From positions 186,001-250,000 of the forward strand of contig PGZZ01000007.1 in NCBI GenBank assembly GCA_002841545.1: 64,000 nucleotides of DNA, in the 5' to 3' direction. Made by a program: the position numbers and the translations under genes. Origin of the DNA: Firmicutes bacterium HGW-Firmicutes-16. Lineage in GTDB: Bacteria > Bacillota > Clostridia > Oscillospirales > Oscillospiraceae. Shown here one piece after another: positions 1 through 64,000 of the stretch. Position 1 is the first letter of the stretch. Every line of letters begins with the position of its first letter. A model generated the notes under the pieces. The model saw only the letters and a list, made by a program, of their open reading frames with translations. It was not told the origin of the DNA and ran no database searches.

Positions 1-386
1 ACTATTAACGCGCCGATAATGAGGCACCAAACCCAAGCTCCTCCGAGGTTTGCTGCAAGTACAGCGGCGGCCGCTCCCGACTGCGTCATGATTGCCGTCC
101 AGCCGATGAGCTGTATGACATTAAGCACCGAAAACAGAACAGAACCTTTCTGCCCAAAGGAGATTTTGACGCTCTCCATTGCGCTTTTTTCGGTATTCGC
201 GCCAATCAGCCCGGCGAGATATAAAAGCACACAGCCGATTACGTGACCGATTAAGATTGCCGCAAGCCCTTTTCCAAAGCCCAGTGGCGCGATAAATGTG
301 CCCGTCAGTATCTCCGCAATGGACACAGCCGCGCCGAACCAAATTAGCCCGTTCGAAAAAACGCTCGTCTTGACCTTTTCTTCCAT
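1..386 (-). CDS. cytX: CytX-type HMP/thiamin-precursor permease, N-terminal part (truncated by window edge)
   Basis: About 128 N-terminal residues, starting MEEKVKTSVFSNGLIWFGAA, run off the left edge of the window. The hydrophobic segments, and motifs such as WFGAAVSIAEILTG and APLGFGKGL, match the NCS1-family putative hydroxymethylpyrimidine permease CytX. The gene sits directly behind a TPP riboswitch and a terminator hairpin, which fits import of a thiamin precursor. An AGAGGTAGGT stretch just upstream of the ATG serves as ribosome binding site. The family is recognised from sequence; substrate specificity is inferred from the riboswitch. Confidence 0.85.
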   Translation of the reverse strand, partial: MEEKVKTSVFSNGLIWFGAAVSIAEILTGTFIAPLGFGKGLAAILIGHVIGCVLLYLAGLIGANTEKSAMESVKISFGQKGSVLFSVLNVIQLIGWTAIMTQSGAAAAVLAANLGGAWVWCLIIGALI

Positions 387-413
387 ACCTACCTCTTTTC
401 CACGAACAACACC

Positions 414-447
414 AAAAACGGGAAGCACCTGTATAGGTACCTCCCGT
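414..447 (-). terminator. Riboswitch expression-platform terminator before cytX
   Basis: On the minus strand a hairpin with stem ACGGGAGGTACCT / AGGTGCTTCCCGT (one mismatch, 4-nt loop) is followed by TTTTT. It lies between the TPP aptamer and the cytX start, as expected for transcription termination when TPP is bound. Confidence 0.8.
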
Positions 448-460
448 TAAAAAAGCTATT

Positions 461-550
461 TGCTCTCCCTACGTTGGCATTACCCAAATCAGGTGTAAGG
501 GTCGAAGTTCGATTACTTCCTCTCAGCCTGCAAAACAAGCTCCCCTGTTC
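461..550 (-). promoter_or_regulatory. TPP (THI-box) riboswitch
   Basis: The minus strand shows the conserved THI-box elements: CTGAGA near 520-525, ACCTGAT near 487-493, and GGTAATGCCAACGTAGGGA near 469-485. The flanks can pair as P1. It controls the cytX permease downstream, where TPP binding should favour the adjacent terminator. Confidence 0.93.
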
Positions 551-565
551 GTATTATTTGTCGTT

Positions 566-594
566 ATTTTAAATCCTAATCCTGAATTTGTCAA
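566..594 (-). promoter_or_regulatory. Sigma-A promoter for the TPP-regulated cytX transcript
   Basis: The minus strand has TTGACA (589-594), a 17-bp spacer and TAAAAT (566-571). It lies between the rsmI stop and the TPP aptamer. Confidence 0.75.
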
Positions 595-596
595 GA

Positions 597-1430
597 CTAT
601 GCTTTTCCCACCGCCGCATTATACAGCTCGTTTTTCGAGTATCCCGTATCCTCGGACGCAAGCTTTGCCGACTGCTTAAGGGACTTTCCCTCGCTGCGGT
701 AGAAATCTACTCGAGAAAGCGCCTCCTCGAGCGTCATTTCCGGCTCCGCCGTTTCTTCCTTACCCTTAACCACAAGTACATATTCGCCCCTCGGTGGAAT
801 TTTGGAGTAGTGTTCAAGCGCTCCGTCGATTGTCGTACGGATAACTTCTTCGTATATCTTAGTAATCTCGCGACAGAGCGAAAGCTCCCTGTCTCCGCCG
901 AAAGTATCCTTTAAATCCGTCAATGTTCCTATGAGTTTGTGCGGCGCTTCGTAAATTATCATTGTGCGCTTTTCATTTTGCAAGCTCTCCAAATGCTCCG
1001 CTCGGTTTTTGCCAGAGTTATTTATAAAGCCCTCGAAGGTGAAGCGCTGAGTGGGCAGCCCGCTTACGGCAAGTGCTGAAACGGCGGCGCAGGGTCCCGG
1101 TGTACAGCAGACTGTGATGCCCTCGCGTGCGCAGAGGCGCACAAGGTCCTCCCCTGGGTCGCTGATTGCGGGCATACCCGCGTCCGATACCAGCGCGACA
1201 TTTTCGCCGTTACGAAGGCGCTCAATTATCTTTTCCCCGCTTTGAGCTCGGTTATGCTCAAAATAACTGATAAGCGGCTTTTTGATCCCGAAATGGTTGA
1301 GCAGCTTCAGCGTGACGCGTGTATCCTCCGCCGCAATGAAATCGGCGTTCAGAAGCGTTTCCACGGCACGCGGAGAAAAGTCGCCAAGATTGCCAATCGG
1401 CGTTGCAACAAGATATAATATTCCGCTCAT
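597..1430 (-). CDS. rsmI: 16S rRNA (cytidine1402-2'-O)-methyltransferase RsmI
   Basis: This 277-residue protein is a tetrapyrrole-methylase-fold SAM enzyme that 2'-O-methylates C1402 of 16S rRNA in the decoding centre. Visible motifs are ATPIGNLGD near residue 9, AEDTR near 34, SDAGMPAISDPG near 102 and EAPHKL near 161. Length and motif order are those of complete RsmI. Its ATG overlaps the stop of the upstream methyltransferase gene by 4 nt (ATGA), so the two are translationally coupled in a ferredoxin-trmN6-rsmI operon. Confidence 0.95.
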   Translation of the reverse strand: MSGILYLVATPIGNLGDFSPRAVETLLNADFIAAEDTRVTLKLLNHFGIKKPLISYFEHNRAQSGEKIIERLRNGENVALVSDAGMPAISDPGEDLVRLCAREGITVCCTPGPCAAVSALAVSGLPTQRFTFEGFINNSGKNRAEHLESLQNEKRTMIIYEAPHKLIGTLTDLKDTFGGDRELSLCREITKIYEEVIRTTIDGALEHYSKIPPRGEYVLVVKGKEETAEPEMTLEEALSRVDFYRSEGKSLKQSAKLASEDTGYSKNELYNAAVGKA

Positions 1431-2179
1431 AGCTTCATTTCCTTTTCATCTGGAGCATAGGCCCCTCTTTTGTATATTTTCTGCACCTCGTCGGAATCGC
1501 TCCCGTCGGCGTTCGTTAGGTTGAGCTGCGCCTCGATTTTTAGCCCTTTACCGCCGCCGCGCTTGCCTTCAACGAGAACAAGACTCGGCGCTTTGAGCGC
1601 GCTGTGCGAGACCATACGCAGTCTTTTCGGCTCAATTCCGGCCTGCGTCATCGCGCAGAGCACTTCACTCAGACGTTCCGGACGATGCACAAGCGCAAAA
1701 TTCCCTCCCCAACGCAACGCCCATTTCGCAGCGGCGCACAGATCTGACAGGGAGCAGCTTTTTTCCTCTCGCGCGGATGCACGGTGAGGAGCCGGCGCAC
1801 TGTAACCCGAATTCTCCGCGAAATACGGCGGGTTTGAAACGACGAGGTCAAAGCTCTCCGCCTTAACGAGGCTTCTGTGCTCACGCAAATCGGCGTTTAT
1901 TATGCCCGCCCTGCTCTCCATGCCGTTTTCAGAGAGGTTTCTTTGGCTCAGCTCGGCAAAATCCGGCTGTATTTCGATTCCCGTGATTGAAGCGTCTTGA
2001 TTTTTTGCCGCGAGAAGAACGCAGAGAACGCCGGCACCACTTCCAAGGTCCAAACAGCTCTGTACACGCTTCATATTCGCAAAATCGGCGAGCAGAACCG
2101 AATCAGTCGAGAGCTTAAAGCTCTCCTCGGTCTGCATGAACCGCGGGCCTCCCCGCCAGAGCTCGTCAAACGCTTCCAT
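1427..2179 (-). CDS. trmN6: tRNA1(Val) (adenine37-N6)-methyltransferase family protein (TrmN6/YabB-like)
   Basis: A class I SAM-dependent methyltransferase of about 250 residues. A glycine-rich SAM loop (DLGSGAG) lies near residue 45 and the N6-adenine signature NPPY near residue 115. The family (E. coli YfiC, B. subtilis YabB) modifies A37 of tRNA-Val. The start at 2179 (MEAFDELWRGG) is chosen because GGAG lies about 9 nt upstream; starts at 2188, 2194 and a TTG at 2245 are in frame but poorly supported. It overlaps rsmI by 4 nt. Substrate is inferred from the family. Confidence 0.85.
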   Translation of the reverse strand: MEAFDELWRGGPRFMQTEESFKLSTDSVLLADFANMKRVQSCLDLGSGAGVLCVLLAAKNQDASITGIEIQPDFAELSQRNLSENGMESRAGIINADLREHRSLVKAESFDLVVSNPPYFAENSGYSAPAPHRASAREEKSCSLSDLCAAAKWALRWGGNFALVHRPERLSEVLCAMTQAGIEPKRLRMVSHSALKAPSLVLVEGKRGGGKGLKIEAQLNLTNADGSDSDEVQKIYKRGAYAPDEKEMKL

Positions 2180-2257
2180 TATATCCATCTCCATAAAAAA
2201 ATCAAAGAGCCTGCCGCAAAACAAACGTTGCAACAAGCTCTTCAAAATTACGACATT

Positions 2258-2425
2258 TTATTTTTCGGCTATAGCGCCTGTGGGGCAGGTATCAACGCAA
2301 GCGCCGCACTGAAGGCACTTGTCCTGATCGATCTCGTAGTGCTCATCGCCCATTGAGATAGCATCTGCAGGACAGCTGTCCGCGCAAGCACCGCAAGCGA
2401 TGCAATCGCTGCTAATTACAAACAT
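2258..2425 (-). CDS. Small 2[4Fe-4S] ferredoxin
   Basis: A 55-residue clostridial-type ferredoxin beginning MFVISSDCIACGACADSC. It has two CxxCxxCxxxC motifs (CIACGACADSC and CLQCGACVDTC), each followed by P, for two [4Fe-4S] clusters. It is a cytosolic low-potential electron carrier, a plausible partner for PFOR and indolepyruvate oxidoreductase elsewhere in the window. An AAGGAGG site lies just upstream of the ATG. It is the first gene of the unit that continues into trmN6 and rsmI; the 78-nt gap to the chosen trmN6 start holds no gene. Confidence 0.93.
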   Translation of the reverse strand: MFVISSDCIACGACADSCPADAISMGDEHYEIDQDKCLQCGACVDTCPTGAIAEK

Positions 2426-2466
2426 TTATGTATCCTCCTTGGTTGAAATAAGTCTCTTACTTTTGA

Positions 2467-2494
2467 ATTATAACATATACTTTTCGTATTGCAA
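2467..2494 (-). promoter_or_regulatory. Promoter of the ferredoxin-trmN6-rsmI operon
   Basis: The minus strand has TTGCAA (2489-2494), a 16-bp spacer and TATAAT (2467-2472) with an extended TG upstream of the -10. Confidence 0.7.
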
Positions 2495-2601
2495 GAAATT
2501 TTCTTGAAATGCTTTTAAATTCTCGTGAGCACCCGTTAAAGCAAGAAAAACAATGAATGCACGAGCTATCGCGAGATAATTAACGATAACTCAGCCTAAT
2601 T

Positions 2602-2618
2602 GGTCAGGATAGGTCAAA
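2602..2618 (+). promoter_or_regulatory. CtsR operator, upstream box
   Basis: GGTCAGG-ATA-GGTCAAA, a heptad direct repeat with a 3-bp spacer, matches the CtsR box. It lies just upstream of the -35 element of the ctsR operon. Confidence 0.75.
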
Positions 2619-2625
2619 CCAATAT

Positions 2626-2657
2626 TTGCATTACTGACCTTTCCTGATTATTATAAT
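2626..2657 (+). promoter_or_regulatory. Promoter of the ctsR-mcsA-clpC operon
   Basis: TTGCAT (2626-2631) is followed after 17 bp by TATTAT (2649-2654), which overlaps a better TATAAT at 2652-2657 with 20-bp spacing. The promoter is bracketed by two CtsR boxes, consistent with autorepression. Confidence 0.6.
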
Positions 2658-2663
2658 TACAAA

Positions 2664-2680
2664 GGTCAAAGATGGTCAAT
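2664..2680 (+). promoter_or_regulatory. CtsR operator, downstream box
   Basis: GGTCAAA-GAT-GGTCAAT, a near-consensus CtsR heptad repeat, lies downstream of the -10 and before the ctsR ribosome binding site. Confidence 0.85.
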
Positions 2681-2710
2681 TTCAAATTAAACATTCTACG
2701 AGGTGACAGC

Positions 2711-3172
2711 ATGGGAACAAGCGATATGATAGCGAGCTTTATAATCAATGCTCTGGAAAATGCGGGCGGGATGGCGGAGCTTCAGCGTTCCAATCTGGCT
2801 GAAAAATTCAGCTGCGTCCCGAGTCAGATTAATTATGTGATTTCAACGCGATTTTCTCCCGAGCATGGCTACATTGTCGAATCCCGAAGGGGCGGCGGCG
2901 GTTTCATACGGATAACGAGAGTTCAGGCAAGTCCCGAAAGACTCATTATGCATACAGTCAACGCCGTCGGCGATAGTCTTGACCTTCGAACCGCTGCGGC
3001 CTTCGTTTCGAATATGCTCGGCTCTGACGCGATGGACGGAAAAACGGCGGGACTCGTTATGACGGCGATAAGCGATAATTCGCTCCGACCCATAGCCCCT
3101 GAGCACCGCGACATTGTAAGAGCTTCAATTTTCAAGCAACTGCTGGTCAGCATTTTGGCAGTATTGGAATAA
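2711..3172 (+). CDS. ctsR: CtsR, class III heat-shock repressor
   Basis: A 153-residue transcriptional repressor of clp genes. The N-terminal winged-helix part carries the conserved RRGGGGFIRI wing near residue 60; the C-terminal part is the dimerisation domain. The start at 2711 (MGTSDMIASFI) is preceded by GAGGTGACAGC; an earlier in-frame ATG at 2672 overlaps the downstream operator and has no ribosome binding site. It is the first gene of ctsR-mcsA-clpC and should repress its own promoter through the two upstream boxes. In Bacillus, inactivation on heat or arginine phosphorylation involves McsA/McsB; mcsB is absent here. Confidence 0.95.
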   Translation: MGTSDMIASFIINALENAGGMAELQRSNLAEKFSCVPSQINYVISTRFSPEHGYIVESRRGGGGFIRITRVQASPERLIMHTVNAVGDSLDLRTAAAFVSNMLGSDAMDGKTAGLVMTAISDNSLRPIAPEHRDIVRASIFKQLLVSILAVLE

Positions 3173-3202
3173 TAATCATATATTTTCAAGGAGGTAACTT
3201 TT

Positions 3203-3682
3203 ATGAAATGCGAAAAATGTAACAACGAGGCTGTATTCCACTTTCAGTCGAATATAAACGGTGAAAAAACCGAGTATCATCTCTGCTCGGACTGCGCGAA
3301 GTCTGCGGGTTTTGGCGAGATGCTGGATTTCCGTCCCCGTTCCATGTTCGAAAGCGTCTTCAGCGAACCCTTCGGTCTCATGGACAGCTTCTTCAAAGAC
3401 CCGTTCGCTTCCTTTGGGACACTTGCCGACGGTTTCTTTGCAAGAAGGCTGCTCACTCCTACCCTTGAGGCGCCCAGCGTGAACGTCGCCGTCGGCGAGC
3501 CCGAAAAAGCGACAGAAACCGAAGCGAAAGCAAAGGATAATATCCCTAGGGACGCAGGTGAAGAATTCCGCCGCAAGCGCGAGCTCTTTGCTCTGCGGCA
3601 TCAGATGAGAACCGCTGTCAGATCGGAAGAATTTGAAAAAGCGGCCGGTCTTCGGGATAAGATTCGCGAACTCGAGCGATAA
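3203..3682 (+). CDS. mcsA: McsA, UvrB/UvrC-motif zinc protein of the CtsR operon
   Basis: A 159-residue protein with N-terminal zinc-binding CxxC pairs (CEKC, CSDC) and a C-terminal UVR motif (RSEEFEKAAGLRDKIREL). In Bacillus McsA activates the protein-arginine kinase McsB and modulates CtsR. A strong AAGGAGG site precedes the start. The gene sits 30 nt after ctsR and 53 nt before clpC, leaving no room for mcsB. Without the kinase in cis, McsA may act directly on CtsR/ClpC, or mcsB may lie elsewhere. Confidence 0.92.
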   Translation: MKCEKCNNEAVFHFQSNINGEKTEYHLCSDCAKSAGFGEMLDFRPRSMFESVFSEPFGLMDSFFKDPFASFGTLADGFFARRLLTPTLEAPSVNVAVGEPEKATETEAKAKDNIPRDAGEEFRRKRELFALRHQMRTAVRSEEFEKAAGLRDKIRELER

Positions 3683-3735
3683 TTAAGTAAATAACTAGGA
3701 ATTGTTTGGAAAATCCATTTCGAGGAGGAATGTGA

Positions 3736-6201
3736 ATGCGCAACCAGGATAGATTTACAGAAAGAGCGCAGCTAGCTCTTTCAAAAGCACAGGAAGCCGC
3801 GCAGAATATGGGCCACAGCTATGTAGGAACGGAGCACATCCTCCTCGGGGTGGCTCTCGAGGGCGAAGGTCTTGGCGCAAAATTACTGCGCGAAAACGGA
3901 CTTGAGGAGACGCTTATTTCTGAGCTTCTGGAAAAATTCGTAGGGCGAGGCGCGCCGGGGACACCCGCTCAAGGACTCACCCCCGACGCTAAGCGCGTTA
4001 TTGAGCTTTCAATTATTGACGCCAACCGTTTGGGTCACAGCTACATCGGAACGGAGCATCTGCTTATGGGCATGCTCCGCGAGCCCGAATGCGCAGGCGC
4101 AAGGCTGATTTCTTCCACCGGCGTTGACCTCAACAAAATATACACAGACATTGTAAATGTCTTCCGCAGCTCCGACTACCGCCAGATGCCTCCGCAGGCA
4201 GCGGCGCAGACTTCCGTACGCAGCGGCAAGAAGACCGAGACCAAAGTTCTCGACCAGTTCAGCCGCGACTTGACGGTCTCCGCGCAGGAAGGACAGCTCG
4301 ACCCCGTTATCGGTCGTTCGCGCGAAATTCAGCGCGTTATCCAAATCCTTTCGCGCCGAACGAAAAACAACCCTGTCCTCATCGGAGAGCCGGGTGTCGG
4401 CAAAACTGCCATAGCCGAGGGGCTTGCACAGATGGTCATAGCGGGTGATGTACCGGAGGATCTTCGCGGAAAGCGCATAGTCTCCCTCGACCTCACTGGG
4501 ATGCTTGCGGGTACAAAGTACCGCGGTGATTTTGAGGAACGCATCAAATCAGCTCTGAAAGAGGCACAAAAAGCTGGAGACATCATCCTTTTCATAGATG
4601 AACTCCATACAATAATCGGCGCGGGCGCCGCGGAAGGCGCGATTGACGCGGCGAATATCATTAAGCCTGCTCTCGGCAGAGGCGAGATTCAAGTAATCGG
4701 CGCAACAACGCTCAACGAATACCGAAAGCACATTGAGAAGGACGCAGCGCTTGAGCGCAGGTTCCAGCCTGTCATGGTCGAGGAGCCCTCCGCCGAGGAG
4801 TCAGTTGCGATAATCACCGGTCTGCGCGACAGATATGAAGCGCACCACAAGCTGAAGATAACCGACGAGGCTATACGCGCCGCCGTAACGATGTCGGGGC
4901 GCTATATCAATGACCGCTATCTGCCTGACAAAGCAATTGACCTCATGGACGAGGCATCCTCCCGCGTGCGTATGAAAACGCTGACTGCTCCCGATGAGCT
5001 TAAGGTAATTGAAAAACGCATTGACGCTCTAATAAACGAAAAAGAAGCCTCAATCAAGGCACAGGACTTCGAAGCAGCCGCCAGAATACGCGACAAGGAA
5101 AAACATCAGCGCGAGGAGCTCGACGCCGCCCGCAAAAAGTGGGATGAAAAACGCGGTGGCATGATAAGATGCGTCACCGAAGAGGATATCGCCGAGGTCG
5201 TTTCCGGCTGGACCGGTATACCCGTCACAAGTCTTACTGAGAGCGAGAGCGACAGGCTTCTAAAGATGGAGGAGATACTTCACAAACGAGTTATCGGGCA
5301 AAACGAGGCCGTTTCGGCGGTTTCCCGCGCAATCCGCCGCGGGCGCGTCGGTCTTAAGGACCCGAAACGTCCGGTTGGCAGCTTTCTGTTCCTTGGCCCC
5401 ACGGGCGTCGGCAAGACCGAGCTTTGCAAGGCTCTCGCGGAAGCGGTTTTCGGTGACGAGAGCGCCATGATAAGAATAGATATGTCCGAATACATGGAAA
5501 AGCACACTATCTCGAAGCTCATCGGTTCGCCACCGGGCTATGTAGGCTATGACGAAGGTGGCCAGTTGACCGAAAAAGTCAGAAGAAAGCCCTATTCCGT
5601 CATCCTTTTCGACGAGATCGAAAAAGCTCACGAGGATGTTTTCAACATCATGCTTCAAGTAATGGATGACGGTATCCTCACTGACTCGCAGGGCAGAAAA
5701 GTAAACTTCAAAAACACCATCATCGTCATGACCTCGAACATCGGCGCGCGCAACATTACCGATAAGCAGAAAACTCTCGGCTTTGCTGATGCAGATGTCA
5801 CGAAGAGCGGCATCAAAAACGTCGAAGAGATTCGCACGCTCGTAATGAAGGATTTGAAAAGCACCTTCCGTCCGGAGTTTCTAAACCGCATAGACGATAC
5901 GATAGTTTTCTCGCAGCTCTCCCGCGAAGACATCAGAATAATTGCGGGGAACATGATTGCAATCGTTGCGAAAAGGCTTAAGGACCTCGGCATAGGTCTC
6001 GCTGTTTCGAACGAAGCCCTTGACAAACTCGCATCTGATGGCTTCGATCCAATTTACGGTGCGCGTCCCCTGCGCCGCACAATCCAAGCCACCATCGAGG
6101 ACGCGGCGGCGGAAAAGCTGCTCGACGGCTCTCTGAAGAGCGGCGAAAAAGCAGAGGCGACCGTTGATGAAGGAAAAATCGTTTTGAAAAAGGCAATTTA
6201 A
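3736..6201 (+). CDS. clpC: ATP-dependent protease ATP-binding subunit ClpC
   Basis: A complete 821-residue Hsp100 AAA+ unfoldase. Two N-domain repeats contain [11 protein letters not shown] and [14 protein letters not shown]-1 has Walker [10 protein letters not shown] and Walker B ILFIDELH. The middle domain contains a UVR motif ([18 protein letters not shown]). AAA-2 has GPTGVGKTE and [10 protein letters not shown]. It unfolds substrates for ClpP in the cytosol. AGGAGGAATGTGA precedes the ATG. It is the third gene of the CtsR-controlled operon and is followed by a hairpin terminator. Confidence 0.97.
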
Positions 6202-6240
6202 CAAAATTCTCTTTCAATATTTAGTAAATAGTGTTAAGAT

Positions 6241-6272
6241 ACTCCTGCCCGCTTAAGGCAGGAGTATTATTA
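6241..6272 (+). terminator. Terminator after clpC
   Basis: ACTCCTGCC / GGCAGGAGT stem with a 7-nt loop, followed by ATTATTAT. The U-tract is imperfect. Confidence 0.65.
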
Positions 6273-6322
6273 TCGCGCCAATCCGACTTTTAGGACAAGG
6301 CTCAGCGGAGGTAGAAAGATAA

Positions 6323-6769
6323 ATGTCTGAAGATTACAGCTATGAAGATAACTTGGCAGGTCAAAAAATGACCAAAGAAGAGCGCTACTCAAAAATGATT
6401 GACTATATGAACAGCGTTCCCGATTTCAACTTACACAACGGCATCAAGCTAACCGAGCTGCGTGACAATTTTGCGTCTTGCAGAGTCGAACTCACTCCGG
6501 AATCCATAAACGCGCAGGGCATGGCGCATGGCGGTTTAATATTCTCAATTTGCGATGTAGCCGCGGGCTTTGCGGCAGCGTCGATTGACCGCCGCTGTGT
6601 CACGCAGGCTTCGAATATTAATTTCCTGCGTCCTGCGCTGGGAGCTTATCTCACAGCAAAGGCGGAGCCTATAAAGGTCGGTAAGACCATATCCGTGGTC
6701 GAGGCAAGGGTCTATGACGATTCGGGGCGCCTCGTTGCGGTGTCCACATTCTCGATCTTTTACACCTGA
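6323..6769 (+). CDS. PaaI-type hotdog-fold acyl-CoA thioesterase
   Basis: A 148-residue single-domain hotdog protein. The signature HGGLIFSICDVAAGFA near residue 70 is that of the PaaI/4HBT branch, which hydrolyses acyl- or aryl-CoA esters. About 25 extra charged residues precede the fold. GGAGGT lies upstream of the ATG. It stands alone between the clpC terminator and a strong terminator shared with the convergent FmdE-like gene. The substrate cannot be read from the sequence. Confidence 0.85.
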   Translation: MSEDYSYEDNLAGQKMTKEERYSKMIDYMNSVPDFNLHNGIKLTELRDNFASCRVELTPESINAQGMAHGGLIFSICDVAAGFAAASIDRRCVTQASNINFLRPALGAYLTAKAEPIKVGKTISVVEARVYDDSGRLVAVSTFSIFYT

Positions 6770-6775
6770 GTTTTT

Positions 6776-6823
6776 TAATAATAAGAGGCAAAGCGAAAAT
6801 TCGCTTTGCCTCTTATTATTACA
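6776..6823. terminator. Bidirectional terminator between the thioesterase and FmdE-like genes
   Basis: A long stem AATAATAAGAGGCAAAGCGA with its complement and A/T-rich flanks on both sides lies between convergent genes. Confidence 0.9.
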
Positions 6824-6835
6824 TAATCGAATCGG

Positions 6836-7357
6836 TCACCTATCATATTCCTTAAAACAGCCGAGACAAACCTTTTTTCCGCTGACGAGCCTGATTTTAT
6901 CTTCTCTAGCCTTTTCACCACAGTTTTCGCAAACGACGGATTGGAATATCCTTGCCGGCTCCGGAAGCTTAAACACAGGCTTTGTAAGCGAGAACAGCTC
7001 CTCCGTCGGAGCGTCCAGTATAAAGGCAAGCCTTTCCTCTCTGGACATCTCCCTGCCGTCAGCCTTAAAAAAGAGCCTGACAGATTCGTTGCTCTCGCGG
7101 AAATAAAAGTTGAACGCCATCTTTCCCATGGGCTTATAAATCAGATTGCCCTTACCGAAAGTAGTGCCCAAAAGGCTTTGCACGGCGTCAACAGCGCAGG
7201 TGTCGTTTTCGGTGATGCAGACAAGCTCCTCGTCAACTGACGCATTTGTCGATAAATGCTCCGAAAGCGCCTCACAGACCTTGAAGCCAATCGCAAGTCC
7301 CGGACATTCGTGACCGTGGAATTCCACCGCTTTTCTCCATTTTAGCTGATTGTACAC
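6836..7357 (-). CDS. FmdE-family protein with C-terminal zinc ribbon
   Basis: A protein of about 173 residues. It opens with the FmdE/Tra-type signature FHGHECPGLAIG, containing a His/Cys metal site, and closes with a CENC...CLGC zinc ribbon. FmdE domains occur as formylmethanofuran dehydrogenase subunit E in methanogens and as stand-alone proteins near molybdenum or cofactor genes in clostridia; no such partner is visible here. The GTG at 7357 (MYNQLKWRKAVEF) is chosen because AAGGAG lies 9 nt upstream; an in-frame ATG at 7390 lies upstream of that site. Function is unknown. Confidence 0.8.
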   Translation of the reverse strand: MYNQLKWRKAVEFHGHECPGLAIGFKVCEALSEHLSTNASVDEELVCITENDTCAVDAVQSLLGTTFGKGNLIYKPMGKMAFNFYFRESNESVRLFFKADGREMSREERLAFILDAPTEELFSLTKPVFKLPEPARIFQSVVCENCGEKAREDKIRLVSGKKVCLGCFKEYDR

Positions 7358-7475
7358 GGGTTCACACTCCTTAGTGTTTTTCATTTGCATGAATCTTTTT
7401 CTTTATTAAAACGGATTATATAACGAACCAACGAAAATCTCAAGTCACCTATGTTAAATCCTCTCGGCACTAGGT

Positions 7476-8486
7476 TTAGCACATTTCCGTCTCAGGATAA
7501 TAGTGCGAGAGTATCTCTCTGTAATCAAAGCCGTTACGCGCCATAACATTTGCACCATACTGGCTCATTCCCAGCCCGTGACCGTAGCCCGTTACAGTGA
7601 ACGTAAAAATTCCGTCCTTATACTCAAGCGTAAACGCGGTACTTCGCAGCTCAAAGAGCTTTCGCATCTCGGGACCTGTCAGCGCGGCGCCTCCGATTGT
7701 CATGCTCTTTACCCTGCCGCTCTCGTCCAGCTCCGTATCCGTGACCCATTTTGTAGGATCGTCGGAAAAGGAGGCGTCGGACTTAAGAAGAAGCACAGTT
7801 TCGCGGAAGTTCTCCTTTGCGACCTCGACCGTAGTCACAAAATTCGGAACGTCGGTCTCCGTTTCGGGGCTGTTTACACAGACGAGATAAGGGACGTCTC
7901 CCCATAGCTCGCTGCCGCTTTCTGTCTTTCCGGCGGAGGAGGAGTGGAACGACGCGAGGATCGGCTCGCCCGAATATGTCAGCACCTGCCCGTCCGTATC
8001 CGTAACAGCAGACCTAATCGCCCCCATGTATTCGTCAAACTTATCTCCCCAATTTCCTCTCAGCTCCGTCTCTTCGGTAGCGGCCATGCAGCAGCCTGCT
8101 TCCGTGCAAATGTTTGCCTGCGGGTGCTTTGGGTTGACGTGCTTCGTGCAGTAAACTATGTAGGTTCTCGCCGCAACAGCCTGAGCTTTCAGAGCCTCTT
8201 CGGAGAAGGTTGCGGGCACCTCGGCTGCCAGAACATAGGGCAGATAGTCCGCCATTGTCACATCCTTCACCGCTTCTCCGTCTAATACGGTAAAGGTGAA
8301 TTCTTTGTCGGACACTTTTTCATATACACTTACTGGGCCTGTCGGCGAGGGGGACGCGGCCTCCGTAGGAGCCACTGAAGGCTCGTCCGAGAGATATTCC
8401 CCGCTGACGCTTTCCTTCATAAATAGAACGGGCATAATAATGGCGGCCATTGCCAACAGGATCGAAACCCAGATTATTCGTTTCAT
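7476..8486 (-). CDS. spoIID: Stage II sporulation protein D (SpoIID), lytic transglycosylase
   Basis: A 336-residue membrane-anchored protein. One N-terminal transmembrane segment and a Pro/Ser/Thr linker precede the SpoIID domain, with motifs DYLPYVLAAEVPATFSEEAL and a C-terminal GYGHGLGMSQYGANVMA. In Bacillus SpoIID cleaves denuded glycan strands with SpoIIM and SpoIIP during engulfment. The ATG at 8486 has GGTGAG directly upstream; a longer in-frame extension to 8711 has no such support. The gene is monocistronic here; sporulation-sigma control is expected from the family but no promoter was assigned. Confidence 0.93.
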   Translation of the reverse strand: MKRIIWVSILLAMAAIIMPVLFMKESVSGEYLSDEPSVAPTEAASPSPTGPVSVYEKVSDKEFTFTVLDGEAVKDVTMADYLPYVLAAEVPATFSEEALKAQAVAARTYIVYCTKHVNPKHPQANICTEAGCCMAATEETELRGNWGDKFDEYMGAIRSAVTDTDGQVLTYSGEPILASFHSSSAGKTESGSELWGDVPYLVCVNSPETETDVPNFVTTVEVAKENFRETVLLLKSDASFSDDPTKWVTDTELDESGRVKSMTIGGAALTGPEMRKLFELRSTAFTLEYKDGIFTFTVTGYGHGLGMSQYGANVMARNGFDYREILSHYYPETEMC

Positions 8487-8625
8487 CTTCTCACCCCGAT
8501 TAGTAGTTGACGCTGATGTAAAAAAAGTATAGAATGGGTCAATCAAATATTGGAAAAGGGTATGGGGTTTGCCGCCCCTTGCCTTGTCGGTTCCATAGTA
8601 ATTATATTTTGACTGGAAGGTTAAT

Positions 8626-9399
8626 ATGCGAAAGAAATCATTAAAACTCTGCGGCTTCACGGTGATAATGGGGATCTTCGGTGCCTTCCTCCGATGGCTG
8701 CAAAACATCAATATTTTTGAAGCAGATACGGAGCTTGCTATATCCCATTCCCCTTGGAGCTATGCTGTCGTAATTTTCGCCCTACTGTTCGCTGTCCTTC
8801 TCTTCGTATGGCTCCGCAGGTATAGAGCTGTCGGTTTCGCTTCGAGTTATCCCGCGATCTACTCCGAAACCGTACCCTTCGTTACCGTGGCGGCCTATAT
8901 TATCGGCGTCATCATAGCAATCGGAGGCGTTCTCACTATCTCCCGTGCTGTGAGCACCTCAAAAACCGCCTTCGATCTCATCCTAGGACTATTCAGCCTC
9001 ATCTGCGCCGCCGGTATGACGACTTTCATTTTATCTGTAGGCAAGCCGGAAAAGAAAAACAGCGGAGCTTTCGGCTCTGCCGTAGCTGTCTTCTTTCTCT
9101 GCTTCTGGCTCATAGCTTCATATAAATACAGCGCGTCCGATCCCGTCATCTGGCACTTCGCGCCAAGGCTTCTAACGATTTCTGCAACAATTCTCGCTTT
9201 CTATTTCATCGCGGGTTTTGTTTTTAATAAGCCTAAGCCCCTTACTTCACTTTATTTCAGTCTCCTCGGAACCTTCATGTGCCTCGCAGTTCTCGCCGAT
9301 TCCTATCCCCTTGGTGAGCAGTTTATCACGGTCGGCTTTCTTGCTGCGATGACACTTTTATCCTTCAGCCAGGTAAGCGGCGCAAAAAAAGCGACATGA
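8626..9399 (+). CDS. Hypothetical polytopic membrane protein
   Basis: 257 residues, hydrophobic throughout with roughly seven or eight membrane-spanning stretches (for example near residues 44-63, 79-102, 117-136 and 148-166) and short basic loops (LRRYRAVGF, KPEKKNSG). I do not recognise a characterised family. It is transcribed divergently from spoIID and ends at a strong terminator. AGGTTAAT just before the ATG is a weak ribosome binding site. A sporulation link is only positional. Confidence 0.7.
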   Translation: MRKKSLKLCGFTVIMGIFGAFLRWLQNINIFEADTELAISHSPWSYAVVIFALLFAVLLFVWLRRYRAVGFASSYPAIYSETVPFVTVAAYIIGVIIAIGGVLTISRAVSTSKTAFDLILGLFSLICAAGMTTFILSVGKPEKKNSGAFGSAVAVFFLCFWLIASYKYSASDPVIWHFAPRLLTISATILAFYFIAGFVFNKPKPLTSLYFSLLGTFMCLAVLADSYPLGEQFITVGFLAAMTLLSFSQVSGAKKAT

Positions 9400-9420
9400 T
9401 TTTTTAAAAGTAATATATTA

Positions 9421-9458
9421 AAATACCCTGTGCCGTGAAAACGGCACAGGGTATTTTT
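9421..9458. terminator. Bidirectional terminator
   Basis: Perfect 14-bp stem ATACCCTGTGCCGT / ACGGCACAGGGTAT with GAAA tetraloop and T/A tracts on both sides, between convergent genes. Confidence 0.93.
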
Positions 9459-9501
9459 CGATTTACGAGCACTGATATTCAGTGCGTTTCGCCAATCTAT
9501 C

Positions 9502-9747
9502 TCATTTCGCTTCTTCCATTGCTTTGATACAGTCCTTGCAAATGTTCTTACCTTTGAACACCACAATATCTTTGGCGTTGTCGCAGAAAATGCAGGCGGG
9601 CTGATATTTACGCAGAATAATAGAGTCGTCGTCTACATATATCTCCAAAGAGTCCTTTTCTGCGATATCCAAGGTTCGGCGGAGTTCGATTGGCAATACG
9701 ATTCGCCCGAGTTCATCTACTTTTCTAACTATACCGGTCGATTTCAT
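9502..9747 (-). CDS. AbrB/SpoVT-family transition-state regulator with zinc ribbon
   Basis: An 81-residue protein. The N-terminal AbrB-type swapped-hairpin DNA-binding domain reads MKSTGIVRKVDELGRIVLPI. A C-terminal CIFC...CKDC ribbon follows, typical of clostridial AbrB homologues. Such proteins regulate transition-state and sporulation genes. The start at 9747 follows GGGGAGGCATTTTT; an upstream in-frame ATG at 9789 lacks a site. A near-consensus promoter lies about 70 bp upstream. Calling it the functional AbrB orthologue is inference. Confidence 0.88.
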   Translation of the reverse strand: MKSTGIVRKVDELGRIVLPIELRRTLDIAEKDSLEIYVDDDSIILRKYQPACIFCDNAKDIVVFKGKNICKDCIKAMEEAK

Positions 9748-9813
9748 AAAAATGCCTCCCCGTTTCGGTAGTTTACTTACTGCTTCCATGTTTGATATAT
9801 CTTTCTATATAAA

Positions 9814-9841
9814 ATTATATTGAACTTATCATGAATGTCAA
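9814..9841 (-). promoter_or_regulatory. Promoter of the AbrB-type regulator
   Basis: Minus strand TTGACA (9836-9841), 16-bp spacer, TATAAT (9814-9819). Confidence 0.75.
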
Positions 9842-9925
9842 ACATATTTTTGAAAATTTATTAGTTATTCACAATTTTTGTTATTTCTCACAAGAATTCT
9901 GGAATAAAAATGGAGATGAAGATTA

Positions 9926-10507
9926 ATGCTTTTTAATCTGGTAATTGTTCTCATGGTAGTGTTCTCTCTCGTATTCGGCGCTTTGAGCGGTAACCTCACC
10001 GTGCTCTCTGCCGCTGCGGTTTCCGGCGCAAAGGATGCTGTCACACTCAGCCTTTCTCTATGCGGAATGATTTGCCTTTGGTCGGGCGTAATGGAGCTTA
10101 TGAAACGTTCCGGACTATCCGAAAAGCTTTCTCGTCTTATGCGTCCGGTGCTTTCCAGACTCTTTCCGTCTGCAGCTAAGGATGCTGATACAATGGACGC
10201 TCTCTCCTCGAACGTCTCCGCCAACCTTTTAGGGCTGGGCAACGCCGCCACTCCCGCGGGTATAAAGGCGGCTGTGGGCCTTAAGCGTCTTTCCGGGCTT
10301 TCCTCCGCTTCAGACGAGCTATGTCTGCTCGTTGTCATGAACACCGCGTCCATACAGCTCCTCCCGACGACGGTAGCTTCTCTGCGCGCCTCGTTCGGAG
10401 CCTCCTCACCCTTCGATATTCTCCCAGCTGTCTGGCTGTCCTCGCTCATTTCCGTAACGGCGGGTATCCTCGCCGCAAAGCTGTTCCAGCGGTTCACACA
10501 TCCATGA
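9926..10507 (+). CDS. spmA: Spore maturation protein A
   Basis: A 193-residue integral membrane protein of the nucleoside-recognition (Gate) family. GLGNAATPAGIKAA near residue 105 and MNTASIQLLPTT near residue 142 identify SpmA. With SpmB it is needed for full spore-core dehydration in Bacillus and Clostridium. Its stop overlaps the spmB start (ATGA). The gene lacks a strong consensus Shine-Dalgarno; GGAGATGAAGATTA precedes the ATG. Confidence 0.93.
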   Translation: MLFNLVIVLMVVFSLVFGALSGNLTVLSAAAVSGAKDAVTLSLSLCGMICLWSGVMELMKRSGLSEKLSRLMRPVLSRLFPSAAKDADTMDALSSNVSANLLGLGNAATPAGIKAAVGLKRLSGLSSASDELCLLVVMNTASIQLLPTTVASLRASFGASSPFDILPAVWLSSLISVTAGILAAKLFQRFTHP

Positions 10508-11025
10508 AGCTGATAGGTGAGCTCGCCATCCCTGTCATCATCGCGTTTGTGATGGTCTATGCCATGAGGCGCGGAACGGATGTTTTCTCGGGTATGACAG
10601 CGGGCGCAACAGACGGTCTCAAGACTGTTCTGGGCATCGTCCCCGCTCTTATAACGCTGCTGCCCTGCATTTATATGCTGCGGGCAAGCGGTGCTATTGA
10701 CGCGCTCTGCGCCCTCCTTTCACCACTGCTTTCAAGGCTCGGCATACCGGCTGAAACAGTTCCGCTTATGCTACTTCGCCCGCTCAGCGGAAGCGGAGCT
10801 CTCGCAATCGGCAGCGATATAATCAAATCTAACGGCGCCGACTCTCTCATAGGGCGCTGTGCCGCCGTCATGCTCGGTTCAACCGAAACAACCTTCTATG
10901 TTATCGCGGTATATTTCGGCGCGGCGGGTATTAAAAATAGCCGCCATGCAATTCCAGCAGCACTTATCGCCGACCTCACCGGTTTGCTTGCGGCGGCTTT
11001 CTTCACGAGGCTCTTCTGGGGATAA
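10504..11025 (+). CDS. spmB: Spore maturation protein B
   Basis: A 173-residue membrane protein starting MKLIGELAIPVIIAFVM. It carries the Gate-family motif RPLSGSGALAI and GSTETTFYVIAVYFGAAGI, both characteristic of SpmB. It overlaps spmA by 4 nt and is followed by a terminator hairpin, so the pair forms a complete bicistronic unit. It acts with SpmA in spore-core dehydration. Confidence 0.94.
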   Translation: MKLIGELAIPVIIAFVMVYAMRRGTDVFSGMTAGATDGLKTVLGIVPALITLLPCIYMLRASGAIDALCALLSPLLSRLGIPAETVPLMLLRPLSGSGALAIGSDIIKSNGADSLIGRCAAVMLGSTETTFYVIAVYFGAAGIKNSRHAIPAALIADLTGLLAAAFFTRLFWG

Positions 11026-11057
11026 AAAACGTCTCCGCTCATTAAGCGGAGGCGTTC
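11024..11057. terminator. Bidirectional terminator between spmB and argS
   Basis: Stem AACGTCTCCGCT / AGCGGAGGCGTT (one mismatch) with an A-run on the 5' side and CTT on the 3' side, between convergent genes. Confidence 0.75.
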
Positions 11058-11065
11058 TTAACATT

Positions 11066-12763
11066 TTACATCTTTTCCGGAGCTGTTACGCCAACGATAT
11101 TGAGCGCGTTTGCAATTACCTTCTCGGTGCAGTCGCACAGAATGAGCCTTGCATCGCGTAGCTCAGGCTCGGCTTCCTTAATACGACAGCTCGTATAAAA
11201 CCTGTGGAACCTTGCAGCAAGCTCTGTGACATAACGGTTTATACGCGAGGGATCGTAGTCTCGTGCCGCAATCTTAATTTCCTCCGTAAACATGGCAAGC
11301 TGTTTAATCAGCTCGCGTTCATGCTCGGTGCTTAGTAGAGCCGCGCTGACTGCTTCACACTTCGGAAGGGAATGTCCTTCCTCCGCCATTGCGGCAATCA
11401 GACTGCAAATTCTCGCATGGGCATACTGAACATAGTACACTGGGTTCTCGCTGTCCTGCCTGATTGCAAGGTCGAGGTCGAACTCGAGATGCGTATCCGG
11501 TTTTGCGTTAAAGAAAAATCTGCATGCGTCGACACCGATTTCGTCCAAAAGATCGTTGAGCGTAAGTGCCTTGCCGGTACGCTTGGACACCTTAACAATC
11601 TCATTGCCGCGCACAAGACGGACCATCTGCATAATCAAAAAATCAAGCTTCTTGTTCTGAAGACCAAGCACAGGAGCCGTCATCGAGGCTGCGAAGCGTA
11701 TCGCGTGACCGTGATGATCCGCGCCCCAGACGTCTATAACTCTGTCGAAGCCGCGTTCGATGAATTTGTTGCGATGATAGGCTACATCAACTGCATAATA
11801 TGTGTAGAAGCCGTTCCCGCGGCGCAGCACCTCGTCCTTGTCAGCTCCGAATTCGGTATTGCGGAGCCAGAGTGCGTCGTCCTTTTCATAGGTATAGCCC
11901 CCGTCCTCGAGGAGCTTCACCGTTTCGGCGACATAACCGCTATCGTGGAGCGAGCTTTCAAGGAACCACTCGTCGAAATGTATACGGTAGCGTTCCAAAT
12001 GCTGCTTCATCAGCGCAATGTTGTAGGGGAGTCCGAATTCAACAAAGACCTTGCAGCGCTCGTCGCTGTCCATATCGACGTATTTTCCGCCATCACGGTC
12101 AAATAACAGCTGCGCGAGAAGTCTTATGTCCTCACCGTGATAGCCGTTTTCGGGGAATTCGACCGCGTCCTCGCCCTTTATGAGCTGAAGATATCGCACC
12201 TCGATAGATTTTCCAAACAAATCGACCTGATTGCCCGCGTCGTTAACATAGAACTCACGGAAGACCTTATAGCCTGCCCTATCAAGTACGGAGGCGAGTG
12301 CGTCGCCCAAAACTCCGCCGCGTGCATTGCCGATAGTCATCGGTCCTGTCGGATTCGCCGAAACGAATTCGACCATAACCCTCTCGCCGTGTCCCTCGTC
12401 CGAGCGTCCATAGGAAGCGCCTTCGCTTTGTACGGTTTCAAGAACCTTTGTGTACCACTTGTCGGATAGTCGGAAGTTTAGAAACCCGGGTCCCGCAATC
12501 TCTACGCTTCCAAAATAGCTATCGGTAAGATCAATATGGGAAACCAAAATCTCCGCTATAGCGCGCGGAGGCAGTTTCAAGGCTTTTGCCCCAGCCATCG
12601 CGTGGTTCGCCGCGTAGTCACCGTTGGATGTGTCCTTCGGTATTTCAACCTTGCCGGAGAGAAGGCCTCCATCCGGAACAGCTCCTTCGCCGACTGCTTT
12701 TTTATAGGCTTTCTCTATAATCCCGTCAATGGAGAGCCTAGCTTCTTCAATCAGATTGGCCAT
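11066..12763 (-). CDS. argS: Arginyl-tRNA synthetase
   Basis: A 565-residue class I synthetase. An N-terminal Add1 domain precedes the HIGH-type sequence SANPTGPMTIGNARGG (HIGN variant) near residue 120. The KMSKS position reads VKVSKRTGK, and the C-terminal DALR anticodon-binding domain is intact. It charges tRNA-Arg in the cytosol. The start at 12763 (MANLIEEARL) is preceded by AGAGGAGAG. It begins inside the 3' end of the upstream ywiB-like gene (17-nt overlap), the conserved Firmicute arrangement. Confidence 0.96.
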   Translation of the reverse strand: MANLIEEARLSIDGIIEKAYKKAVGEGAVPDGGLLSGKVEIPKDTSNGDYAANHAMAGAKALKLPPRAIAEILVSHIDLTDSYFGSVEIAGPGFLNFRLSDKWYTKVLETVQSEGASYGRSDEGHGERVMVEFVSANPTGPMTIGNARGGVLGDALASVLDRAGYKVFREFYVNDAGNQVDLFGKSIEVRYLQLIKGEDAVEFPENGYHGEDIRLLAQLLFDRDGGKYVDMDSDERCKVFVEFGLPYNIALMKQHLERYRIHFDEWFLESSLHDSGYVAETVKLLEDGGYTYEKDDALWLRNTEFGADKDEVLRRGNGFYTYYAVDVAYHRNKFIERGFDRVIDVWGADHHGHAIRFAASMTAPVLGLQNKKLDFLIMQMVRLVRGNEIVKVSKRTGKALTLNDLLDEIGVDACRFFFNAKPDTHLEFDLDLAIRQDSENPVYYVQYAHARICSLIAAMAEEGHSLPKCEAVSAALLSTEHERELIKQLAMFTEEIKIAARDYDPSRINRYVTELAARFHRFYTSCRIKEAEPELRDARLILCDCTEKVIANALNIVGVTAPEKM

Positions 12764-13199
12764 TTTGTTCTCTCCTCTGCTCACTTACTTTGATTTTAAA
12801 CATGTTGTGTCCGACTACGGAATGTTGAAAATCCACGACATAGTCGATTTCCATATTCCCTCCGTGCTCGTCGAACGACATAGAAATATTCGTCGTGTCG
12901 ACGCCCATGGTCGCCGCGCCGAACGGCGTTTCATAAAGAAAGTTGTGCTTTCTTCCCTTTTCGAAAACCATGCGGCTGTTGAGACTGCCCTCTCTGGTCA
13001 TTACAACGCCCATAGGACTAATCGCAAACGAGGTTTTCGTCCCGTCAAGCCCTGTCAGCTCGCTCTCATTGTAGGACAGCAACCCCTCTCCGTTTTCATA
13101 GGCAAAAATTCCGTCCGTCTCAAGCTCTATTATATTGTCCTCTCCCTGTGGGTCGTTTTGCGTCCCACGGATGGAGATTATAACATCTTTCATTTTCAT
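12747..13199 (-). CDS. ywiB: DUF1934 (YwiB-like) beta-barrel protein
   Basis: A 150-residue protein of the calycin-like DUF1934 family, whose genes commonly precede argS in Firmicutes, as here. The sequence is rich in alternating beta-strand patterns (MGVVMTREGSL, NFLYETPFGAATMGV, GGNMEIDYVVDFQHSV). The start at 13199 (MKMKDVIISI) has GAGGTAGAGAG upstream and was preferred over an in-frame ATG at 13250. The biochemical role of the family is unknown; the pairing with argS suggests co-expression rather than a known partnership. Confidence 0.85.
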   Translation of the reverse strand: MKMKDVIISIRGTQNDPQGEDNIIELETDGIFAYENGEGLLSYNESELTGLDGTKTSFAISPMGVVMTREGSLNSRMVFEKGRKHNFLYETPFGAATMGVDTTNISMSFDEHGGNMEIDYVVDFQHSVVGHNMFKIKVSEQRREQNGQSD

Positions 13200-13329
13200 A
13201 TTACTCTCTACCTCTCGGATAAACGGTAATAAATCGAATACCCGTATCATTCCTATTCATAAACTAGCCGTTCGATACGCAGAGCAACTACACTTAATGT
13301 ACGCAATGTCCGTAGACGCGGACATTATA

Positions 13330-14154
13330 TTATAGATTACCATCCTTGTCAAAGGGTTCTATTCCTTTGAGATACGGTGAAATGTCGCGCCTTAGCATAA
13401 GTAGCGCCGTTGCGGCAAAATTCTCGAATGAGCCTGTAGTATAGTATTCCGCTTTTGACGATCTATTTTCGCTGGTAAGATTGTTTTCGCGAAGATAGCG
13501 GCAGAGCTCTCTCGCGGCGGCGGCACCGGCACTTATGAACCTTATGCCTTCACCCATATACTCGCTTATGACTTCCTCAAGCAGCGGATAGTGCGTACAT
13601 CCTAGAATCACGGTGTCAACTCCCGCCTGCTTAAGCGGAGGAAGGTATTCCGCAACCGCGCGTATGACTCTTTCGTCTTCTTTATCAAAAACGCCATCCT
13701 CGACCATCGTCGCAAATTTAGGGCAGGCTTTTGCGGTTACTTCGATTTCCATCGATTTCTCTCGTATTAATCTCTTATATGTTCCAGCCTTGACACTCGC
13801 AGTGGTTGCGAGCAGCCCGATTTTTTTGTTCTCCGTCAGCCCGACTGCCTCACAGACCGCGGATTCAACGACTCCGAAAACTGGCACAGGACTTTCCTCT
13901 TTTAGAACTTCCAGCGCATTCGAGGTCGCAGTACCGCAGGCCACGAAGACCGCCTTGACTTCATGTTCCAATAAAAAGCGCAGATCTCTGCGCGACATTT
14001 CAATTATCTGCTCACGAGTCTTTTCTCCATAGGGAAAATTGTATGAATCACTTAAGTAAATTATGCGTTCATCGGGTAAAAGCCCCGAAAGCTCCTCAGC
14101 CGCGGTCAGTCCGCCCAGACCTGAATCAAAAACGCCTATGGCCCTGTTATCCAT
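13330..14154 (-). CDS. murI: Glutamate racemase
   Basis: A 274-residue cofactor-independent racemase supplying D-glutamate for peptidoglycan. Visible are the N-terminal FDSGLGGLT and the two catalytic cysteines in VACGTATSNA (about residue 73) and GCTHYPLL (about residue 185). GGGGAGGCATAG precedes the ATG. The gene is transcribed alone from its own promoter, running away from the gene at 14471. Confidence 0.96.
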   Translation of the reverse strand: MDNRAIGVFDSGLGGLTAAEELSGLLPDERIIYLSDSYNFPYGEKTREQIIEMSRRDLRFLLEHEVKAVFVACGTATSNALEVLKEESPVPVFGVVESAVCEAVGLTENKKIGLLATTASVKAGTYKRLIREKSMEIEVTAKACPKFATMVEDGVFDKEDERVIRAVAEYLPPLKQAGVDTVILGCTHYPLLEEVISEYMGEGIRFISAGAAAARELCRYLRENNLTSENRSSKAEYYTTGSFENFAATALLMLRRDISPYLKGIEPFDKDGNL

Positions 14155-14207
14155 CTATGCCTCCCCTGCGTTTTGCGCAAAGATTTGTTTTAGCGTAATG
14201 CCGTATA

Positions 14208-14236
14208 ATAATACCTCAAATTGCCGCTTTTATCAA
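14208..14236 (-). promoter_or_regulatory. Promoter of murI
   Basis: Minus strand TTGATA (14231-14236), 17-bp spacer, TATTAT (14208-14213). Confidence 0.65.
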
Positions 14237-14293
14237 GGAAAAGCAGATGTATATTCTTATATAAAATAGCTGGTATTTTAGTTTTGTTTTTGA

Positions 14294-14470
14294 TATAATT
14301 TAGGGTATACAAAAAATATTGATCTTCCCGTCTTAAAGGCCGAACACTCTCTATCCGGGTTTAAATAATATATGGTAGCCGCTCATCGGCTGTTATTCGG
14401 TCCTTAATAAGACAACATTACCGGCAAAGGCGGTAGGCGACGCCGCTGTTCTCATTGAAAGGAGGCCGTT
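14294..14470 (+). other. Structured-looking leader of the gene at 14471
   Basis: The 316-bp gap between murI and the next gene holds the murI promoter and, on the plus strand, a TATAAT at 14294-14299. After it comes a GC-richer leader with short hairpins, including AGCCG-CTCAT-CGGCT and GGCGACGCC, before a GAAAGGAGG ribosome site. I could not match it to a known riboswitch class. Confidence 0.35.
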
Positions 14471-14878
14471 ATGGATATAAAGCTCTCTACGAAGGAATTT
14501 CGTCATCTGCTCGATCTGGTCTATATCGGAAACTGGATCCTGAATTCCACAAGAGGAAACGATCGCTTTGAGGACTATGATCTCGTGCAGGAAAAATTTT
14601 TTGCGTTGGCTGCTCAAAACGGTCTGCCCGAACTCTCGCAGACTTATCTTGGCCATGTTTTTCCCTCTCGAGCCTATGAAGAGGGTGGAATACACGATGC
14701 CATCGCGGATTATGAAGACGCCGTTTTTTTCGACATTCTGGCGGAGGAACTTGCACGGCGCGATATGACCGAGGAACACCTCAATCCCGACGATCTAAGT
14801 GAGCTCACGGCGAGAATGGACACCTATATGTCCGAGTTCGAGGCAAACGGTATCGAAAATATCAACCTCAGCATTTAG
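14471..14878 (+). CDS. Hypothetical acidic helical protein
   Basis: A 135-residue soluble protein with a strong GAAAGGAGG site upstream. It is acidic, cysteine-free and predicted largely helical (for example ADYEDAVFFDILAEELARRD), with no membrane segment or signal peptide. I do not recognise the family. It ends at a terminator and sits upstream of spoVAC, but the terminator argues against one operon. Confidence 0.75.
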   Translation: MDIKLSTKEFRHLLDLVYIGNWILNSTRGNDRFEDYDLVQEKFFALAAQNGLPELSQTYLGHVFPSRAYEEGGIHDAIADYEDAVFFDILAEELARRDMTEEHLNPDDLSELTARMDTYMSEFEANGIENINLSI

Positions 14879-14933
14879 CATTTTTGTTTTGAGTCGCACA
14901 GAAAGGGCTTATCACCTCTGATTTTTGATATTT

Positions 14934-14975
14934 AACCTCCTTTTGCGGATAATAAACGCTGAAGGAGGTTTTTTG
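14934..14975 (+). terminator. Terminator after the hypothetical gene
   Basis: AACCTCCTTT pairs with AAGGAGGTT across a loop that itself contains a short GCG/CGC stem; a TTTTTT run follows. Confidence 0.85.
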
Positions 14976-15031
14976 TCGGTAAACATCTCGCAAAAAACCA
15001 AATTCCAAATATTCCTTCATTGGAGGACATC

Positions 15032-15487
15032 ATGGATTATTTCAAAATGTCAAAGGAAGAGTACGGAGCATACGTAAAGAGGGTTTCCCCGAATTCGAAA
15101 TTGCTTCCAAATATGATAAAGGCCTTTCTAATAGGCGGGGCTATCTGCTGCGTCGGGCAGGCGATAGTCGAACTGTACGGCTCTGCGGGGCTTTCTAAAG
15201 AGCTCGCGGCAACTGCGGAAAGTATAACCCTTGTCTTTCTGGGTGCTCTCCTGACCGGTCTGGGGGTCTATGATGATATCGCAAAGCACGGCGGCGCGGG
15301 AACGTTGGTGCCGATAACAGGCTTTGCAAACTCGGTCGTGGCTCCGGCGCTTGAATTTAAGACCGAAGGCTTTGTCACCGGAACGGGTGCGAAGATGTTC
15401 ATTATCTCGGGTCCAGTGATAGTATACGGCATCTCGGCCTCGATAATATACGGAATAATCCTCTGGCTCATAAAGCTGATACAATAA
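15032..15487 (+). CDS. spoVAC: Stage V sporulation protein AC
   Basis: A 151-residue membrane protein. LLPNMIKAFLIGGAICCVGQ and the conserved VPITGFANSVVAPALEFKTE with GTGAKMF identify SpoVAC, a mechanosensitive-type channel component needed for Ca-dipicolinate movement into and out of spores. The ATG at 15032 is preceded by GGAGG; an in-frame TTG at 15020 overlaps that site. It stands alone, without spoVAD or spoVAE, and ends at a strong bidirectional terminator. Confidence 0.93.
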   Translation: MDYFKMSKEEYGAYVKRVSPNSKLLPNMIKAFLIGGAICCVGQAIVELYGSAGLSKELAATAESITLVFLGALLTGLGVYDDIAKHGGAGTLVPITGFANSVVAPALEFKTEGFVTGTGAKMFIISGPVIVYGISASIIYGIILWLIKLIQ

Positions 15488-15527
15488 AAATTGGTCATTG
15501 TTCCAAATAGGAGCAATGACCAATTTT
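15486..15527. terminator. Bidirectional terminator between spoVAC and rplQ
   Basis: Stem AAAATTGGTCATTGTTCC with its near-perfect complement and a 5-nt loop. It closes the ribosomal operon on one strand and spoVAC on the other. Confidence 0.92.
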
Positions 15528-15537
15528 AAGCGGTTTT

Positions 15538-15879
15538 TCACACGAGCTCGATAACTGCCATTTCGGCAGCGTCGCCGCGGCGGGGCCCGATACGAATGAT
15601 ACGGGTGTAACCACCATTGCGCTCTGCATACTTGGGGGCTATCTCATCAAAGAGCTTCTTTGCAACGTCTTCTTTGGTGATAAAAGAAATCGCCTGACGG
15701 TAATCCGCCAAAGACTTATTCTTGCCAAGAGTTATCATCTTCTCGGTTAAGGGTCCAATTTCCTTGGCGCGGGTAATGGTTGTTTCCATGCGGCCCTTTT
15801 CGAGCAGATCAGTGACCTGCTGCCTAAGCATAGCCATACGCGCATCGGTGGGCTTGCCGAGCTTCCTATTAGTGGGCAT
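15538..15879 (-). CDS. rplQ: 50S ribosomal protein L17
   Basis: 113 residues, normal length for bacterial L17, with the conserved N-terminal [20 protein letters not shown] and [14 protein letters not shown]. It is the last gene of the alpha segment, after rpoA, and is followed at once by the bidirectional terminator. Confidence 0.97.
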
Positions 15880-15966
15880 TTCGGTTTCCTCCTTCTAAAG
15901 AGTAAAGGCTTAAGAAGGCTCAAAGCCTTCGTAGCAGTTCTTTTCCGCTATGCGGTAATACTGAAA

Positions 15967-16917
15967 CTAATTGTTGTCGTCACTGGCAAGATTAAGTCCC
16001 ATCATGGCCAGCTTATGCTCGACCTCTTCAAGAGACTTACGTCCGAGATTTCTCACCTTGATCATCTCGTCCTGAGTCTTTCCAATGAGGTCCTCGACTG
16101 TGTTGATGTTGGCGCGCTTCAAGCAATTGAAGCTGCGAACAGACAAATCCAGTTCCTCGATAGTCATCTCAAGTACCTTGTCACGCTGAGTTTCAACTTT
16201 TTCCTTCACGGTGGATTCACTGCCAATCGTTTCAGATAGGTCGGTGAACAGCGTAAAGTGGTCGCAGAGAATCTTTGCGCCGAGAGAAACAGCATCTCTG
16301 GGCGATATGGTCTTATCCGTCCAAACTTCAATCGTGAGCTTGTCATAGTCGGTCTTGTTGCCTACGCGTGTGTTTTCCACGGCGTAGTTGACCTTAAGCA
16401 CAGGCGAATATATGGAGTCGATTGGAATCGTACCAATAATCTGCTGCGTTGATTTGTTCTTTTCCGCGATGACGTATCCACGTCCGTGGTCTACGTTAAG
16501 CTCCATACTCAGGTAACCGTCGGCACCCAAAGTTGCGACGTGCAGGTCGGGGTTCAATACCTCGACTTCACTGTCTGCCTTGATATCGCCGGCACGGACT
16601 TCGCACTCGCCGCTTACTTCGATATAAACCGTTTTCGGTCCGTCGCCGTGAAGCTTAAAAATTATACCTTTGACATTGAGGACAATCTCGGTCACATCCT
16701 CTTTGACGCCGGGAATTGTTGAAAACTCGTGCTGAACACCGGCTATCCTAACGGACGTGACTGCTGTACCGGGAAGAGAGGATAGGAGCACCCTGCGGAG
16801 AGAGTTACCCAAGGTCGTGCCGTAACCGCGCTCTAAAGGTTCTACGATATATTTTCCATACGACTCGTCAGACTGATTCTCAATACATTCAATACGCGGT
16901 TTTTCTATTTCAATCAT
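15967..16917 (-). CDS. rpoA: RNA polymerase alpha subunit
   Basis: 316 residues. The N-terminal assembly domain has [20 protein letters not shown]; the C-terminal domain has the helix-hairpin-helix sequence [20 protein letters not shown] and [14 protein letters not shown]. It nucleates polymerase assembly and contacts UP elements and activators. It sits between rpsD and rplQ as usual in Firmicutes. Confidence 0.98.
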
Positions 16918-16994
16918 GTTTAATTACCCTCCTTCTGAGTTGACGCATGCCTGCGTCTCTATTAATCAGCTTACCAATTATGAGGGTCTCTGCA

Positions 16995-17606
16995 TTACTT
17001 AGAGTACAGCTCGACAATAAGTGTCTCCTCTACGGGGAAGTCTATATCTTCTCTTGCGGGAAGCTTAGTAACAGTTCCCTTGAGTGTATTCTTTTCACGT
17101 TCAAGCCACTGGGGAGTTGCCACAAAAATGGCATCCTCGCCGAGAAATCTTTTGAACATAACAGAGCTGCGGCTACCTTCGCAAACCTCAATAACGTCCT
17201 TGGGAGACACGAGATATGAGGGAATGTCGACGCGGCGACCGTTGACCGTAAAGTGACCGTGGCTGACTGCCTGACGGGACTCGCGGCGTGTGGTGGCAAA
17301 GCCAAGACGGAATACTACGTTATCAAGGCGGCGCTCAATTGTTGTGAGCAGGTTCACGCCGGTGATGCCGGGAGTCTTAGCCGCTTTTTCATAGTAGGAA
17401 CGGAACTGCTTTTCAAGAATTCCGTAAATAAACTTAACTTTCTGCTTTTCCTGGAGCTGCATTGCGTATTCGCTCTGCTTCCTGCGCATCTGACCTTTGG
17501 GGTTACGGATTGTACCACTTTTAGTCTTGGAAGTGTACCCCATGACGGCAGGAGAAATGTCGAGCGTCTTGCAGCGTTTTACGATGGGCTGCATATTTCT
17601 AGCCAT
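16995..17606 (-). CDS. rpsD: 30S ribosomal protein S4
   Basis: 203 residues. The S4 RNA-binding domain (RRLDNVVFRLGFATTRRESR, then HGHFTVNGRRVDIPSYLV) is intact. The N-terminal region has a single cysteine, so this is the zinc-free C-minus form. The start at 17606 (MARNMQPIV) follows GGAAGGAG; an in-frame extension to 17657 runs into rpsK and is unlikely. S4 initiates 30S assembly and in Firmicutes can autoregulate. Confidence 0.97.
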   Translation of the reverse strand: MARNMQPIVKRCKTLDISPAVMGYTSKTKSGTIRNPKGQMRRKQSEYAMQLQEKQKVKFIYGILEKQFRSYYEKAAKTPGITGVNLLTTIERRLDNVVFRLGFATTRRESRQAVSHGHFTVNGRRVDIPSYLVSPKDVIEVCEGSRSSVMFKRFLGEDAIFVATPQWLEREKNTLKGTVTKLPAREDIDFPVEETLIVELYSK

Positions 17607-17626
17607 AATCTGTTTCTCCTTCCTAA

Positions 17627-18025
17627 TTAGACGCGACGTCTTTTGGGCGGACGACAACCGTTGTGGGGAATGGGTGTTACGTCCTTGATGAGCGTTACTT
17701 CAAGACCTGCGGTTTGAAGCGCACGGATAGCTGCTTCACGTCCGCCGCCGGGTCCCTTGACGAAAACTTCAACTATCTTGAGGCCGTGCTCCATTGCAGC
17801 CTTGGAAGCGGTTTCTGCCGCTGTCTGAGCTGCGAAGGGAGTGGACTTTTTGCTTCCGCGGAAGCCCATTTCGCCAGCTGATGCCCATGAGAGCGTGTTG
17901 CCGTTCACATCGGTAATCGTAACCATCGTATTGTTAAAGGAGGAACTGATATGGACGACTCCTTTTTCAATGTTCTTGCGTTCTTTGCGGCGTGTTCTTA
18001 CTTTTTTGTTCTTAGGTGCTGCCAT
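17627..18025 (-). CDS. rpsK: 30S ribosomal protein S11
   Basis: 132 residues, with [20 protein letters not shown] and the C-terminal [18 protein letters not shown] characteristic of S11. It forms part of the mRNA exit platform of the 30S subunit. It lies between rpsM and rpsD. Confidence 0.98.
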
Positions 18026-18043
18026 TACTTTATGCTCCCTCCT

Positions 18044-18412
18044 TTACTTTTTCTTTCCGGCTATAGTGCGCTTCGGGCCCTTACGGGTACGAGCGTTTGT
18101 TTTACTTCTCTGTCCGCGAACGGGAAGTCCGCGTCTGTGGCGCATCCCACGATAGCTACCGATCTCGATAAGGCGCTTGACATCAAGAGCAACACTGCGG
18201 CGGAGATCGCCTTCGACTGTAAAGTTCAAGTCGATGCACTCACGCAGTTTTCCTTCTTGCTCTTCGGTCAGATCCTTAACTCGAGTATCGGGGCTGATAC
18301 CTGTCAGTGCAAGTATCTTGGTTGCGCTGGTTCTGCCGATGCCGTAAACATAGGTAAGAGCAATTTCGATTCTCTTATCTTTAGGCAGGTCAATTCCGGC
18401 GATACGTGCCAT
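18044..18412 (-). CDS. rpsM: 30S ribosomal protein S13
   Basis: 122 residues, with [20 protein letters not shown] and the basic C-terminus [17 protein letters not shown]. It contacts P-site tRNA and 23S rRNA in the intersubunit bridge. A roughly 110-bp gap separates it from rpmJ. Confidence 0.98.
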
Positions 18413-18523
18413 TTAAATAATCATTCCTTTCGCATAATGCGGACTTATACCGCAACGTTTTTGTGCTTACAGAAATACGCAAATTTTAGTCTGCGTAACG
18501 GGTCTTTTTTGAGGGCGACCTGC

Positions 18524-18637
18524 TCAGCCCTGTCTCTGCTTATGCTTGGGGTTCTCGCAGATGACCATTACCTTCCCATTGCGCTTGATTACTTTGCACT
18601 TTTCGCACATGGGCTTCACGGACGGTCTTACTTTCAT
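18524..18637 (-). CDS. rpmJ: 50S ribosomal protein L36
   Basis: A 37-residue protein reading [20 protein letters not shown] and ending NPKHKQRQG. It has the CxxC...C...H zinc-ribbon pattern (C11, C14, C27, H32), so it is the zinc-binding paralogue. GGAGG lies upstream of the ATG. It is placed between infA and rpsM, as usual. Confidence 0.97.
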
Positions 18638-18650
18638 AATTAAACCTCCA

Positions 18651-18869
18651 TTATTTGCTTCTCCAGGTTATTCTTCCGCGGGTTAGGTCATATGGCGACA
18701 TTTGAACTGTAACCTTGTCGCCCGGAAGGATGCGGATGAAGTTCATCCTCAGCTTTCCGGAAATATGAGCCAAAATGGAGTGTCCGTTTCCGATATCAAC
18801 CTGAAACATCGTATTGGGCAGGGCTTCAATTACCGTGCCCTCAAACTCAATAACATCATCTTTTGACAA
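18651..18869 (-). CDS. infA: Translation initiation factor IF-1
   Basis: 72 residues, a single S1/OB-fold domain ([20 protein letters not shown], ending [11 protein letters not shown]). IF-1 occupies the 30S A site during initiation. Its start lies inside the 3' end of the KOW gene (14-nt overlap), suggesting translational coupling. Confidence 0.98.
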
Positions 18870-19158
18870 ACTGTCTTCCCTCCTCGGTCATGCCGGCCTC
18901 GCCGCGAAATATCGCAAGCTCTTTTCGGATTGCACTGTCTGTCGCTTTGCCGGCACTCAATGCGTCGGCAAGCTCCGCTGATCCCGTTTTACCTAAACAT
19001 AAATGCTTGAGGCTTTTCCTTTTGGGGTTTGTGAGCTTTCTCGTCTTTCCGTCGACAATAAAGGCATAGCTGCCATCTGTTCTCAGAACGACATACTCTT
19101 TGCCTTTGTCGTGACCGGCAAGAGAGAAAACGACGTCTAAAGACCTTGTGGTCTCCAT
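18856..19158 (-). CDS. KOW-domain RNA-binding protein (L14e/L6e/L27e-like)
   Basis: A 100-residue protein with an N-terminal KOW-type motif ([18 protein letters not shown]) followed by a basic, variable region. Small KOW proteins of this kind commonly sit between map and infA in clostridia and are annotated as RNA- or ribosome-associated. It overlaps map by 1 nt (TAATG) and infA by 14 nt. The exact role is unknown. Confidence 0.82.
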
Positions 19159-19919
19159 TACAGATCCTCCGCCATGGTCAGTATCTCCGGCTCACCGTCT
19201 GTAATGAGAATTGTATTCTCATAGTGAGCTGACAAACTGCCATCAACTGTGACAACCGTCCAATCATTGTCAAGAACTCTGACCGCGGCACCGCCCATGT
19301 TGACCATGGGTTCAATCGCGATTGTCATCCCCTTAACAAGGCGGGGTCCGTGTCCCGGCTCGCCGAAATTTGGAACCTCGGGAGCCTCGTGAAGATTTTT
19401 TCCGATACCGTGACCGACATATTCACGAACAAGCGTATAGCCGAAGCTTTCAACATACTCCTGAATTGCATGGGAAATATCGGATACGCGGTTTCCCTCG
19501 CGGGCATATTTTAGTCCCACAAAGAAGCTTTGCCTAGTCACTTCGATAAGGCGTTTGGCTTCTTCCGTGGTTTTTCCTGCCGCAAAGGTTCCGCAGCAAT
19601 CTCCATGGAATCCTCCGATATAGGCACCGACATCAATGCTGACTATATCGCCCTCATTGATAAGCCTTTTTCCGGGGATGCCGTGGATAACTTCATCGTT
19701 CACCGAGATGCAGGCACTGCCGGGAAATCCGCCGTAACCCAGAAAGGAAGGCGCGGCGCCGCATTTTTTGATGAACTTAAATATTTCTTTATCGATTTCT
19801 TGGGTTGTAACGCCCGGGGTCACCATCTCCCGTCCGATAGAACGGGCTGCCGCGGTAATTTTCCCCGAAGCGCGCATTAGCTCTATTTCCCGTGGGCTCT
19901 TAATTATAATCGTGCTCAT
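19158..19919 (-). CDS. map: Type I methionine aminopeptidase
   Basis: 253 residues. Metal ligands appear in DVGAYIGGFHGD (two Asp), GHGIGKNLHE (His), IAIEPMV (Glu) and a C-terminal HYENTILIT (Glu). It removes initiator Met from nascent proteins. Its start overlaps the adk stop by 4 nt, within secY-adk-map-KOW-infA. Confidence 0.97.
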   Translation of the reverse strand: MSTIIIKSPREIELMRASGKITAAARSIGREMVTPGVTTQEIDKEIFKFIKKCGAAPSFLGYGGFPGSACISVNDEVIHGIPGKRLINEGDIVSIDVGAYIGGFHGDCCGTFAAGKTTEEAKRLIEVTRQSFFVGLKYAREGNRVSDISHAIQEYVESFGYTLVREYVGHGIGKNLHEAPEVPNFGEPGHGPRLVKGMTIAIEPMVNMGGAAVRVLDNDWTVVTVDGSLSAHYENTILITDGEPEILTMAEDL

Positions 19920-20548
19920 AGCCCCAGAGCCTTTTCTGCCGCTTTTGACATCTCTTCGACCGTGGTATCGCTGTCAACGGTCCTGAGCTTGCCCCTCTCC
20001 GCATAGAACACCTTGAGAGGCTCGGTTTCTTTGTGATAGACGGCAAGCCTTTCTTTAACGGTCTCCGGCATGTCGTCCTTACGAATTATAAGGTCTCCGC
20101 CGCAGCTGTCACATTTGCCCTCAACTTTGGGCGGAATGTTGACGATGTGATAGGTCGAGCCACAGTTCTTGCAGACGCGCCTTCCACCCATGCGCTCGAC
20201 AATCGCCTCGTCGGATATTTCCAGCGAAAGCGCTGCATCGATGTCGATTCCCGTTTCATCCAGAGCCTTCGCCTGAGGGATTGTTCTTGGCACGCCGTCC
20301 AGAATGTAGCCGTTCTTGCAGTCGTCTTCGGCCAGTCGCTCCCTGACGATGCCGATAATGACATCGTCAGGAACGAGCTTGCCGCTGTCAACATACTCCT
20401 TGGCCTTGAGTCCGACGGGGGTACCGTTCTTCATCGCGGCTCTGAGCATATTTCCGGTCGATATGGTAGGGATATTGCACATGCGGCTGAGAATTTCGGC
20501 CTGTGTGCCCTTACCCGCGCCGGGTGCTCCTAAAAGTATTAACTTCAT
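19916..20548 (-). CDS. adk: Adenylate kinase (zinc-lid type)
   Basis: 210 residues. The P-loop is GAPGAGKGTQ near residue 7; DGVPRTIPQA is the NMP-binding region. The LID domain carries CKNCGSTYH and CDSCGGD, a structural zinc site typical of Firmicute enzymes. It interconverts ATP, AMP and ADP. GGGAGG precedes the ATG. Confidence 0.98.
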   Translation of the reverse strand: MKLILLGAPGAGKGTQAEILSRMCNIPTISTGNMLRAAMKNGTPVGLKAKEYVDSGKLVPDDVIIGIVRERLAEDDCKNGYILDGVPRTIPQAKALDETGIDIDAALSLEISDEAIVERMGGRRVCKNCGSTYHIVNIPPKVEGKCDSCGGDLIIRKDDMPETVKERLAVYHKETEPLKVFYAERGKLRTVDSDTTVEEMSKAAEKALGL

Positions 20549-20567
20549 TGATATCCCTCCCGATTAA

Positions 20568-21863
20568 TCAATCAAGGAAGCCTTTGTAGTTGCGCATGAT
20601 CATCTGAGCCTCAAGCGCTCTCACAGTCTCAAGTGCAACACCGATTACGATTATAATCGATGTACCACCGAGGGAGATTCCGCTGTTTCTCGCGGATTCG
20701 CTGAAAACGCTGATGATGATCGGGACAACCGCAACTATACCGAGATAAATCGCGCCGAATAGCGTAATCTTGTTGAGCGACTTCTGGATGTATTCGCTCG
20801 TCGGCTTCCCGGGACGGAACCCGGGGATAAACCCGCCGTTCTTCTTCAAATTGTTCGCAACCTCAACAGGATTGAACTGAACCGTGGAATAGAAATACGA
20901 GAAGAAGATAATCAGCAGGAAATAGATTATTGCGTAAAGAATCGATGTGGTATCGATGGCTTTGAGGAATCCGTGAGCAAAGCTCCCGACTTCCGGTGTA
21001 GGGAAGAATGCCGCAATAGTAGCCGGAAGTGATGCAATCGACTGCGCGAAGATTATTGGCAGAACGCCGGACATGTTAACCTTCATGGGAAGGTGCGTTG
21101 ACTGTCCACCGTACATCTTGCGTCCGACGACGCGCTTGGAGTATTGGACCGGAATCCTTCTCTCCGCATTCGTAACGAAGACGATGAGGACTATGATGGC
21201 GAGCGCTCCCAAAAGCATACCTATCATGCCGATGAGGGAAAGACCGCCGCCCGATACGTTTGTGATCATCTGGGCGAGTCCGTTCGGGAACCGTGCTACG
21301 ATGCTAGCAAAAAGGATGATGGAAATACCATTGCCGATGCCGAATTCGCTGATCTGTTCACCGAGCCACATGATGAGCGCGGAGCCAGCGGTAAAGGTGA
21401 GGATAATAACTATTGCTTCCCACACACCGGTACCAGATTCGAGCAGATTAGCGCGACTTATAAGCATATAGTAAGCGAAGCCCTGCAGCAGACCGATCGC
21501 CACTGTTGAATAACGCGTGATGCTAGCCAGCTTCTTCTGACCCTCTTCTCCGCCCTCTTTCTGCAAACGCTCAAGAGCCGGAATTGCAATGGTCAGCAGT
21601 TGGATAATGATCGATGCGTTAATATACGGCTGAATGGATAGTGCAAAAATCGACGCTTGGGAAAATGACCCGCCGGACATTACGTTGTAAAGTCCAAGAA
21701 CAGTGTTCTTCAAACTATCGAAGTGTTTACTCAGTGCATCTATGTCAATATAAGGCACTGGGATTGCGTTGCCCAGACGATAGAGAAGTACTATGAAGAG
21801 CGTAAAGAGGATTTTTTTGCGAAGCTCTTCGATTTTCCATGCGTTACGGAGGGTTTCTAGCAC
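20568..21863 (-). CDS. secY: Preprotein translocase subunit SecY
   Basis: 431 residues with ten predicted transmembrane helices. Recognisable SecY segments are LYRLGNAIPVPYIDIDAL, SIQPYINASIIIQLL and the cytoplasmic loop QYSKRVVGRKMYGGQSTHLP. It forms the protein-conducting channel and partners SecA, encoded at 37368-40148. It begins one base before the end of rplO, so the two genes abut. Confidence 0.98.
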   Translation of the reverse strand: MLETLRNAWKIEELRKKILFTLFIVLLYRLGNAIPVPYIDIDALSKHFDSLKNTVLGLYNVMSGGSFSQASIFALSIQPYINASIIIQLLTIAIPALERLQKEGGEEGQKKLASITRYSTVAIGLLQGFAYYMLISRANLLESGTGVWEAIVIILTFTAGSALIMWLGEQISEFGIGNGISIILFASIVARFPNGLAQMITNVSGGGLSLIGMIGMLLGALAIIVLIVFVTNAERRIPVQYSKRVVGRKMYGGQSTHLPMKVNMSGVLPIIFAQSIASLPATIAAFFPTPEVGSFAHGFLKAIDTTSILYAIIYFLLIIFFSYFYSTVQFNPVEVANNLKKNGGFIPGFRPGKPTSEYIQKSLNKITLFGAIYLGIVAVVPIIISVFSESARNSGISLGGTSIIIVIGVALETVRALEAQMIMRNYKGFLD

Positions 21864-22304
21864 TTAAACCACCTCCGCCTTCCCGCCTGCGGATTCAATT
21901 TTCTGCTTCGCAGCTTCGGAGAAAGCGGTTGCCTGAACGGTCAGTTTTTTTGTGATCTCGCCGTTGCCGAGTATCTTCAGACCGTACTCACATTTTGACA
22001 AAACTCCGGTGGCAAGCAGTTTTTCCACGGTGATAATATCGCCGTCTTCATAGTTGTTGAGAATGGAAACATTGATTGCGGTGAGAGGCTTTGCAAAAAT
22101 ATTGTTAAATCCACGCTTGGGGACGCGGCGTGCCAAAGGCATCTGGCCGCCTTCAAAGCCTACTCTGACTCCGCCGCCGCTGCGGGAATTCTGTCCCTTT
22201 TGGCCGCGGCCTGCGGTTTTTCCCTTACCCGAACCATTGCCTCTGCCCTTACGTTTTGAGGCGTGGGTAGAACCGGCAACAGGAGAAAGTTCATTAAGTT
22301 TCAT
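21864..22304 (-). CDS. rplO: 50S ribosomal protein L15
   Basis: 146 residues, with the Gly/Lys-rich N-terminus [20 protein letters not shown] and C-terminal [19 protein letters not shown] typical of L15. Between rpmD and secY. Confidence 0.97.
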
Positions 22305-22316
22305 GCCTGCACCTCC

Positions 22317-22496
22317 TTATTCTTCCGTGACCTTAAGAAGATAGCATATCTGAGCTATCTTACCTCTGGTCTGGGGGTTATCGGGCTGCACTGTCTTATT
22401 TCCGATCTTATGCAGTCCAAGAGAGTTGGCAGTGGCGATGTGTTTGTCCATTCTGCCGTTTAAGCTCTTAACCAGCTCAATCTTAAGATTAGCCAT
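22317..22496 (-). CDS. rpmD: 50S ribosomal protein L30
   Basis: 59 residues, [20 protein letters not shown] then [19 protein letters not shown], the standard bacterial L30. It starts 13 nt after the rpsE stop with GGAGGGTGCAGCA upstream. Confidence 0.96.
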
Positions 22497-22508
22497 TGCT
22501 GCACCCTC

Positions 22509-23030
22509 CTATCCTTTGATTTCTTTAGCTGTTTTGCCCCTGACGATTGCAACCTGCTCCGCATTGCGAAGAGAGCGCAGACCGACCATTGTAGCCGCGA
22601 CCACGTTGTGGGGGTTATTTGAACGCAGACATTTGGTACGAATGTCCTTGATTCCGGCAGCCTCAACGACTGCGCGAACAGCGCCGCCGGCTATAACGCC
22701 GGTACCAGGTGCGGCGGGCTTAAGAAGGACTCTGCCTGCTCCGAATTCGCCAATCGCCTCGTGAGGGATCGTGCCTTCAGAAAGAGTGACAGTCACAATG
22801 TTCTTCTTAGCGTCGTCGATGCCCTTGCGGATCGCTTCGGATACTTCGCCTGCTTTGCCGAGGCCGAATCCTACACGGCCTTTTCCGTCTCCTACTACGC
22901 ACAGAGCGGAGAACTTAAAGATACGTCCGCCCTTAACAGTCTTGGAAACTCGGTTGAGGGAAACAACCTTTTCGGAAAATTCAGACGGTTCTTCGTTGCG
23001 TCTATTGTCTCTGTTATTACTATAAGCCAT
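22509..23030 (-). CDS. rpsE: 30S ribosomal protein S5
   Basis: 173 residues. The double-stranded RNA-binding-like domain [20 protein letters not shown] and the second domain with [19 protein letters not shown] are intact. S5 contributes to decoding fidelity and lines the mRNA entry tunnel. Confidence 0.98.
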
Positions 23031-23048
23031 TTTGTTTCCTCCTCCCGA

Positions 23049-23405
23049 CTAAAAGTTCAGACCGCCCTCGCGGGCTCCGTCTGCAAGTGCTTTGACGCGA
23101 CCGTGGTAAAGATAGCCGCCTCTGTCGAAGCATACGTTTTCGATACCCTTTGCCTTGGCGCGCTCTGCGATAAGCTTGCCGACTTTTGCGGCTGCTTCAC
23201 AGTTGTTGCCGCCTTCAAAGTCCTTTTCGACTGAGGAGGCTGTAGCGAGGGTAACGCCGTTAACGTCATCGATGATCTGAGCGTAAATATTGGCGTTGCT
23301 TCTGAAAACGTCAAGTCTGGGAATTTCGGGCGTGCCGGAGATCTTGGCACGGACTCTCTTATGGCGCTTTAAGCGCTGCGATCTTGTGTCAGGTCTATTA
23401 ACCAT
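23049..23405 (-). CDS. rplR: 50S ribosomal protein L18
   Basis: 118 residues, with a basic N-terminus ([15 protein letters not shown]), [20 protein letters not shown] and C-terminal [20 protein letters not shown]. It binds 5S rRNA with L5. Confidence 0.97.
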
Positions 23406-23420
23406 TTAGGCACACCTCCT

Positions 23421-23966
23421 TTATTTCTTAGCGCCGGTTTTGCCTTCTTTGTGGCGAACCACTTCGTTGGCATACCGAATACCCTTGCCCTTATAAGGCT
23501 CGGGGGGTCTTTTCTTACGCACATCAGCCGCAAACTGACCGACCTTTTGCTTGTCGATACCGTTTATGACGATAGTGTTGGCACTGGGAACTTCGATCGT
23601 GATATCCGCATTGTCCTCAACAATAACCTGATGGCTATAGCCAATGTTCATTGTGAGCTTGCTTCCGTCTTTTGCGACCTTGTAGCCGACACCCTGAACG
23701 TTCAGTTCCTTCTTGAAGCCGGTTGTAACACCCTCAACCATGTTGGAGAGAAGCGTTCTCGTAAGTCCGTGCATGGAACGGCTGTCCTTTGTGTCGTCAG
23801 GACGTGATACTGTCATAACGCCGTCGGCAAGTTCGATTTTCATCGAAGGCACGAGCGTGCGCTCAAGAGTTCCCTTGGGTCCTTTTACGGTGACGTGATT
23901 GTTTTCTTCGATACTAATTTCCACTCCGGCGGGAACGGTGATGGGAGTTCTTCCAATTCTAGACAT
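23421..23966 (-). CDS. rplF: 50S ribosomal protein L6
   Basis: 181 residues, two L6 repeats. N-terminal MSRIGRTPITVPAGVEISIE and C-terminal RKKRPPEPYKGKGIRYANE are diagnostic. Located near the sarcin-ricin loop in the ribosome. Confidence 0.98.
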   Translation of the reverse strand: MSRIGRTPITVPAGVEISIEENNHVTVKGPKGTLERTLVPSMKIELADGVMTVSRPDDTKDSRSMHGLTRTLLSNMVEGVTTGFKKELNVQGVGYKVAKDGSKLTMNIGYSHQVIVEDNADITIEVPSANTIVINGIDKQKVGQFAADVRKKRPPEPYKGKGIRYANEVVRHKEGKTGAKK

Positions 23967-23978
23967 TCCTATACCCCC

Positions 23979-24377
23979 TTACCATATGAACGCCAGGACT
24001 TCACCACCGACGTTGGCCTTGCGAGCGGCCTTATCAGTCATGATGCCTTGAGACGTGGATATGATTGCAATGCCCAGTCCCTTAAGGACATAGGGCAGTT
24101 CGTCCGAGCCGGCGTAAACGCGCAGACCGGGCTTTGAAACGCGGCGAAGGCCCTGAATAGCCTTTTCCTTGCCGGGCAAATACTTGAGCGTAATGCGAAT
24201 AACGCCCTGGCCGCCATCTTCAATCAGTTGAAAGCTCTTTATATAGCCTTCTTCCAAAAGGATGCTTGTAATAGCCTTTTTCATGTTGGAAGACGGAACA
24301 TCGACAGTGTCATGTTTTGCGCTTCCTGCGTTGCGGATGCGTGTGAGCAGGTCCGCGATAGGATCGGTAATTTGCAT
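23979..24377 (-). CDS. rpsH: 30S ribosomal protein S8
   Basis: 132 residues, starting [20 protein letters not shown] and ending in the conserved [19 protein letters not shown] region. It is separated from rpsN by an unusual 313-bp spacer; in most genomes the two genes are nearly contiguous. Confidence 0.98.
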
Positions 24378-24690
24378 ACTTTAATTATCCTCCTTGTTAG
24401 AGTTACAGGCGAAATAATCGCTCTGTTCAGGCAGCGAGGTTCCGAGCCAATACATGATTGCCCCCGGCCTTTCGCCATCCGATTGTTTATTTGTAGCGGT
24501 AAAACCGCAATACAAAACGAATGTTTTTCCTTGCGGAGTGTTGCTTTAAGGGCGTTTCTAAACTAGCGTCTTAAAACGCCCTATATTACGTTCAATCTGC
24601 AAGTGCAGGAAAATTGCCTTCAAGCTAAATCGAGGCGGCGACGCTGTATGAGTATACTGCGAGCCGACGAGATGACGCATGAAGCGATTT
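24378..24690 (-). other. 313-bp non-coding spacer between rpsN and rpsH
   Basis: No gene is visible. It contains a hairpin at 24550-24581 (GGGCGTTT / AAACGCCC), and a copy of the dispersed repeat lies immediately after the rpsN stop. No clear promoter for the downstream half of the operon was found. Confidence 0.6.
24632..24671 (-). repeat. Dispersed intergenic repeat, copy A (after rpsN)
   Basis: On the minus strand this reads CTCGTCGGCTCGCAGTATAC and continues to CAGCGTCGCCGCCTC. A near-identical copy lies at 31402-31442 in the same orientation, also just downstream of a ribosomal gene stop. The similarity extends weakly to both sides (TCGCTT upstream). Copy A is 20 nt from the rpsN stop. 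Confidence 0.7.
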
Positions 24691-24876
24691 TTACCAGCTT
24701 GCCTTACGGACCCCCGGGATTTGGCCTTTGTGTGCCAGCTCACGGAAGCAAATACGGCAAACGCCATAGTCACGCAGATAGGCGTGGGGACGACCGCAGA
24801 TCTTGCAGCGGTTGTACTCTCTTGAAGAGAACTTTGCCGGAAGAGCCTGCTTGATTTTCATTGATGTCTTAGCCAT
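24691..24876 (-). CDS. rpsN: 30S ribosomal protein S14, type Z
   Basis: 61 residues, with zinc-ribbon cysteines CKICGRPH and CRICFREL. This is the short zinc-binding form (RpsN/RpsZ type) encoded in the spc operon of Firmicutes. Its stop is followed directly by the repeat-containing spacer. Confidence 0.97.
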
Positions 24877-24887
24877 GCTTTATCCTC

Positions 24888-25430
24888 CTAAGCCTTTGCA
24901 AAAGGCGCGCCCATAAGGGTTAGCAGCTCTTTGGCTTCTTCATCGGTAGCCGCAGTGGTGCAGATGGCAATGTTCATACCACGCAGTTTTTCGATCTTAT
25001 CGTATTCGATTTCCGGGAATATAATCTGTTCCTTCAGCCCGAGGCTGTAGTTTCCGCGGCCATCAAAGGCATCCGCATTGATGCCGTGGAAGTCGCGGAC
25101 GCGGGGCAGTGCGATGTTGAGCAGTCTGTCAAGGAACTCCCACATTCTGTCCTGTCTGAGTGTGACCTTTACGCCGACGCTCTGACCCTGACGAAGCTTG
25201 AAGTTCGCAACGCTCTTGCGAGCGACCGTTGCAACAGCTTTCTGTCCTGCAATTGCTGAGATGTCCTTGATAACAGCGTCCAGAGCCTTCTGGTTGTCTT
25301 TGCAGTCGCCTGCGCCGACGCTGATAACGATTTTATCTATCTTGGGGATCTGCATGGTGCTCTTGTAGCTGTACTTCTTCATAAGAGCAGGAGCGACTTC
25401 CTCACGATATTTGATTTTTAGTCTTGGCAT
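24888..25430 (-). CDS. rplE: 50S ribosomal protein L5
   Basis: 180 residues, with [20 protein letters not shown] and the conserved [20 protein letters not shown]. It binds 5S rRNA and contacts P-site tRNA. Confidence 0.98.
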
Positions 25431-25449
25431 TTAAAGAGTCTCTCCTTTC

Positions 25450-25758
25450 TTAAATAGTTTCGCCGCACTTTTTGCAGACACGTACCTTGGATCCGTCCTT
25501 CAGGAACTTGTGGGCTTCGCGGGTGGGCTTGTCGCACTTGGGGCAAACGCGCATAACCTTTGAAGCATAGATCGGGGTCTCTTTCTTGATGATGCCGCCC
25601 TCTGTGCCAGGCTTTGTGGGCTTTTGATGACGCTTCGCGACATTCACGCCCTCAACAATAACCTTGCCGTTATCGGGATCGGCAGACATGACCCTTCCCT
25701 GTTTCCCCTTATCCTTGCCGGACAGAACAATAACTCTATCGTCTTTTTTAATGTTCAT
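25450..25758 (-). CDS. rplX: 50S ribosomal protein L24
   Basis: 102 residues. An N-terminal KOW domain ([19 protein letters not shown]) is followed by a CPKC...CKKCG zinc ribbon near the C-terminus. It is an early 50S assembly protein. Confidence 0.97.
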
Positions 25759-25770
25759 TATTTTGTCCTC

Positions 25771-26139
25771 CTATATGACTTCGGGAGCCAGAGATAGGAT
25801 CTTCATGAAATCCTTGTCACGCAGCTCGCGTGCAACCGGTCCAAAAATGCGGGTTCCACGGGGGTTTTTGTCGTCTCTGATGAGAACTGCGGCATTTTCA
25901 TCGAAGCGGACATAGGTTCCGTCCGTACGGCGGACGCCCTTTGCGCTACGAACGATGACTGCCTTCACGACATCACCCTTTTTGACGGTGCTGCCGGGCT
26001 GAGTCTTACGGACAGACGCCACAATGACGTCGCCGATGTTGCCGTATTTGCGTTTACTTCCGCCGAGAACGCGGATGCATTTGATCTCTTTGGCGCCGGT
26101 ATTGTCGGCCACCTTGAGAAATGTTTCCTGTTGTATCAT
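25771..26139 (-). CDS. rplN: 50S ribosomal protein L14
   Basis: 122 residues, [20 protein letters not shown] and C-terminal [20 protein letters not shown]. The normal-length protein lies near the subunit interface. Confidence 0.98.
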
Positions 26140-26151
26140 TTCGCGGCCTCC

Positions 26152-26415
26152 TTACTTTGCCTTTTCGACTATTTCAATTAGACGCCATCTCTTATCCTTG
26201 GACAAGGGACGAGTCTCCATAACCTTAACTTTGTCGCCAATTTTGCACTCGTTATTTTCGTCGTGTGCCTTCAAGCGATAAGTTTGCTTTATGATCTTCT
26301 TATAAAGAGGATGCGCAACGCGATCCTCAACGATGACAACGATGGTCTTGTCCATCTTGTCGGACACTACCTTGCCGACACGGGTCTTACGGGAAGATGT
26401 TCTTATTTCATTCAT
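26152..26415 (-). CDS. rpsQ: 30S ribosomal protein S17
   Basis: 87 residues, OB-fold protein, with [20 protein letters not shown] and [20 protein letters not shown]. It is a primary 16S rRNA binder. Confidence 0.98.
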
Positions 26416-26428
26416 TTACGTTACCTCC

Positions 26429-26623
26429 TCACTGCTCGAGCTGTTTCTGGCGAATAACTGTCTTGACTCGGGCAATGTCACGGCGTACGGCAGAAATCTT
26501 TATCGGGTTGTCAAGATGGTTCGTGGCATGCTGCATACGGAGGGTAAATAAATCCTTCTTAAGCGAAAGCAACTTTCCTTCAAGCTCTGCAGCTGACATT
26601 TCGCGTATCTCATTTGCCTTCAT
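26429..26623 (-). CDS. rpmC: 50S ribosomal protein L29
   Basis: 64 residues starting [18 protein letters not shown]. The ATG at 26623 lies within the 3' end of rplP (14-nt overlap); a longer reading to 26719 would be antiparallel to no feature but would run through rplP coding sequence. L29 surrounds the peptide exit tunnel. Confidence 0.96.
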
Positions 26624-27062
26624 CTTGTTCACCACCTGTCTCGGAATCCGCAACTTCATCGCGCTTGACAAACTTCGTTTTGCAGGGAAGTTTGTGACTT
26701 GCAAGACGCATTGCCTCACGCGCTATTTCTTCGGTAACACCGGCCATTTCGAACAAGACACGACCGGGCTTAACAACTGCTACCCAGTACTCGGGGGAAC
26801 CTTTACCGGATCCCATGCGGGTCTCGGCAGGCTTCTCGGTCACGGGCTTATCGGGGAATATTTTAATCCAGACTTTACCGCCGCGCTTTGTATAACGGGT
26901 CATAGCAATACGCGCTGCCTCGATTTGATTCGAGGTAATCCAGCTGGGCTCTGTGGCCATAAGACCGAATTCACCGTAAGCAACAAAGTTGCCGCGAGTG
27001 GCTTTGCCCTTCATACGTCCACGATGCACTCTGCGGTATTTGACTCTCTTTGGCAGAAGCAT
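26610..27062 (-). CDS. rplP: 50S ribosomal protein L16
   Basis: 150 residues, [20 protein letters not shown] start and the [19 protein letters not shown] motif. It has a slightly extended acidic C-terminus (GGEQDEGK) that overlaps the rpmC start. It helps place A-site tRNA. Confidence 0.97.
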
Positions 27063-27979
27063 TACGCATTGCCTCCTTCCTTAGGGGTTGTAGGTGCGGG
27101 TGCAGGAGTTGCAGGTCCGCGATTATAACCACCCTGGCCTCCCTGAGGTCCGCGGTTATATCCGCCGCTCTGACCACCCTGAGGTCCGCGGTTGTACCCA
27201 CCGCCCTGCTGGCCCTGGCCGCCACGGTTATAACCGCCGCTCTGACCCTGGCCCGTGCGGGGGGGATAATTGTTTGTTCTCTTGCGCTCGCCGCGGTTGT
27301 TATCGTCCCTTTTGGTCAGATCCATCGTACGGGGAGTGCTACGCAGTGTCTGGCTGAGGACTTCGCCCTTGTAAATCCAGACCTTTACGCCACAGCGGCC
27401 AAAGGTCGTCGCGGCTTCCGCGAAACCGTAGTCGATGTCAGCACGGATGGTCTGAAGGGGAATGGTGCCCTCATGATAGCACTCACTACGTGCTATTTCT
27501 GCGCCGCCCAAACGTCCGGCGCACATAACCTTGATGCCCTTGACGCCCAGTCTCATGGCACGACCCATTGAGTTTTTCATAGCACGACGATGGCTGATGC
27601 GCTTTTCGAGCTGAGCTGCAATGTTCTCTGCAACGAGCTGTGCATCGGTATCGGGAGTGCGAACCTCAACGATAGAAAGGGCAACAGGCTTGCTAATCAT
27701 CTTTTCAACCGACAATCTGAGACGCTCGATCTCCGTGCCGCCTTTTCCGATGACCACGCCGGGGCGTGAGCAGTGGATAAAAATGCGAACTTTGGAGCTG
27801 TCACGCTCGATTTCGATCTTCGGGATGCCTGCGGAATACAGGGTCGATTTCAGATATTTACGGATATTGTAGTCCTCGACGATAAGATCTCCGACCTTGT
27901 CGTTTCTTGCGTACCATCTGGAATCCCAGTCTGTGATGACGCCGACACGAAATCCATGCGGATTAATTTTCTGTCCCAT
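27062..27979 (-). CDS. rpsC: 30S ribosomal protein S3 with a C-terminal GYNRG-repeat extension
   Basis: 305 residues against a usual 215-235. Residues 1-210 are normal S3: an N-terminal KH domain with [15 protein letters not shown] and a C-terminal domain ending [13 protein letters not shown]. Residues 213-305 form an added low-complexity tail rich in G, Q, N, R and Y, with four GGYNRG units, then a Pro/Thr/Ala stretch and KEGGNA. The tail is basic and likely disordered, similar in composition to RGG-type RNA-binding regions. The reading frame is intact and its stop abuts the rplP start, so the tail is genuinely encoded. The function of the tail is unknown. Confidence 0.96.
27113..27241 (-). 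repeat. Imperfect tandem repeats encoding the S3 tail
   Basis: Four units of about 30-36 bp encode [33 protein letters not shown] and GGYNRGPA. The units are similar at the DNA level, consistent with expansion by slippage. Confidence 0.85.
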
Positions 27980-27993
27980 ACTCTGCCTCCTCC

Positions 27994-28329
27994 CTATTCT
28001 TTCTCGGCCACGACGATAGTGATGTGGCTGGTTCTCTTGTTGATACGGAACATACGGCCCTGTGCTCTGGGCATTCCTCTTTTGAGGATGGGGCCGGGGT
28101 TTGCGTAAGTCTCTTTAACATAGAGCTTATCGGTATCCATGTTGAAATTGTTTTCTGCGTTTGCCACTGCGCTCTTAAGGACCTTAATCATGAGCTCGGA
28201 TGCTGCCTTCGGGGTATTGCGCATCAAAGCTTCGGCTACCTTAACGTTCTTGCCACGGATAAGGTCGCATACGATGCCGACCTTACGGGGAGATATGCGG
28301 GCAAACTTGTGTTCTGCTCTTGCTTCCAT
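27994..28329 (-). CDS. rplV: 50S ribosomal protein L22
   Basis: 111 residues, with [20 protein letters not shown] and the tunnel beta-hairpin region ending [17 protein letters not shown]22 lines the exit tunnel near the macrolide site. Confidence 0.98.
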
Positions 28330-28340
28330 TTTTCTCCTCC

Positions 28341-28613
28341 TTATTTGCCGGTCTTGGAGCCGGCATGACCGCGGAAAGTGCGGGTAGGCGCGAACTCGCC
28401 AAGCTTGTGTCCAACCATATCCTCGGTAACGTAAACCGGAACATGACGGCGGCCGTCATGGACGGCAATCGTGTGACCAACGAAAGTCGGGAATATCGTG
28501 GAAGCGCGGCTCCAGGTCTTGAGAACCTTCTTTTCGCCGGATTTATTCATTTCGTCGACCCTCTTGAGCAACTCGGGAGCAGCAAAGGGGCCTTTTTTAA
28601 TACTTCTACTCAT
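28341..28613 (-). CDS. rpsS: 30S ribosomal protein S19
   Basis: 90 residues, [20 protein letters not shown] and [19 protein letters not shown]. Located in the 30S head. Confidence 0.98.
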
Positions 28614-28628
28614 TTAATCATTCCCTCC

Positions 28629-29465
28629 TTACTTCACGTTCCGACGCTTGACAATGAACTTATTACTCTTGTTCTTCGTCTTGCGAGTCTTGTAACCGAG
28701 CGTCGGCTTGCCCCAAGGAGTAACAGGTCCGGAACGGCCGATCGGGCTCTTTCCTTCGCCGCCGCCGTGGGGGTGGTCGCAGGGGTTCATAACAGAGCCG
28801 CGGACGGTCGGGCGCCAGCCCATGTGACGTTTACGTCCGGCTTTGCCGATGTGGATATTAGCGTGATCGATATTGCCGACCTGACCGATGGTCGCAATGC
28901 AGTTCATGCGAACCTTGCGATATTCACCGGAGGGCAGGCGGACAGTTGCTAAATCGCCTTCCTTAGCCATAAGCTGAGCCTCGACACCTGCTGAGCGGAC
29001 AAGCTGTGCGCCCTTGCCGGGATAAAGCTCAATGTTATGGATAATTGTGCCGACGGGGATGTTTGCAAGCGGAAGCGAATTGCCGGGCTTAATGTCAGCT
29101 GTCGTAGAAGCTATGACTGCATCGCCTGCCTTGAGTCCGTAAGGAGCAAGGATATATCGGCGGTCACCGTCTGTATACTCAATAAGAGCGATGTGAGCAG
29201 AGCGGTTGGGGTCATATTCGAGGCGCAGCACCTTGCCGGGCATATCAAGCTTATTACGCTTGAAATCGATTACACGGTATTTCTTCTTGTTACCGCCGCC
29301 CTGATGGCGGACAGTGATGCGGCCGTTCGCGTTGCGGCCAGCGTTGTTCTTTAGGACCTCTACAAGGGACTTTTCGGGCGCTGTGTGCTTTGCAACTCCG
29401 TCAAAGCCCGAGACAGTCATGTGTCTTCTGGACGGTGTAGTAGGTCTATAAGTTTTAATGGACAT
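28629..29465 (-). CDS. rplB: 50S ribosomal protein L2
   Basis: 278 residues, with [20 protein letters not shown] and the C-terminal [18 protein letters not shown] carrying the conserved histidine near the peptidyl-transferase centre. Confidence 0.98.
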
Positions 29466-29480
29466 ATCTCATTTCCTCCC

Positions 29481-29780
29481 TTACACCATACCCTCGAAGA
29501 TTTCGATGTTCTTAGATTTTCTGCTGAGCTTAACGACGGCCTTCTTCCAATCGGAAGTATAACCTGCGGGCTTCGCGCCGACGCGCTTTTCCTTGCCGGG
29601 TACAATCGTCGTTGTAACTTTAATGACTTTGACGTCAAAAATCTCTTCGATTGCTTTTTTAATTTCGATCTTGTTTGCGCTCTTCATCACTTCAAAAACG
29701 TACTTTTTGATGTCGAGGTCCTCCATGGACTGCTCTGTGATGATGGGGCGAACGATGATGTCGTATGCTGTTCTCATCAT
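29481..29780 (-). CDS. rplW: 50S ribosomal protein L23
   Basis: 99 residues, [18 protein letters not shown] and [18 protein letters not shown]. It is the docking site for trigger factor and SRP at the tunnel exit. The start overlaps the rplD stop by 4 nt; an ATG one codon later is an alternative. Confidence 0.96.
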
Positions 29781-30400
29781 GCGTAGACCTCCTCGATTTT
29801 CTCAAGCGCAGCCTTGTCGACGACAAGTATCCCGGCGTTCAGAACGTCATATGGGGACAGAATGGTCGCTATCGTCGTAACGATACCGGGAATATTTCTT
29901 GCGCTCTTAATAACGGGCTGGTTGACTTCTTTTGTTATGACAAGAGCCTTACCGGTGACTTCGATCTTGTCAAGGAAGCTCTTGAAGGTCTTTGTCTTAA
30001 TCTCGGAAACTGTGAGTCCGTCGATGACAATGATTTCGCCCTCGGCAGCCTTCGATGAAAGCGCGCTCTTGAGAGCCAGTCTCTTAACCTTCTTATTGAG
30101 TGTGTAGCTGTAATCGCGGGGCTTGGGAGCGAACGCTACGCCGCCGTGTCTCCATACTGGAGAGCCAGCGTGACCTGCGCGTGCGCGGCCAGTGCCCTTT
30201 TGACGCCAGGGCTTCTTGTTTGTAACATCGACTTCGCCCTTTGTAAGCGCACTCTGCGTACCCTGTCGGCAATTAGCGAGGTGGTTCTTGATGGAATCAT
30301 GCAGAACCGACTCGTTGGGTTCAATACCGAAGATGGATTCGGAGAGTTCGATCTCACCGACCTTTTCGCCGGCCATATTGTAAACTGTTGCTTTAGGCAT
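29777..30400 (-). CDS. rplD: 50S ribosomal protein L4
   Basis: 207 residues, with the tunnel loop [20 protein letters not shown] and C-terminal [15 protein letters not shown]. The gene couples to rplW through ATGA. Confidence 0.98.
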
Positions 30401-30419
30401 TTACATTCTCTCCTTTCCC

Positions 30420-31145
30420 TTATCTCGCTCTTGCGGAAGCCTTCTGCGGGTTGACCCTTGCGGAAGCCTTCTGCGGATTGACGCTGATGCCGGCTGCGGC
30501 ACCCTTTGCCTTAACGTTCTTCACGGTGTTCTTGAGATACACAATGCCGCCCTTGGGGCCGGGGATTGCGCCGCGAACAACAATCATATTAAGTTCGGGG
30601 TCGACCTTAACGACGTCAAGGTTTTGAACAGTTACCTGCTCTGCGCCCATGTGTCCTGCGCCGATTTTTCCCGGGAAAATTCTGGACGGATCCGAGCCAG
30701 AGCCCATGGAACCTGCATGACGGTGAACAGGTCCGCCGCCGTGGGTCATGGGAGTTCTGTGTGCGCCCCAACGCTTGATTACGCCCGCGTAACCTTTACC
30801 CTTGGAAATTCCGGTTACATCGACCTTGTCGCCCTCAGCGAAAACGCTTGCGGACAGAACATCGCCGACATTTAAAGACTCGCAGTCTTCAAGGCGGAAC
30901 TCTTTAAGATACTTTTTAAAAGCGACTCCCGCTTTTGCAAGGTGTCCCTTTTCGGGCTTGGTGAGCTTACGCTCTGTCAGGTCTTCAAAACCGAGCTGAA
31001 CGGAAGTGTAGCCTTCCTTGTCAGCAGCTTTCTTTTGGACAACGACGCAGGGTCCCGCTTCAATAACGGTAACCGGAACGACTTTGCCCGCTTCATCGAA
31101 GATCTGCGTCATGCCGACCTTTTTGCCGATGATAGCTCTTTTCAT
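30420..31145 (-). CDS. rplC: 50S ribosomal protein L3 with duplicated C-terminal tail
   Basis: 241 residues, longer than the usual 205-215. The core is standard ([40 protein letters not shown]). The C-terminus ends in two copies of VNPQKASAR encoded by a 27-bp tandem duplication. The frame is intact. L3 reaches towards the peptidyl-transferase centre, but the C-terminus is expected on the outer surface. Confidence 0.97.
30430..30482 (-). repeat. 27-bp tandem duplication in the 3' end of rplC
   Basis: Two copies with 27-bp period (30430-30455 and 30457-30482) differ at one base and encode VNPQKASAR twice. Confidence 0.9.
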
Positions 31146-31471
31146 GTTATTTCCTCCTTATAGGTTATTGGTCAGCTCGCATGTTGTCGCTTTGCTGGAC
31201 TCTCGTTTTGTAACGAAACGAACCAGAGGCTGCTGACTTGACCCTGCCCGTTCACGCAAGTAACGAACAATCGGGTTTTTGATGTGATGGGTGTTGTTCT
31301 CAAAGCTTTCTCTACAGCACATACGCGCTTAATTACGCAGGATTTTTCTTACGTAACCGCCCGCACCTGATTACGCGGGATTTTTCGTTTTGGTCGAAGG
31401 CGAGGCGGCGCCGCTGTATAGTTTATACTGCAAACCGACGAGCCGAAGAGATAAGCGAAAAAGACCAGTAA
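31146..31471 (-). other. 326-bp non-coding spacer between rpsJ and rplC
   Basis: No gene is visible. It holds a copy of the dispersed repeat close to rpsJ and two degenerate copies of TTACGC(A/G)GGATTTTTC around 31333-31390. rpsJ and rplC are normally almost adjacent, so the spacer is an insertion relative to the usual S10 operon. Confidence 0.6.
31402..31442 (-). repeat. Dispersed intergenic repeat, copy B (after rpsJ)
   Basis: On the minus strand CTCGTCGGTTTGCAGTATA leads to CAGCGGCGCCGCCTCG, closely matching copy A at 24632-24671. It begins 30 nt after the rpsJ stop and is flanked by TTTTTCG ... CGAAAAA, which can pair around it. Confidence 0.7.
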
Positions 31472-31789
31472 TCAAAGTTTCATTTCGATCTCTACACCAG
31501 CAGGCAGTTCCAATGACATAAGAGCCTCAACCGTCTTCTGGGTCGGGTTCATGATGTCGATGAGACGCTTGTGGGTGCGACGCTCAAACTGCTCGCGGCT
31601 GTCCTTATATTTATGAACAGCGCGGAGTACGGTGATGATTTCCCTCTTCGTGGGAAGAGGAATGGGGCCGGAAACCCTAGCTTCTGTGCGCTTTGCGGTT
31701 TCGACAATCTTCTCGGCCGCTTTGTCGATAAGTTGATGGTCATAAGCCTTGAGTCTGATGCGGATCATTTTCTTGTTTGTTGCTGCCAT
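31472..31789 (-). CDS. rpsJ: 30S ribosomal protein S10
   Basis: 105 residues, with [20 protein letters not shown] and [20 protein letters not shown]. First gene of the S10 block, with CAGGAGG upstream of the ATG. Also the NusG/NusE partner in antitermination. Confidence 0.97.
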
Positions 31790-31901
31790 TTGTTTTTCCT
31801 CCTGAACGTCAGTTCTGCGGCGGAATTAGCACCGCCGTTTAAATTTCAGTTCGGTGAGAAGTTTTTCTGTACACTTTGCCGTGCGTATCAGACCTTACCC
31901 G

Positions 31902-31929
31902 AAAAACAAACCGGATTTTTTATCCGGTT
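31902..31929 (-). terminator. Terminator or attenuator hairpin upstream of rpsJ
   Basis: Minus strand AACCGGAT / ATCCGGTT 8-bp stem with A-loop, followed by TGTTTTTC. It lies between the frameshifted small gene and rpsJ, so it either ends that gene or attenuates the S10 transcript. Confidence 0.65.
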
Positions 31930-32154
31930 CACATCCCGTCCAAGCGATATACGCGTGAAGCAGAAACGTTCTCAACCGCCCGATTACAGCCGATTTTCTC
32001 GGCACGGACATACTCCACGAAAGTTACCGGATCATAATCCGCAATCTCCCGCTTCATCGCAATGTGCGCAATTAGGGCGCAACTTCCCCAATAGGCGCTC
32101 CGTTAGAATATCAGATAATTCTTCCTCTGTCAATATATAATTGCATTTTTCCAT
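31929..32154 (-). pseudogene. Frameshifted small gene upstream of rpsJ
   Basis: Frame 1 reads MEKCNYILTEEELSDILTER from 32154 and soon stops. A second frame, offset by one base, continues AYWGSCALIAHIAMKREIAD, then FVEYVRAEKIGCNRAVENV, to a stop at 31929. Joining them at about 32095-32100 gives one plausible protein of about 75 residues, so a single-base indel is the simplest reading. There is no clear ribosome site. The family is not recognised. Alternatives are a sequencing error, programmed shift or chance. Confidence 0.4.
32105..32133 (-). promoter_or_regulatory. Putative S10-operon promoter
   Basis: Minus strand TTGACA (32128-32133), 17-bp spacer, TATTCT (32105-32110), pointing at rpsJ about 330 bp away. 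It overlaps the reading frame of the frameshifted small gene, so one of the two calls may be coincidental. Confidence 0.5.
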
Positions 32155-32225
32155 ACATAAAATATGATTATACGCGCAAATTAAAAAAATTTATCAAAAG
32201 AGCCGAATTATCATGCAATACGAGT

Positions 32226-32253
32226 AAAAAGGGAGCGGTTTTCCGCTCCCTTT
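32226..32253 (-). terminator. Terminator after the SLH/M15 gene
   Basis: Minus strand AAAGGGAGCGG / CCGCTCCCTTT 11-bp stem with AAAA loop, followed by TT. Confidence 0.88.
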
Positions 32254-32277
32254 GCCGTATTTATATTGTATTTACTA

Positions 32278-33537
32278 TCAGCCGCCGGATGCGAGGATCG
32301 AGAAGTGCATGTAATCCACCGCAGTGCTCCAGCCCTGTCCGCCCCAGCCCCAGCCATAAGTGGCGAAGGCTTTGACGACACTGCTGTTCGGGGTGATGCA
32401 GTAGGGGCTCGTGCTGGTTTTATAGCAGTAGCTTCCAACCTGCTGACCTGTTTTGTAGTTTACATAGTAGTTTTCAACAGGATTAATATCGATTGCGCAG
32501 CCCCAGCTATGGCGCAGGGTATCCGTGGTTCTGAAGCCGCCGAGAGAATGAATCGGGAACTTTTCAGGGCTATTATATATGTAGTCGAAAATCGCCTTGA
32601 CCTCACGGGCCACCACGGTGTTCACATACAGCGTCCATGTTCGAGTATATTTCGCTCCGTTTGAATTAATATCCCAAGTGTTAACCTTAACGCCCACAAT
32701 ATGGCTGCCCGCGTCGGCGGTGCTAGTAAAGTAGCTCTTGTTGGTGTCTCCGAAGAGCGCCAGTCTGCGATCAGCGTTTGACATGGTTCTGTATTGTATC
32801 GCGAAGGACGTAAAGCTGGTATCGTACACGACTTCCTTTTCGAGCGCCCAGCTTATTGTTTTTCTTTCCGATTTCCAAGCGAGTCTAACTATAACTGCTG
32901 CAGCCTCGGAGCGCTTCAAGTTGGAAGCTCCCCAAAAATAGCTGTCGGCGTCACCGTTCAAAATTCCCTTGGCATAACATTGCTCAATCGCAGTTCTGTA
33001 TCCCTGATCCATTCCGTTATAGTCGCCGATGTGGTTGGCAAAGCTGTCATTTGAATCTGTCAAGACCATCGGATTCTCATAGAAAGCCATATATAGCACA
33101 GAATTTATCAAATACGCCATCTCGTAGCGCATAATCGGCGTATCAAGCGCTGCGGCCGTACAGGGGAAAAGCGTTCCGCTGCTGTTGAAGCCCGTTGACA
33201 CTTCCAAAAGGCCGCCGTCATTCAAAGCGTTCCAGCTGCCTTCGGCCCAATGTATACCTTTCGGCGTTTTGTCCGACCATATCTCGGCTACCATTGCCAG
33301 CATTTTTATAAATTCACCGCGTGTAAGCGTATTTTCCGGCTTGAACGTGCCATCCGGATAGCCGTTAATTATCCCAAGCGCTGATAGCTTATTCACGTTT
33401 TCATAGTACCATGCATTCTGCAGTACATCTGAATACGAAGTGGAGCTTGTAGTCAGCGCCCCTGCCGAAATCGGCGCCTGAAGCAGCATCGTGAAAGCGA
33501 GTGCCAGCAGAATAATTGTTTTCAGTCCTTTTTTCAT
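32278..33537 (-). CDS. Secreted SLH-domain protein with M15-type peptidase domain
   Basis: 419 residues with a signal peptide (about 1-26). S-layer-homology repeats follow: a clear one at residues 35-82 (ALGIINGYPDGTFKPENTLT), a degenerate middle copy, and a third near 185-222 (GILNGDADSYFWGASNLKR). The C-terminal third resembles D-Ala-D-Ala carboxypeptidase/endolysin M15 enzymes, with metal-site-like HSWGCAIDINP and DYMHFS. It is probably anchored to the wall by the SLH part and trims peptidoglycan cross-links. It is the last gene of the secA-to-SLH run. Confidence 0.85.
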   Translation of the reverse strand: MKKGLKTIILLALAFTMLLQAPISAGALTTSSTSYSDVLQNAWYYENVNKLSALGIINGYPDGTFKPENTLTRGEFIKMLAMVAEIWSDKTPKGIHWAEGSWNALNDGGLLEVSTGFNSSGTLFPCTAAALDTPIMRYEMAYLINSVLYMAFYENPMVLTDSNDSFANHIGDYNGMDQGYRTAIEQCYAKGILNGDADSYFWGASNLKRSEAAAVIVRLAWKSERKTISWALEKEVVYDTSFTSFAIQYRTMSNADRRLALFGDTNKSYFTSTADAGSHIVGVKVNTWDINSNGAKYTRTWTLYVNTVVAREVKAIFDYIYNSPEKFPIHSLGGFRTTDTLRHSWGCAIDINPVENYYVNYKTGQQVGSYCYKTSTSPYCITPNSSVVKAFATYGWGWGGQGWSTAVDYMHFSILASGG

Positions 33538-33590
33538 TGTATACCTCTCCGGATTTGCGCTTTTCTTTATGTATTATTGGTTTTGGCATT

Positions 33591-34475
33591 TTAATTAATC
33601 GTTTTTCCTGTAAGAAGTCTAGTAAATAGCGGCAAAGACAAATTATTATTGTCTCTTCGCCAAAATACGACAATATCAAAGCGCGTATCAACGTCCTCGA
33701 TATCAAGAGCGGCGCAGTTTTTTCCAAACTCTCTTGCCATAGGATACGGCACGAGAGAAATACCGTTACCGTTTCTGACCTGCAGGAACAGGGATTCCAG
33801 CGTCGGAACGGATAATATCTCACGCTCGGGTTTGTTTTTAAGAACTTCCTCTTCAAGCCTTCTGGCAAATCCGCTTCGCTGCTCACCGACACCCACATAG
33901 CTTTCCACGCCCAGTTCCGACGCTTTTACGGACTTTTTTAAGGCAAGCGTATGAGTTTCTGAGCAAACGACGCAGAATTTCTCCTCCGCAACACTACGAA
34001 ACTCGAAATCTTCGGGATTCTTCGGAAGCGCATATGAAAACGTCACTCCTAAATCCATCTCGCCTTTTCCGACAAGGCTGTGGACTTCCGAGAGCTCGTT
34101 GTGATAAATGCCGAGAACTACATTGGGGTAGCGCGAACAGAACGCGCCGTATATCTTGTTCAATTCGCCGGAATAAAGGTAAACACTTGCAACGGAGAGC
34201 TTACCCGTTTCACCGCTTTCGGCATTCCTGACTTTGTTCTCCAGCTCCTCGGTTTTTTCAAGAAGCAGCTTCCCTTCGCTGTAAAAAAGCCTCCCCGCCT
34301 GCGTGAGACGCAGACCTCGGCTGTCACGGTCAAGAAGCCTTATGCCCAGAGCATCCTCAAGCGCAGAGACATTTCTTGAGGTAGTCGAATGGCTGATATA
34401 CATCAGCTCGGCTGCTTTTGTGAAGCTGCCGCAGTCAACAACTGTAATAAAGATTTTTAGCTGTTCAAAGTCCAC
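33591..34475 (-). CDS. LysR-family transcriptional regulator
   Basis: A 294-residue LTTR. The N-terminal winged HTH is FEQLKIFITVVDCGSFTKAA with ISHSTTSRNVSALEDALG; a periplasmic-binding-like effector domain follows. The GTG start at 34475 has GGGAG about 11 nt upstream and gives the normal LTTR length; a reading to 34763 would add about 96 unsupported residues antisense to nothing but overlapping cdd. No divergent target gene is evident, so its regulon is unknown. Confidence 0.9.
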   Translation of the reverse strand: MDFEQLKIFITVVDCGSFTKAAELMYISHSTTSRNVSALEDALGIRLLDRDSRGLRLTQAGRLFYSEGKLLLEKTEELENKVRNAESGETGKLSVASVYLYSGELNKIYGAFCSRYPNVVLGIYHNELSEVHSLVGKGEMDLGVTFSYALPKNPEDFEFRSVAEEKFCVVCSETHTLALKKSVKASELGVESYVGVGEQRSGFARRLEEEVLKNKPEREILSVPTLESLFLQVRNGNGISLVPYPMAREFGKNCAALDIEDVDTRFDIVVFWRRDNNNLSLPLFTRLLTGKTIN

Positions 34476-34528
34476 TTTGCTCAGAGCTCCCTTCCGATAA
34501 GATGGAACGGCACGTAATAAAGAAAAAA

Positions 34529-34918
34529 TCAGAAATCCCCGAGTCTGAAAGGATGCGGCATCAGTTCCTTCAGCCTGTAGCTGACATATCCGCCGGAGCC
34601 ACGGGCGCAGAGCACCTCCATGTCCTTCGAAAACTCGGTGAGCACCTGACGGCAGGAACCGCAGGGCATGCAGTAGTCCTCTCCCTCGCCGTAGATTGCA
34701 ATACGAGAAAAGTCTTTTTCGCCTTGGCTTACAGCTTTGTAAATAGCGACTCTCTCGGCGCACATGGTACTGCCAAGCGCGCTGTTTTCAATGTTGCAGC
34801 CGGTGAAAATACTTCCGTCCACGCATTCAAGCGCAGCACCGACTTTAAAGCGGGAATAGGGTGCGTAAGCCTTTTCTGAGGCTTCCTGTGCCAGAAGCAG
34901 CAGTTCTCTGTCGGTCAT
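34529..34918 (-). CDS. cdd: Cytidine deaminase
   Basis: 129 residues. The zinc/catalytic site is CAERVAIYKA with the second PCGSCRQVL motif, and YAPYSRFKVGAAL is the N-terminal signature. It deaminates cytidine and deoxycytidine in pyrimidine salvage. The ATG at 34918 is used; a TTG two codons earlier is possible. It follows the binding-protein gene by 21 nt. Confidence 0.96.
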   Translation of the reverse strand: MTDRELLLLAQEASEKAYAPYSRFKVGAALECVDGSIFTGCNIENSALGSTMCAERVAIYKAVSQGEKDFSRIAIYGEGEDYCMPCGSCRQVLTEFSKDMEVLCARGSGGYVSYRLKELMPHPFRLGDF

Positions 34919-34939
34919 AGCCAAAAACCCCTCTCTGCG

Positions 34940-36526
34940 TCAGTCTGTGTTTATCTCCCAATCCTCTATTCCGTTGAACACATTATCTTTAGTCGGTTTC
35001 ATCCCCGAAACCACACCCCTGTGCGTAATGACCTGACTTTTTTCAAAGCAAATCGGAACTATTGGCGCCGTATCGGTGATGTATTTGAACATCATATCAG
35101 CAGCCTTCTGTCGACCTTCCTCGGGGCAGACCATGTAATCGTTCACATACTGTTCGAGCACGGAGTCCGAAAACAGTCCGTAGTTGAGGCTTCCTCCCTC
35201 AAACAGGAGGCTTCTGATTGAAAAGTCATTTGTAAGCCTGACCTCGGCATAATACATATCAAAGTCGCCCGCCGCAAGCGCGGCTGTATACTCGTACCAT
35301 GACAGCAGCCTCAAATCGACTGTTATGCCCAGGTTTGTAAGATTTTCCGCGATTGACTGGGCTGCCTGTACCTTTACTGGGCTGTCACTGCAAACTATGA
35401 AATTAATGCTTATCTCGACAGGTATCCCCGTTACCATCTGCTCTCTTTTGCCGTCATCATCGTAATCCTGCACTTCGGCAGCGTCAAAGGCGGCTTCGCT
35501 CTTTTTTACCGAATATGAAATAATGTCCGAATACGCGTCGTTATACAAAGCAGAGGTCGGATTCATCGGCAACGTAGCGGCCGATGCAGCGCCCTCCAGA
35601 TAGTCTGTCACTATATGTTCCCTGTCAATGACATAAGTCATCGCTTTTCGGCAGTTAGGATTTATAAAAAACTGGCTGCTGCTTCTAAAGCCGAGGTAAT
35701 GCATATTCGTTGTAGGACAGCTGCGTATCTCGTTCGCTGAGCCATAGCCGAGGCTGTATACGCCAGTAGGGTCGTTCGCAACCAAGTCAATCTCAGAGTT
35801 TTCAAATGCTGTTATAACATCCTCAGTTTCCTTAATCTCCTTGAGATAGATCGTATCGACTGGAAGTGAAGAGTAGTTTCTGTAATCAGGAAACGCCGAA
35901 AGCTTCGTATACTGCTCGTCCGGCATGTAAGGACCCGTTCCAAGTGGTGCATAGTCCTCAACCGTGCCGTTTTTAATTACGGGAATATCGAGCAGAGCCG
36001 GAAACTGCATATCGGGATAATTGAGGGTCACAATGAAAAGGCTCTCATCCATCGCGCTAACGCCGAAAATGCACTGAAACCTTGTTTTAAACTGCGGACT
36101 GTGCATCGCACGCTGTAGCGAATAGGACGCATCCGTCGCCGTGAGGGTCGTCCCGTCCCAGAACTTGACAGAGGTATCGACATAGAAATACCAACTCATT
36201 CCGTCATCGCTCTTAAAGCTTTTCACCAGATTCGGCGTAGCGGCAAAGTTTTCATCGACCGAAAAAAGCGTGTCGTACATCGCCTGCGTGCAGATGATGT
36301 TCGAGGCATTAGTTGTAGTAAAGGGGTTAAAGCTATATTCCTTATTGCAGTTGAGCGAAAAAACGTTATCCGCTTTATAGTATTCTGCCTCCTCGGTGAT
36401 GGTGCCCGAGACTTCGGGAAGTGCAGCTTCGCCGCTCGTCACGCTCGTTCCACAGCCTGAGAAAATGCCTGCAAAAATGGATAATACAAGGCACGAAAGA
36501 ATTATTTCTCTGATTTTCTTTGCCAT
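34940..36526 (-). CDS. Oligopeptide-type ABC transporter substrate-binding lipoprotein (SBP family 5), orphan
   Basis: 528 residues. A lipoprotein signal ends in the lipobox FSGC (Cys25), followed by a family-5 binding fold (EYSFNPFTTTNASNIICTQ, VKFWDGTTLTATDASYSLQR, GTGPYMPDEQYTKL). The family binds peptides, nickel chelates or other solutes for Opp/Dpp-type importers. No permease or ATPase gene is nearby; the gene lies between pgeF (24 nt) and cdd (21 nt). The ligand is unknown. Confidence 0.9.
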   Translation of the reverse strand: MAKKIREIILSCLVLSIFAGIFSGCGTSVTSGEAALPEVSGTITEEAEYYKADNVFSLNCNKEYSFNPFTTTNASNIICTQAMYDTLFSVDENFAATPNLVKSFKSDDGMSWYFYVDTSVKFWDGTTLTATDASYSLQRAMHSPQFKTRFQCIFGVSAMDESLFIVTLNYPDMQFPALLDIPVIKNGTVEDYAPLGTGPYMPDEQYTKLSAFPDYRNYSSLPVDTIYLKEIKETEDVITAFENSEIDLVANDPTGVYSLGYGSANEIRSCPTTNMHYLGFRSSSQFFINPNCRKAMTYVIDREHIVTDYLEGAASAATLPMNPTSALYNDAYSDIISYSVKKSEAAFDAAEVQDYDDDGKREQMVTGIPVEISINFIVCSDSPVKVQAAQSIAENLTNLGITVDLRLLSWYEYTAALAAGDFDMYYAEVRLTNDFSIRSLLFEGGSLNYGLFSDSVLEQYVNDYMVCPEEGRQKAADMMFKYITDTAPIVPICFEKSQVITHRGVVSGMKPTKDNVFNGIEDWEINTD

Positions 36527-36550
36527 AAAGCTATCCTTTCGACTTTCCGC

Positions 36551-37366
36551 TCAGGTAACGACAATGACTGCCGCCTGCGAGCCTCTTTCTCCCTTGGTCT
36601 TTCTATGCGACCAATATTTGTCACTGTTGCAAGAGGTGCATTCGTCGCTGACCGAAATGTTCTCGCTTTTAAGTCCCAGTTGAAGTAGCCTTCTCCTGTC
36701 GGCTTCCTTGAGGTCGACCATGAATTTCCCCGTATCACCTACGGCAAAGAACACATCCTCGCAATCACCGCCTAGCAGCTTTTCGATGGCTTCGGGGACG
36801 TCAGTGTCCGTCTCGTAGCAGCACATTTCGATGCCGGGGCCAATGGCCGCCCTTATATTCTCCGCGCTCGCGCCGAGCTTAGTCATCTTCGAAATTGCAA
36901 CACCCAGTATGTCTAGAGCGGTGCTTCTCCAGCCGCAATGTATTGCCCCTGCAACTCCCGCATCGGGGTCGCAAAGCAAAACAGGAACGCAGTCCGCCGT
37001 GAAGCAGAAGAGCGGCAGATTCTTAACATTCGTCACTATTCCGTCCGCCTCGTAGAGGAAGTGCGTAAATAGCTCCCGCCTGTCTTCGTCCGTCACGATG
37101 CGGACAACATTTTCATGCACCTGCTTAGTAAAGCAGGGCTTTTGTTCGTCAAGTCCCAAAGCTCCGAGGACCCTGCGGTAGTTCTCGCGAACATTTTCCT
37201 CGCTGTCGCCTCGGTTTTCACCGAGATTGAGGCTGTCGAGATGCCCTGTACTTACGCCGCCCCATCTTGTCGTGAAGCAGTGCGGGAAGGGTATTGTCGG
37301 AGCCGTCATAAACACGAGCCCTTGGTAGCTCATTTCCGAAAAAGGCTTAGAAAATTCCAATGTCAT
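36551..37366 (-). CDS. pgeF: Peptidoglycan editing factor PgeF / multicopper-polyphenol-oxidase-like (YlmD, YfiH)
   Basis: 271 residues. Conserved metal-site residues appear in TKQVHENVV, FTADCVPVLLCD and GAIHCGWRST. In E. coli YfiH removes misincorporated serine from peptidoglycan precursors; homologues also show purine nucleoside phosphorylase or deaminase activity. It starts next to the secA stop, so the two are probably cotranscribed. Confidence 0.92.
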   Translation of the reverse strand: MTLEFSKPFSEMSYQGLVFMTAPTIPFPHCFTTRWGGVSTGHLDSLNLGENRGDSEENVRENYRRVLGALGLDEQKPCFTKQVHENVVRIVTDEDRRELFTHFLYEADGIVTNVKNLPLFCFTADCVPVLLCDPDAGVAGAIHCGWRSTALDILGVAISKMTKLGASAENIRAAIGPGIEMCCYETDTDVPEAIEKLLGGDCEDVFFAVGDTGKFMVDLKEADRRRLLQLGLKSENISVSDECTSCNSDKYWSHRKTKGERGSQAAVIVVT

Positions 37367-37367
37367 T

Positions 37368-40148
37368 TCACTCGTTCCTGCCGCAGCATTCCTTATATTT
37401 CAGGCGTCTTGAGCCGTCCTCTTTCATTTTCCCGCAGGGGCAGGGATCGTTGCGTCCCGGCTTAGCGGCGGCCTTAACAGGCTGCTTTTTGACGGTATCA
37501 TCTCCGCCGATGTTGTTGACCGGTCCCTTCGCAACGCTCTTTCTTTCAAGAGGCTGTTCCTTCTTGACCTGAACGGTGAAGATGCGGCGGACTACCTCGG
37601 TTCGGATACCGTTAATCATCTCTTCGAACATATCGTAGCCCTCGCGCTTATAGGCGTCGACAGGCTTGTCGTTTCCGTAGGCGCGCAGACCTATGCCTCG
37701 GCGCAGTTCCTGCATTGCTTCAAGGTGGTCCATCCAGTATTCATCGACGACGCGCAGCATTATAACGCGCTCAAGCTCGCGCATGAGCGGGGTTCCGTTG
37801 GGCATAAGCCCGAATTCCGCCTCGCGCGCCTCGTAGACCGTCGTAGCCTTCTCAAGCAGTCTATCCGTAAGCTCGTGCGTTGTAAGCTTATCGAGTTCCT
37901 TCAGTGTCAGTTTTATCTCACCTTTGCGCAGGAACACCGCTTCAAAGGGCGTGACAGTATTTTCGAACTGCGCCACATCCTCGAAATAATCGCGTCCCTC
38001 CATACCGGAAGTAACCGTTCCCCTGATGTAGTCCTCGATCATGGTATGGATAAAAGAATTCACATCTTCGCCGTCGAGCACCTTGCGCCGCTGATCGTAA
38101 ATCGTGTTGCGTTGTACGTTCATGACATCATCGTATTCGAGAACGCTCTTGCGGCTCTGGAAGTTGCGGCTTTCAACAGTTTTCTGCGCGTTTTCTATTG
38201 CGTTCGAGAGTATCTTAAAGTCAAGCGGCATATCTTCTTCGACGCCCATCCGCTCCATCATGCCAAGCACTCGCTCGGAGCCGAAAAGACGCATGAGGTC
38301 ATCCGTCATCGAAAGATAGAAACGGCTTTCGCCGGGGTCGCCCTGACGTCCGGAACGTCCGCGCAGCTGGTTATCGATACGGCGGGAATCGTGACGCTCC
38401 GTGCCGACGATGAACAGTCCGCCCACTTCGCGAACCTTGTCTGCCTCTGTGGCAATCTCGGTCTTGTGGAATTCGAGTCTCTCAGCGAACATTTTCCTCG
38501 CTGCAATTACGTTCTCGTCCTCCGTTTCGGCATAGCCCGTAGCCTCTCCGATGAGCTCGTCGCCGAAGCCATGCTTTCGAAGGTCGTGCTTCGCCATATA
38601 CTCCGCGTTTCCGCCGAGCATGATATCGGTTCCGCGTCCCGCCATGTTGGTAGCGATTGTGACCGCACCGAACACACCCGCCTGCGCGATGATTTCCGCT
38701 TCCTTCTCATGGTTCTTCGCGTTCAGGACGTTGTGCTGAATTCCTGTTTTTTTCAAAAGGGACGAAACGATTTCGCTCCTCTCAATCGAGACAGTACCGA
38801 CAAGGACGGGCTGTCCCTTCTTGTGGCACTCGACAATCTGTTCGATAATAGCCTTGTATTTTCCGTTTTCATTTTTAAATACCGCATCGGAATTGTCGAT
38901 TCTGGCAAGGGGCTTATTCGTCGGAATCTCGATAATGTCAAGATTATAAATTGAAATGAACTCCTCCTGCTCTGTTATTGCTGTTCCGGTCATACCCGAG
39001 AGCTTTTTGAAGAGTCTGAAATAGTTCTGGAACGTAATCGTCGCGAGAGTCTTGCTCTCTTCCGCGACCTTGACATGCTCTTTCGCCTCGATTGCCTGAT
39101 GAAGTCCCTCCGAGTAGCGTCTTCCCAGCATTATGCGACCGGTAAACTCGTCGACAATAAGGACTTCTCCGTCCTTGACTACATAGTCGATGTCGCGCTT
39201 CATAATACCGTGCGCCTTAATTGCCTGGTTCAAATGGTGCGACAGTGTGGAGTTTTCAAGGTCGGAGAGGTTTTCAATCCCGAAGGCATCCTCCGCCCTT
39301 TTAACGCCGCGCGCCGTAAGGGTCACGTTTCTCGCCTTTTCATCGACGACGTAATCCGCATCGAGATCGACAGCCTCTTCAGTCTTTTCGTCAACGCTTG
39401 AGTACACTATTTTCTTGAGGCGGGATACAAAGCTGTCCACCTGGCCGTAAAGGTCTGTGCTTTTATCGCCCATTCCCGAAATAATGAGCGGAGTTCTGGC
39501 CTCATCTACAAGGATCGAATCGACTTCGTCAACGATTGCGAAGTGATGACCTCTCTGGACCATGTTGCTCTTATAAAGCGCCATGTTGTCACGCAGATAA
39601 TCGAAGCCCATTTCGTTGTTCGTGCCGTAAGTAATGTCGGCATTATATGCCGCCTGACGCTCTTCGTTAGTCAGCCCGTGAACGATGAGTCCGACGGTCA
39701 GTCCGAGGTAGCGGTAAATCTTGCCCATCCATTCGCTGTCGCGTCTGGCCAAATAGTCGTTCACCGTTACGATGTGTACGCCCTTGCCCTCAAGTGCGTT
39801 GAGATAGGCGGGAAGCGTTGCGACAAGCGTCTTGCCTTCGCCGGTCTTCATCTCGGCGATACGCCCCTGATGCAGGACTATGCCGCCTATGAGCTGCACT
39901 CTAAAGGGATATAGACCTATAACTCTTTTTGATGCCTCCCGAACGGTTGCGAATGCTTCGGGCAATATATCGTCCAGAGTTTCGCCCTTTTCAAGGCGCG
40001 CTTTAAATTCATCTGTCTTCTCGCGGAGCTGTATGTCTGACAGCTTGCTGAAATTTTCTGCCAGAGACTCGATTTTGTCCGCTATCGGCTTTATCTTTTT
40101 CAGTTCCCTTCCACTGTGGGATCCGAATATTGTTTCTAAAATACTCAT
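37368..40148 (-). CDS. secA: Preprotein translocase ATPase SecA
   Basis: 926 residues from [19 protein letters not shown]. The DEAD motor has [17 protein letters not shown] (Walker A) and [15 protein letters not shown] (Walker B). NBD2 contains [18 protein letters not shown] and [13 protein letters not shown]. The C-terminal zinc tail is [10 protein letters not shown]...CCG, for SecB or phospholipid contact. It drives secretion through SecY (20568-21863). The start at 40148 has AAGGAAGG upstream; an extension to 40211 is unsupported. Confidence 0.97.
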
Positions 40149-40314
40149 TGGCAATAAGCCTTCCTTTGATGCTTTCTTGGTATTGGGTTCAATTCTTCCG
40201 ACCCTAAACACACCTAACTATAGATTGTAGCATACAATTATGAATAAAAAAAGAGGAAAAATCCTGCCGTTTTCACGTTTTCTCTTTTTGTCTCTATAAA
40301 TATCGACAAACTAT
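40149..40314. other. Intergenic region between divergent secA and MFS genes
   Basis: AT-rich spacer. On the minus strand an extended -10 (TGCTACAAT, 40224-40232) could serve secA. The rest shows no gene. Confidence 0.4.
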
Positions 40315-40343
40315 TTGAAGAATATGCCATCCTGCGTTATAAT
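40315..40343 (+). promoter_or_regulatory. Promoter of the MFS transporter gene
   Basis: TTGAAG (40315-40320), 17-bp spacer, TATAAT (40338-40343). Confidence 0.75.
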
Positions 40344-40371
40344 GATACAAAATGATTAACCTTGCTCATCA

Positions 40372-40413
40372 ATGAAAGAGCCGCAATCCGTATTTTCTCT
40401 ACCTCCGCTATAA
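40372..40413 (+). CDS. Possible 13-residue leader peptide upstream of the MFS gene
   Basis: A short frame MKEPQSVFSLPPL ends just before the MFS ribosome site. There is no good Shine-Dalgarno of its own. Its position inside a leader with alternative hairpins, ahead of a drug-efflux-like MFS gene, resembles translation-sensing attenuation leaders. This is an inference. Confidence 0.4.
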   Translation: MKEPQSVFSLPPL

Positions 40414-40439
40414 CAACGAAGGGAGCGGGTTTTTCCCGC
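40403..40439 (+). promoter_or_regulatory. Alternative-pairing leader hairpins around the MFS ribosome site
   Basis: CCGCT (40405-40409) can pair with AGCGG (40424-40428), and GCGGG (40425-40429) with CCCGC (40435-40439). The two are mutually exclusive. The AAGGGAG Shine-Dalgarno (40419-40425) is 24 nt from the ATG, but folding of the second hairpin would bring it to about 9 nt. Confidence 0.45.
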
Positions 40440-40449
40440 AGATAACGTT

Positions 40450-41682
40450 ATGGACAAACCCCGCCTGTGGACTAAGAACTTTACTATCATAACGCTCGGA
40501 AGCGCAGTATCCATACTCGGCAACTCCGTCAGTGCTTTTGCGATGGGGCTTTTCACGCTGGATAAAACGGGTTCTGTCTTTCTTTACGCCCTGTTTCTGG
40601 CGGCCAACAATTTGCCAAAAATAATTCTCCCTCTCATGGCGGGGCCACTACTTGATAAACGCTCAAGAAGAAAAATCGTGTATACTCTCGATTTCCTCTC
40701 AGCAGGACTCTTCATTGTCATGTTCGCCGTAACGCAAAGCGGTTTTTTCAGTTACCCACTCTTTCTCGCCCTCAGCATATTAATAGGCTGCATAGACAGC
40801 ATTTACATAGTGGCCTATGACAGCTTTTTTCCGATGCTCGTGACCGAGGGTAACTTCTCAAAGGCATATTCTATTTCGAGTCTTCTATATCCCATCGCCT
40901 TTATGATGACGCCTGTCGCGGCTTTCATTTATAAAATGTTCGGATTGCCTCCGCTGTTTCTTTTTAACGCCGTCTCCTTCCTTATCGCTGCGATTTCTGA
41001 AACACGGATCAAGATTGACGAGGTACATATACAAGACAGCGGCGGCGAAGCCTTTTCTTTCCGCGTGTTTAGAGAGGAGCTCCGAAAGGGTCTACTCTAT
41101 ATCAAAGGCGAAAAGGGCCTCATGGTCATCACGGTGTATTTCTTTATAAACACCATGACCAGCATGGGGATGGATACCCTGTGGATACCCTTTTTCAAGT
41201 CAGCGCCCGCTCTGGGCATTATGGCCTATTCCTACGCCACCTCGATAAACGTAGCAGGGCGGCTTGTGGGCGGCGGTGTGCAGTATCAGATTAAATACCC
41301 CGCAAAGGAAAAATTTGCAATCGCCATGTCGGTTTATGTCATTTCGTGTGTCTTTAATAGCGCCGTCTTGTATCTGCCCTTTGCCTTGATGCTAATATTG
41401 TTCTTCGCGGACGGTTTCCTGTCTGTGACATCGTTCAACATCCGCCTTTCAACCACCCAGAGCTATATACCCGAAGACTATAGGGGCCGCTTTAACGGTG
41501 TTTTCCAGATGGCCTGCAACACAGGCATTATAGTCGGCCAGCTTATCGCGGGAGCTCTTGCGGAGCGCTTTGATTGCCGCCTCATAATTATCGTACTCAT
41601 GGCTGTGAATCTCATCGCGACCTACGCCATCATGTATCGAGGGCGCCAACATGTCACTCCGATATTTAACCGCGACGTATAA
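40450..41682 (+). CDS. MFS-family transporter (MefA/macrolide-efflux-like)
   Basis: 410 residues with about 12 membrane segments. The N-terminus WTKNFTIITLGSAVSILGN and PLMAGPLLDKRSRRKIVYTL (the loop 2-3 signature region) place it in the MFS_3/drug-efflux group. It is transcribed alone from its own promoter with an unusual leader. Efflux of a translation inhibitor would fit the leader, but the substrate is unknown. Confidence 0.85.
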   Translation: MDKPRLWTKNFTIITLGSAVSILGNSVSAFAMGLFTLDKTGSVFLYALFLAANNLPKIILPLMAGPLLDKRSRRKIVYTLDFLSAGLFIVMFAVTQSGFFSYPLFLALSILIGCIDSIYIVAYDSFFPMLVTEGNFSKAYSISSLLYPIAFMMTPVAAFIYKMFGLPPLFLFNAVSFLIAAISETRIKIDEVHIQDSGGEAFSFRVFREELRKGLLYIKGEKGLMVITVYFFINTMTSMGMDTLWIPFFKSAPALGIMAYSYATSINVAGRLVGGGVQYQIKYPAKEKFAIAMSVYVISCVFNSAVLYLPFALMLILFFADGFLSVTSFNIRLSTTQSYIPEDYRGRFNGVFQMACNTGIIVGQLIAGALAERFDCRLIIIVLMAVNLIATYAIMYRGRQHVTPIFNRDV

Positions 41683-41724
41683 AAAATAAAAATGTCGGCG
41701 CAGAATGGTCAACGTTCCCTTTCC

Positions 41725-41738
41725 GGAACAGCTGTTCC
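41725..41738. promoter_or_regulatory. Perfect 14-bp palindrome upstream of iorA promoter
   Basis: GGAACAGCTGTTCC is a perfect dyad 26 bp upstream of the iorA -35. It may be an activator or repressor site, or part of the terminator-like structure after the MFS gene. Confidence 0.45.
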
Positions 41739-41763
41739 GCGCCGTCTTGGTATAGTATTACTC

Positions 41764-41792
41764 TTGACGCGCCTTCGTTTTTAGCGTATTAT
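41764..41792 (+). promoter_or_regulatory. Promoter of iorAB
   Basis: TTGACG (41764-41769), 17-bp spacer, TATTAT (41787-41792). Confidence 0.75.
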
Positions 41793-41852
41793 TAAAAACA
41801 CCTTTGCGATTTAAATTAAAAAACCTTATCTGAAAGGGATGGTCGTACATAT

Positions 41853-43592
41853 ATGAAAACGCTTCTTTTGGGTAACGAAGCCGCCGCCCGCGGGCTGTAT
41901 GAAGCCGGCTGCCGCTTCGTTTCCGCTTATCCCGGCACGCCCTCTACTGAAATTGCCGAAACCGTGGCAAAATACGATGAAATTTATGCCGAATGGGCGC
42001 CCAATGAAAAGGTAGCGGCAGAAGCCGCAATCGGGGCTTCCATCGGTGGCGCGCGCTCTTTCTGCGCAATGAAGCACGTCGGCTTGAATGTCGCTGCCGA
42101 CCCTCTCTTTACTGTTTCCTATACAGGTATAAACGGCGGACTTGTCATCGCAGTCGCCGATGATCAGGGCATGCACTCCTCCCAGAACGAGCAGGATTCC
42201 CGCCACTACGCGATTGCGGCAAAGCTCCCGATGCTCGAACCTTCTGACAGTGCCGAATGCCTTGAATATATGAAGCTCGCCTTCGAGCTTTCGGAGGAAT
42301 ACGACGCACCGTTTCTCTTCCGTACCTGCACAAGGGTCGCCCATTCCCAGAGCGTTGTCGAGCTGTCGCCACGCGTTGAGCATGAGCTGAAACCCTATGA
42401 GAAGACTCCGTCGAAATATGTCATGATGCCTGGCAACGCGGTTAAGCGCCACCCAATTGTCGAGGAACGCACGCAAAAGCTCATAAAATACGCCGAAACG
42501 AGCGGCATAAACCGCATCGAGATGGGCGACACTTCGGTCGGCTATGTCACTGCGGGTATCTGCTATCAGTACCTGCGCGAGTGTCTTCCGAACGCGAGCG
42601 TCCTAAAGCTCGGCATGGTCAATCCCCTGCCCCTTGAGCTAATTCAGGAGTTCGCATCGAAGGTCGATAAGCTCATCGTAGTCGAGGAGCTGGACCCGAT
42701 AATTGAAACGCATCTGCGCTCGAGCGGCATTAAGGTCGACGGCGGCAAGAACCTCTTTGGTCTCTGCGGTGAACTCAGCCAGAACAAAATCAGAAAAGCG
42801 CTTGGCATGAGCACAGCGTCTTTCATTGATTTCGGCGAAACTGTCCCGCCCCGTCCGCCCACGCTCTGCCCCGGCTGTCCGCACAGAGGGCTGTTCTATA
42901 CGCTTGGCAAAATGGGTCTAATGGTTTCGGGCGACATCGGCTGTTACACTCTCGGCTCCCTGCCCCCGCTCACAGCCATGGATACTACAATCTGCATGGG
43001 CGCCTCGATTTCCGGTCTGCACGGCTTCAACACCGTCCGCGGTGCGGAAAGCGCAAAGAAGTCCGTCGCTGTCATAGGTGACAGCACCTTCATGCACAGC
43101 GGAATCACGGGACTTGTCGATATAGTCTACAACAAGGGCATCTCAACTGTGCTTATACTTGATAACTCGATAACCGGCATGACCGGACATCAGCAAAACC
43201 CCACGACTGGCAAAACTCTCAAGGGCGAACCCGCCCCCGCAGTTTCGCTCGAAAAGCTCTGTGAGGCTATCGGCGTGAAGCGTGTGCGCGTCGTCGATCC
43301 CTATGCGCTCGATGAACTTAAGGCTGCGGTCACGGAAGAACTTAACGCGCTCGAGCCCTCGGTAATCATCGCCAGACGTCCCTGCATCCTTCTTCCCGAG
43401 GTCAAGACCTCCCCTGCGCTATATATCGATCAGGAAGCGTGCAAGGGCTGCCGTCAGTGCATGACAATTGGCTGTCCCTCAATCAGCTTTAACAATAAGA
43501 AGGCAGCAATCGACCCCACTATATGCGTCGGCTGCGAGCTATGCACCCAGATGTGCAAATTCGGAGCCATCCTCAAGAAGGAGGACAAATAA
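41853..43592 (+). CDS. iorA: Indolepyruvate ferredoxin oxidoreductase, alpha subunit
   Basis: 579 residues. The N-terminal pyrimidine-binding domain begins LLLGNEAAARGLYEAG and has YPGTPSTEI. The TPP-binding motif is GDSTFMHSGITGL through LDNSITGMTG. Two C-terminal [4Fe-4S] motifs are CKGCRQCMTIGCP and CVGCELCTQMCK. The enzyme oxidatively decarboxylates aryl pyruvates from aromatic amino acids to aryl-acetyl-CoA, passing electrons to ferredoxin. It is paired with iorB 1 nt downstream. Confidence 0.96.
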   Translation: MKTLLLGNEAAARGLYEAGCRFVSAYPGTPSTEIAETVAKYDEIYAEWAPNEKVAAEAAIGASIGGARSFCAMKHVGLNVAADPLFTVSYTGINGGLVIAVADDQGMHSSQNEQDSRHYAIAAKLPMLEPSDSAECLEYMKLAFELSEEYDAPFLFRTCTRVAHSQSVVELSPRVEHELKPYEKTPSKYVMMPGNAVKRHPIVEERTQKLIKYAETSGINRIEMGDTSVGYVTAGICYQYLRECLPNASVLKLGMVNPLPLELIQEFASKVDKLIVVEELDPIIETHLRSSGIKVDGGKNLFGLCGELSQNKIRKALGMSTASFIDFGETVPPRPPTLCPGCPHRGLFYTLGKMGLMVSGDIGCYTLGSLPPLTAMDTTICMGASISGLHGFNTVRGAESAKKSVAVIGDSTFMHSGITGLVDIVYNKGISTVLILDNSITGMTGHQQNPTTGKTLKGEPAPAVSLEKLCEAIGVKRVRVVDPYALDELKAAVTEELNALEPSVIIARRPCILLPEVKTSPALYIDQEACKGCRQCMTIGCPSISFNNKKAAIDPTICVGCELCTQMCKFGAILKKEDK

Positions 43593-43593
43593 C

Positions 43594-44184
43594 ATGAGCG
43601 AAACAAAAGGCATTATGATAGTCGGCGTCGGCGGGCAGGGCACTCTGCTGGCCTCCCGAATCCTTGGAAGCGTTCTCATCGGTCAGGGCTATGACGTTAA
43701 AATGTCCGAGGTTCATGGCATGTCCCAGCGCGGCGGCAGCGTCGTCACCTATGTAAAATTCGGTGAAAAGGTCTATTCCCCGCTCGTCGATCAGGGCGAG
43801 GCGGATTATATTCTCGCTTTTGAACGACTTGAAGCCGCGCGCTGGATTTCCTATCTGAAGGACGGCGGCACTCTCATCGTAAACGACCGCAGGATAAGCC
43901 CGATGCCCGTCATCACGGGCGCTATGCCTTATCCCGATGAAATCGTCGAAAAGCTTCGCGCAAAGGGCTCGAAGATAATCGCATCTGACGCTCTCTCGCT
44001 CGCGAACGAGGCCGGAAACGCGAAATCCGTCAACGTCGTTATGATTGGCATACTCTCCGCTCTTGCTGAGTTTTCCGAAGATGTCTGGCAAAAGGCGATT
44101 GTCGAATGCGTCAAACCAAAATTCCTTGAGCTCAACCAAAAAGCATTCTCGCTGGGCCGTGAATACGCGTTAAAGAGCCTTTGA
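43594..44184 (+). CDS. iorB: Indolepyruvate ferredoxin oxidoreductase, beta subunit
   Basis: 196 residues, the gamma-type 2-oxoacid oxidoreductase domain (IMIVGVGGQGTLLASRILGS, with SEVHGMSQRGGSV). It supplies the CoA- and domain-interface part of the IOR complex. The ATG at 43594 follows AAGGAGGACAAATAAC; the longer in-frame reading from 43468 lies within iorA. Confidence 0.95.
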   Translation: MSETKGIMIVGVGGQGTLLASRILGSVLIGQGYDVKMSEVHGMSQRGGSVVTYVKFGEKVYSPLVDQGEADYILAFERLEAARWISYLKDGGTLIVNDRRISPMPVITGAMPYPDEIVEKLRAKGSKIIASDALSLANEAGNAKSVNVVMIGILSALAEFSEDVWQKAIVECVKPKFLELNQKAFSLGREYALKSL

Positions 44185-44210
44185 ACCGTTACACTCTCGA
44201 ATAATAGTTT

Positions 44211-44250
44211 GAAGACGCCGCTCATCAAACGCGGCGTCTTCCCTTTTAAA
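44211..44250 (+). terminator. Terminator after iorAB
   Basis: GAAGACGCCG / CGGCGTCTTC 10-bp stem, 11-nt loop, then CCTTTT. It sits only about 25 nt before the Smr gene, so partial readthrough may express that gene. Confidence 0.8.
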
Positions 44251-44274
44251 ACAGTCTTTACGAAAGGAGCCGCC

Positions 44275-44622
44275 ATGCTCGGAAAGCTACAGGAAGTAAA
44301 TATTAAGGAAGATATGCCGACGGTCTCAAACGCAATTAAACGCGTTACCTTCCACTTAAGCCGTAGCAAGGCGCTCGGCTACACTGCTATCAAAATTATT
44401 CATGGCTATGGCTCCTCCGGAAAAGGCGGCGGGATACGCACAGAGACCCGCGCTTATCTCCAGCGCCAGAAAAATGCGCGTGTCATAAAAGATTTTATAC
44501 CCGGTGAGCAATTTTCGATTTTTAACGATGCAACCAGAAACGCCTTCGCGCTCTGCGACGATTTAAGACGCGACTGCGATCTTGAGCGCTCGAACAACGG
44601 GATAACGATTGTCATCCTCTGA
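44275..44622 (+). CDS. Small Smr-domain protein
   Basis: 115 residues. The core IKIIHGYGSSGKGGGIRTET matches the HGxGxG site of Smr (small MutS-related) domains, known as nucleases acting on branched DNA or, in some proteins, on RNA. It lacks any MutS portion. AAAGGAG precedes the ATG at 44275; an upstream start at 44209 would run through the terminator hairpin. Confidence 0.82.
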   Translation: MLGKLQEVNIKEDMPTVSNAIKRVTFHLSRSKALGYTAIKIIHGYGSSGKGGGIRTETRAYLQRQKNARVIKDFIPGEQFSIFNDATRNAFALCDDLRRDCDLERSNNGITIVIL

Positions 44623-44688
44623 CCTCAACAAATGTCTGATAGTGGCATAAACTATGTATGCCGACAGAGGAAAACCGCCATAAAGATA

Positions 44689-44717
44689 TTGACAACGGTA
44701 TTATAAGATGTTATTAT
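44689..44717 (+). promoter_or_regulatory. Promoter of the tRNA cluster
   Basis: TTGACA (44689-44694), 17-bp spacer, TATTAT (44712-44717), 21 bp before the first tRNA. Confidence 0.85.
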
Positions 44718-44738
44718 TCTATGGCTGAACTCAAATCT

Positions 44739-44812
44739 GCGGGCGTGGTTCAATGGTAGAACACCAGCCTTCCAAGCTGGATACGTGGGTTCGATTCCCA
44801 TCGCCCGCTCCA
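44739..44812 (+). tRNA. tRNA-Gly (TCC)
   Basis: Acceptor stem GCGGGCG / CGCCCGC, anticodon loop CTTCCAA (anticodon TCC), T-loop GGTTCGATTCC, and encoded CCA at 44810-44812. Confidence 0.96.
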
Positions 44813-45152
44813 TCGTCGAAGCAAACTGCGTATCGTTCGCTTCCGTGCAAGCACGAAAGCTCATTCACTCCGTTGCTTCTCCTCTTCGCGTCAAAAGCCA
44901 AGCTTTCGCCGCGAGGATACGAGAGACGACTGACGCGGTTTCTTCCTCTCCCTACAAAGTCCTTCGGACTTCGCGGGGATCGTAGGACGAAAGGTTCCAA
45001 GTTTTGGAGCAACCTAAAAAATAATCGTTCCATTCGTTTTCCAAACGGAAGCCCAGCGAAGTGGGTCTCGTTTGGGGAGGAGCGGCTGCCAACCGTGCTT
45101 AGAAGCCTCGCTTGCGAGGATTCGTGCAAAGGCAGGCAGTGAGCGACGATAT
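44813..45152 (+). other. 340-bp non-coding spacer inside the tRNA cluster
   Basis: No credible gene. Several short hairpins occur, including AAGTCC-TTC-GGACTT (44959-44973), AGGTT...AACCT around 44994-45017 and CCTCGC-TT-GCGAGG (45106-45119). The other tRNA spacers are only 19-50 nt. Confidence 0.6.
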
Positions 45153-45229
45153 GCGCCAGTAGCTCAGGTGGATAGAGCAACTGCCTTCTAAGCAGTAGGT
45201 CAGGGGTTCGAGTCCCTTCTGGCGTACCA
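45153..45229 (+). tRNA. tRNA-Arg (TCT)
   Basis: Acceptor GCGCCAG / CTGGCGT (first pair G-U), anticodon loop CTTCTAA (anticodon TCT), CCA encoded. Confidence 0.95.
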
Positions 45230-45276
45230 GTTCTTTCTCGGCTGGATGCCGGTTTTTTGTTCAGGTATTAGTATTT

Positions 45277-45354
45277 GGTGGGTATAGCTCAGTTGGTTAG
45301 AGCACCGGATTGTGGTTCCGGGGGTCGAGGGTTCAAATCCCTTTACCCACCCCA
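45277..45354 (+). tRNA. tRNA-His (GTG)
   Basis: Acceptor GTGGGTA / TACCCAC with the extra 5' G at 45277 opposite C73, anticodon loop TTGTGGT (anticodon GTG), CCA encoded. Confidence 0.96.
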
Positions 45355-45390
45355 TAATAATTCTTGGGCTGTTTTCGCTTGAATCTGCGA

Positions 45391-45464
45391 TGGGATATAG
45401 TGTAATGGTAACACACTAGACTTTGACTCTGGTATTGTAGGTTCGAGCCCTGCTATCCCAGCCA
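45391..45464 (+). tRNA. tRNA-Gln (TTG)
   Basis: Acceptor TGGGATA / TATCCCA, anticodon loop CTTTGAC (anticodon TTG), G73, CCA encoded. Confidence 0.95.
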
Positions 45465-45482
45465 TTTTTTATCATCAAATTT

Positions 45483-45558
45483 GATTCAGTAGCTCAGTCG
45501 GCAGAGCATTTGCCTTTTAAGCAAAGGGTCCGGGGTTCGAATCCCCGCTGAGTCACCA
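45483..45558 (+). tRNA. tRNA-Lys (TTT)
   Basis: Acceptor GATTCAG / CTGAGTC with one T-G wobble, anticodon loop CTTTTAA (anticodon TTT), A73, CCA encoded. Confidence 0.96.
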
Positions 45559-45561
45559 GCA

Positions 45562-45600
45562 GAAGAAGCCTTGAAAACGCTATGTTTTCAAGGCTTCTTT
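45562..45600 (+). terminator. Terminator of the tRNA cluster
   Basis: AAGAAGCCTTGAAAAC / GTTTTCAAGGCTTCTT stem with a GCTAT loop, immediately after tRNA-Lys, followed by a short T-run. Confidence 0.9.
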
Positions 45601-45643
45601 GTCGCTATTGCACTTCTTCCATAACTTACTCCTTGCCTTAATG

Positions 45644-45670
45644 GTTACAAATAGTTACAATGTAGTTACA
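45644..45670 (+). promoter_or_regulatory. Three helically phased GTTACA repeats
   Basis: GTTACA at 45644, 45654 and 45665, spaced 10 and 11 bp, lie directly upstream of the ribosome site of the SleB-like gene. Likely a binding site for a regulator contacting one DNA face. Confidence 0.5.
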
Positions 45671-45685
45671 CGAAAGGAGTGAGAT

Positions 45686-46492
45686 ATGATGAAAAAGTTA
45701 CTTGTGTCCTTGCTGATTATGTGTATGCTTGTAGCGGTCCTGCCAAGCGCGGAGGCCGTTTCCCTGCAGGTCAACAGCACAACGTTAACCAGCAACGTAT
45801 CGATGTATAATTCTACAACTTACGTTTCGCTCAGATCAATCAGTCTCCTGCTCAGTCCCGGAGCACAAATCACTTGGGAGAACAACCAGGCTGTCGTACG
45901 CACATCGAAGCTCACCGTAATAGCACGTCCCGGCAGCTGCTATATCAACGCCAACGGTCGTATGCTTTATGCGGCAGACGGTGTACGACTTGTTAATGGC
46001 ACCACAATGGTTCCCGTTAGAGTGATTGCCAAGGCAATGGGCGCTTCGGTATCGTGGAACGCATCGTCTCAGACAGCGGTTGTGACCGGCGGAAGCGGCA
46101 CTATCACAGCCGGAGATAATTATTATAGCAGTGATCAAGTTTACTGGCTCTCTCGCATTATCAACGCAGAAAGCAACGGCGAACCGATAAAGGGAAAGAT
46201 TGCGGTCGGAAACGTGATTCTTAACCGTGTGGCCAGCTCTGATTTCCCCAACAGCATCTACGGCGTCATCTTCGACAAAGTAGGAGGCACGCAGTTCACG
46301 CCTGTCGCAAACGGAACGATCTACAATACGCCGTCAACCGATAGCATACTTGCCGCAAAGCTCGCTCTTGACGGGGCCTCTGTCGCCGGCAGCAGTCTCT
46401 TCTTCCTCAATCCCGTCATCGCAACCAGCTCCTGGATTTCGAAGAACCGCCCCTATGTTGCCACCATCGGCAACCATGTGTTCTATGCATAA
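45686..46492 (+). CDS. Secreted SleB/CwlJ-type cell-wall hydrolase with copper-amine-oxidase-like N domain
   Basis: 268 residues: signal peptide (about 1-25), a copper_amine_oxidase-N-like wall domain (residues 26-140, two repeats such as YVSLRSISLLLSPGAQITWE), then a Hydrolase_2 domain (about 155-268, LSRIINAESNGEPIKGKIAV). SleB-family enzymes cleave spore cortex or vegetative peptidoglycan. AAAGGAGTGAG precedes the ATG. It converges on a holin-like gene across a shared terminator. Confidence 0.9.
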   Translation: MMKKLLVSLLIMCMLVAVLPSAEAVSLQVNSTTLTSNVSMYNSTTYVSLRSISLLLSPGAQITWENNQAVVRTSKLTVIARPGSCYINANGRMLYAADGVRLVNGTTMVPVRVIAKAMGASVSWNASSQTAVVTGGSGTITAGDNYYSSDQVYWLSRIINAESNGEPIKGKIAVGNVILNRVASSDFPNSIYGVIFDKVGGTQFTPVANGTIYNTPSTDSILAAKLALDGASVAGSSLFFLNPVIATSSWISKNRPYVATIGNHVFYA

Positions 46493-46519
46493 ATTAAGCT
46501 CCGTTTAATAAGGCAGATT

Positions 46520-46572
46520 CCATAAGAAGATATGCCCTCACGTTTATTCCGTGAGGGCATATCTTCTTATGG
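46520..46572. terminator. Strong bidirectional terminator
   Basis: CCATAAGAAGATATGCCCTC pairs completely with its complement across a short loop, giving a stem of more than 20 bp between convergent genes. Confidence 0.93.
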
Positions 46573-46574
46573 GT

Positions 46575-46802
46575 TCATATCCCGTTCGGGTTCGTCGGGT
46601 TGTTAACAACACCAAGAAGCGCGAGAATCGTCCCGATTGCGCTGACTATGTTGTTATAAGCGTCGTTTGTAAGTCCAATTTTCTGCGGCAATCCGAGTGT
46701 CGATGCGAGCAGCCAAAGTGCCGAGAGTATCCCAAGCCACATAGGCCAGCTTTTCCATCTGCTTTGTTTTGCAGTTTTGATAGCGGTTTTTGTTTTGTCC
46801 AT
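46575..46802 (-). CDS. Holin-like small membrane protein (phi-LC3 family-like)
   Basis: 75 residues. A basic N-terminus (MDKTKTAIKTAKQSRWKSW) precedes two hydrophobic segments (about 20-38 and 52-67), ending LLGVVNNPTNPNGI. The IVSAIGTILALLGVVNNPT region resembles phage phi-LC3-type holins. AAGGAGGTAACCGCC precedes the ATG. No other phage gene is near, so it is a domesticated or stand-alone holin. Direction converges with the cell-wall hydrolase. Confidence 0.75.
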   Translation of the reverse strand: MDKTKTAIKTAKQSRWKSWPMWLGILSALWLLASTLGLPQKIGLTNDAYNNIVSAIGTILALLGVVNNPTNPNGI

Positions 46803-46965
46803 GGCGGTTACCTCCTTATGTATAATAGATATTAGAATTTAGCCCGAATATTTCTGAATTTTCAATAATTCAAAAGCGTAGGATTATCTTGCCTTTTCTC
46901 TCGCTTTCTCTTCCGCTCCCCCTTGCCAAACGCAGATATCTATATTACAATGCTAAGTACAATTA

Positions 46966-47145
46966 AACATTCGGTGCAAGGGTGCGGCGCTATAAAAGAG
47001 CCGCCTAAGAGGGAAGCGGGGTGAAAATCCCCCACGAGCCCGTCGCTGTGCAGGAGGAGTCCGTTTGCTTAAAACCACTGGGCGTATGCTTGGGAAGGTG
47101 CAGACTGGCGATGATACCAAGTCAGAAGACCTGCCCACGCTACCG
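46966..47145 (+). promoter_or_regulatory. Cobalamin (B12) riboswitch
   Basis: Hallmarks in order are AGAGGGAAGCGGGGTGAAAA (about 47007), CCCGTCGCTGT, the B12-box region ACCACTGG near 47080, GGGAAGGTGCAGACTGGCGATGA and GTCAGAAGACCTGCC near 47120-47135. It lies about 100 nt upstream of the DUF4430 gene. The following sequence lacks an obvious terminator, so control may act on translation at the AAGGGAGG site. Together with upstream AT-rich sequence it fills the 440-bp gap. Confidence 0.93.
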
Positions 47146-47243
47146 TACAAAAAAGCCGCGAGTCCCGGCACTTGTACATCACACGAACGGGATAACTGCG
47201 CCTTCTTTGTACGGATTTCAGCCGAGCAAGGGAGGATTTTTTT

Positions 47244-47642
47244 ATGAATAAAAGCAAAAAAACAGGTATTGCACTAGTATTAATTCTCGTCGTTCTCGTC
47301 GCAGGGGCTTATTTTGCCTATAGGCTCCTCATGCCTGATACCGTCGTGGGAGCCAAAACCATCACAGTCTCAATTGACCACCTAAACGGCGACGACAAGA
47401 CGCTGACGATTAAAACAGACGCCGACTATTTGCGCGGCGCGCTCGATCAGGAGAAACTCATCGAGGGTGAGAACAGCCAGTACGGCTTCTTCATCACCGC
47501 CATGGACGGCGAAAAGGCCGACGATAGCAACCAGCAGTGGTGGGGTTACACTAGGTCCGGCGAATATGTCGATACTGGCGTCGACCAGACTGCGATTGCC
47601 GACGGCGAAAGCTATGAATTCACACTCCATGAGGGAACCTAA
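47244..47642 (+). CDS. Membrane-anchored DUF4430 (transcobalamin-like domain) protein
   Basis: 132 residues. A single N-terminal membrane segment (residues 8-28, no lipobox) anchors an extracellular DUF4430 domain (LIEGENSQYGFFITAMDGEK, SNQQWWGYTRSGEYVDTGVD), related to the C-terminal domain of eukaryotic transcobalamin/intrinsic factor. GGGAGG lies upstream of the ATG. It is downstream of a cobalamin riboswitch and overlaps an ECF S-component gene by 14 nt. Binding of cobalamin outside the cell and handing it to the S component is the inferred role. Confidence 0.88.
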   Translation: MNKSKKTGIALVLILVVLVAGAYFAYRLLMPDTVVGAKTITVSIDHLNGDDKTLTIKTDADYLRGALDQEKLIEGENSQYGFFITAMDGEKADDSNQQWWGYTRSGEYVDTGVDQTAIADGESYEFTLHEGT

Positions 47643-48138
47643 GCCCCCCCTTTCCGTAAGGGAGCTCATTGAGCTCTCACTCATGGCCGCGCTTATGGTC
47701 GGCACTCAAGTCGCAATGGCGGCACTGCCGAACATCAACATTGTGTCGGTTCTCATCATTCTCACGGTAATAGTCTACGGAGCAAAGGCCTTTTACTCCG
47801 TGGCTGTGTTTGTGTTGCTCGAGGGAATGATTTACGGCTTTGGACCATGGTTCATAAACTATCTATACGTCTGGGCGATATTGGTCGGTGTTGCGTTGTT
47901 ATGCAGAAAAAACGAAAACGCCCTCATATGGGCGGTTATTGCCGGTCTGTTCGGACTGATCTTCGGACTTTTCTGCGCGATTCCGTATCTTTTCATAGGC
48001 GGACCCGCAATGGCGCTAAGCTACTGGGTCAGCGGAATTCCCTTTGATATTACTCACTGTATTTCCAACTTCGTTCTGACTTTGCTGCTTATTAACCCTT
48101 TGAAAAAGCTGCTTCTAAAGCTGCGGACGGCAGGATAG
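47629..48138 (+). CDS. ECF transporter S component, predicted cobalamin specific
   Basis: 169 residues, about six membrane helices (SLMAALMVGTQVAMAALPNI, YGAKAFYSVAVFVLLEGMIYG, WAVIAGLFGLIFGLFCAIPY), with the size and pattern of ECF S components. Its ATG (47629) overlaps the DUF4430 gene; a GAGGGAACC stretch lies inside the start. It would need the shared EcfA/A'/T energising module encoded elsewhere. Specificity for cobalamin or a precursor is inferred from the riboswitch and its partner. Confidence 0.85.
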   Translation: MREPKPPLSVRELIELSLMAALMVGTQVAMAALPNINIVSVLIILTVIVYGAKAFYSVAVFVLLEGMIYGFGPWFINYLYVWAILVGVALLCRKNENALIWAVIAGLFGLIFGLFCAIPYLFIGGPAMALSYWVSGIPFDITHCISNFVLTLLLINPLKKLLLKLRTAG

Positions 48139-48216
48139 CAGTAAAATGTTTGTTATTTGAGCCTTTTGGGTGTATTCTGACTGTACAGTAGCCAGAATAA
48201 TCATAGGAGGCGGCCT

Positions 48217-48765
48217 ATGTTTTGCCCTAAATGCAAATCAGAATACATAGAAGGATATACCCACTGCAAAAAATGTGATGTCGACTTGGTTGATGAGTTG
48301 CCGGAAGAGCCTGATGAGTATGAAGATGCGCCGTCAATCGACCCTGTCAAAATCCGATATGCTCCGAACGCTATTGACGCGGAGATGGCAATGGACTTGC
48401 TCCGGCAGAACAATATTCCCTGCTTCAGCAAACATTCAGAGTCTGGCGGATATATGAGCATTTACATGGGTTTCTCTGTTTACGGCGAAGACATATATGT
48501 TGACAGGAATAACGCGCAGGCGGCTCTTGATGTACTCAATGACTGGGACATAGTCCAGGGAGCTTTGGGCGAAGATCCGGACGAGCTTGAAGAGCCCGAC
48601 TCACCTGAGGCGCCCGATGAGCCTGATGAGTCTTACGATAACGCTCCAAGTTATACACGTCGGCGTACTGCCGCAAGGGTATTTGCAGTCTATTTCGCGG
48701 CTTCAATAATATTGGCATCGTTATTCGGAGCACTAATAATGCTGCTGGATATATTGCTAGATTAA
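48217..48765 (+). CDS. Zinc-ribbon plus DUF2007-like protein with C-terminal membrane anchor
   Basis: 182 residues. An N-terminal CPKCKSEY...CKKCD zinc ribbon is followed by a DUF2007-type signal-transducing domain (about 45-110, IRYAPNAIDAEMAMDLLRQN). Then come an acidic D/E/P-rich linker and a single C-terminal membrane helix. GGAGGCGGCCT precedes the ATG. Probably a cytoplasmic domain on the inner membrane face; function unknown. Confidence 0.72.
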   Translation: MFCPKCKSEYIEGYTHCKKCDVDLVDELPEEPDEYEDAPSIDPVKIRYAPNAIDAEMAMDLLRQNNIPCFSKHSESGGYMSIYMGFSVYGEDIYVDRNNAQAALDVLNDWDIVQGALGEDPDELEEPDSPEAPDEPDESYDNAPSYTRRRTAARVFAVYFAASIILASLFGALIMLLDILLD

Positions 48766-48767
48766 AG

Positions 48768-48804
48768 AACGAAGGCGGGTTCAAATGAACCCGCCTTCGT
48801 TTTA
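48768..48804 (+). terminator. Terminator after the zinc-ribbon/DUF2007 gene
   Basis: AACGAAGGCGGGTTC-AAAT-GAACCCGCCTTCGTT, perfect 15-bp stem, then TT. Confidence 0.93.
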
Positions 48805-48896
48805 CTTACCGCTGTCTATATTGACGTAAATCGTGTTAATTTCTATCTTTTCGGGAGTTATATCTCATATGGGTATTTACCGCAAGGTCGGAAACG

Positions 48897-48929
48897 GAAA
48901 AAAGATGCGCCCCAAAGGGCGCATCTTTT
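48897..48929 (-). terminator. Terminator after the zf-trcl-type gene
   Basis: Minus strand GATGCGCCC / GGGCGCATC stem followed by TTTTTT. Confidence 0.88.
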
Positions 48930-48944
48930 CAAAACTCACTGATC

Positions 48945-49226
48945 TTATCTTTTGAAGCAGTCGCTGCAATACACAGGGCGGTCACTGCGCGGCTCAAAAG
49001 GAACCTTGCAGGGCTTGCCACACCCGGCGCATACTGCGTCGAACATCTGGCGGGTACCACCGTTTCCGCCGCGAGAGTTGGTATTACCCTTGCGTGCGAT
49101 ACGGCAGGACTTGCAGCGCTGCGGTTCGTTTGTGAAGCCTTTCTCAGCATAAAACTCCTGCTCACTAGCAGTAAAAGTGAATTCTTGTCCGCAATCTTTG
49201 CAGACCATGGTCTTGTCGTTGTACAT
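48945..49226 (-). CDS. Small double zinc-ribbon protein (zf-trcl and CxxC_CxxC type)
   Basis: 93 residues. The first ribbon is CKDCGQEFTFTASEQEFYAE with CKSC; the second is CAGCGKPCKVPFEPRSDRPV with CSDC. The first matches the zf-trcl family of small Firmicute zinc proteins. A Gly/Asn-rich linker joins them. Cytosolic and monocistronic; biochemical role unknown. Confidence 0.85.
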   Translation of the reverse strand: MYNDKTMVCKDCGQEFTFTASEQEFYAEKGFTNEPQRCKSCRIARKGNTNSRGGNGGTRQMFDAVCAGCGKPCKVPFEPRSDRPVYCSDCFKR

Positions 49227-49341
49227 GAAATACCTCTTTAATTTAGTTACGCAATACCTTTATGTGTTGCGCTTTTTAAGTATATGGCGAGTCTATACGA
49301 AAGTCAACTATTTTGTCAACTATTTTTTAAATTAATTGCAT

Positions 49342-49387
49342 AAAAAAACGCAGATGGGCATCATTTTGGCCCATCTGCATTTTATTT
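49342..49387 (-). terminator. Terminator after nifJ
   Basis: Minus strand GCAGATGGGC / GCCCATCTGC stem with 9-nt loop, then GTTTTTTT. Confidence 0.9.
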
Positions 49388-49457
49388 CCTTATTATCGGC
49401 AACTGCTTGTTACCGCAGTTTTCCGTTTCGACAAAATACTACCTAAAAGCTCTCGAT

Positions 49458-52400
49458 CTATTCGTAGAGCTTAACGAGCTTTTCGAGGTGTTCATATCTG
49501 GCCTTTGCATTAGCTTCTGCATCAGCGAAGAGTTCCTCCGCGCGCTCCGGGAATGCGCGTGTCAGGGACGAATAGCGCGCCTCGCTCATTATGAAGTCGC
49601 GGTAGCTACCGGTCGGTGCCTTGCTGTCCAGAATGAACGGGCTCTTGCCCTCGGCCTTCAGCGCTGGATTAAAGCGGAACATGTTCCAGTAGCCGCAGTC
49701 AACAGCCTTCTTCATCTCGCTCTGGCAGTTTACCATACCGCCCTTGATGGAGTGCATCTCGCACGGGGCGTAGCCAATTACGAGGGACGGACCGTGGTAC
49801 TCCTCGGCCTCCTTGATGGCCTTGAGCGTCTGAGCGGGATTTGCGCCCATAGCGACCTGTGCAACATAGATATAACCATAGCTCATAGCGATCTCGGCAA
49901 GGCTCTTCTTGGCTACAGACTTACCTGCAGCCGCGAACTGCGCAACCGCACCGATCTGTGTCGCCTTAGACGCCTGACCGCCGGTGTTGGAATACACTTC
50001 GGTGTCGAAGACCATGATGTTAACGTCCTCGCCAGTGGCAAGCACATGATCAAGTCCGCCAAAGCCGATGTCATATGCCCAACCGTCGCCGCCGAATATC
50101 CAAATTGATTTCTTGCTCAGATATTCTTTGCTTGCGAGGATTTCCTTTGAGTAGGAGCATTTAGGATCTTTTTCAAGCTCGGAAACAAGCGCTTCTACTG
50201 CCGGCTTATTGGCTTCGCCATCATCCATGGTGGCAAGATAAGCTTCGCAGGCGGCTCTCTTGGTGTCGATGGTGGTGATTCCCATCAGCTCCTGTACCTT
50301 GGCAGCGAGGCGGCTTCGAATGGCCTTTTGACCAAGATAGAGACCAAAGCCGTGCTCGGCGTTATCCTCAAATAGGGAGTTTGCCCATGCAGGACCCTTG
50401 CCTGCCTTGTTGACGGTGTAGGGCGAAGTCGCAGCCGGTCCGCCCCAGATGGACGAGCAGCCGGTAGCGTTCGAGATATACATACGGTCGCCGCAAACCT
50501 GAGTAATCAAACGGGCATAAGCGGTCTCCGCGCAGCCTGCGCAGGAGCCTGAGAACTCAAGCAGCGGAGTTTTAAACTGACTGCCCTTCACGGACGTGGT
50601 ATCCTCCACCTCCGGCTTGGATGAGGCCTCGGAAACCATGTAATCGAACACAGTCTGCTGCTTCAGCTCTTCTTCCTGAGGCATCATGGTGAGTGCCTTT
50701 GCCGGGCAGGTGCTGACGCATACACCGCAACCCATGCAGTCCAAGGGAGAAATCGCTATTGCAAAGCTGTATACGCCTTTGCCTTTGCCGGCCTTGAAGG
50801 GCGCGCTCTTTGTGCCTTCCGGCGCTGCTGAGAGCTCGGACTCGGTAAGCGCATAGGGACGAATGGTCGCGTGGGGGCAGACATAGGAGCACTGGTTGCA
50901 CTGAATGCACTTTTCCTGATCCCAGGTTGGAACACTCACGGCTACGCCGCGCTTTTCATAAGCGGCCGCGCCCAGCTCGAAGGTTCCGTCCACATGCTTT
51001 TCGAAGGTGGATACGGGAATACTGTCGCCATCCATCTTACCGATTGGCAGTGTGATTTCTTCAACCATTTTAACAAGCTTGGCATTGCCTTCAAGTGCTG
51101 TCTTTTCGCAGGTCGTGGACGCGTTTGCCCAAGAAGCGGGCACATCGACTTTTACAAAAGCGGTAGCTCCGGCTTCGATGGCCTTGTGGTTCATGTCCAC
51201 GACATCCTGACCCTTTTTCAAATAGCTTTTGGTCGCCGCGTCCTTCATGTATCCTATGGCCTGCTCCTGCGGAATCACGCTAGCAAGAGTGAAAAATGCG
51301 GATTGGAGAATCGTATTTGTACGCTTGCCCATTCCCATCTTTATTGCTAGATCAATAGCGTTGATGGTGTAGACATTAATATTATTATTTGCGATATACC
51401 GCTTGGCTTCCGCGGGCATGTGCTGGTTTAGCTCTTCCGGCGTCCACTGGCAGTTTATAAGGAATGCGCCGCCGGGCTTTACGTCACGCACCATTTTGTA
51501 GCCCTTGAGGATATATGAGGGGTTGTGGCAGGCGACGAAATCGGCCTTGTTTATGTAGTACGGGCTGCGGATGGGCTTATCGCCGAAGCGCAGGTGGCTG
51601 ATGGTCACGCCGCCGGTTTTCTTGGAGTCGTACTGGAAGTACGCCTGAACATATTTGTCGGTATGGTCGCCGATGATTTTAATCGAGTTCTTGTTTGCAC
51701 CGACTGTGCCGTCTCCGCCCAGACCCCAGAACTTGCACTCAATGGTGCCGGGGGCTGCGGTGTTGGGCGCGGGCTTCTCTTCAAGCGACATATTGGTAAC
51801 GTCGTCTGTAATACCGATGGTGAACTGACGCTTGGGTTCAGCTTTTTTAAGCTCCTCATAAACGGCGAAGACGCTTGAGGGCGGCGTGTCCTTGGAGCCT
51901 AGTCCGTAACGTCCGCCGATGACGGCGTTGGTCATACCGGCATTGGCAAGAGCCGTAACAACATCCATATACAGGGGTTCGCCGATTGCTCCGGGCTCCT
52001 TGGTGCGATCGAGAACGGCAATCTTTTTGGCGGTCCTCGGAATCGCCGTAATCAGTTTGTCAGAGACAAAGGGGCGATACAAGCGAACTTTTATAAGACC
52101 AACCTTTTCGCCCATAGCGGTCAGATAGTCGATGACTTCTTCAGCTACGTCGCAAATCGAGCCCATTGCGATGATGACGCGTTCGGCATCCGGTGCGCCG
52201 TAATAATTAAAAAGCTGATAGTCGGTGCCAAGCTTTGCGTTTACCTTGCCCATATAGTCCTCGACTATGCCTGGCACGGCATCGTAATACTTGTTGACGG
52301 CTTCACGGTGCTGGAAGAAAACGTCTCCGTTTTCGTGAGACCCGCGCATAACAGGGCGATCGGGGTTGAGCGAGCGCTTGCGGAATTCGTTCACGGCCTC

Positions 52401-52991
52401 CATGTCGCACATTTCGGCCAGATCATCATATTCCCAGGTTTCAATCTTCTGAATTTCGTGAGAGGTGCGGAAACCGTCAAAGAAATTTATGAACGGAACG
52501 CGGCTCTTGATGGTTGCGAGATGTGCAACAGCAGAAAGATCCATAACTTCCTGAGGATTTGTTTCGGCAAGCATGGCAAAACCCGTTTGACGGCAGGCCA
52601 TAACGTCCGAGTGGTCGCCGAAGATGTTGAGCGCCTGTGTCGCCACTGTTCTTGCAGAAACGTGGAATACGGTGGGCAGCAGCTCACCGGCAATTTTATA
52701 CATGTTCGGAATCATTAGAAGAAGGCCCTGCGAGGCGGTATATGTAGTGGTCAGTGCGCCCGCGGCAAGAGAGCCGTGGACAGTTCCGGCGGCACCGGCC
52801 TCGGACTGCATTTCCGCTACGTTGACCGTTGTGCCGAATATGTTTTTCCGACCTCCGGCTGACCACTGATCAACATTGTCCGCCATCGGGCTGGAGGGTG
52901 TTATAGGATATATGCCCGCCACTTCCGTAAACGCATATGATACGTGCGCGGCAGCCGTGTTGCCATCCATCGATTTCATTTTTCGTGCCAT
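49458..52991 (-). CDS. nifJ: Pyruvate:ferredoxin (flavodoxin) oxidoreductase
   Basis: 1177 residues, a full-length fused PFOR. The alpha-like N-terminal part has AAHVSYAFTEVAGIYPITPS. The gamma-like domain contains GLGGDGTVGANKNSIKIIGD. The ferredoxin domain has CIQCNQCSYVCP and CMGCGVCVSTCP. The TPP-binding C-terminal domain has CAGCAET and GDGWAYDIGFGGLDHVLATG. It converts pyruvate and CoA to acetyl-CoA and CO2, reducing ferredoxin, the central anaerobic catabolic step. Monocistronic with its own terminator. Confidence 0.97.
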   Translation of the reverse strand: MARKMKSMDGNTAAAHVSYAFTEVAGIYPITPSSPMADNVDQWSAGGRKNIFGTTVNVAEMQSEAGAAGTVHGSLAAGALTTTYTASQGLLLMIPNMYKIAGELLPTVFHVSARTVATQALNIFGDHSDVMACRQTGFAMLAETNPQEVMDLSAVAHLATIKSRVPFINFFDGFRTSHEIQKIETWEYDDLAEMCDMEAVNEFRKRSLNPDRPVMRGSHENGDVFFQHREAVNKYYDAVPGIVEDYMGKVNAKLGTDYQLFNYYGAPDAERVIIAMGSICDVAEEVIDYLTAMGEKVGLIKVRLYRPFVSDKLITAIPRTAKKIAVLDRTKEPGAIGEPLYMDVVTALANAGMTNAVIGGRYGLGSKDTPPSSVFAVYEELKKAEPKRQFTIGITDDVTNMSLEEKPAPNTAAPGTIECKFWGLGGDGTVGANKNSIKIIGDHTDKYVQAYFQYDSKKTGGVTISHLRFGDKPIRSPYYINKADFVACHNPSYILKGYKMVRDVKPGGAFLINCQWTPEELNQHMPAEAKRYIANNNINVYTINAIDLAIKMGMGKRTNTILQSAFFTLASVIPQEQAIGYMKDAATKSYLKKGQDVVDMNHKAIEAGATAFVKVDVPASWANASTTCEKTALEGNAKLVKMVEEITLPIGKMDGDSIPVSTFEKHVDGTFELGAAAYEKRGVAVSVPTWDQEKCIQCNQCSYVCPHATIRPYALTESELSAAPEGTKSAPFKAGKGKGVYSFAIAISPLDCMGCGVCVSTCPAKALTMMPQEEELKQQTVFDYMVSEASSKPEVEDTTSVKGSQFKTPLLEFSGSCAGCAETAYARLITQVCGDRMYISNATGCSSIWGGPAATSPYTVNKAGKGPAWANSLFEDNAEHGFGLYLGQKAIRSRLAAKVQELMGITTIDTKRAACEAYLATMDDGEANKPAVEALVSELEKDPKCSYSKEILASKEYLSKKSIWIFGGDGWAYDIGFGGLDHVLATGEDVNIMVFDTEVYSNTGGQASKATQIGAVAQFAAAGKSVAKKSLAEIAMSYGYIYVAQVAMGANPAQTLKAIKEAEEYHGPSLVIGYAPCEMHSIKGGMVNCQSEMKKAVDCGYWNMFRFNPALKAEGKSPFILDSKAPTGSYRDFIMSEARYSSLTRAFPERAEELFADAEANAKARYEHLEKLVKLYE

Positions 52992-53396
52992 TTTCTAGTC
53001 TCCTTATTAAGTATATTTGCTAACGATATATATGCATAACATCATAAGTTCCTTACGCCGCAGATGTTTTTTATGAAATAATCCTAGTACTATTGTACTT
53101 ACATGATAGAGTTAATCCGTCTTTTCCGGTTTTCAACTCATCACAGACGTTTATTATATCACGAATGTTAATCTGAGGAAAGTATTTTTTAAAAAGAGGA
53201 AATGCCGCTCTCCGCATAACAAAAGAAAAAAAGGCTCCAATTCTGCGGGCAAAAATCCCCTTTTTCTTATGAAAACAAGCGGATATGACTACATTTTTCC
53301 CAACAAAACTATTATAGCGGCAAAGCATTGATAATTCAAGTAATTTTAGTTTTGCAAAATGAACAAATAATTGCACTATTGCGCTCAATTCCTGAA
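52992..53396 (-). other. AT-rich intergenic region upstream of nifJ
   Basis: About 400 bp that should contain the nifJ promoter. No consensus -35/-10 pair was convincing. A frame at 53071-53388 starts at TTG without a ribosome site and was not accepted as a gene. Confidence 0.45.
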
Positions 53397-53438
53397 CTAA
53401 AAAGAGCGGCCTTGGTATAAACCCTAGTCGCTCTTTTC
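53397..53438 (-). terminator. Terminator after the C_GCAxxG_C_C gene
   Basis: Minus strand AAAGAGCGACT ... GGCCGCTCTTT (8-bp uninterrupted) followed by TT. Confidence 0.7.
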
Positions 53439-53460
53439 AGTAGCCTTATTGATGCTAGCT

Positions 53461-53910
53461 TTATTGATTATCAGTTTCAGTTAACAGTTGTTCAACTATT
53501 TCCGTTGCATCCTCAACCATTTTTGGACAAATACTCGTAAAAAGATTCTTTTCCCGTATTTTTTTATTTTGCTCAGGAATGGAAAGATCATAGCCCAATA
53601 ATTCTTTGCATACAACGGAATTGTTTCGCTCGCAAAAACGCTTATTAAACTCTACAGCAACACTTATGGCTTTTGATATCTCTTCTTTGTCTCCTGAATG
53701 GCTGTTGCCGTACTTCAGTCCCAGCACCATCAGTGCCCCCGAAACAGCTCCGCACAGTTGTCCACATCTAGCACCGCCGCCAAGTTCTGTTGCAAGTTTC
53801 AGCGCAAGCTCTTCGTCTATGCCAAAATCAGGAGCAAACGAAGCAAATACAGCTTGAGCACAGTTAAAATTGTTGCTAAAGTATGTTAAGGCTTTTTCTT
53901 CGTGATTCAT
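53461..53910 (-). CDS. C_GCAxxG_C_C family protein
   Basis: 149 residues. The defining pattern is present: NCAQAVF near residue 18, GGGARCGQLCGAVSGAL near 45-61, a CERNN...C pair near 95-103 and a late C. The family is thought to be a redox or metal protein of unknown reaction, common in anaerobes. The ATG at 53910 follows GAGGGGGAAAG. It is the last gene of a minus-strand run with the thioredoxin-like and ferredoxin genes. Confidence 0.85.
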   Translation of the reverse strand: MNHEEKALTYFSNNFNCAQAVFASFAPDFGIDEELALKLATELGGGARCGQLCGAVSGALMVLGLKYGNSHSGDKEEISKAISVAVEFNKRFCERNNSVVCKELLGYDLSIPEQNKKIREKNLFTSICPKMVEDATEIVEQLLTETDNQ

Positions 53911-54073
53911 TTCTTTCCCCCTCATCTATGGATAGCCACAAAACGTTTTGTTCGAAACAAGGAACACACATAGTTCAAGAGATAATTAAGTCAATGCTTA
54001 AATAATCCTATAACCTTGTGTTCCTTAATCTGTGTATTCCTGCCGCTTTATCAGCTTCTGATTTTCCAAACGC

Positions 54074-54571
54074 CTATTCCAAAAAGCAAATTTCTACGCC
54101 TTTCATATCATTATCCATCATATTTCTTATATAGCCAGGCCCTTTAATCCCCAACTGTTTTAGTTTATCGTCTATTTCCTTCTTTTGAAAGATTATCTTT
54201 ACATCTTCAACCGTTAGCACTCTACCAACGGAAAGAACCTGATTGTCAACAACAAGTGCCGGAGTCTGATCAACGCCGTACTTAGCCACTTTCGCTGCAT
54301 CACCGATGGGAACGACTTCGTCAGCAAAACCCAATTCCTTTACAGCCTGCTTAACATTTTTAAAGGTTTCATGGCTTTCTCGCCCACAGGCTCCGAGAAA
54401 AATAAAACGCGAAGATCTATCTTCCTTTTGCTCACTGCAACCGCACTCGTCCTTATGGTGTTCATGAAATTCGTTGCCTCCGCAGCAACAAGCTTCTTCA
54501 TGTACCTCTTGCATACTATGACCGCCACAGCAGCAATCGTCTTTTCCAGTTTCCTTTTTTGAACTAAACAT
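54074..54571 (-). CDS. Cys/His-rich thioredoxin-like protein
   Basis: 165 residues. The N-terminal 50 residues are metal-ligand rich: DDCCCGGHS, EACCCGGNEFHEHHKDECGC. The middle is a thioredoxin_3-type fold (KYGVDQTPALVVDNQVLSVG, with a cis-Pro TPA loop), but the usual CxxC is GACGRES, with one cysteine. A 40-residue tail follows. Homologues with intact CxxC occur in arsR/permease clusters. The start at 54571 has AAGGAG 9 nt upstream; an ATG at 54580 abuts the site. Possibly a metal or metalloid chaperone. Confidence 0.75.
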   Translation of the reverse strand: MFSSKKETGKDDCCCGGHSMQEVHEEACCCGGNEFHEHHKDECGCSEQKEDRSSRFIFLGACGRESHETFKNVKQAVKELGFADEVVPIGDAAKVAKYGVDQTPALVVDNQVLSVGRVLTVEDVKIIFQKKEIDDKLKQLGIKGPGYIRNMMDNDMKGVEICFLE

Positions 54572-54630
54572 AGCAAACATCTCCTTTTCATAATTTAAAA
54601 CACATAAATTGCTAATTACTCATAAAGCAA

Positions 54631-54894
54631 CTACTTGCAGTTTTCCTGTCCACAACCGCAACCACCCCCACCTTCAGTGGGCGTCGAGCCGGTATTATCA
54701 CCGACATATGTAATAGCGTGCTGAGTACAGTGATTACCGCATCCGTGGCAGGAGTCAAGGCAAGCTTCTGGGTCATTTACATCAGGCATAGGGAATTTGG
54801 TTTTTTCGAAAACCATGTAGGGACAAAGTCTTACGCAGGAGCCACACTCGACACACAGTGAATAATCTACAACCGGGTACTTGGTTTTTGACAT
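54631..54894 (-). CDS. Ferredoxin with atypical second cluster motif and Cys-rich tail
   Basis: 87 residues. The first motif CVECGSCVRLCP is canonical for [4Fe-4S]. The second, CLDSCHGCGNHCTQ, has altered spacing. The C-terminus GGGGCGCGQENCK adds further cysteines. AGGAGAAG lies upstream. It is the first gene of the minus-strand run and is divergent from an ArsR-type regulator across a long palindrome. Confidence 0.82.
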   Translation of the reverse strand: MSKTKYPVVDYSLCVECGSCVRLCPYMVFEKTKFPMPDVNDPEACLDSCHGCGNHCTQHAITYVGDNTGSTPTEGGGGCGCGQENCK

Positions 54895-54962
54895 ATGACT
54901 TCTCCTCCATAATAATAAACCGGTTTGTCCAGATTGTTATATATAAATAGGCCTAATCCGGC

Positions 54963-55022
54963 AACGCTATCCTATACAGTCTATTTAAACTAATGTTTAA
55001 ATAGACTGTATAGGATAGCGTT
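54963..55022. repeat. Perfect 28-bp inverted repeat with 4-nt loop
   Basis: AACGCTATCC...TTTAAAC (54963-54990) is followed by TAAT and its exact reverse complement (54995-55022). It lies between the divergent ferredoxin and arsR genes. The centre (TTTAAAC-TAAT-GTTTAAA) resembles an ArsR-type operator dyad, but the perfect symmetry extends far beyond one. Confidence 0.95.
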
Positions 55023-55107
55023 CATTTTGTCAATAAATATCTTGTAATTGTTCTATTCAGACTGATTTATATCATATATCTCTTTTCGCTGTTTATTTAA
55101 ATTGCTA

Positions 55108-55127
55108 TTGACAAAGGGCGCTGTCAA
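55108..55127. promoter_or_regulatory. Inverted repeat overlapping a candidate arsR -35
   Basis: TTGACA-8-TGTCAA (55108-55113 and 55122-55127). TTGACA could be a -35 for arsR, but a matching -10 17 bp on (TATCGT) is poor. Confidence 0.4.
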
Positions 55128-55183
55128 ATATATCGTTTATTCATAATATTAAAAAGAATTCTAAAATATAGAAGAGGAATAAC

Positions 55184-55468
55184 ATGGGACTGACTGAAAC
55201 CTTTGCAGCTTTGTCTGACCCTGTAAGAAGAGAAATAGTTGCTCTACTGCGAAATGGAAAGCTTTCCGCAGGTGAGATTGCCGGACACTTTGATGTTACA
55301 GGCCCAGCAATTTCGTATCATTTGAAGAAGCTTAAAGAAGCGAATTTAGTTGTAGAGTCAAAGGAGAAAAATTATATTTACTATGAGTTTAACCCCATTG
55401 CTTTTAATCCTGTTCTACACTGGATTGAAGCTTCTCCTGAAACATTGAAGGAATTATCAGATAAATAG
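55184..55468 (+). CDS. ArsR-family transcriptional regulator (SdpR-like, no cysteines)
   Basis: 94 residues. The winged HTH is SAGEIAGHFDVTGPAISYHL with wing YIYYEFNP; N-terminal LSDPVRREIVALL is typical of ArsR. The protein has no cysteine, so the classic ELCVC metal site is absent; it is closer to SdpR-type autorepressors. GAAGAGG precedes the ATG. It probably controls the divergent ferredoxin-thioredoxin-like-C_GCAxxG genes and itself. Confidence 0.88.
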   Translation: MGLTETFAALSDPVRREIVALLRNGKLSAGEIAGHFDVTGPAISYHLKKLKEANLVVESKEKNYIYYEFNPIAFNPVLHWIEASPETLKELSDK

Positions 55469-55498
55469 AGGGGGTACTTCGCTTCTCTGCTAATGCAC

Positions 55499-55787
55499 GC
55501 AATACCAGCGGATGCTAAAAGACAAAGGTATGCGACAAAGCATGGGTCGCAAGGGTAATTGCCTGGACAATGCTGTGATGGAAAACTTTTTTGGTTTGCT
55601 CAAAAGCGAGTTGCTTTACCTGCAAGATTTTAATTCTATCGAGCATTTTAAGGTGGAGTTAATCGACTATATCGACTACTACAATAACCTACGCATAAAT
55701 GCAAAGCTTAAGGGCTTGCCGCCTGCTATTCGCAGACAGCAAGCCCTTAAGGCTGCTTAACAAACTATTCGTCTAACTTTGGGGTCA
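55499..55787 (+). mobile_element. IS3-family (IS150-like) transposase remnant
   Basis: The 3' end of an orfB integrase: MSMGRKGNCLDNAVMENFFG-type region and YYNNLRINAKLKGLPPAIRR, the last roughly 85 residues, including the final catalytic Glu context (MENFFG). The downstream sequence GTCTAACTTTGGGGTCA resembles an IS150-type terminal repeat. The 5' part, orfA and left end are missing. A dead fragment next to arsR. Confidence 0.88.
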
Positions 55788-55830
55788 TTTTACTACTTTT
55801 CCGGTCTGTTTTCTTGCTTTAATACCTGTA

Positions 55831-57390
55831 TCAGCATTCGTAGGTCTTTGCTTTTTCGAACTCTTCCTGAATTTCTTTTGAAGGTTCTTTGGTTAAAAGC
55901 GAGACGACAATGATGAAAACACAGGAGACAAGGAAGGCAGGGAGCAGCTCATATATGCCCAAAACTCCGCCCATTGGACGAATGAGAAGCTTCCAGATGA
56001 ACACCATGCTGCCTCCCGCGAGCATGCCCGCAACCGCGCCCTGCAGAGTGGTGCGTTTCCAGAACAGTGAAAACAGCATAATCGGGCCGAAGGTTGCGCC
56101 GAAGCCCGCCCAAGCAAAGGATACAACGTCAAAAATGACTTTGCTTTTATCCCAAGCCAAAAGCATACCGATAACGGCTATCAATACCAATACGATACGG
56201 GACACGGTCATAACCTGTTTGTCCGTCGCGTTTTTCTTGAGAAGCCCCTGGAAAATGTTCTTGGAGAATGCCGAGGATGCGATTAGCAGATAGGAGTCGG
56301 AGGAACTGATGGTGGCGGCAAGGATACCGGCCATCGCAAGTCCCGCGAGCAGCGGCGGCAGAAGATTTGTTGAAAGAAGTATAAATATGCTTTCCGACTC
56401 CCCGGAAGTCAGAAGCTCAACAGGATAAAGCACTCTGCCGATAATGCCGATAAGCACGGCGGCTGTCATGGAGATAACTGCCCATGTGGTTGCAATTCTT
56501 CTGGAGGTTTTAAGCTCGCTTACTTTACGTATAGCCATGAAGCGCAGGAGAACCTGCGGCATGCCAAAGTAACCAAGTCCCCAGGATAGCGTTGAAAGAA
56601 TGGTCAAAAACCCGTATGGCAAGGCACTCCCGAACAGAGCTTGTCCGTTTGAAACCTGCTGAACTTTATCGACTGTCGTCGGAGATGCCATTCCGAAGAA
56701 TTCAAAGAAGCCCGGAATGCCCTTGATGTTTTCCAAAATTTGAGCAGAACCGCCAGCGGTGATGACTGCAACAACGAGAACCGCTACCAAAGCAATTATC
56801 ATTACTATGCTCTGCATAAAATCGGATGTACTCTCGGCCAGAAATCCGCCCAAGAAGGTGTATACGATAACGAAAAGTGCTCCCGCTATCATCATGCTCG
56901 TATAAGAAAATCCGAACAGGGTGCTGAAAAGTTTTCCGCAGGTGATAAAGCAGCTAGCGGCATAGACCGTGAAGAAAACAAGAATAAAGAGTGCCGCAAT
57001 TGACATTAGAATCTTTTTCTTGTCATGGAAACGGTTCGAGAAGAAGTCCGGTATAGTAATCGAGTTATCTGCCACAGCCGAATAGCGGCGCAGGCGCTTT
57101 GAAACAAGAAGCCAATTTAGATATGTACCGACGGCAAGACCGATTGCCGTCCATGTGGCATCGGCGAGACCGCACCAATAGGCTACGCCCGGCAGACCCA
57201 TGAGCAGCCAACCGCTCATGTCGGAGGCCTCCGCGCTCATCGCAGCAATCCACGGTCCAAGGGACCTGCCGCCGAGAAAATAGTTGTCCGAGTTCTGATT
57301 GGAGCGCTTTGCGAAAAACAGACCGATGCCTATTACCGCGAGCATATAGACAGCCATTGCTATCAGAATTTCTATGGTTCCACCACTCAT
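55831..57390 (-). CDS. putP: Sodium/proline symporter
   Basis: 519 residues, about 13 membrane helices, solute:sodium symporter family. FLGGRSLGPWIAAMSAEASD and ASDMSGWLLMGLPG are PutP hallmarks. It imports proline with Na+. The ATG at 57390 follows TTGGAGGAATTATTTA. A GTGCAA...TTGCAC dyad lies about 35 bp upstream and could be regulatory. Confidence 0.94.
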   Translation of the reverse strand: MSGGTIEILIAMAVYMLAVIGIGLFFAKRSNQNSDNYFLGGRSLGPWIAAMSAEASDMSGWLLMGLPGVAYWCGLADATWTAIGLAVGTYLNWLLVSKRLRRYSAVADNSITIPDFFSNRFHDKKKILMSIAALFILVFFTVYAASCFITCGKLFSTLFGFSYTSMMIAGALFVIVYTFLGGFLAESTSDFMQSIVMIIALVAVLVVAVITAGGSAQILENIKGIPGFFEFFGMASPTTVDKVQQVSNGQALFGSALPYGFLTILSTLSWGLGYFGMPQVLLRFMAIRKVSELKTSRRIATTWAVISMTAAVLIGIIGRVLYPVELLTSGESESIFILLSTNLLPPLLAGLAMAGILAATISSSDSYLLIASSAFSKNIFQGLLKKNATDKQVMTVSRIVLVLIAVIGMLLAWDKSKVIFDVVSFAWAGFGATFGPIMLFSLFWKRTTLQGAVAGMLAGGSMVFIWKLLIRPMGGVLGIYELLPAFLVSCVFIIVVSLLTKEPSKEIQEEFEKAKTYEC

Positions 57391-57597
57391 TAAATAATTC
57401 CTCCAAAATATTTTTCCTCTCATTTAGTGCAAGCACATTGCACTGTTAAAGAAATTAACATATTTTATGGGATACCTCAAGCAAAAAAACAATATTCTTC
57501 ATATATTTGCATTTTTGCTCGTGTTTATATGCAAATAGCAAAGAAACAGGACATTTGAGCGAAGCAGGTAAAGTATGGAAGACTCGCGAAAACTTCG

Positions 57598-57626
57598 TTG
57601 ACCGATTATGGTGATTTGTGTATAAT
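57598..57626 (+). promoter_or_regulatory. Promoter upstream of hflX
   Basis: TTGACC (57598-57603), 17-bp spacer, TATAAT (57621-57626), about 165 bp before hflX. The rest of the 57391-57797 gap is AT-rich and has no gene. Confidence 0.8.
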
Positions 57627-57757
57627 GTTCAATAGAGAGTGGTCAATGTTTGGCAGTTTTCTGAGGACTTTTCAGCTGTACTACTGAGGATTATTTCTAC
57701 AAACTTTAGTACTGATTTTCGCTAGATAAGGGAATTATAGTATTTATACAGACAATC

Positions 57758-57776
57758 TCGCCGCCGAGCGCGGCGA
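57758..57776 (+). other. GC-rich hairpin just upstream of the hflX ribosome site
   Basis: TCGCCGC-CGAGC-GCGGCGA, 7-bp stem, ends 9 nt before the GCGGAGG Shine-Dalgarno region. Confidence 0.55.
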
Positions 57777-57797
57777 TAAATTTTGCGGAGGCTTTAA

Positions 57798-59093
57798 ATG
57801 GAAACAAAAAAAGAAAAAGCAGTGCTGGCAGGGCTTTCCGCGAATTCTATGGCGGTGGATGAGCGGTCAACCGAAATCAGCATGCAGGAGCTGGCGGCGC
57901 TCGTTGAGACAGCGGGCGGAGAAGCGGTGGCCTATGTGCTGCAAAACAAAGCAACGCCCGAAGCGCGGACCTTCATCGGTGAGGGCAAGGTTCAGGAAAT
58001 GAAGGAACTCATCGACCGCAACGAATGCGACCTCGCAGTCTTCGACAATGAGCTTTCTCCCTCACAAATGCGCGTGCTTTCGGAGGATCTCGGCGTCAAG
58101 GTGCTTGACAGAAGCGGCCTGATTCTCGACATTTTCGCACAGCGCGCGCAAACAAGGGAAGGCCAGCTTCAGGTCGAGCTTGCACAGTACGAATATCTAC
58201 TGCCCCGCCTGACGGGAATGTGGACCCACCTTGTGCGGCAGACTGCCGCGGGCGGCTCCTCGCCTATCGGTACGCGCGGACCCGGCGAAACCCAGCTTGA
58301 GACCGACCGCCGTCATATAAGACGTAAAATACAAAAGCTGCGTGAGGAGCTGGAGGAAGTGCGGCGTGTCCGCGGAACTCAGCGGCGCAGACGGGAAAAA
58401 AACTCGATGCCTGTTGTCGCTCTCGTCGGCTATACGAACTCAGGGAAATCAACGCTCCTTAATTGCCTTACGGGTGCGGGTATACCCGCGAACGACAGGC
58501 TTTTCGATACTCTGGACACGACTACTCGCCGCACAGAAATTAGCGAAACGCAGGAAATCCTGCTCTCCGACACTGTCGGATTTATAAGAAAGCTCCCGCA
58601 CCATCTTGTCGAAGCCTTCAAGGCGACGCTTGAGGAGCTCGCCTACGCGGATGTGCTTCTGCACATAATAGACATTTCAAGCCCGACTTGGGAAGAGCAG
58701 GCGAAGATAGTTGACGAGCTCATTGACCAGCTCGGAGCCTCAAAGACGCCTTGCATCCGCGTTTTCAACAAGTGCGACGCTTTTTCCGGTGAGCTTCCCC
58801 ATGGAGAGGGCATTGTCTGCATCTCTGCAAAAACGGGAGAGGGAGCGGCAGCGCTCCTGTCCGCACTATCAAAGCAGCTTGAAAACGGAAAGAGAAATGT
58901 CGAGCTTTTGTTGCCTTATCGGGAGGCCGGAGTTCTGGAGTTTCTCCACCGTGAGGGCTCAGTGACATCTGCCGAATATGTGGATGACGGCATCAGGGTG
59001 AACGCGGTCATTAGGCCGGAGCTTTGGGGCAGGGTTCGCGCTTTCGTCATAAAAGGCGAAACGGAAGATTTATCACAAGACGATATAACTTAA
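57798..59093 (+). CDS. hflX: Ribosome-associated GTPase HflX
   Basis: 431 residues. N-terminal HflX domain with FDNELSPSQMRVLSEDLGVK, the Gly-rich GGSSPIGTRGPGETQLETDR, then the G domain with GYTNSGKST (G1), DTVGFIRKLPHHLVEAF (G3) and NKCD (G4). HflX splits stalled or heat-damaged ribosomes. GGAGG precedes the ATG. The next gene, yigZ, starts 22 nt downstream. Confidence 0.96.
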   Translation: METKKEKAVLAGLSANSMAVDERSTEISMQELAALVETAGGEAVAYVLQNKATPEARTFIGEGKVQEMKELIDRNECDLAVFDNELSPSQMRVLSEDLGVKVLDRSGLILDIFAQRAQTREGQLQVELAQYEYLLPRLTGMWTHLVRQTAAGGSSPIGTRGPGETQLETDRRHIRRKIQKLREELEEVRRVRGTQRRRREKNSMPVVALVGYTNSGKSTLLNCLTGAGIPANDRLFDTLDTTTRRTEISETQEILLSDTVGFIRKLPHHLVEAFKATLEELAYADVLLHIIDISSPTWEEQAKIVDELIDQLGASKTPCIRVFNKCDAFSGELPHGEGIVCISAKTGEGAAALLSALSKQLENGKRNVELLLPYREAGVLEFLHREGSVTSAEYVDDGIRVNAVIRPELWGRVRAFVIKGETEDLSQDDIT

Positions 59094-59114
59094 ACGTGCG
59101 TGGAGGTGGAGCCT

Positions 59115-59744
59115 ATGACGAGCTATCTTGTACCGTCAGGCGAAGGCAAAGCGGAATTCACGGAAAAGCATTCCCGCTTTATCGGACACGTCTGGCGTAC
59201 GGACACCGAGGAGGAGGCGCTGGAATTTCTCCGCGAAACTCGGGAAAAGCACCGCGATGCTACGCATAACGTCTATGCCTATATTATCCGTGAGAACAAC
59301 ATAACGAGATATTCGGACGACGGAGAGCCAAGCGGAACCTCGGGTATGCCGACGCTGAACGTCTTTACATCAGAGGAAATTAAAAATGTATGCTGTGTAG
59401 TGACACGCTATTTCGGCGGAACCCTTCTCGGCACCGGAGGTCTTGTGCACGCCTACTCCAAGGCGGCGAAGATGGCGCTCGATGCCGCAGGCATATCAAT
59501 GATGGCGGAGTGGCGAAAGCTCTGTATTTCCTGCGATTACAGTTTTTTTGAGCGGACGAAGAGGATACTCGAGGAATCTGAAGCAGTCATACAAAATTCG
59601 AACTTTGGAACGAACGTTAGTGTCGAGGCTCTTGTCCGCGCGGATAGGGCGGAGGCTTTCACACAAAAGCTCACGGACGCGTCCAACGGAAGGGCGAGCG
59701 TCACAGATGCTGGTGGCGTTTTTCAGGCCGTCAGGATCAGATGA
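59115..59744 (+). CDS. yigZ: YigZ-family (UPF0029/IMPACT) protein
   Basis: 209 residues. The Impact-domain signature RYFGGTLLGTGGLVHAYSKA lies near residue 100; YSDDGEPSGTSGMPTLNVF is also conserved. A C-terminal DUF1949 domain is present. The biochemical role is not settled. The ATG at 59115 follows TGGAGGTGGAGCC. Cotranscribed with hflX and followed by a terminator. Confidence 0.93.
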   Translation: MTSYLVPSGEGKAEFTEKHSRFIGHVWRTDTEEEALEFLRETREKHRDATHNVYAYIIRENNITRYSDDGEPSGTSGMPTLNVFTSEEIKNVCCVVTRYFGGTLLGTGGLVHAYSKAAKMALDAAGISMMAEWRKLCISCDYSFFERTKRILEESEAVIQNSNFGTNVSVEALVRADRAEAFTQKLTDASNGRASVTDAGGVFQAVRIR

Positions 59745-59771
59745 ACGTGGCTGAAACAAAGTGATAATACA

Positions 59772-59820
59772 TATAGATGGGGCGGTATCCTTTTAAATTA
59801 CCGTCCCATCTATATTTTAT
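59772..59820 (+). terminator. Terminator after yigZ
   Basis: ATAGATGGGGCGGTA / TACCGTCCCATCTAT stem with one mismatch and 11-nt loop, then ATTTTATT. Confidence 0.82.
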
Positions 59821-59922
59821 TCCCATAAAATTGATAATAAAAAAAGAGGGAAATGACTGGCAATGTCGTATAAGATGATAGGTCATTTCATACATCCCCA
59901 AAGACTTTGGAGGTGACACGTA

Positions 59923-60927
59923 TTGCCGAACCCAAGAGAGAGACGAGAACAGCTTGAACGCCTTATGATTTCCGACATAGGTGTGCTTGCTGAAAATTCA
60001 AAGGGACGAGCCTTTCCCGAGGCGCCCGATGAGGTCCGAACCTGCTTCCAGCGCGACATCGACAGGATTACGTATTCAAAATCCTTCAGACGTTTGAAGC
60101 ATAAGACTCAGGTCTTCCTCCAGCCGGAGGGTGACCATTACCGCACTCGCCTGACGCATACGCTCGAAGTGACGCGCATAGCAAGAACAATTTCCCGCGC
60201 GCTTATGCTCAATGAGGATTTGACTGAGGCGATAGGTCTCGGTCACGACTTGGGACATACCCCCTTCGGTCACGCGGGAGAGCGAGCACTTTGCGAAATA
60301 TATACCTGTGGCTTCCGGCACTATGAGCAGAGCCTGCGCGTTGTCGACAGGCTCGAAAAATCAGGAAAAGGGCTGAACCTTTGCTTCGAGACTCGCATGG
60401 GCATATTAAACCACACAAAAGGTGCTCCAGACGACTCTGCAGAAGCAATAGCTGTCCGCCTCGCGGATCGAATCGCCTATATTAACCACGATGTTGACGA
60501 TGCGATTCGAGCGGGCATCCTTACGGCGGCTGATATTCCAAAAGAGGTCCGCGCGAGAATTGGCGAGAGGCACAGCACGAGAATTGACGCAATAATCAGA
60601 GACGTAATCGAAGCGAGCCGCGAGGGCGAAGTCCGAATGTCAGACGATATGGCTCAAGCGGTGGAGCTGTTCCATGATTTCCTTTTTGAGAAGGTTTACC
60701 GCAATCCGACGGCCAAGGGCGAGGAGGCTAAGGTCTCAAAAATCCTGGGCGCAATCTGGGACTATTATCTCAAAAACCCCGATAAGCTTCCACCAGATTA
60801 CAGGAGCATAGCCGATACCGAGGGTGTTCCGCGCGCAGTCTGCGACTATGTTTCAGGAATGAGCGACGACTACGCTGTATATACATTCAGTAATATCTAT
60901 ATCCCCGCCGCATGGCAGGTTAAGTGA
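59923..60927 (+). CDS. dgt: Deoxyguanosinetriphosphate triphosphohydrolase (dGTPase) family
   Basis: 334 residues with an HD domain: RLTHTLEVTRIARTI and GLGHDLGHTPFGHAGE carry the metal-binding His/Asp residues. It hydrolyses dNTPs to nucleosides and triphosphate. The start is TTG at 59923 (MPNPRERREQ), supported by GGAGGTGACACGTA; the next ATG (residue 15) would remove conserved N-terminal sequence. It precedes dnaG and rpoD, a common clostridial arrangement. Confidence 0.93.
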   Translation: MPNPRERREQLERLMISDIGVLAENSKGRAFPEAPDEVRTCFQRDIDRITYSKSFRRLKHKTQVFLQPEGDHYRTRLTHTLEVTRIARTISRALMLNEDLTEAIGLGHDLGHTPFGHAGERALCEIYTCGFRHYEQSLRVVDRLEKSGKGLNLCFETRMGILNHTKGAPDDSAEAIAVRLADRIAYINHDVDDAIRAGILTAADIPKEVRARIGERHSTRIDAIIRDVIEASREGEVRMSDDMAQAVELFHDFLFEKVYRNPTAKGEEAKVSKILGAIWDYYLKNPDKLPPDYRSIADTEGVPRAVCDYVSGMSDDYAVYTFSNIYIPAAWQVK

Positions 60928-61027
60928 GCAAATATTTTAAGCTGCAATTAATTATTGATGTGCCGCCGCCTGCCGCTATCGAATAAAGGCGGAAAAGGAA
61001 GATTTTTTAGGAAATGGAGGCGACGAG

Positions 61028-62788
61028 ATGGCTTTTCCCGAGAACTTTATTAAGGAACTCACAGAGCGCAACGATATTGCCGACGTCGTTTCCCAATACG
61101 TCAGACTTAACAAAAAAAGCGGCAACAACCTGTTCGGGCTCTGTCCCTTTCATAGCGAAAAATCTCCGTCGTTTTCAGTCTCTAACGATAAGCAGATTTA
61201 TCATTGCTTTGGCTGCGGCAAGGGCGGCTCGGTCATTAACTTCATTATGGAAATCGAAAACCTTTCTTATCCCGATGCAATCCGATTTCTCGCAAGAAGG
61301 GTTGGGCTGGCGGTTCCCGAGGACGAAAAGGACGAAAACTATTCCCGCCGTGAGCGAATGCTCCAATTAAACCGCGACGCGGCAAGGTTTTTCTACGATC
61401 AGCTTTCAACGCCGAGCGGCGAAATCGCAAGGCAGTACATAATTAAGCGAGACATATCAAACGCGATGGTGACCTCATTCGGACTCGGCTTTGCGCCGGA
61501 CAGCTGGGATAGCCTCGTTTCGGCAATGCAGAAAAAAGGCTTCACGAAGCCTGAGCTTCTGGATGCGGGACTTGCGAGAGCTTCAAAAAAAGGCGACGGG
61601 GGTGTATACGATACCTTCCGAAACCGCCTTATGTTTCCGGTCATCGATATACGCGGCAGTGTCATCGGTTTTTCGGGTCGCATACTCGACGATGGCGAGC
61701 CAAAGTACATGAACAGCCCGGAAACACTCGTTTTCAGTAAGAGCCACAATCTTTTTGCAATGAATTTGGCTAAAAAGTCAAAAATGGGATATATAATCCT
61801 GTCAGAGGGAAATATAGACGTTGTAGCGATGCATCAGGCAGGCTTTGACTGCGCGGTGGCTTCGCTTGGCACCTCGCTTACGCCGGAACAGGCGCGGCTC
61901 ATTTCTCGATTTGTTAACGAGGTCGTCATTATATACGACGGCGATGGAGCTGGGATAAAGGCGTCTCAACGTGCGATAAATATTTTAAGAGAATTAGAAA
62001 TTAGAGTTAAGCTGGTTCGAATGGTGGGAGCTAAAGACCCCGATGAGTATATCAAGAAATTCGGTGCAGCCTCATTTGCAAATCTATTAACCGGTTCGGA
62101 GAAGGATAAAAACTATATGTTGGCAGATATTGCCGTAAAACATGATTTAACCACCGATGAAGGACGAATTGCGTTCCTAAATGATGCTACAAATTTTGTA
62201 TCTGGTTTTTCAAAAAATGTCGATCGCGAAGTTTATTCCTATAGACTTGCCGACATGACCAACGTCAAAAAAGAAACAATTCTCAAAGAAGTTGAACGAT
62301 TGCATAGTAAAAAAGCTAATAAGTGGTACAAAAATGAAGCTAAAGAAGAAGAGAAGCCGGTTAAAATGAATCAGCCAAAAACTAAATCGATACATTTTGA
62401 TGATGTTAAAAGTGCTACCGCCGAAAAAGGCGTGATTTCTTTTCTGTATTCAGATCCATCATTAATAGATAAATGTAGTGAACTTGACGAAAATGATTTT
62501 TCGGACCAACTTCTCGCAAGGCTTTTTACTGAGATAAAAAAACAAATAGAAAAAAGAACTGAGCCATCAATTTCATCGCTTTCGGAATACTTCACTAATG
62601 AGGAGATGTCGATTTTTGCAGGTACCTTGAACAAACCATTAGAACTTTCTAATGGGGAAAAAGCAATGATAAATTACATAAATATAATTAAAGCCCAGAA
62701 GCTCGCACGCCTAAATAGCGCAGGGAATTCGTCAATTCTTAACGATTTTGCCAGCAAGCTTCGCGAGAGCAAGGGTTATGGAGGATAA
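61028..62788 (+). CDS. dnaG: DNA primase
   Basis: 586 residues. CHC2 zinc finger ([21 protein letters not shown]) near residues 38-65, N-terminal core ending [25 protein letters not shown] with [15 protein letters not shown] and IIYDGDGAG, then a C-terminal DnaB-interacting part. GGAGGCGACGAG precedes the ATG. From about 61975 to 62745 (residues roughly 317-572) the base and codon use turns AT-rich (AAA, GAA, ATT, TTA), unlike the 5' part and rpoD. The frame stays open. It primes replication. Confidence 0.95.
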
Positions 62789-62792
62789 AGAA

Positions 62793-63998
62793 ATGGCTGC
62801 TAAAGAAAAAGACGAATCAAAGAAGAAGGCAATTGCGCCTGTCGAAACAGACAACGAAGTGCAGGTTGATAACGTTACCGTTCCCGAAAAACCCCCTGAG
62901 GACTTCCTGCGCGAGCTGATAGAAAAGGGTAAAAAGGCCGGAAAGCTTACCTCCAAGGAACTCATGGATGTGCTGGAAAATCTGAATCTCGACGCCGATC
63001 AGATTGACAAGTTCTATGACACGCTCGAAAATCTAGGAATCGAGACCGCGGGAGAGGACTATCTGCGCCCAATCGACGAGGAAGCGCTTCCCGAGCTCGA
63101 GGAGCTTGAGGAGCTTGAGGAAGTCACGGAGGAGGAGCTGGCGAGCACTGAAACGCTCGTGGATTCCTACTCAACAGACGACCCCGTCCGTATGTACCTC
63201 AAGGAAATCGGAAAAATACCACTCCTCACGCCCGACGAGGAAGTTGAGCTCGCCATCAGAATGGCTGAGGGCGACGAGGAGGCAAAGCGCCGTATGGCGG
63301 AGGCGAATCTGCGCCTTGTTGTGAGCATCGCAAAGCGTTATGTCGGTCGTGGGATGCTCTTCCTCGACCTCATACAGGAGGGCAATCTCGGTCTTATCAA
63401 GGCCGTCGAAAAGTTCGACTACACAAAGGGCTACAAATTCTCGACCTATGCGACATGGTGGATACGCCAAGCAATCACGAGAGCAATCGCGGACCAGGCG
63501 CGCACGATACGCATTCCCGTGCACATGGTCGAAACGATAAACAAGGTCATCCGAGTCTCTCGCCAGCTCCTTCAGGAGCTCGGGCACGATCCGTCTCCGG
63601 AAGAGATAGCCGAGGAGATGGGCATGCCCGTCGAAAAGGTGCGCGACATACTCAAAATCGCACAGGAGCCTGTTTCGCTCGAAACGCCTATCGGCGAAGA
63701 GGAGGACAGCCACCTTGGTGACTTCATCCCCGATGAAGACGCTTCAGAACCGAGCGAGGCAGCTTCGTTTACACTGCTGAAAGAGCAATTAATGACCGTT
63801 CTTTCAACGCTCACGCCGCGTGAAGAAAAGGTCTTGCGCCTGCGTTTCGGCATCGAGGACGGCAGGACGCGCACGCTTGAGGAAGTTGGCAAGGAGTTCA
63901 ACGTCACTCGTGAGCGCATCCGTCAGATTGAGGCAAAGGCCTTGCGCAAGCTCCGTCACCCCTCGCGTTCGAAGAAGCTCAGAGACTTTTTGAATTGA
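62793..63998 (+). CDS. rpoD: Primary RNA polymerase sigma factor (sigma-A/RpoD)
   Basis: 401 residues. An acidic/Lys-rich N-terminus is followed by region 1.1-like sequence ([20 protein letters not shown]), region 1.2 [20 protein letters not shown], region 2.4 [20 protein letters not shown], region 3, and region 4.2 [20 protein letters not shown]. It is housekeeping sigma and should read the TTGACA/TATAAT promoters noted here. The ATG at 62793 follows GGAGG; a reading from 62748 lies in dnaG. It starts 4 nt after dnaG. Confidence 0.98.
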
Positions 63999-64000
63999 GC

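Follow-up and report, generated by a model that had tools for sequence, protein, structure and literature searches.

The window, the whole stretch of 64,000 nucleotides that was analysed, is positions 186001-250000 of contig C21 in a 2.79-Mb draft genome (96.7% complete). At 46963-48138 it contains a cobalamin riboswitch, followed by the gene of a membrane-anchored DUF4430 protein and an overlapping gene of an ECF S component (Table 1). The arrangement read in the initial annotation, a B12 riboswitch with two overlapping genes behind it, is thereby confirmed. The start of the S component gene was placed by means of its homologues and the overlapping ATG; the mechanically defined ORF begins at 47467. 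The next gene, starting at 48217, encodes a DUF2007 protein with a zinc-ribbon-like N-terminal part and was kept out of the operon unit because no such gene lies behind the pair in the three relatives whose downstream ORFs were read (L034, L058, and L061). Elsewhere, the window carries a TPP riboswitch (449-556, minus strand), an S10-Clostridia leader (31984-32065, minus strand), and five clustered tRNA genes (44739-45558, plus strand).

Table 1. Features of the cobalamin riboswitch locus (window coordinates)
Feature	Position	Strand	Basis or remark
Sigma-70-like promoter candidate, directly upstream of the aptamer	46923-46951	+	10/12 consensus bases, 17-nt spacer
Cobalamin riboswitch aptamer	46963-47152	+	RF00174, 109.9 bits, E 1.2e-26
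Possible expression platform: long hairpin between aptamer and ATG	47143-47214	+	Read from predicted folds
Shine-Dalgarno-like AAGGGAGG of the DUF4430 gene	47228-47235	+	Read directly; partly paired in predicted folds
DUF4430 gene (CbrS-like), 132 aa	47244-47642	+	N-terminal membrane anchor and transcobalamin beta-like domain
N-terminal membrane helix, residues 3-29	47250-47330 (codons)	+	Helix in AF2 model; K/R-rich N-terminal flank
Predicted extracytoplasmic DUF4430 domain, residues 37-131	47352-47636 (codons)	+	Range aligned to 3u7z and B12 carriers
S component gene (CbrT-like), 169 aa	47629-48138	+	14-nt overlap with the DUF4430 gene

The aptamer match spans the whole RF00174 model (positions 1-189), its score standing against a gathering score of 31.5 bits, and it is the single RF00174 match in the genome at E 0.001 or better. 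Adenosylcobalamin is the ligand for which this riboswitch family is mainly known. The promoter candidate is weak, since two such sites occur in the region (both strands) against 1.8 expected. The leader stretch 47130-47260 has a predicted fold of -37.8 kcal/mol (z -2.99), stronger than that of shuffled sequence. No terminator-like site was found on the plus strand between the aptamer and the ATG, and the predicted leader folds are compatible with both translational and transcriptional control.

The DUF4430 protein and the S component

The 132-aa protein matches PF14478 (DUF4430) with 33.3 bits (cut-off 23.8), and no other Pfam domain matches it up to E 1. Its AF2 model (pLDDT 93) consists of the N-terminal helix and a beta-grasp domain with a hairpin behind its helix (helix 63-69, strands 73-78 and 81-87). 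Because the basic flank is N-terminal to the anchor, the DUF4430 domain should, by the positive-inside rule, be located outside the membrane. In a Foldseek search of the PDB with the model, 3u7z is the first match, and every row from rank 3 to rank 19 is a haptocorrin, an intrinsic factor, or a transcobalamin. The B12 carriers align by VIA-align with Z 13.8-14.9 over 94-99 residues; the next unrelated row has 7.3. The transcobalamin-like domain proposed in the initial annotation thus folds like the beta domain of the B12 carriers. The closest structure, 3u7z, is RUMGNA_00854 of Ruminococcus gnavus, a DUF4430-type protein deposited in the PDB as a putative metal-binding protein; it is found by sequence at E 2e-25 and shares 47% identity (Z 19.2). 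With a DUF4430 profile, the PDB sequences also yield haptocorrin 4kki (human transcobalamin-1) at E 4e-5, whereas bovine transcobalamin is found at E 0.11.

The fold is common to the window protein and to the beta domains of transcobalamin, haptocorrin, and intrinsic factor (5no0, 5np4, 2bb6, 4kki, and 2pmv). Unlike these carriers, from which it differs in sequence (10-19% identity), the window protein has no alpha domain and is membrane-anchored. A full two-domain carrier of the transcobalamin type is ruled out, as DUF4430 is the sole Pfam match and the rest of the 132 residues is the membrane helix. For human transcobalamin, it is reported that the isolated beta domain still binds cobalamin, with lower affinity, and that cobalamin brings separate alpha and beta domains together (Bloch 2017, PMC5599065).

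The S component has no match among Pfam and NCBIfam models up to E 1. The sole PDB chain found with its sequence is 6fnp chain A, from ECF-CbrT of Lactobacillus delbrueckii (E 7e-13). With a profile built from 29 relatives, this chain comes up again (E 4e-25), and nothing else in the PDB matches up to E 10. The AF2 model is helical (pLDDT 95.5). Foldseek with this model returns nothing under E 0.1 from the PDB, and 6fnp is absent from the top 50 rows; the first four rows, CbiM, 4huq_S, 4hzu_S, and PanT, are all components of ECF transporters (prob 0.85-0.99, E above 0.1). An AxxxA-type motif in helix 1 of S components makes the contact with EcfT. By script, the strict motif is present in 20/29 family members; the window protein lacks it and has small residues at the same spacing.

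The window protein is homologous to the S component of L. delbrueckii ECF-CbrT (31% identity over 133 aa, measured on the L064 copy described below), and both are stand-alone S components with a shared ECF module in the genome and a B12 context. ECF-CbrT is reported to rescue an E. coli transport mutant in B12-dependent growth and to import cobalamin and cobinamide, while CbrT alone binds cobalamin (about 9 nM), is unstable when purified without substrate, and works with the shared ECF module of its host (Santos 2018, PMC5997447). The assignment of an ECF S component for cobalamin holds in that the protein groups with CbrT, a proven cobalamin binder and importer in L. delbrueckii.

Occurrence of the pair in other genomes

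The selection of loci used only similarity to the S component. Within the order, 204 of 295 genomes have a match, and the 70 loci retained (the window included) are ranks 1-71 of the S component listing, down to E 1e-22; rank 61 (G263), which has an internal stop, was excluded before counting. A DUF4430 ORF lies upstream on the same strand in 70/70 of these CbrT-type loci, so the pairing is near invariant. The distance from its end to the first aligned S component residue is <=90 nt in 69 and 453 nt in the remaining one (L101). The DUF4430 profile was made from 26 of the 70 loci, the other 44 being independent of it; 25/26 of its members match PF14478 at E 0.01. At the N-termini of the 70 DUF4430 ORFs, there is a membrane helix in 42 and a lipobox-like sequence in 27; the remaining ORF is truncated at the end of its contig.

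A cobalamin riboswitch is present upstream at gathering score in 36/70 loci, 35 of them with default filters and one more (L033) with permissive filters. The rescan at permissive thresholds covered the 35 loci that had no gathering-level riboswitch under default filters; 12 of these have sub-gathering matches to the cobalamin clan in the correct position and strand, and 22 of the 70 loci show no cobalamin riboswitch within the stretches examined, even with matches up to E 1 admitted. No other riboswitch class reaches gathering score in the 70 loci, the other rows at that level being one tRNA and one Gut-1 RNA. Below that level, the permissive scan also lists T-box leaders in the vicinity of L105 and L120, along with rows of other families that look like chance matches. 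The adjacency that the initial annotation had noticed is therefore a regular feature of the loci examined in related genomes, and the riboswitch that accompanies it at gathering score is that for cobalamin.

Among S component matches weaker than the 70 best-ranked loci, many lie in larger DUF4430 clusters. DUF4430 itself exceeds its cut-off in 203/295 genomes of the order, and several of these relatives have larger DUF4430 clusters within a few kilobases of cobalamin riboswitches, as judged by eye (for example, G231:C1:376891-382839 and G055:C1:180742-186849). Across the phylum, 90/398 genomes match the S component. The best 30 loci were taken, two of which repeat earlier ones. In the next 12, DUF4430 is directly upstream in 11, L137 having none; in the last 16, which have weaker matches and longer S component frames, there is no DUF4430 within 1.5 kb on either side.

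With the CbrT chain as query, seven loci of the Lactobacillaceae type were retrieved. In L064, the genes for class II ribonucleotide reductase, DUF4430, CbrT, and cobalamin adenosyltransferase follow one another, with Pfam support for all except CbrT, which is the query match. The same order, nrdJ-DUF4430-cbrT-pduO, is found in L066, L067, and L070, where DUF4430 was recognised with Pfam and NrdJ and PduO were identified by eye. The L064 record (2231-6084) is titled Faecalicatena absiana, and the CbrT encoded there shares 98% identity with the L. delbrueckii chain; the record is likely a contamination or mislabelled. In L067, an extra truncated DUF4430-like ORF was seen by eye between the DUF4430 gene and cbrT (4594-4848). 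In L069, a distance of about 1.7 kb separates DUF4430 and CbrT from a diol dehydratase gene on the opposite strand. The DUF4430 gene is apparently decayed and cbrT intact in 2/7 loci, L065 (L. delbrueckii DSM 20074) and L068, with traces directly upstream of cbrT (about 4287-4980 and about 1350-2480, respectively); the remnant in L065 was recognised from its frames set beside L064.

The gene order published for L. delbrueckii is nrdJ-cbrS-cbrT-pduO (Santos 2018, PMC5997447). As the order nrdJ-DUF4430-cbrT-pduO matches it, the published cbrS is, by gene position, most likely the DUF4430 gene. No RF00174 match at gathering score was found in the seven loci. The window differs from them in being a riboswitch-led operon of two genes, with neither nrdJ nor pduO, and in the membrane helix of its DUF4430 protein, where the Lactobacillaceae-type proteins have lipobox-like or secretion-type N-termini (by eye).

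ECF modules and cobalamin metabolism in the genome

The initial annotation had found no BtuFCD or EcfA/T genes near the pair and had proposed that it shares a common ECF module. The first statement stands, as 0/5 of the EcfT-family (PF02361) and 0/4 of the FecCD (PF01032) matches of the genome fall in the window. A module that the pair could share is present: a stand-alone EcfA-EcfA'-EcfT module, consisting of two ABC_tran proteins and a CbiQ-family protein (171 bits), is located on contig C15 (L082), where an ORF read by eye as truA follows it. This module had also been sought behind the ribosomal operon of the window and is not there. BtuCDF is a functional analogue, a cobalamin importer with an outside binding protein whose parts are unrelated to those of the window; as the importer of this operon it is ruled out by the absence of FecCD matches from the window. 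Two full-length FecCD importers of unsettled substrate occur elsewhere in the genome. One (L088) adjoins ORFs read by eye as ModE/MobA-like, and the other (L089) has an aldehyde oxidoreductase-like ORF (by eye) and a Peripla_BP_2 protein.

The genome encodes the B12-dependent methionine synthase MetH (L086), and CbiD, CobS, and the adenosyltransferase families PF01923 and PF02572 have no match in it. From these presences and absences in the gene content, the organism looks like a B12 auxotroph; with a B12-dependent methionine synthase and no recognisable corrin synthesis, the cell would need to import B12. Given the main ligand of this riboswitch family, adenosylcobalamin, the absence of the two adenosyltransferase families is surprising.

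A second, dedicated ECF locus (L063) lies on contig C11 (22001-41900); positions 4124-13497 of this stretch, on the minus strand, include genes for EcfT and an EcfA-EcfA'-S fusion. It has two clear DUF4430 proteins, one of them with S-layer domains, and a third below the cut-off. An S-layer protein of the locus has a weak match of the squalene-cyclase type (E 3e-4, below its cut-off), so that a bacterial transcobalamin may be split here over several proteins. The locus has no riboswitch that reaches gathering score.

Function of the pair and its significance

We consider it very likely that the window encodes a cobalamin-controlled importer of the ECF-CbrT type, with a transcobalamin-like protein as its probable capture subunit, that would work with the shared ECF module. 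At low intracellular cobalamin, the riboswitch would permit expression of both genes. The CbrS-like protein, held in the membrane by its one N-terminal helix, would pick up cobalamin with its transcobalamin beta-like domain on the outside and pass it on to CbrT, the neighbouring S component. CbrT would bind cobalamin in the membrane and dock on the shared EcfA-EcfA'-EcfT module, with import driven by ATP.

Some observations speak against this reading. The available text on the ECF-CbrT assays, in E. coli and in vitro, mentions no CbrS (Santos 2018, PMC5997447). Since the L. delbrueckii transporter works in these accounts and its S component binds cobalamin unaided, the DUF4430 protein seems, by analogy, dispensable for transport itself. 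Also unfavourable are the apparently decayed DUF4430 genes of L065 and L068, the lack of one in L137, the 22 loci in which no cobalamin riboswitch was found, the Foldseek result for the S component model, the two FecCD importers elsewhere in the genome, and the missing adenosyltransferase families. A more specific form of the capture reading, for and against which we see the balance as even, is that the DUF4430 domain acts as transcobalamin beta and the cavity of CbrT as the alpha domain, with cobalamin enclosed between them and handed to the membrane subunit. The S component of ECF-CbrT is described as fully membrane-embedded in a 2025 paper (PMC12075633); the substrate-binding subunit of ECF transporters is thus not a soluble protein. 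If the enclosure were true, this would be an ECF transporter with a dedicated outside capture subunit for a very bulky vitamin.

The same assays leave room for a role other than capture, in which the operon imports cobalamin and the DUF4430 protein stabilises or orients CbrT or aids ECF docking, having a carrier fold without strong ligand binding. Such a role, which we regard as unlikely, would suit the instability of purified CbrT without substrate (PMC5997447) and the near-invariant, often overlapping gene pairing, as of a structural partner. The fold, however, is that of a cobalamin-binding domain, and the anchor should place it outside. The larger DUF4430 proteins of the same genome, one with S-layer domains, adjoin a weakly alpha-domain-like protein, which again suits capture.

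It is quite unlikely that the EcfT and EcfA-EcfA' belonging to the contig C11 locus, and not the stand-alone module, power CbrT, the two loci forming one system. That locus does combine EcfT, an EcfA-EcfA'-S fusion, and DUF4430 proteins (two clear and one sub-threshold) in the same genome, but there the S component forms one protein with the ATPases, the genome also has a canonical stand-alone module, and the CbrT of L. delbrueckii is reported to use the shared module (Santos 2018, PMC5997447). Very unlikely is a pair serving another corrinoid or related ligand (cobinamide, an incomplete corrinoid, or another tetrapyrrole) with cobalamin as the regulatory signal only: CbrT also takes cobinamide (Santos 2018, PMC5997447), and for the domain clade other ligands were considered possible by the authors of a 2007 paper and by its reviewer (PMC1796856), but the host has MetH, precursors should be useless to it because CobS and CbiD have no match, and in Lactobacillus the adjoining genes encode B12 proteins (class II ribonucleotide reductase and adenosyltransferase, with diol dehydratase in L069).

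For the cobalamin importer with a capture subunit, there are two precedents in print. A transcobalamin-like SLBB clade was described in low-GC Gram-positive bacteria, generally with CbiO- and CbiQ-like genes, in hosts that usually lack key B12 synthesis enzymes, and B12 scavenging was predicted (Burroughs 2007, PMC1796856). The window protein belongs to the same domain family, the members of which are secreted or anchored; those described there are multi-domain proteins in CbiO/CbiQ operons, whereas the window has a small pair with a stand-alone S component and a riboswitch. CbrT was predicted in 2009 (as cited) and characterised in 2018 (Santos 2018, PMC5997447). The initial annotation had called the importer poorly characterised, which needs correction with respect to CbrT and to the scavenging prediction. 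CbrS is given no role in the literature found. The literature covered on DUF4430, cbrS, and transcobalamin-like bacterial proteins, mostly outside subscription papers, contains no test of CbrS, and the word cbrS is absent from the text of the 2025 ECF-CbrT paper (PMC12075633). The transporter type and the prediction of B12 scavenging were thus already known, and CbrS as an outside capture subunit would be the new part.

The pairing gives CbrS, so far a name in print, a probable identity and a likely job. It also turns the use of an outside capture subunit by an ECF transporter into a testable question. Finally, it fits the 2007 proposal that the animal B12-carrier domain was taken from Gram-positive bacteria scavenging B12 with it (PMC1796856).
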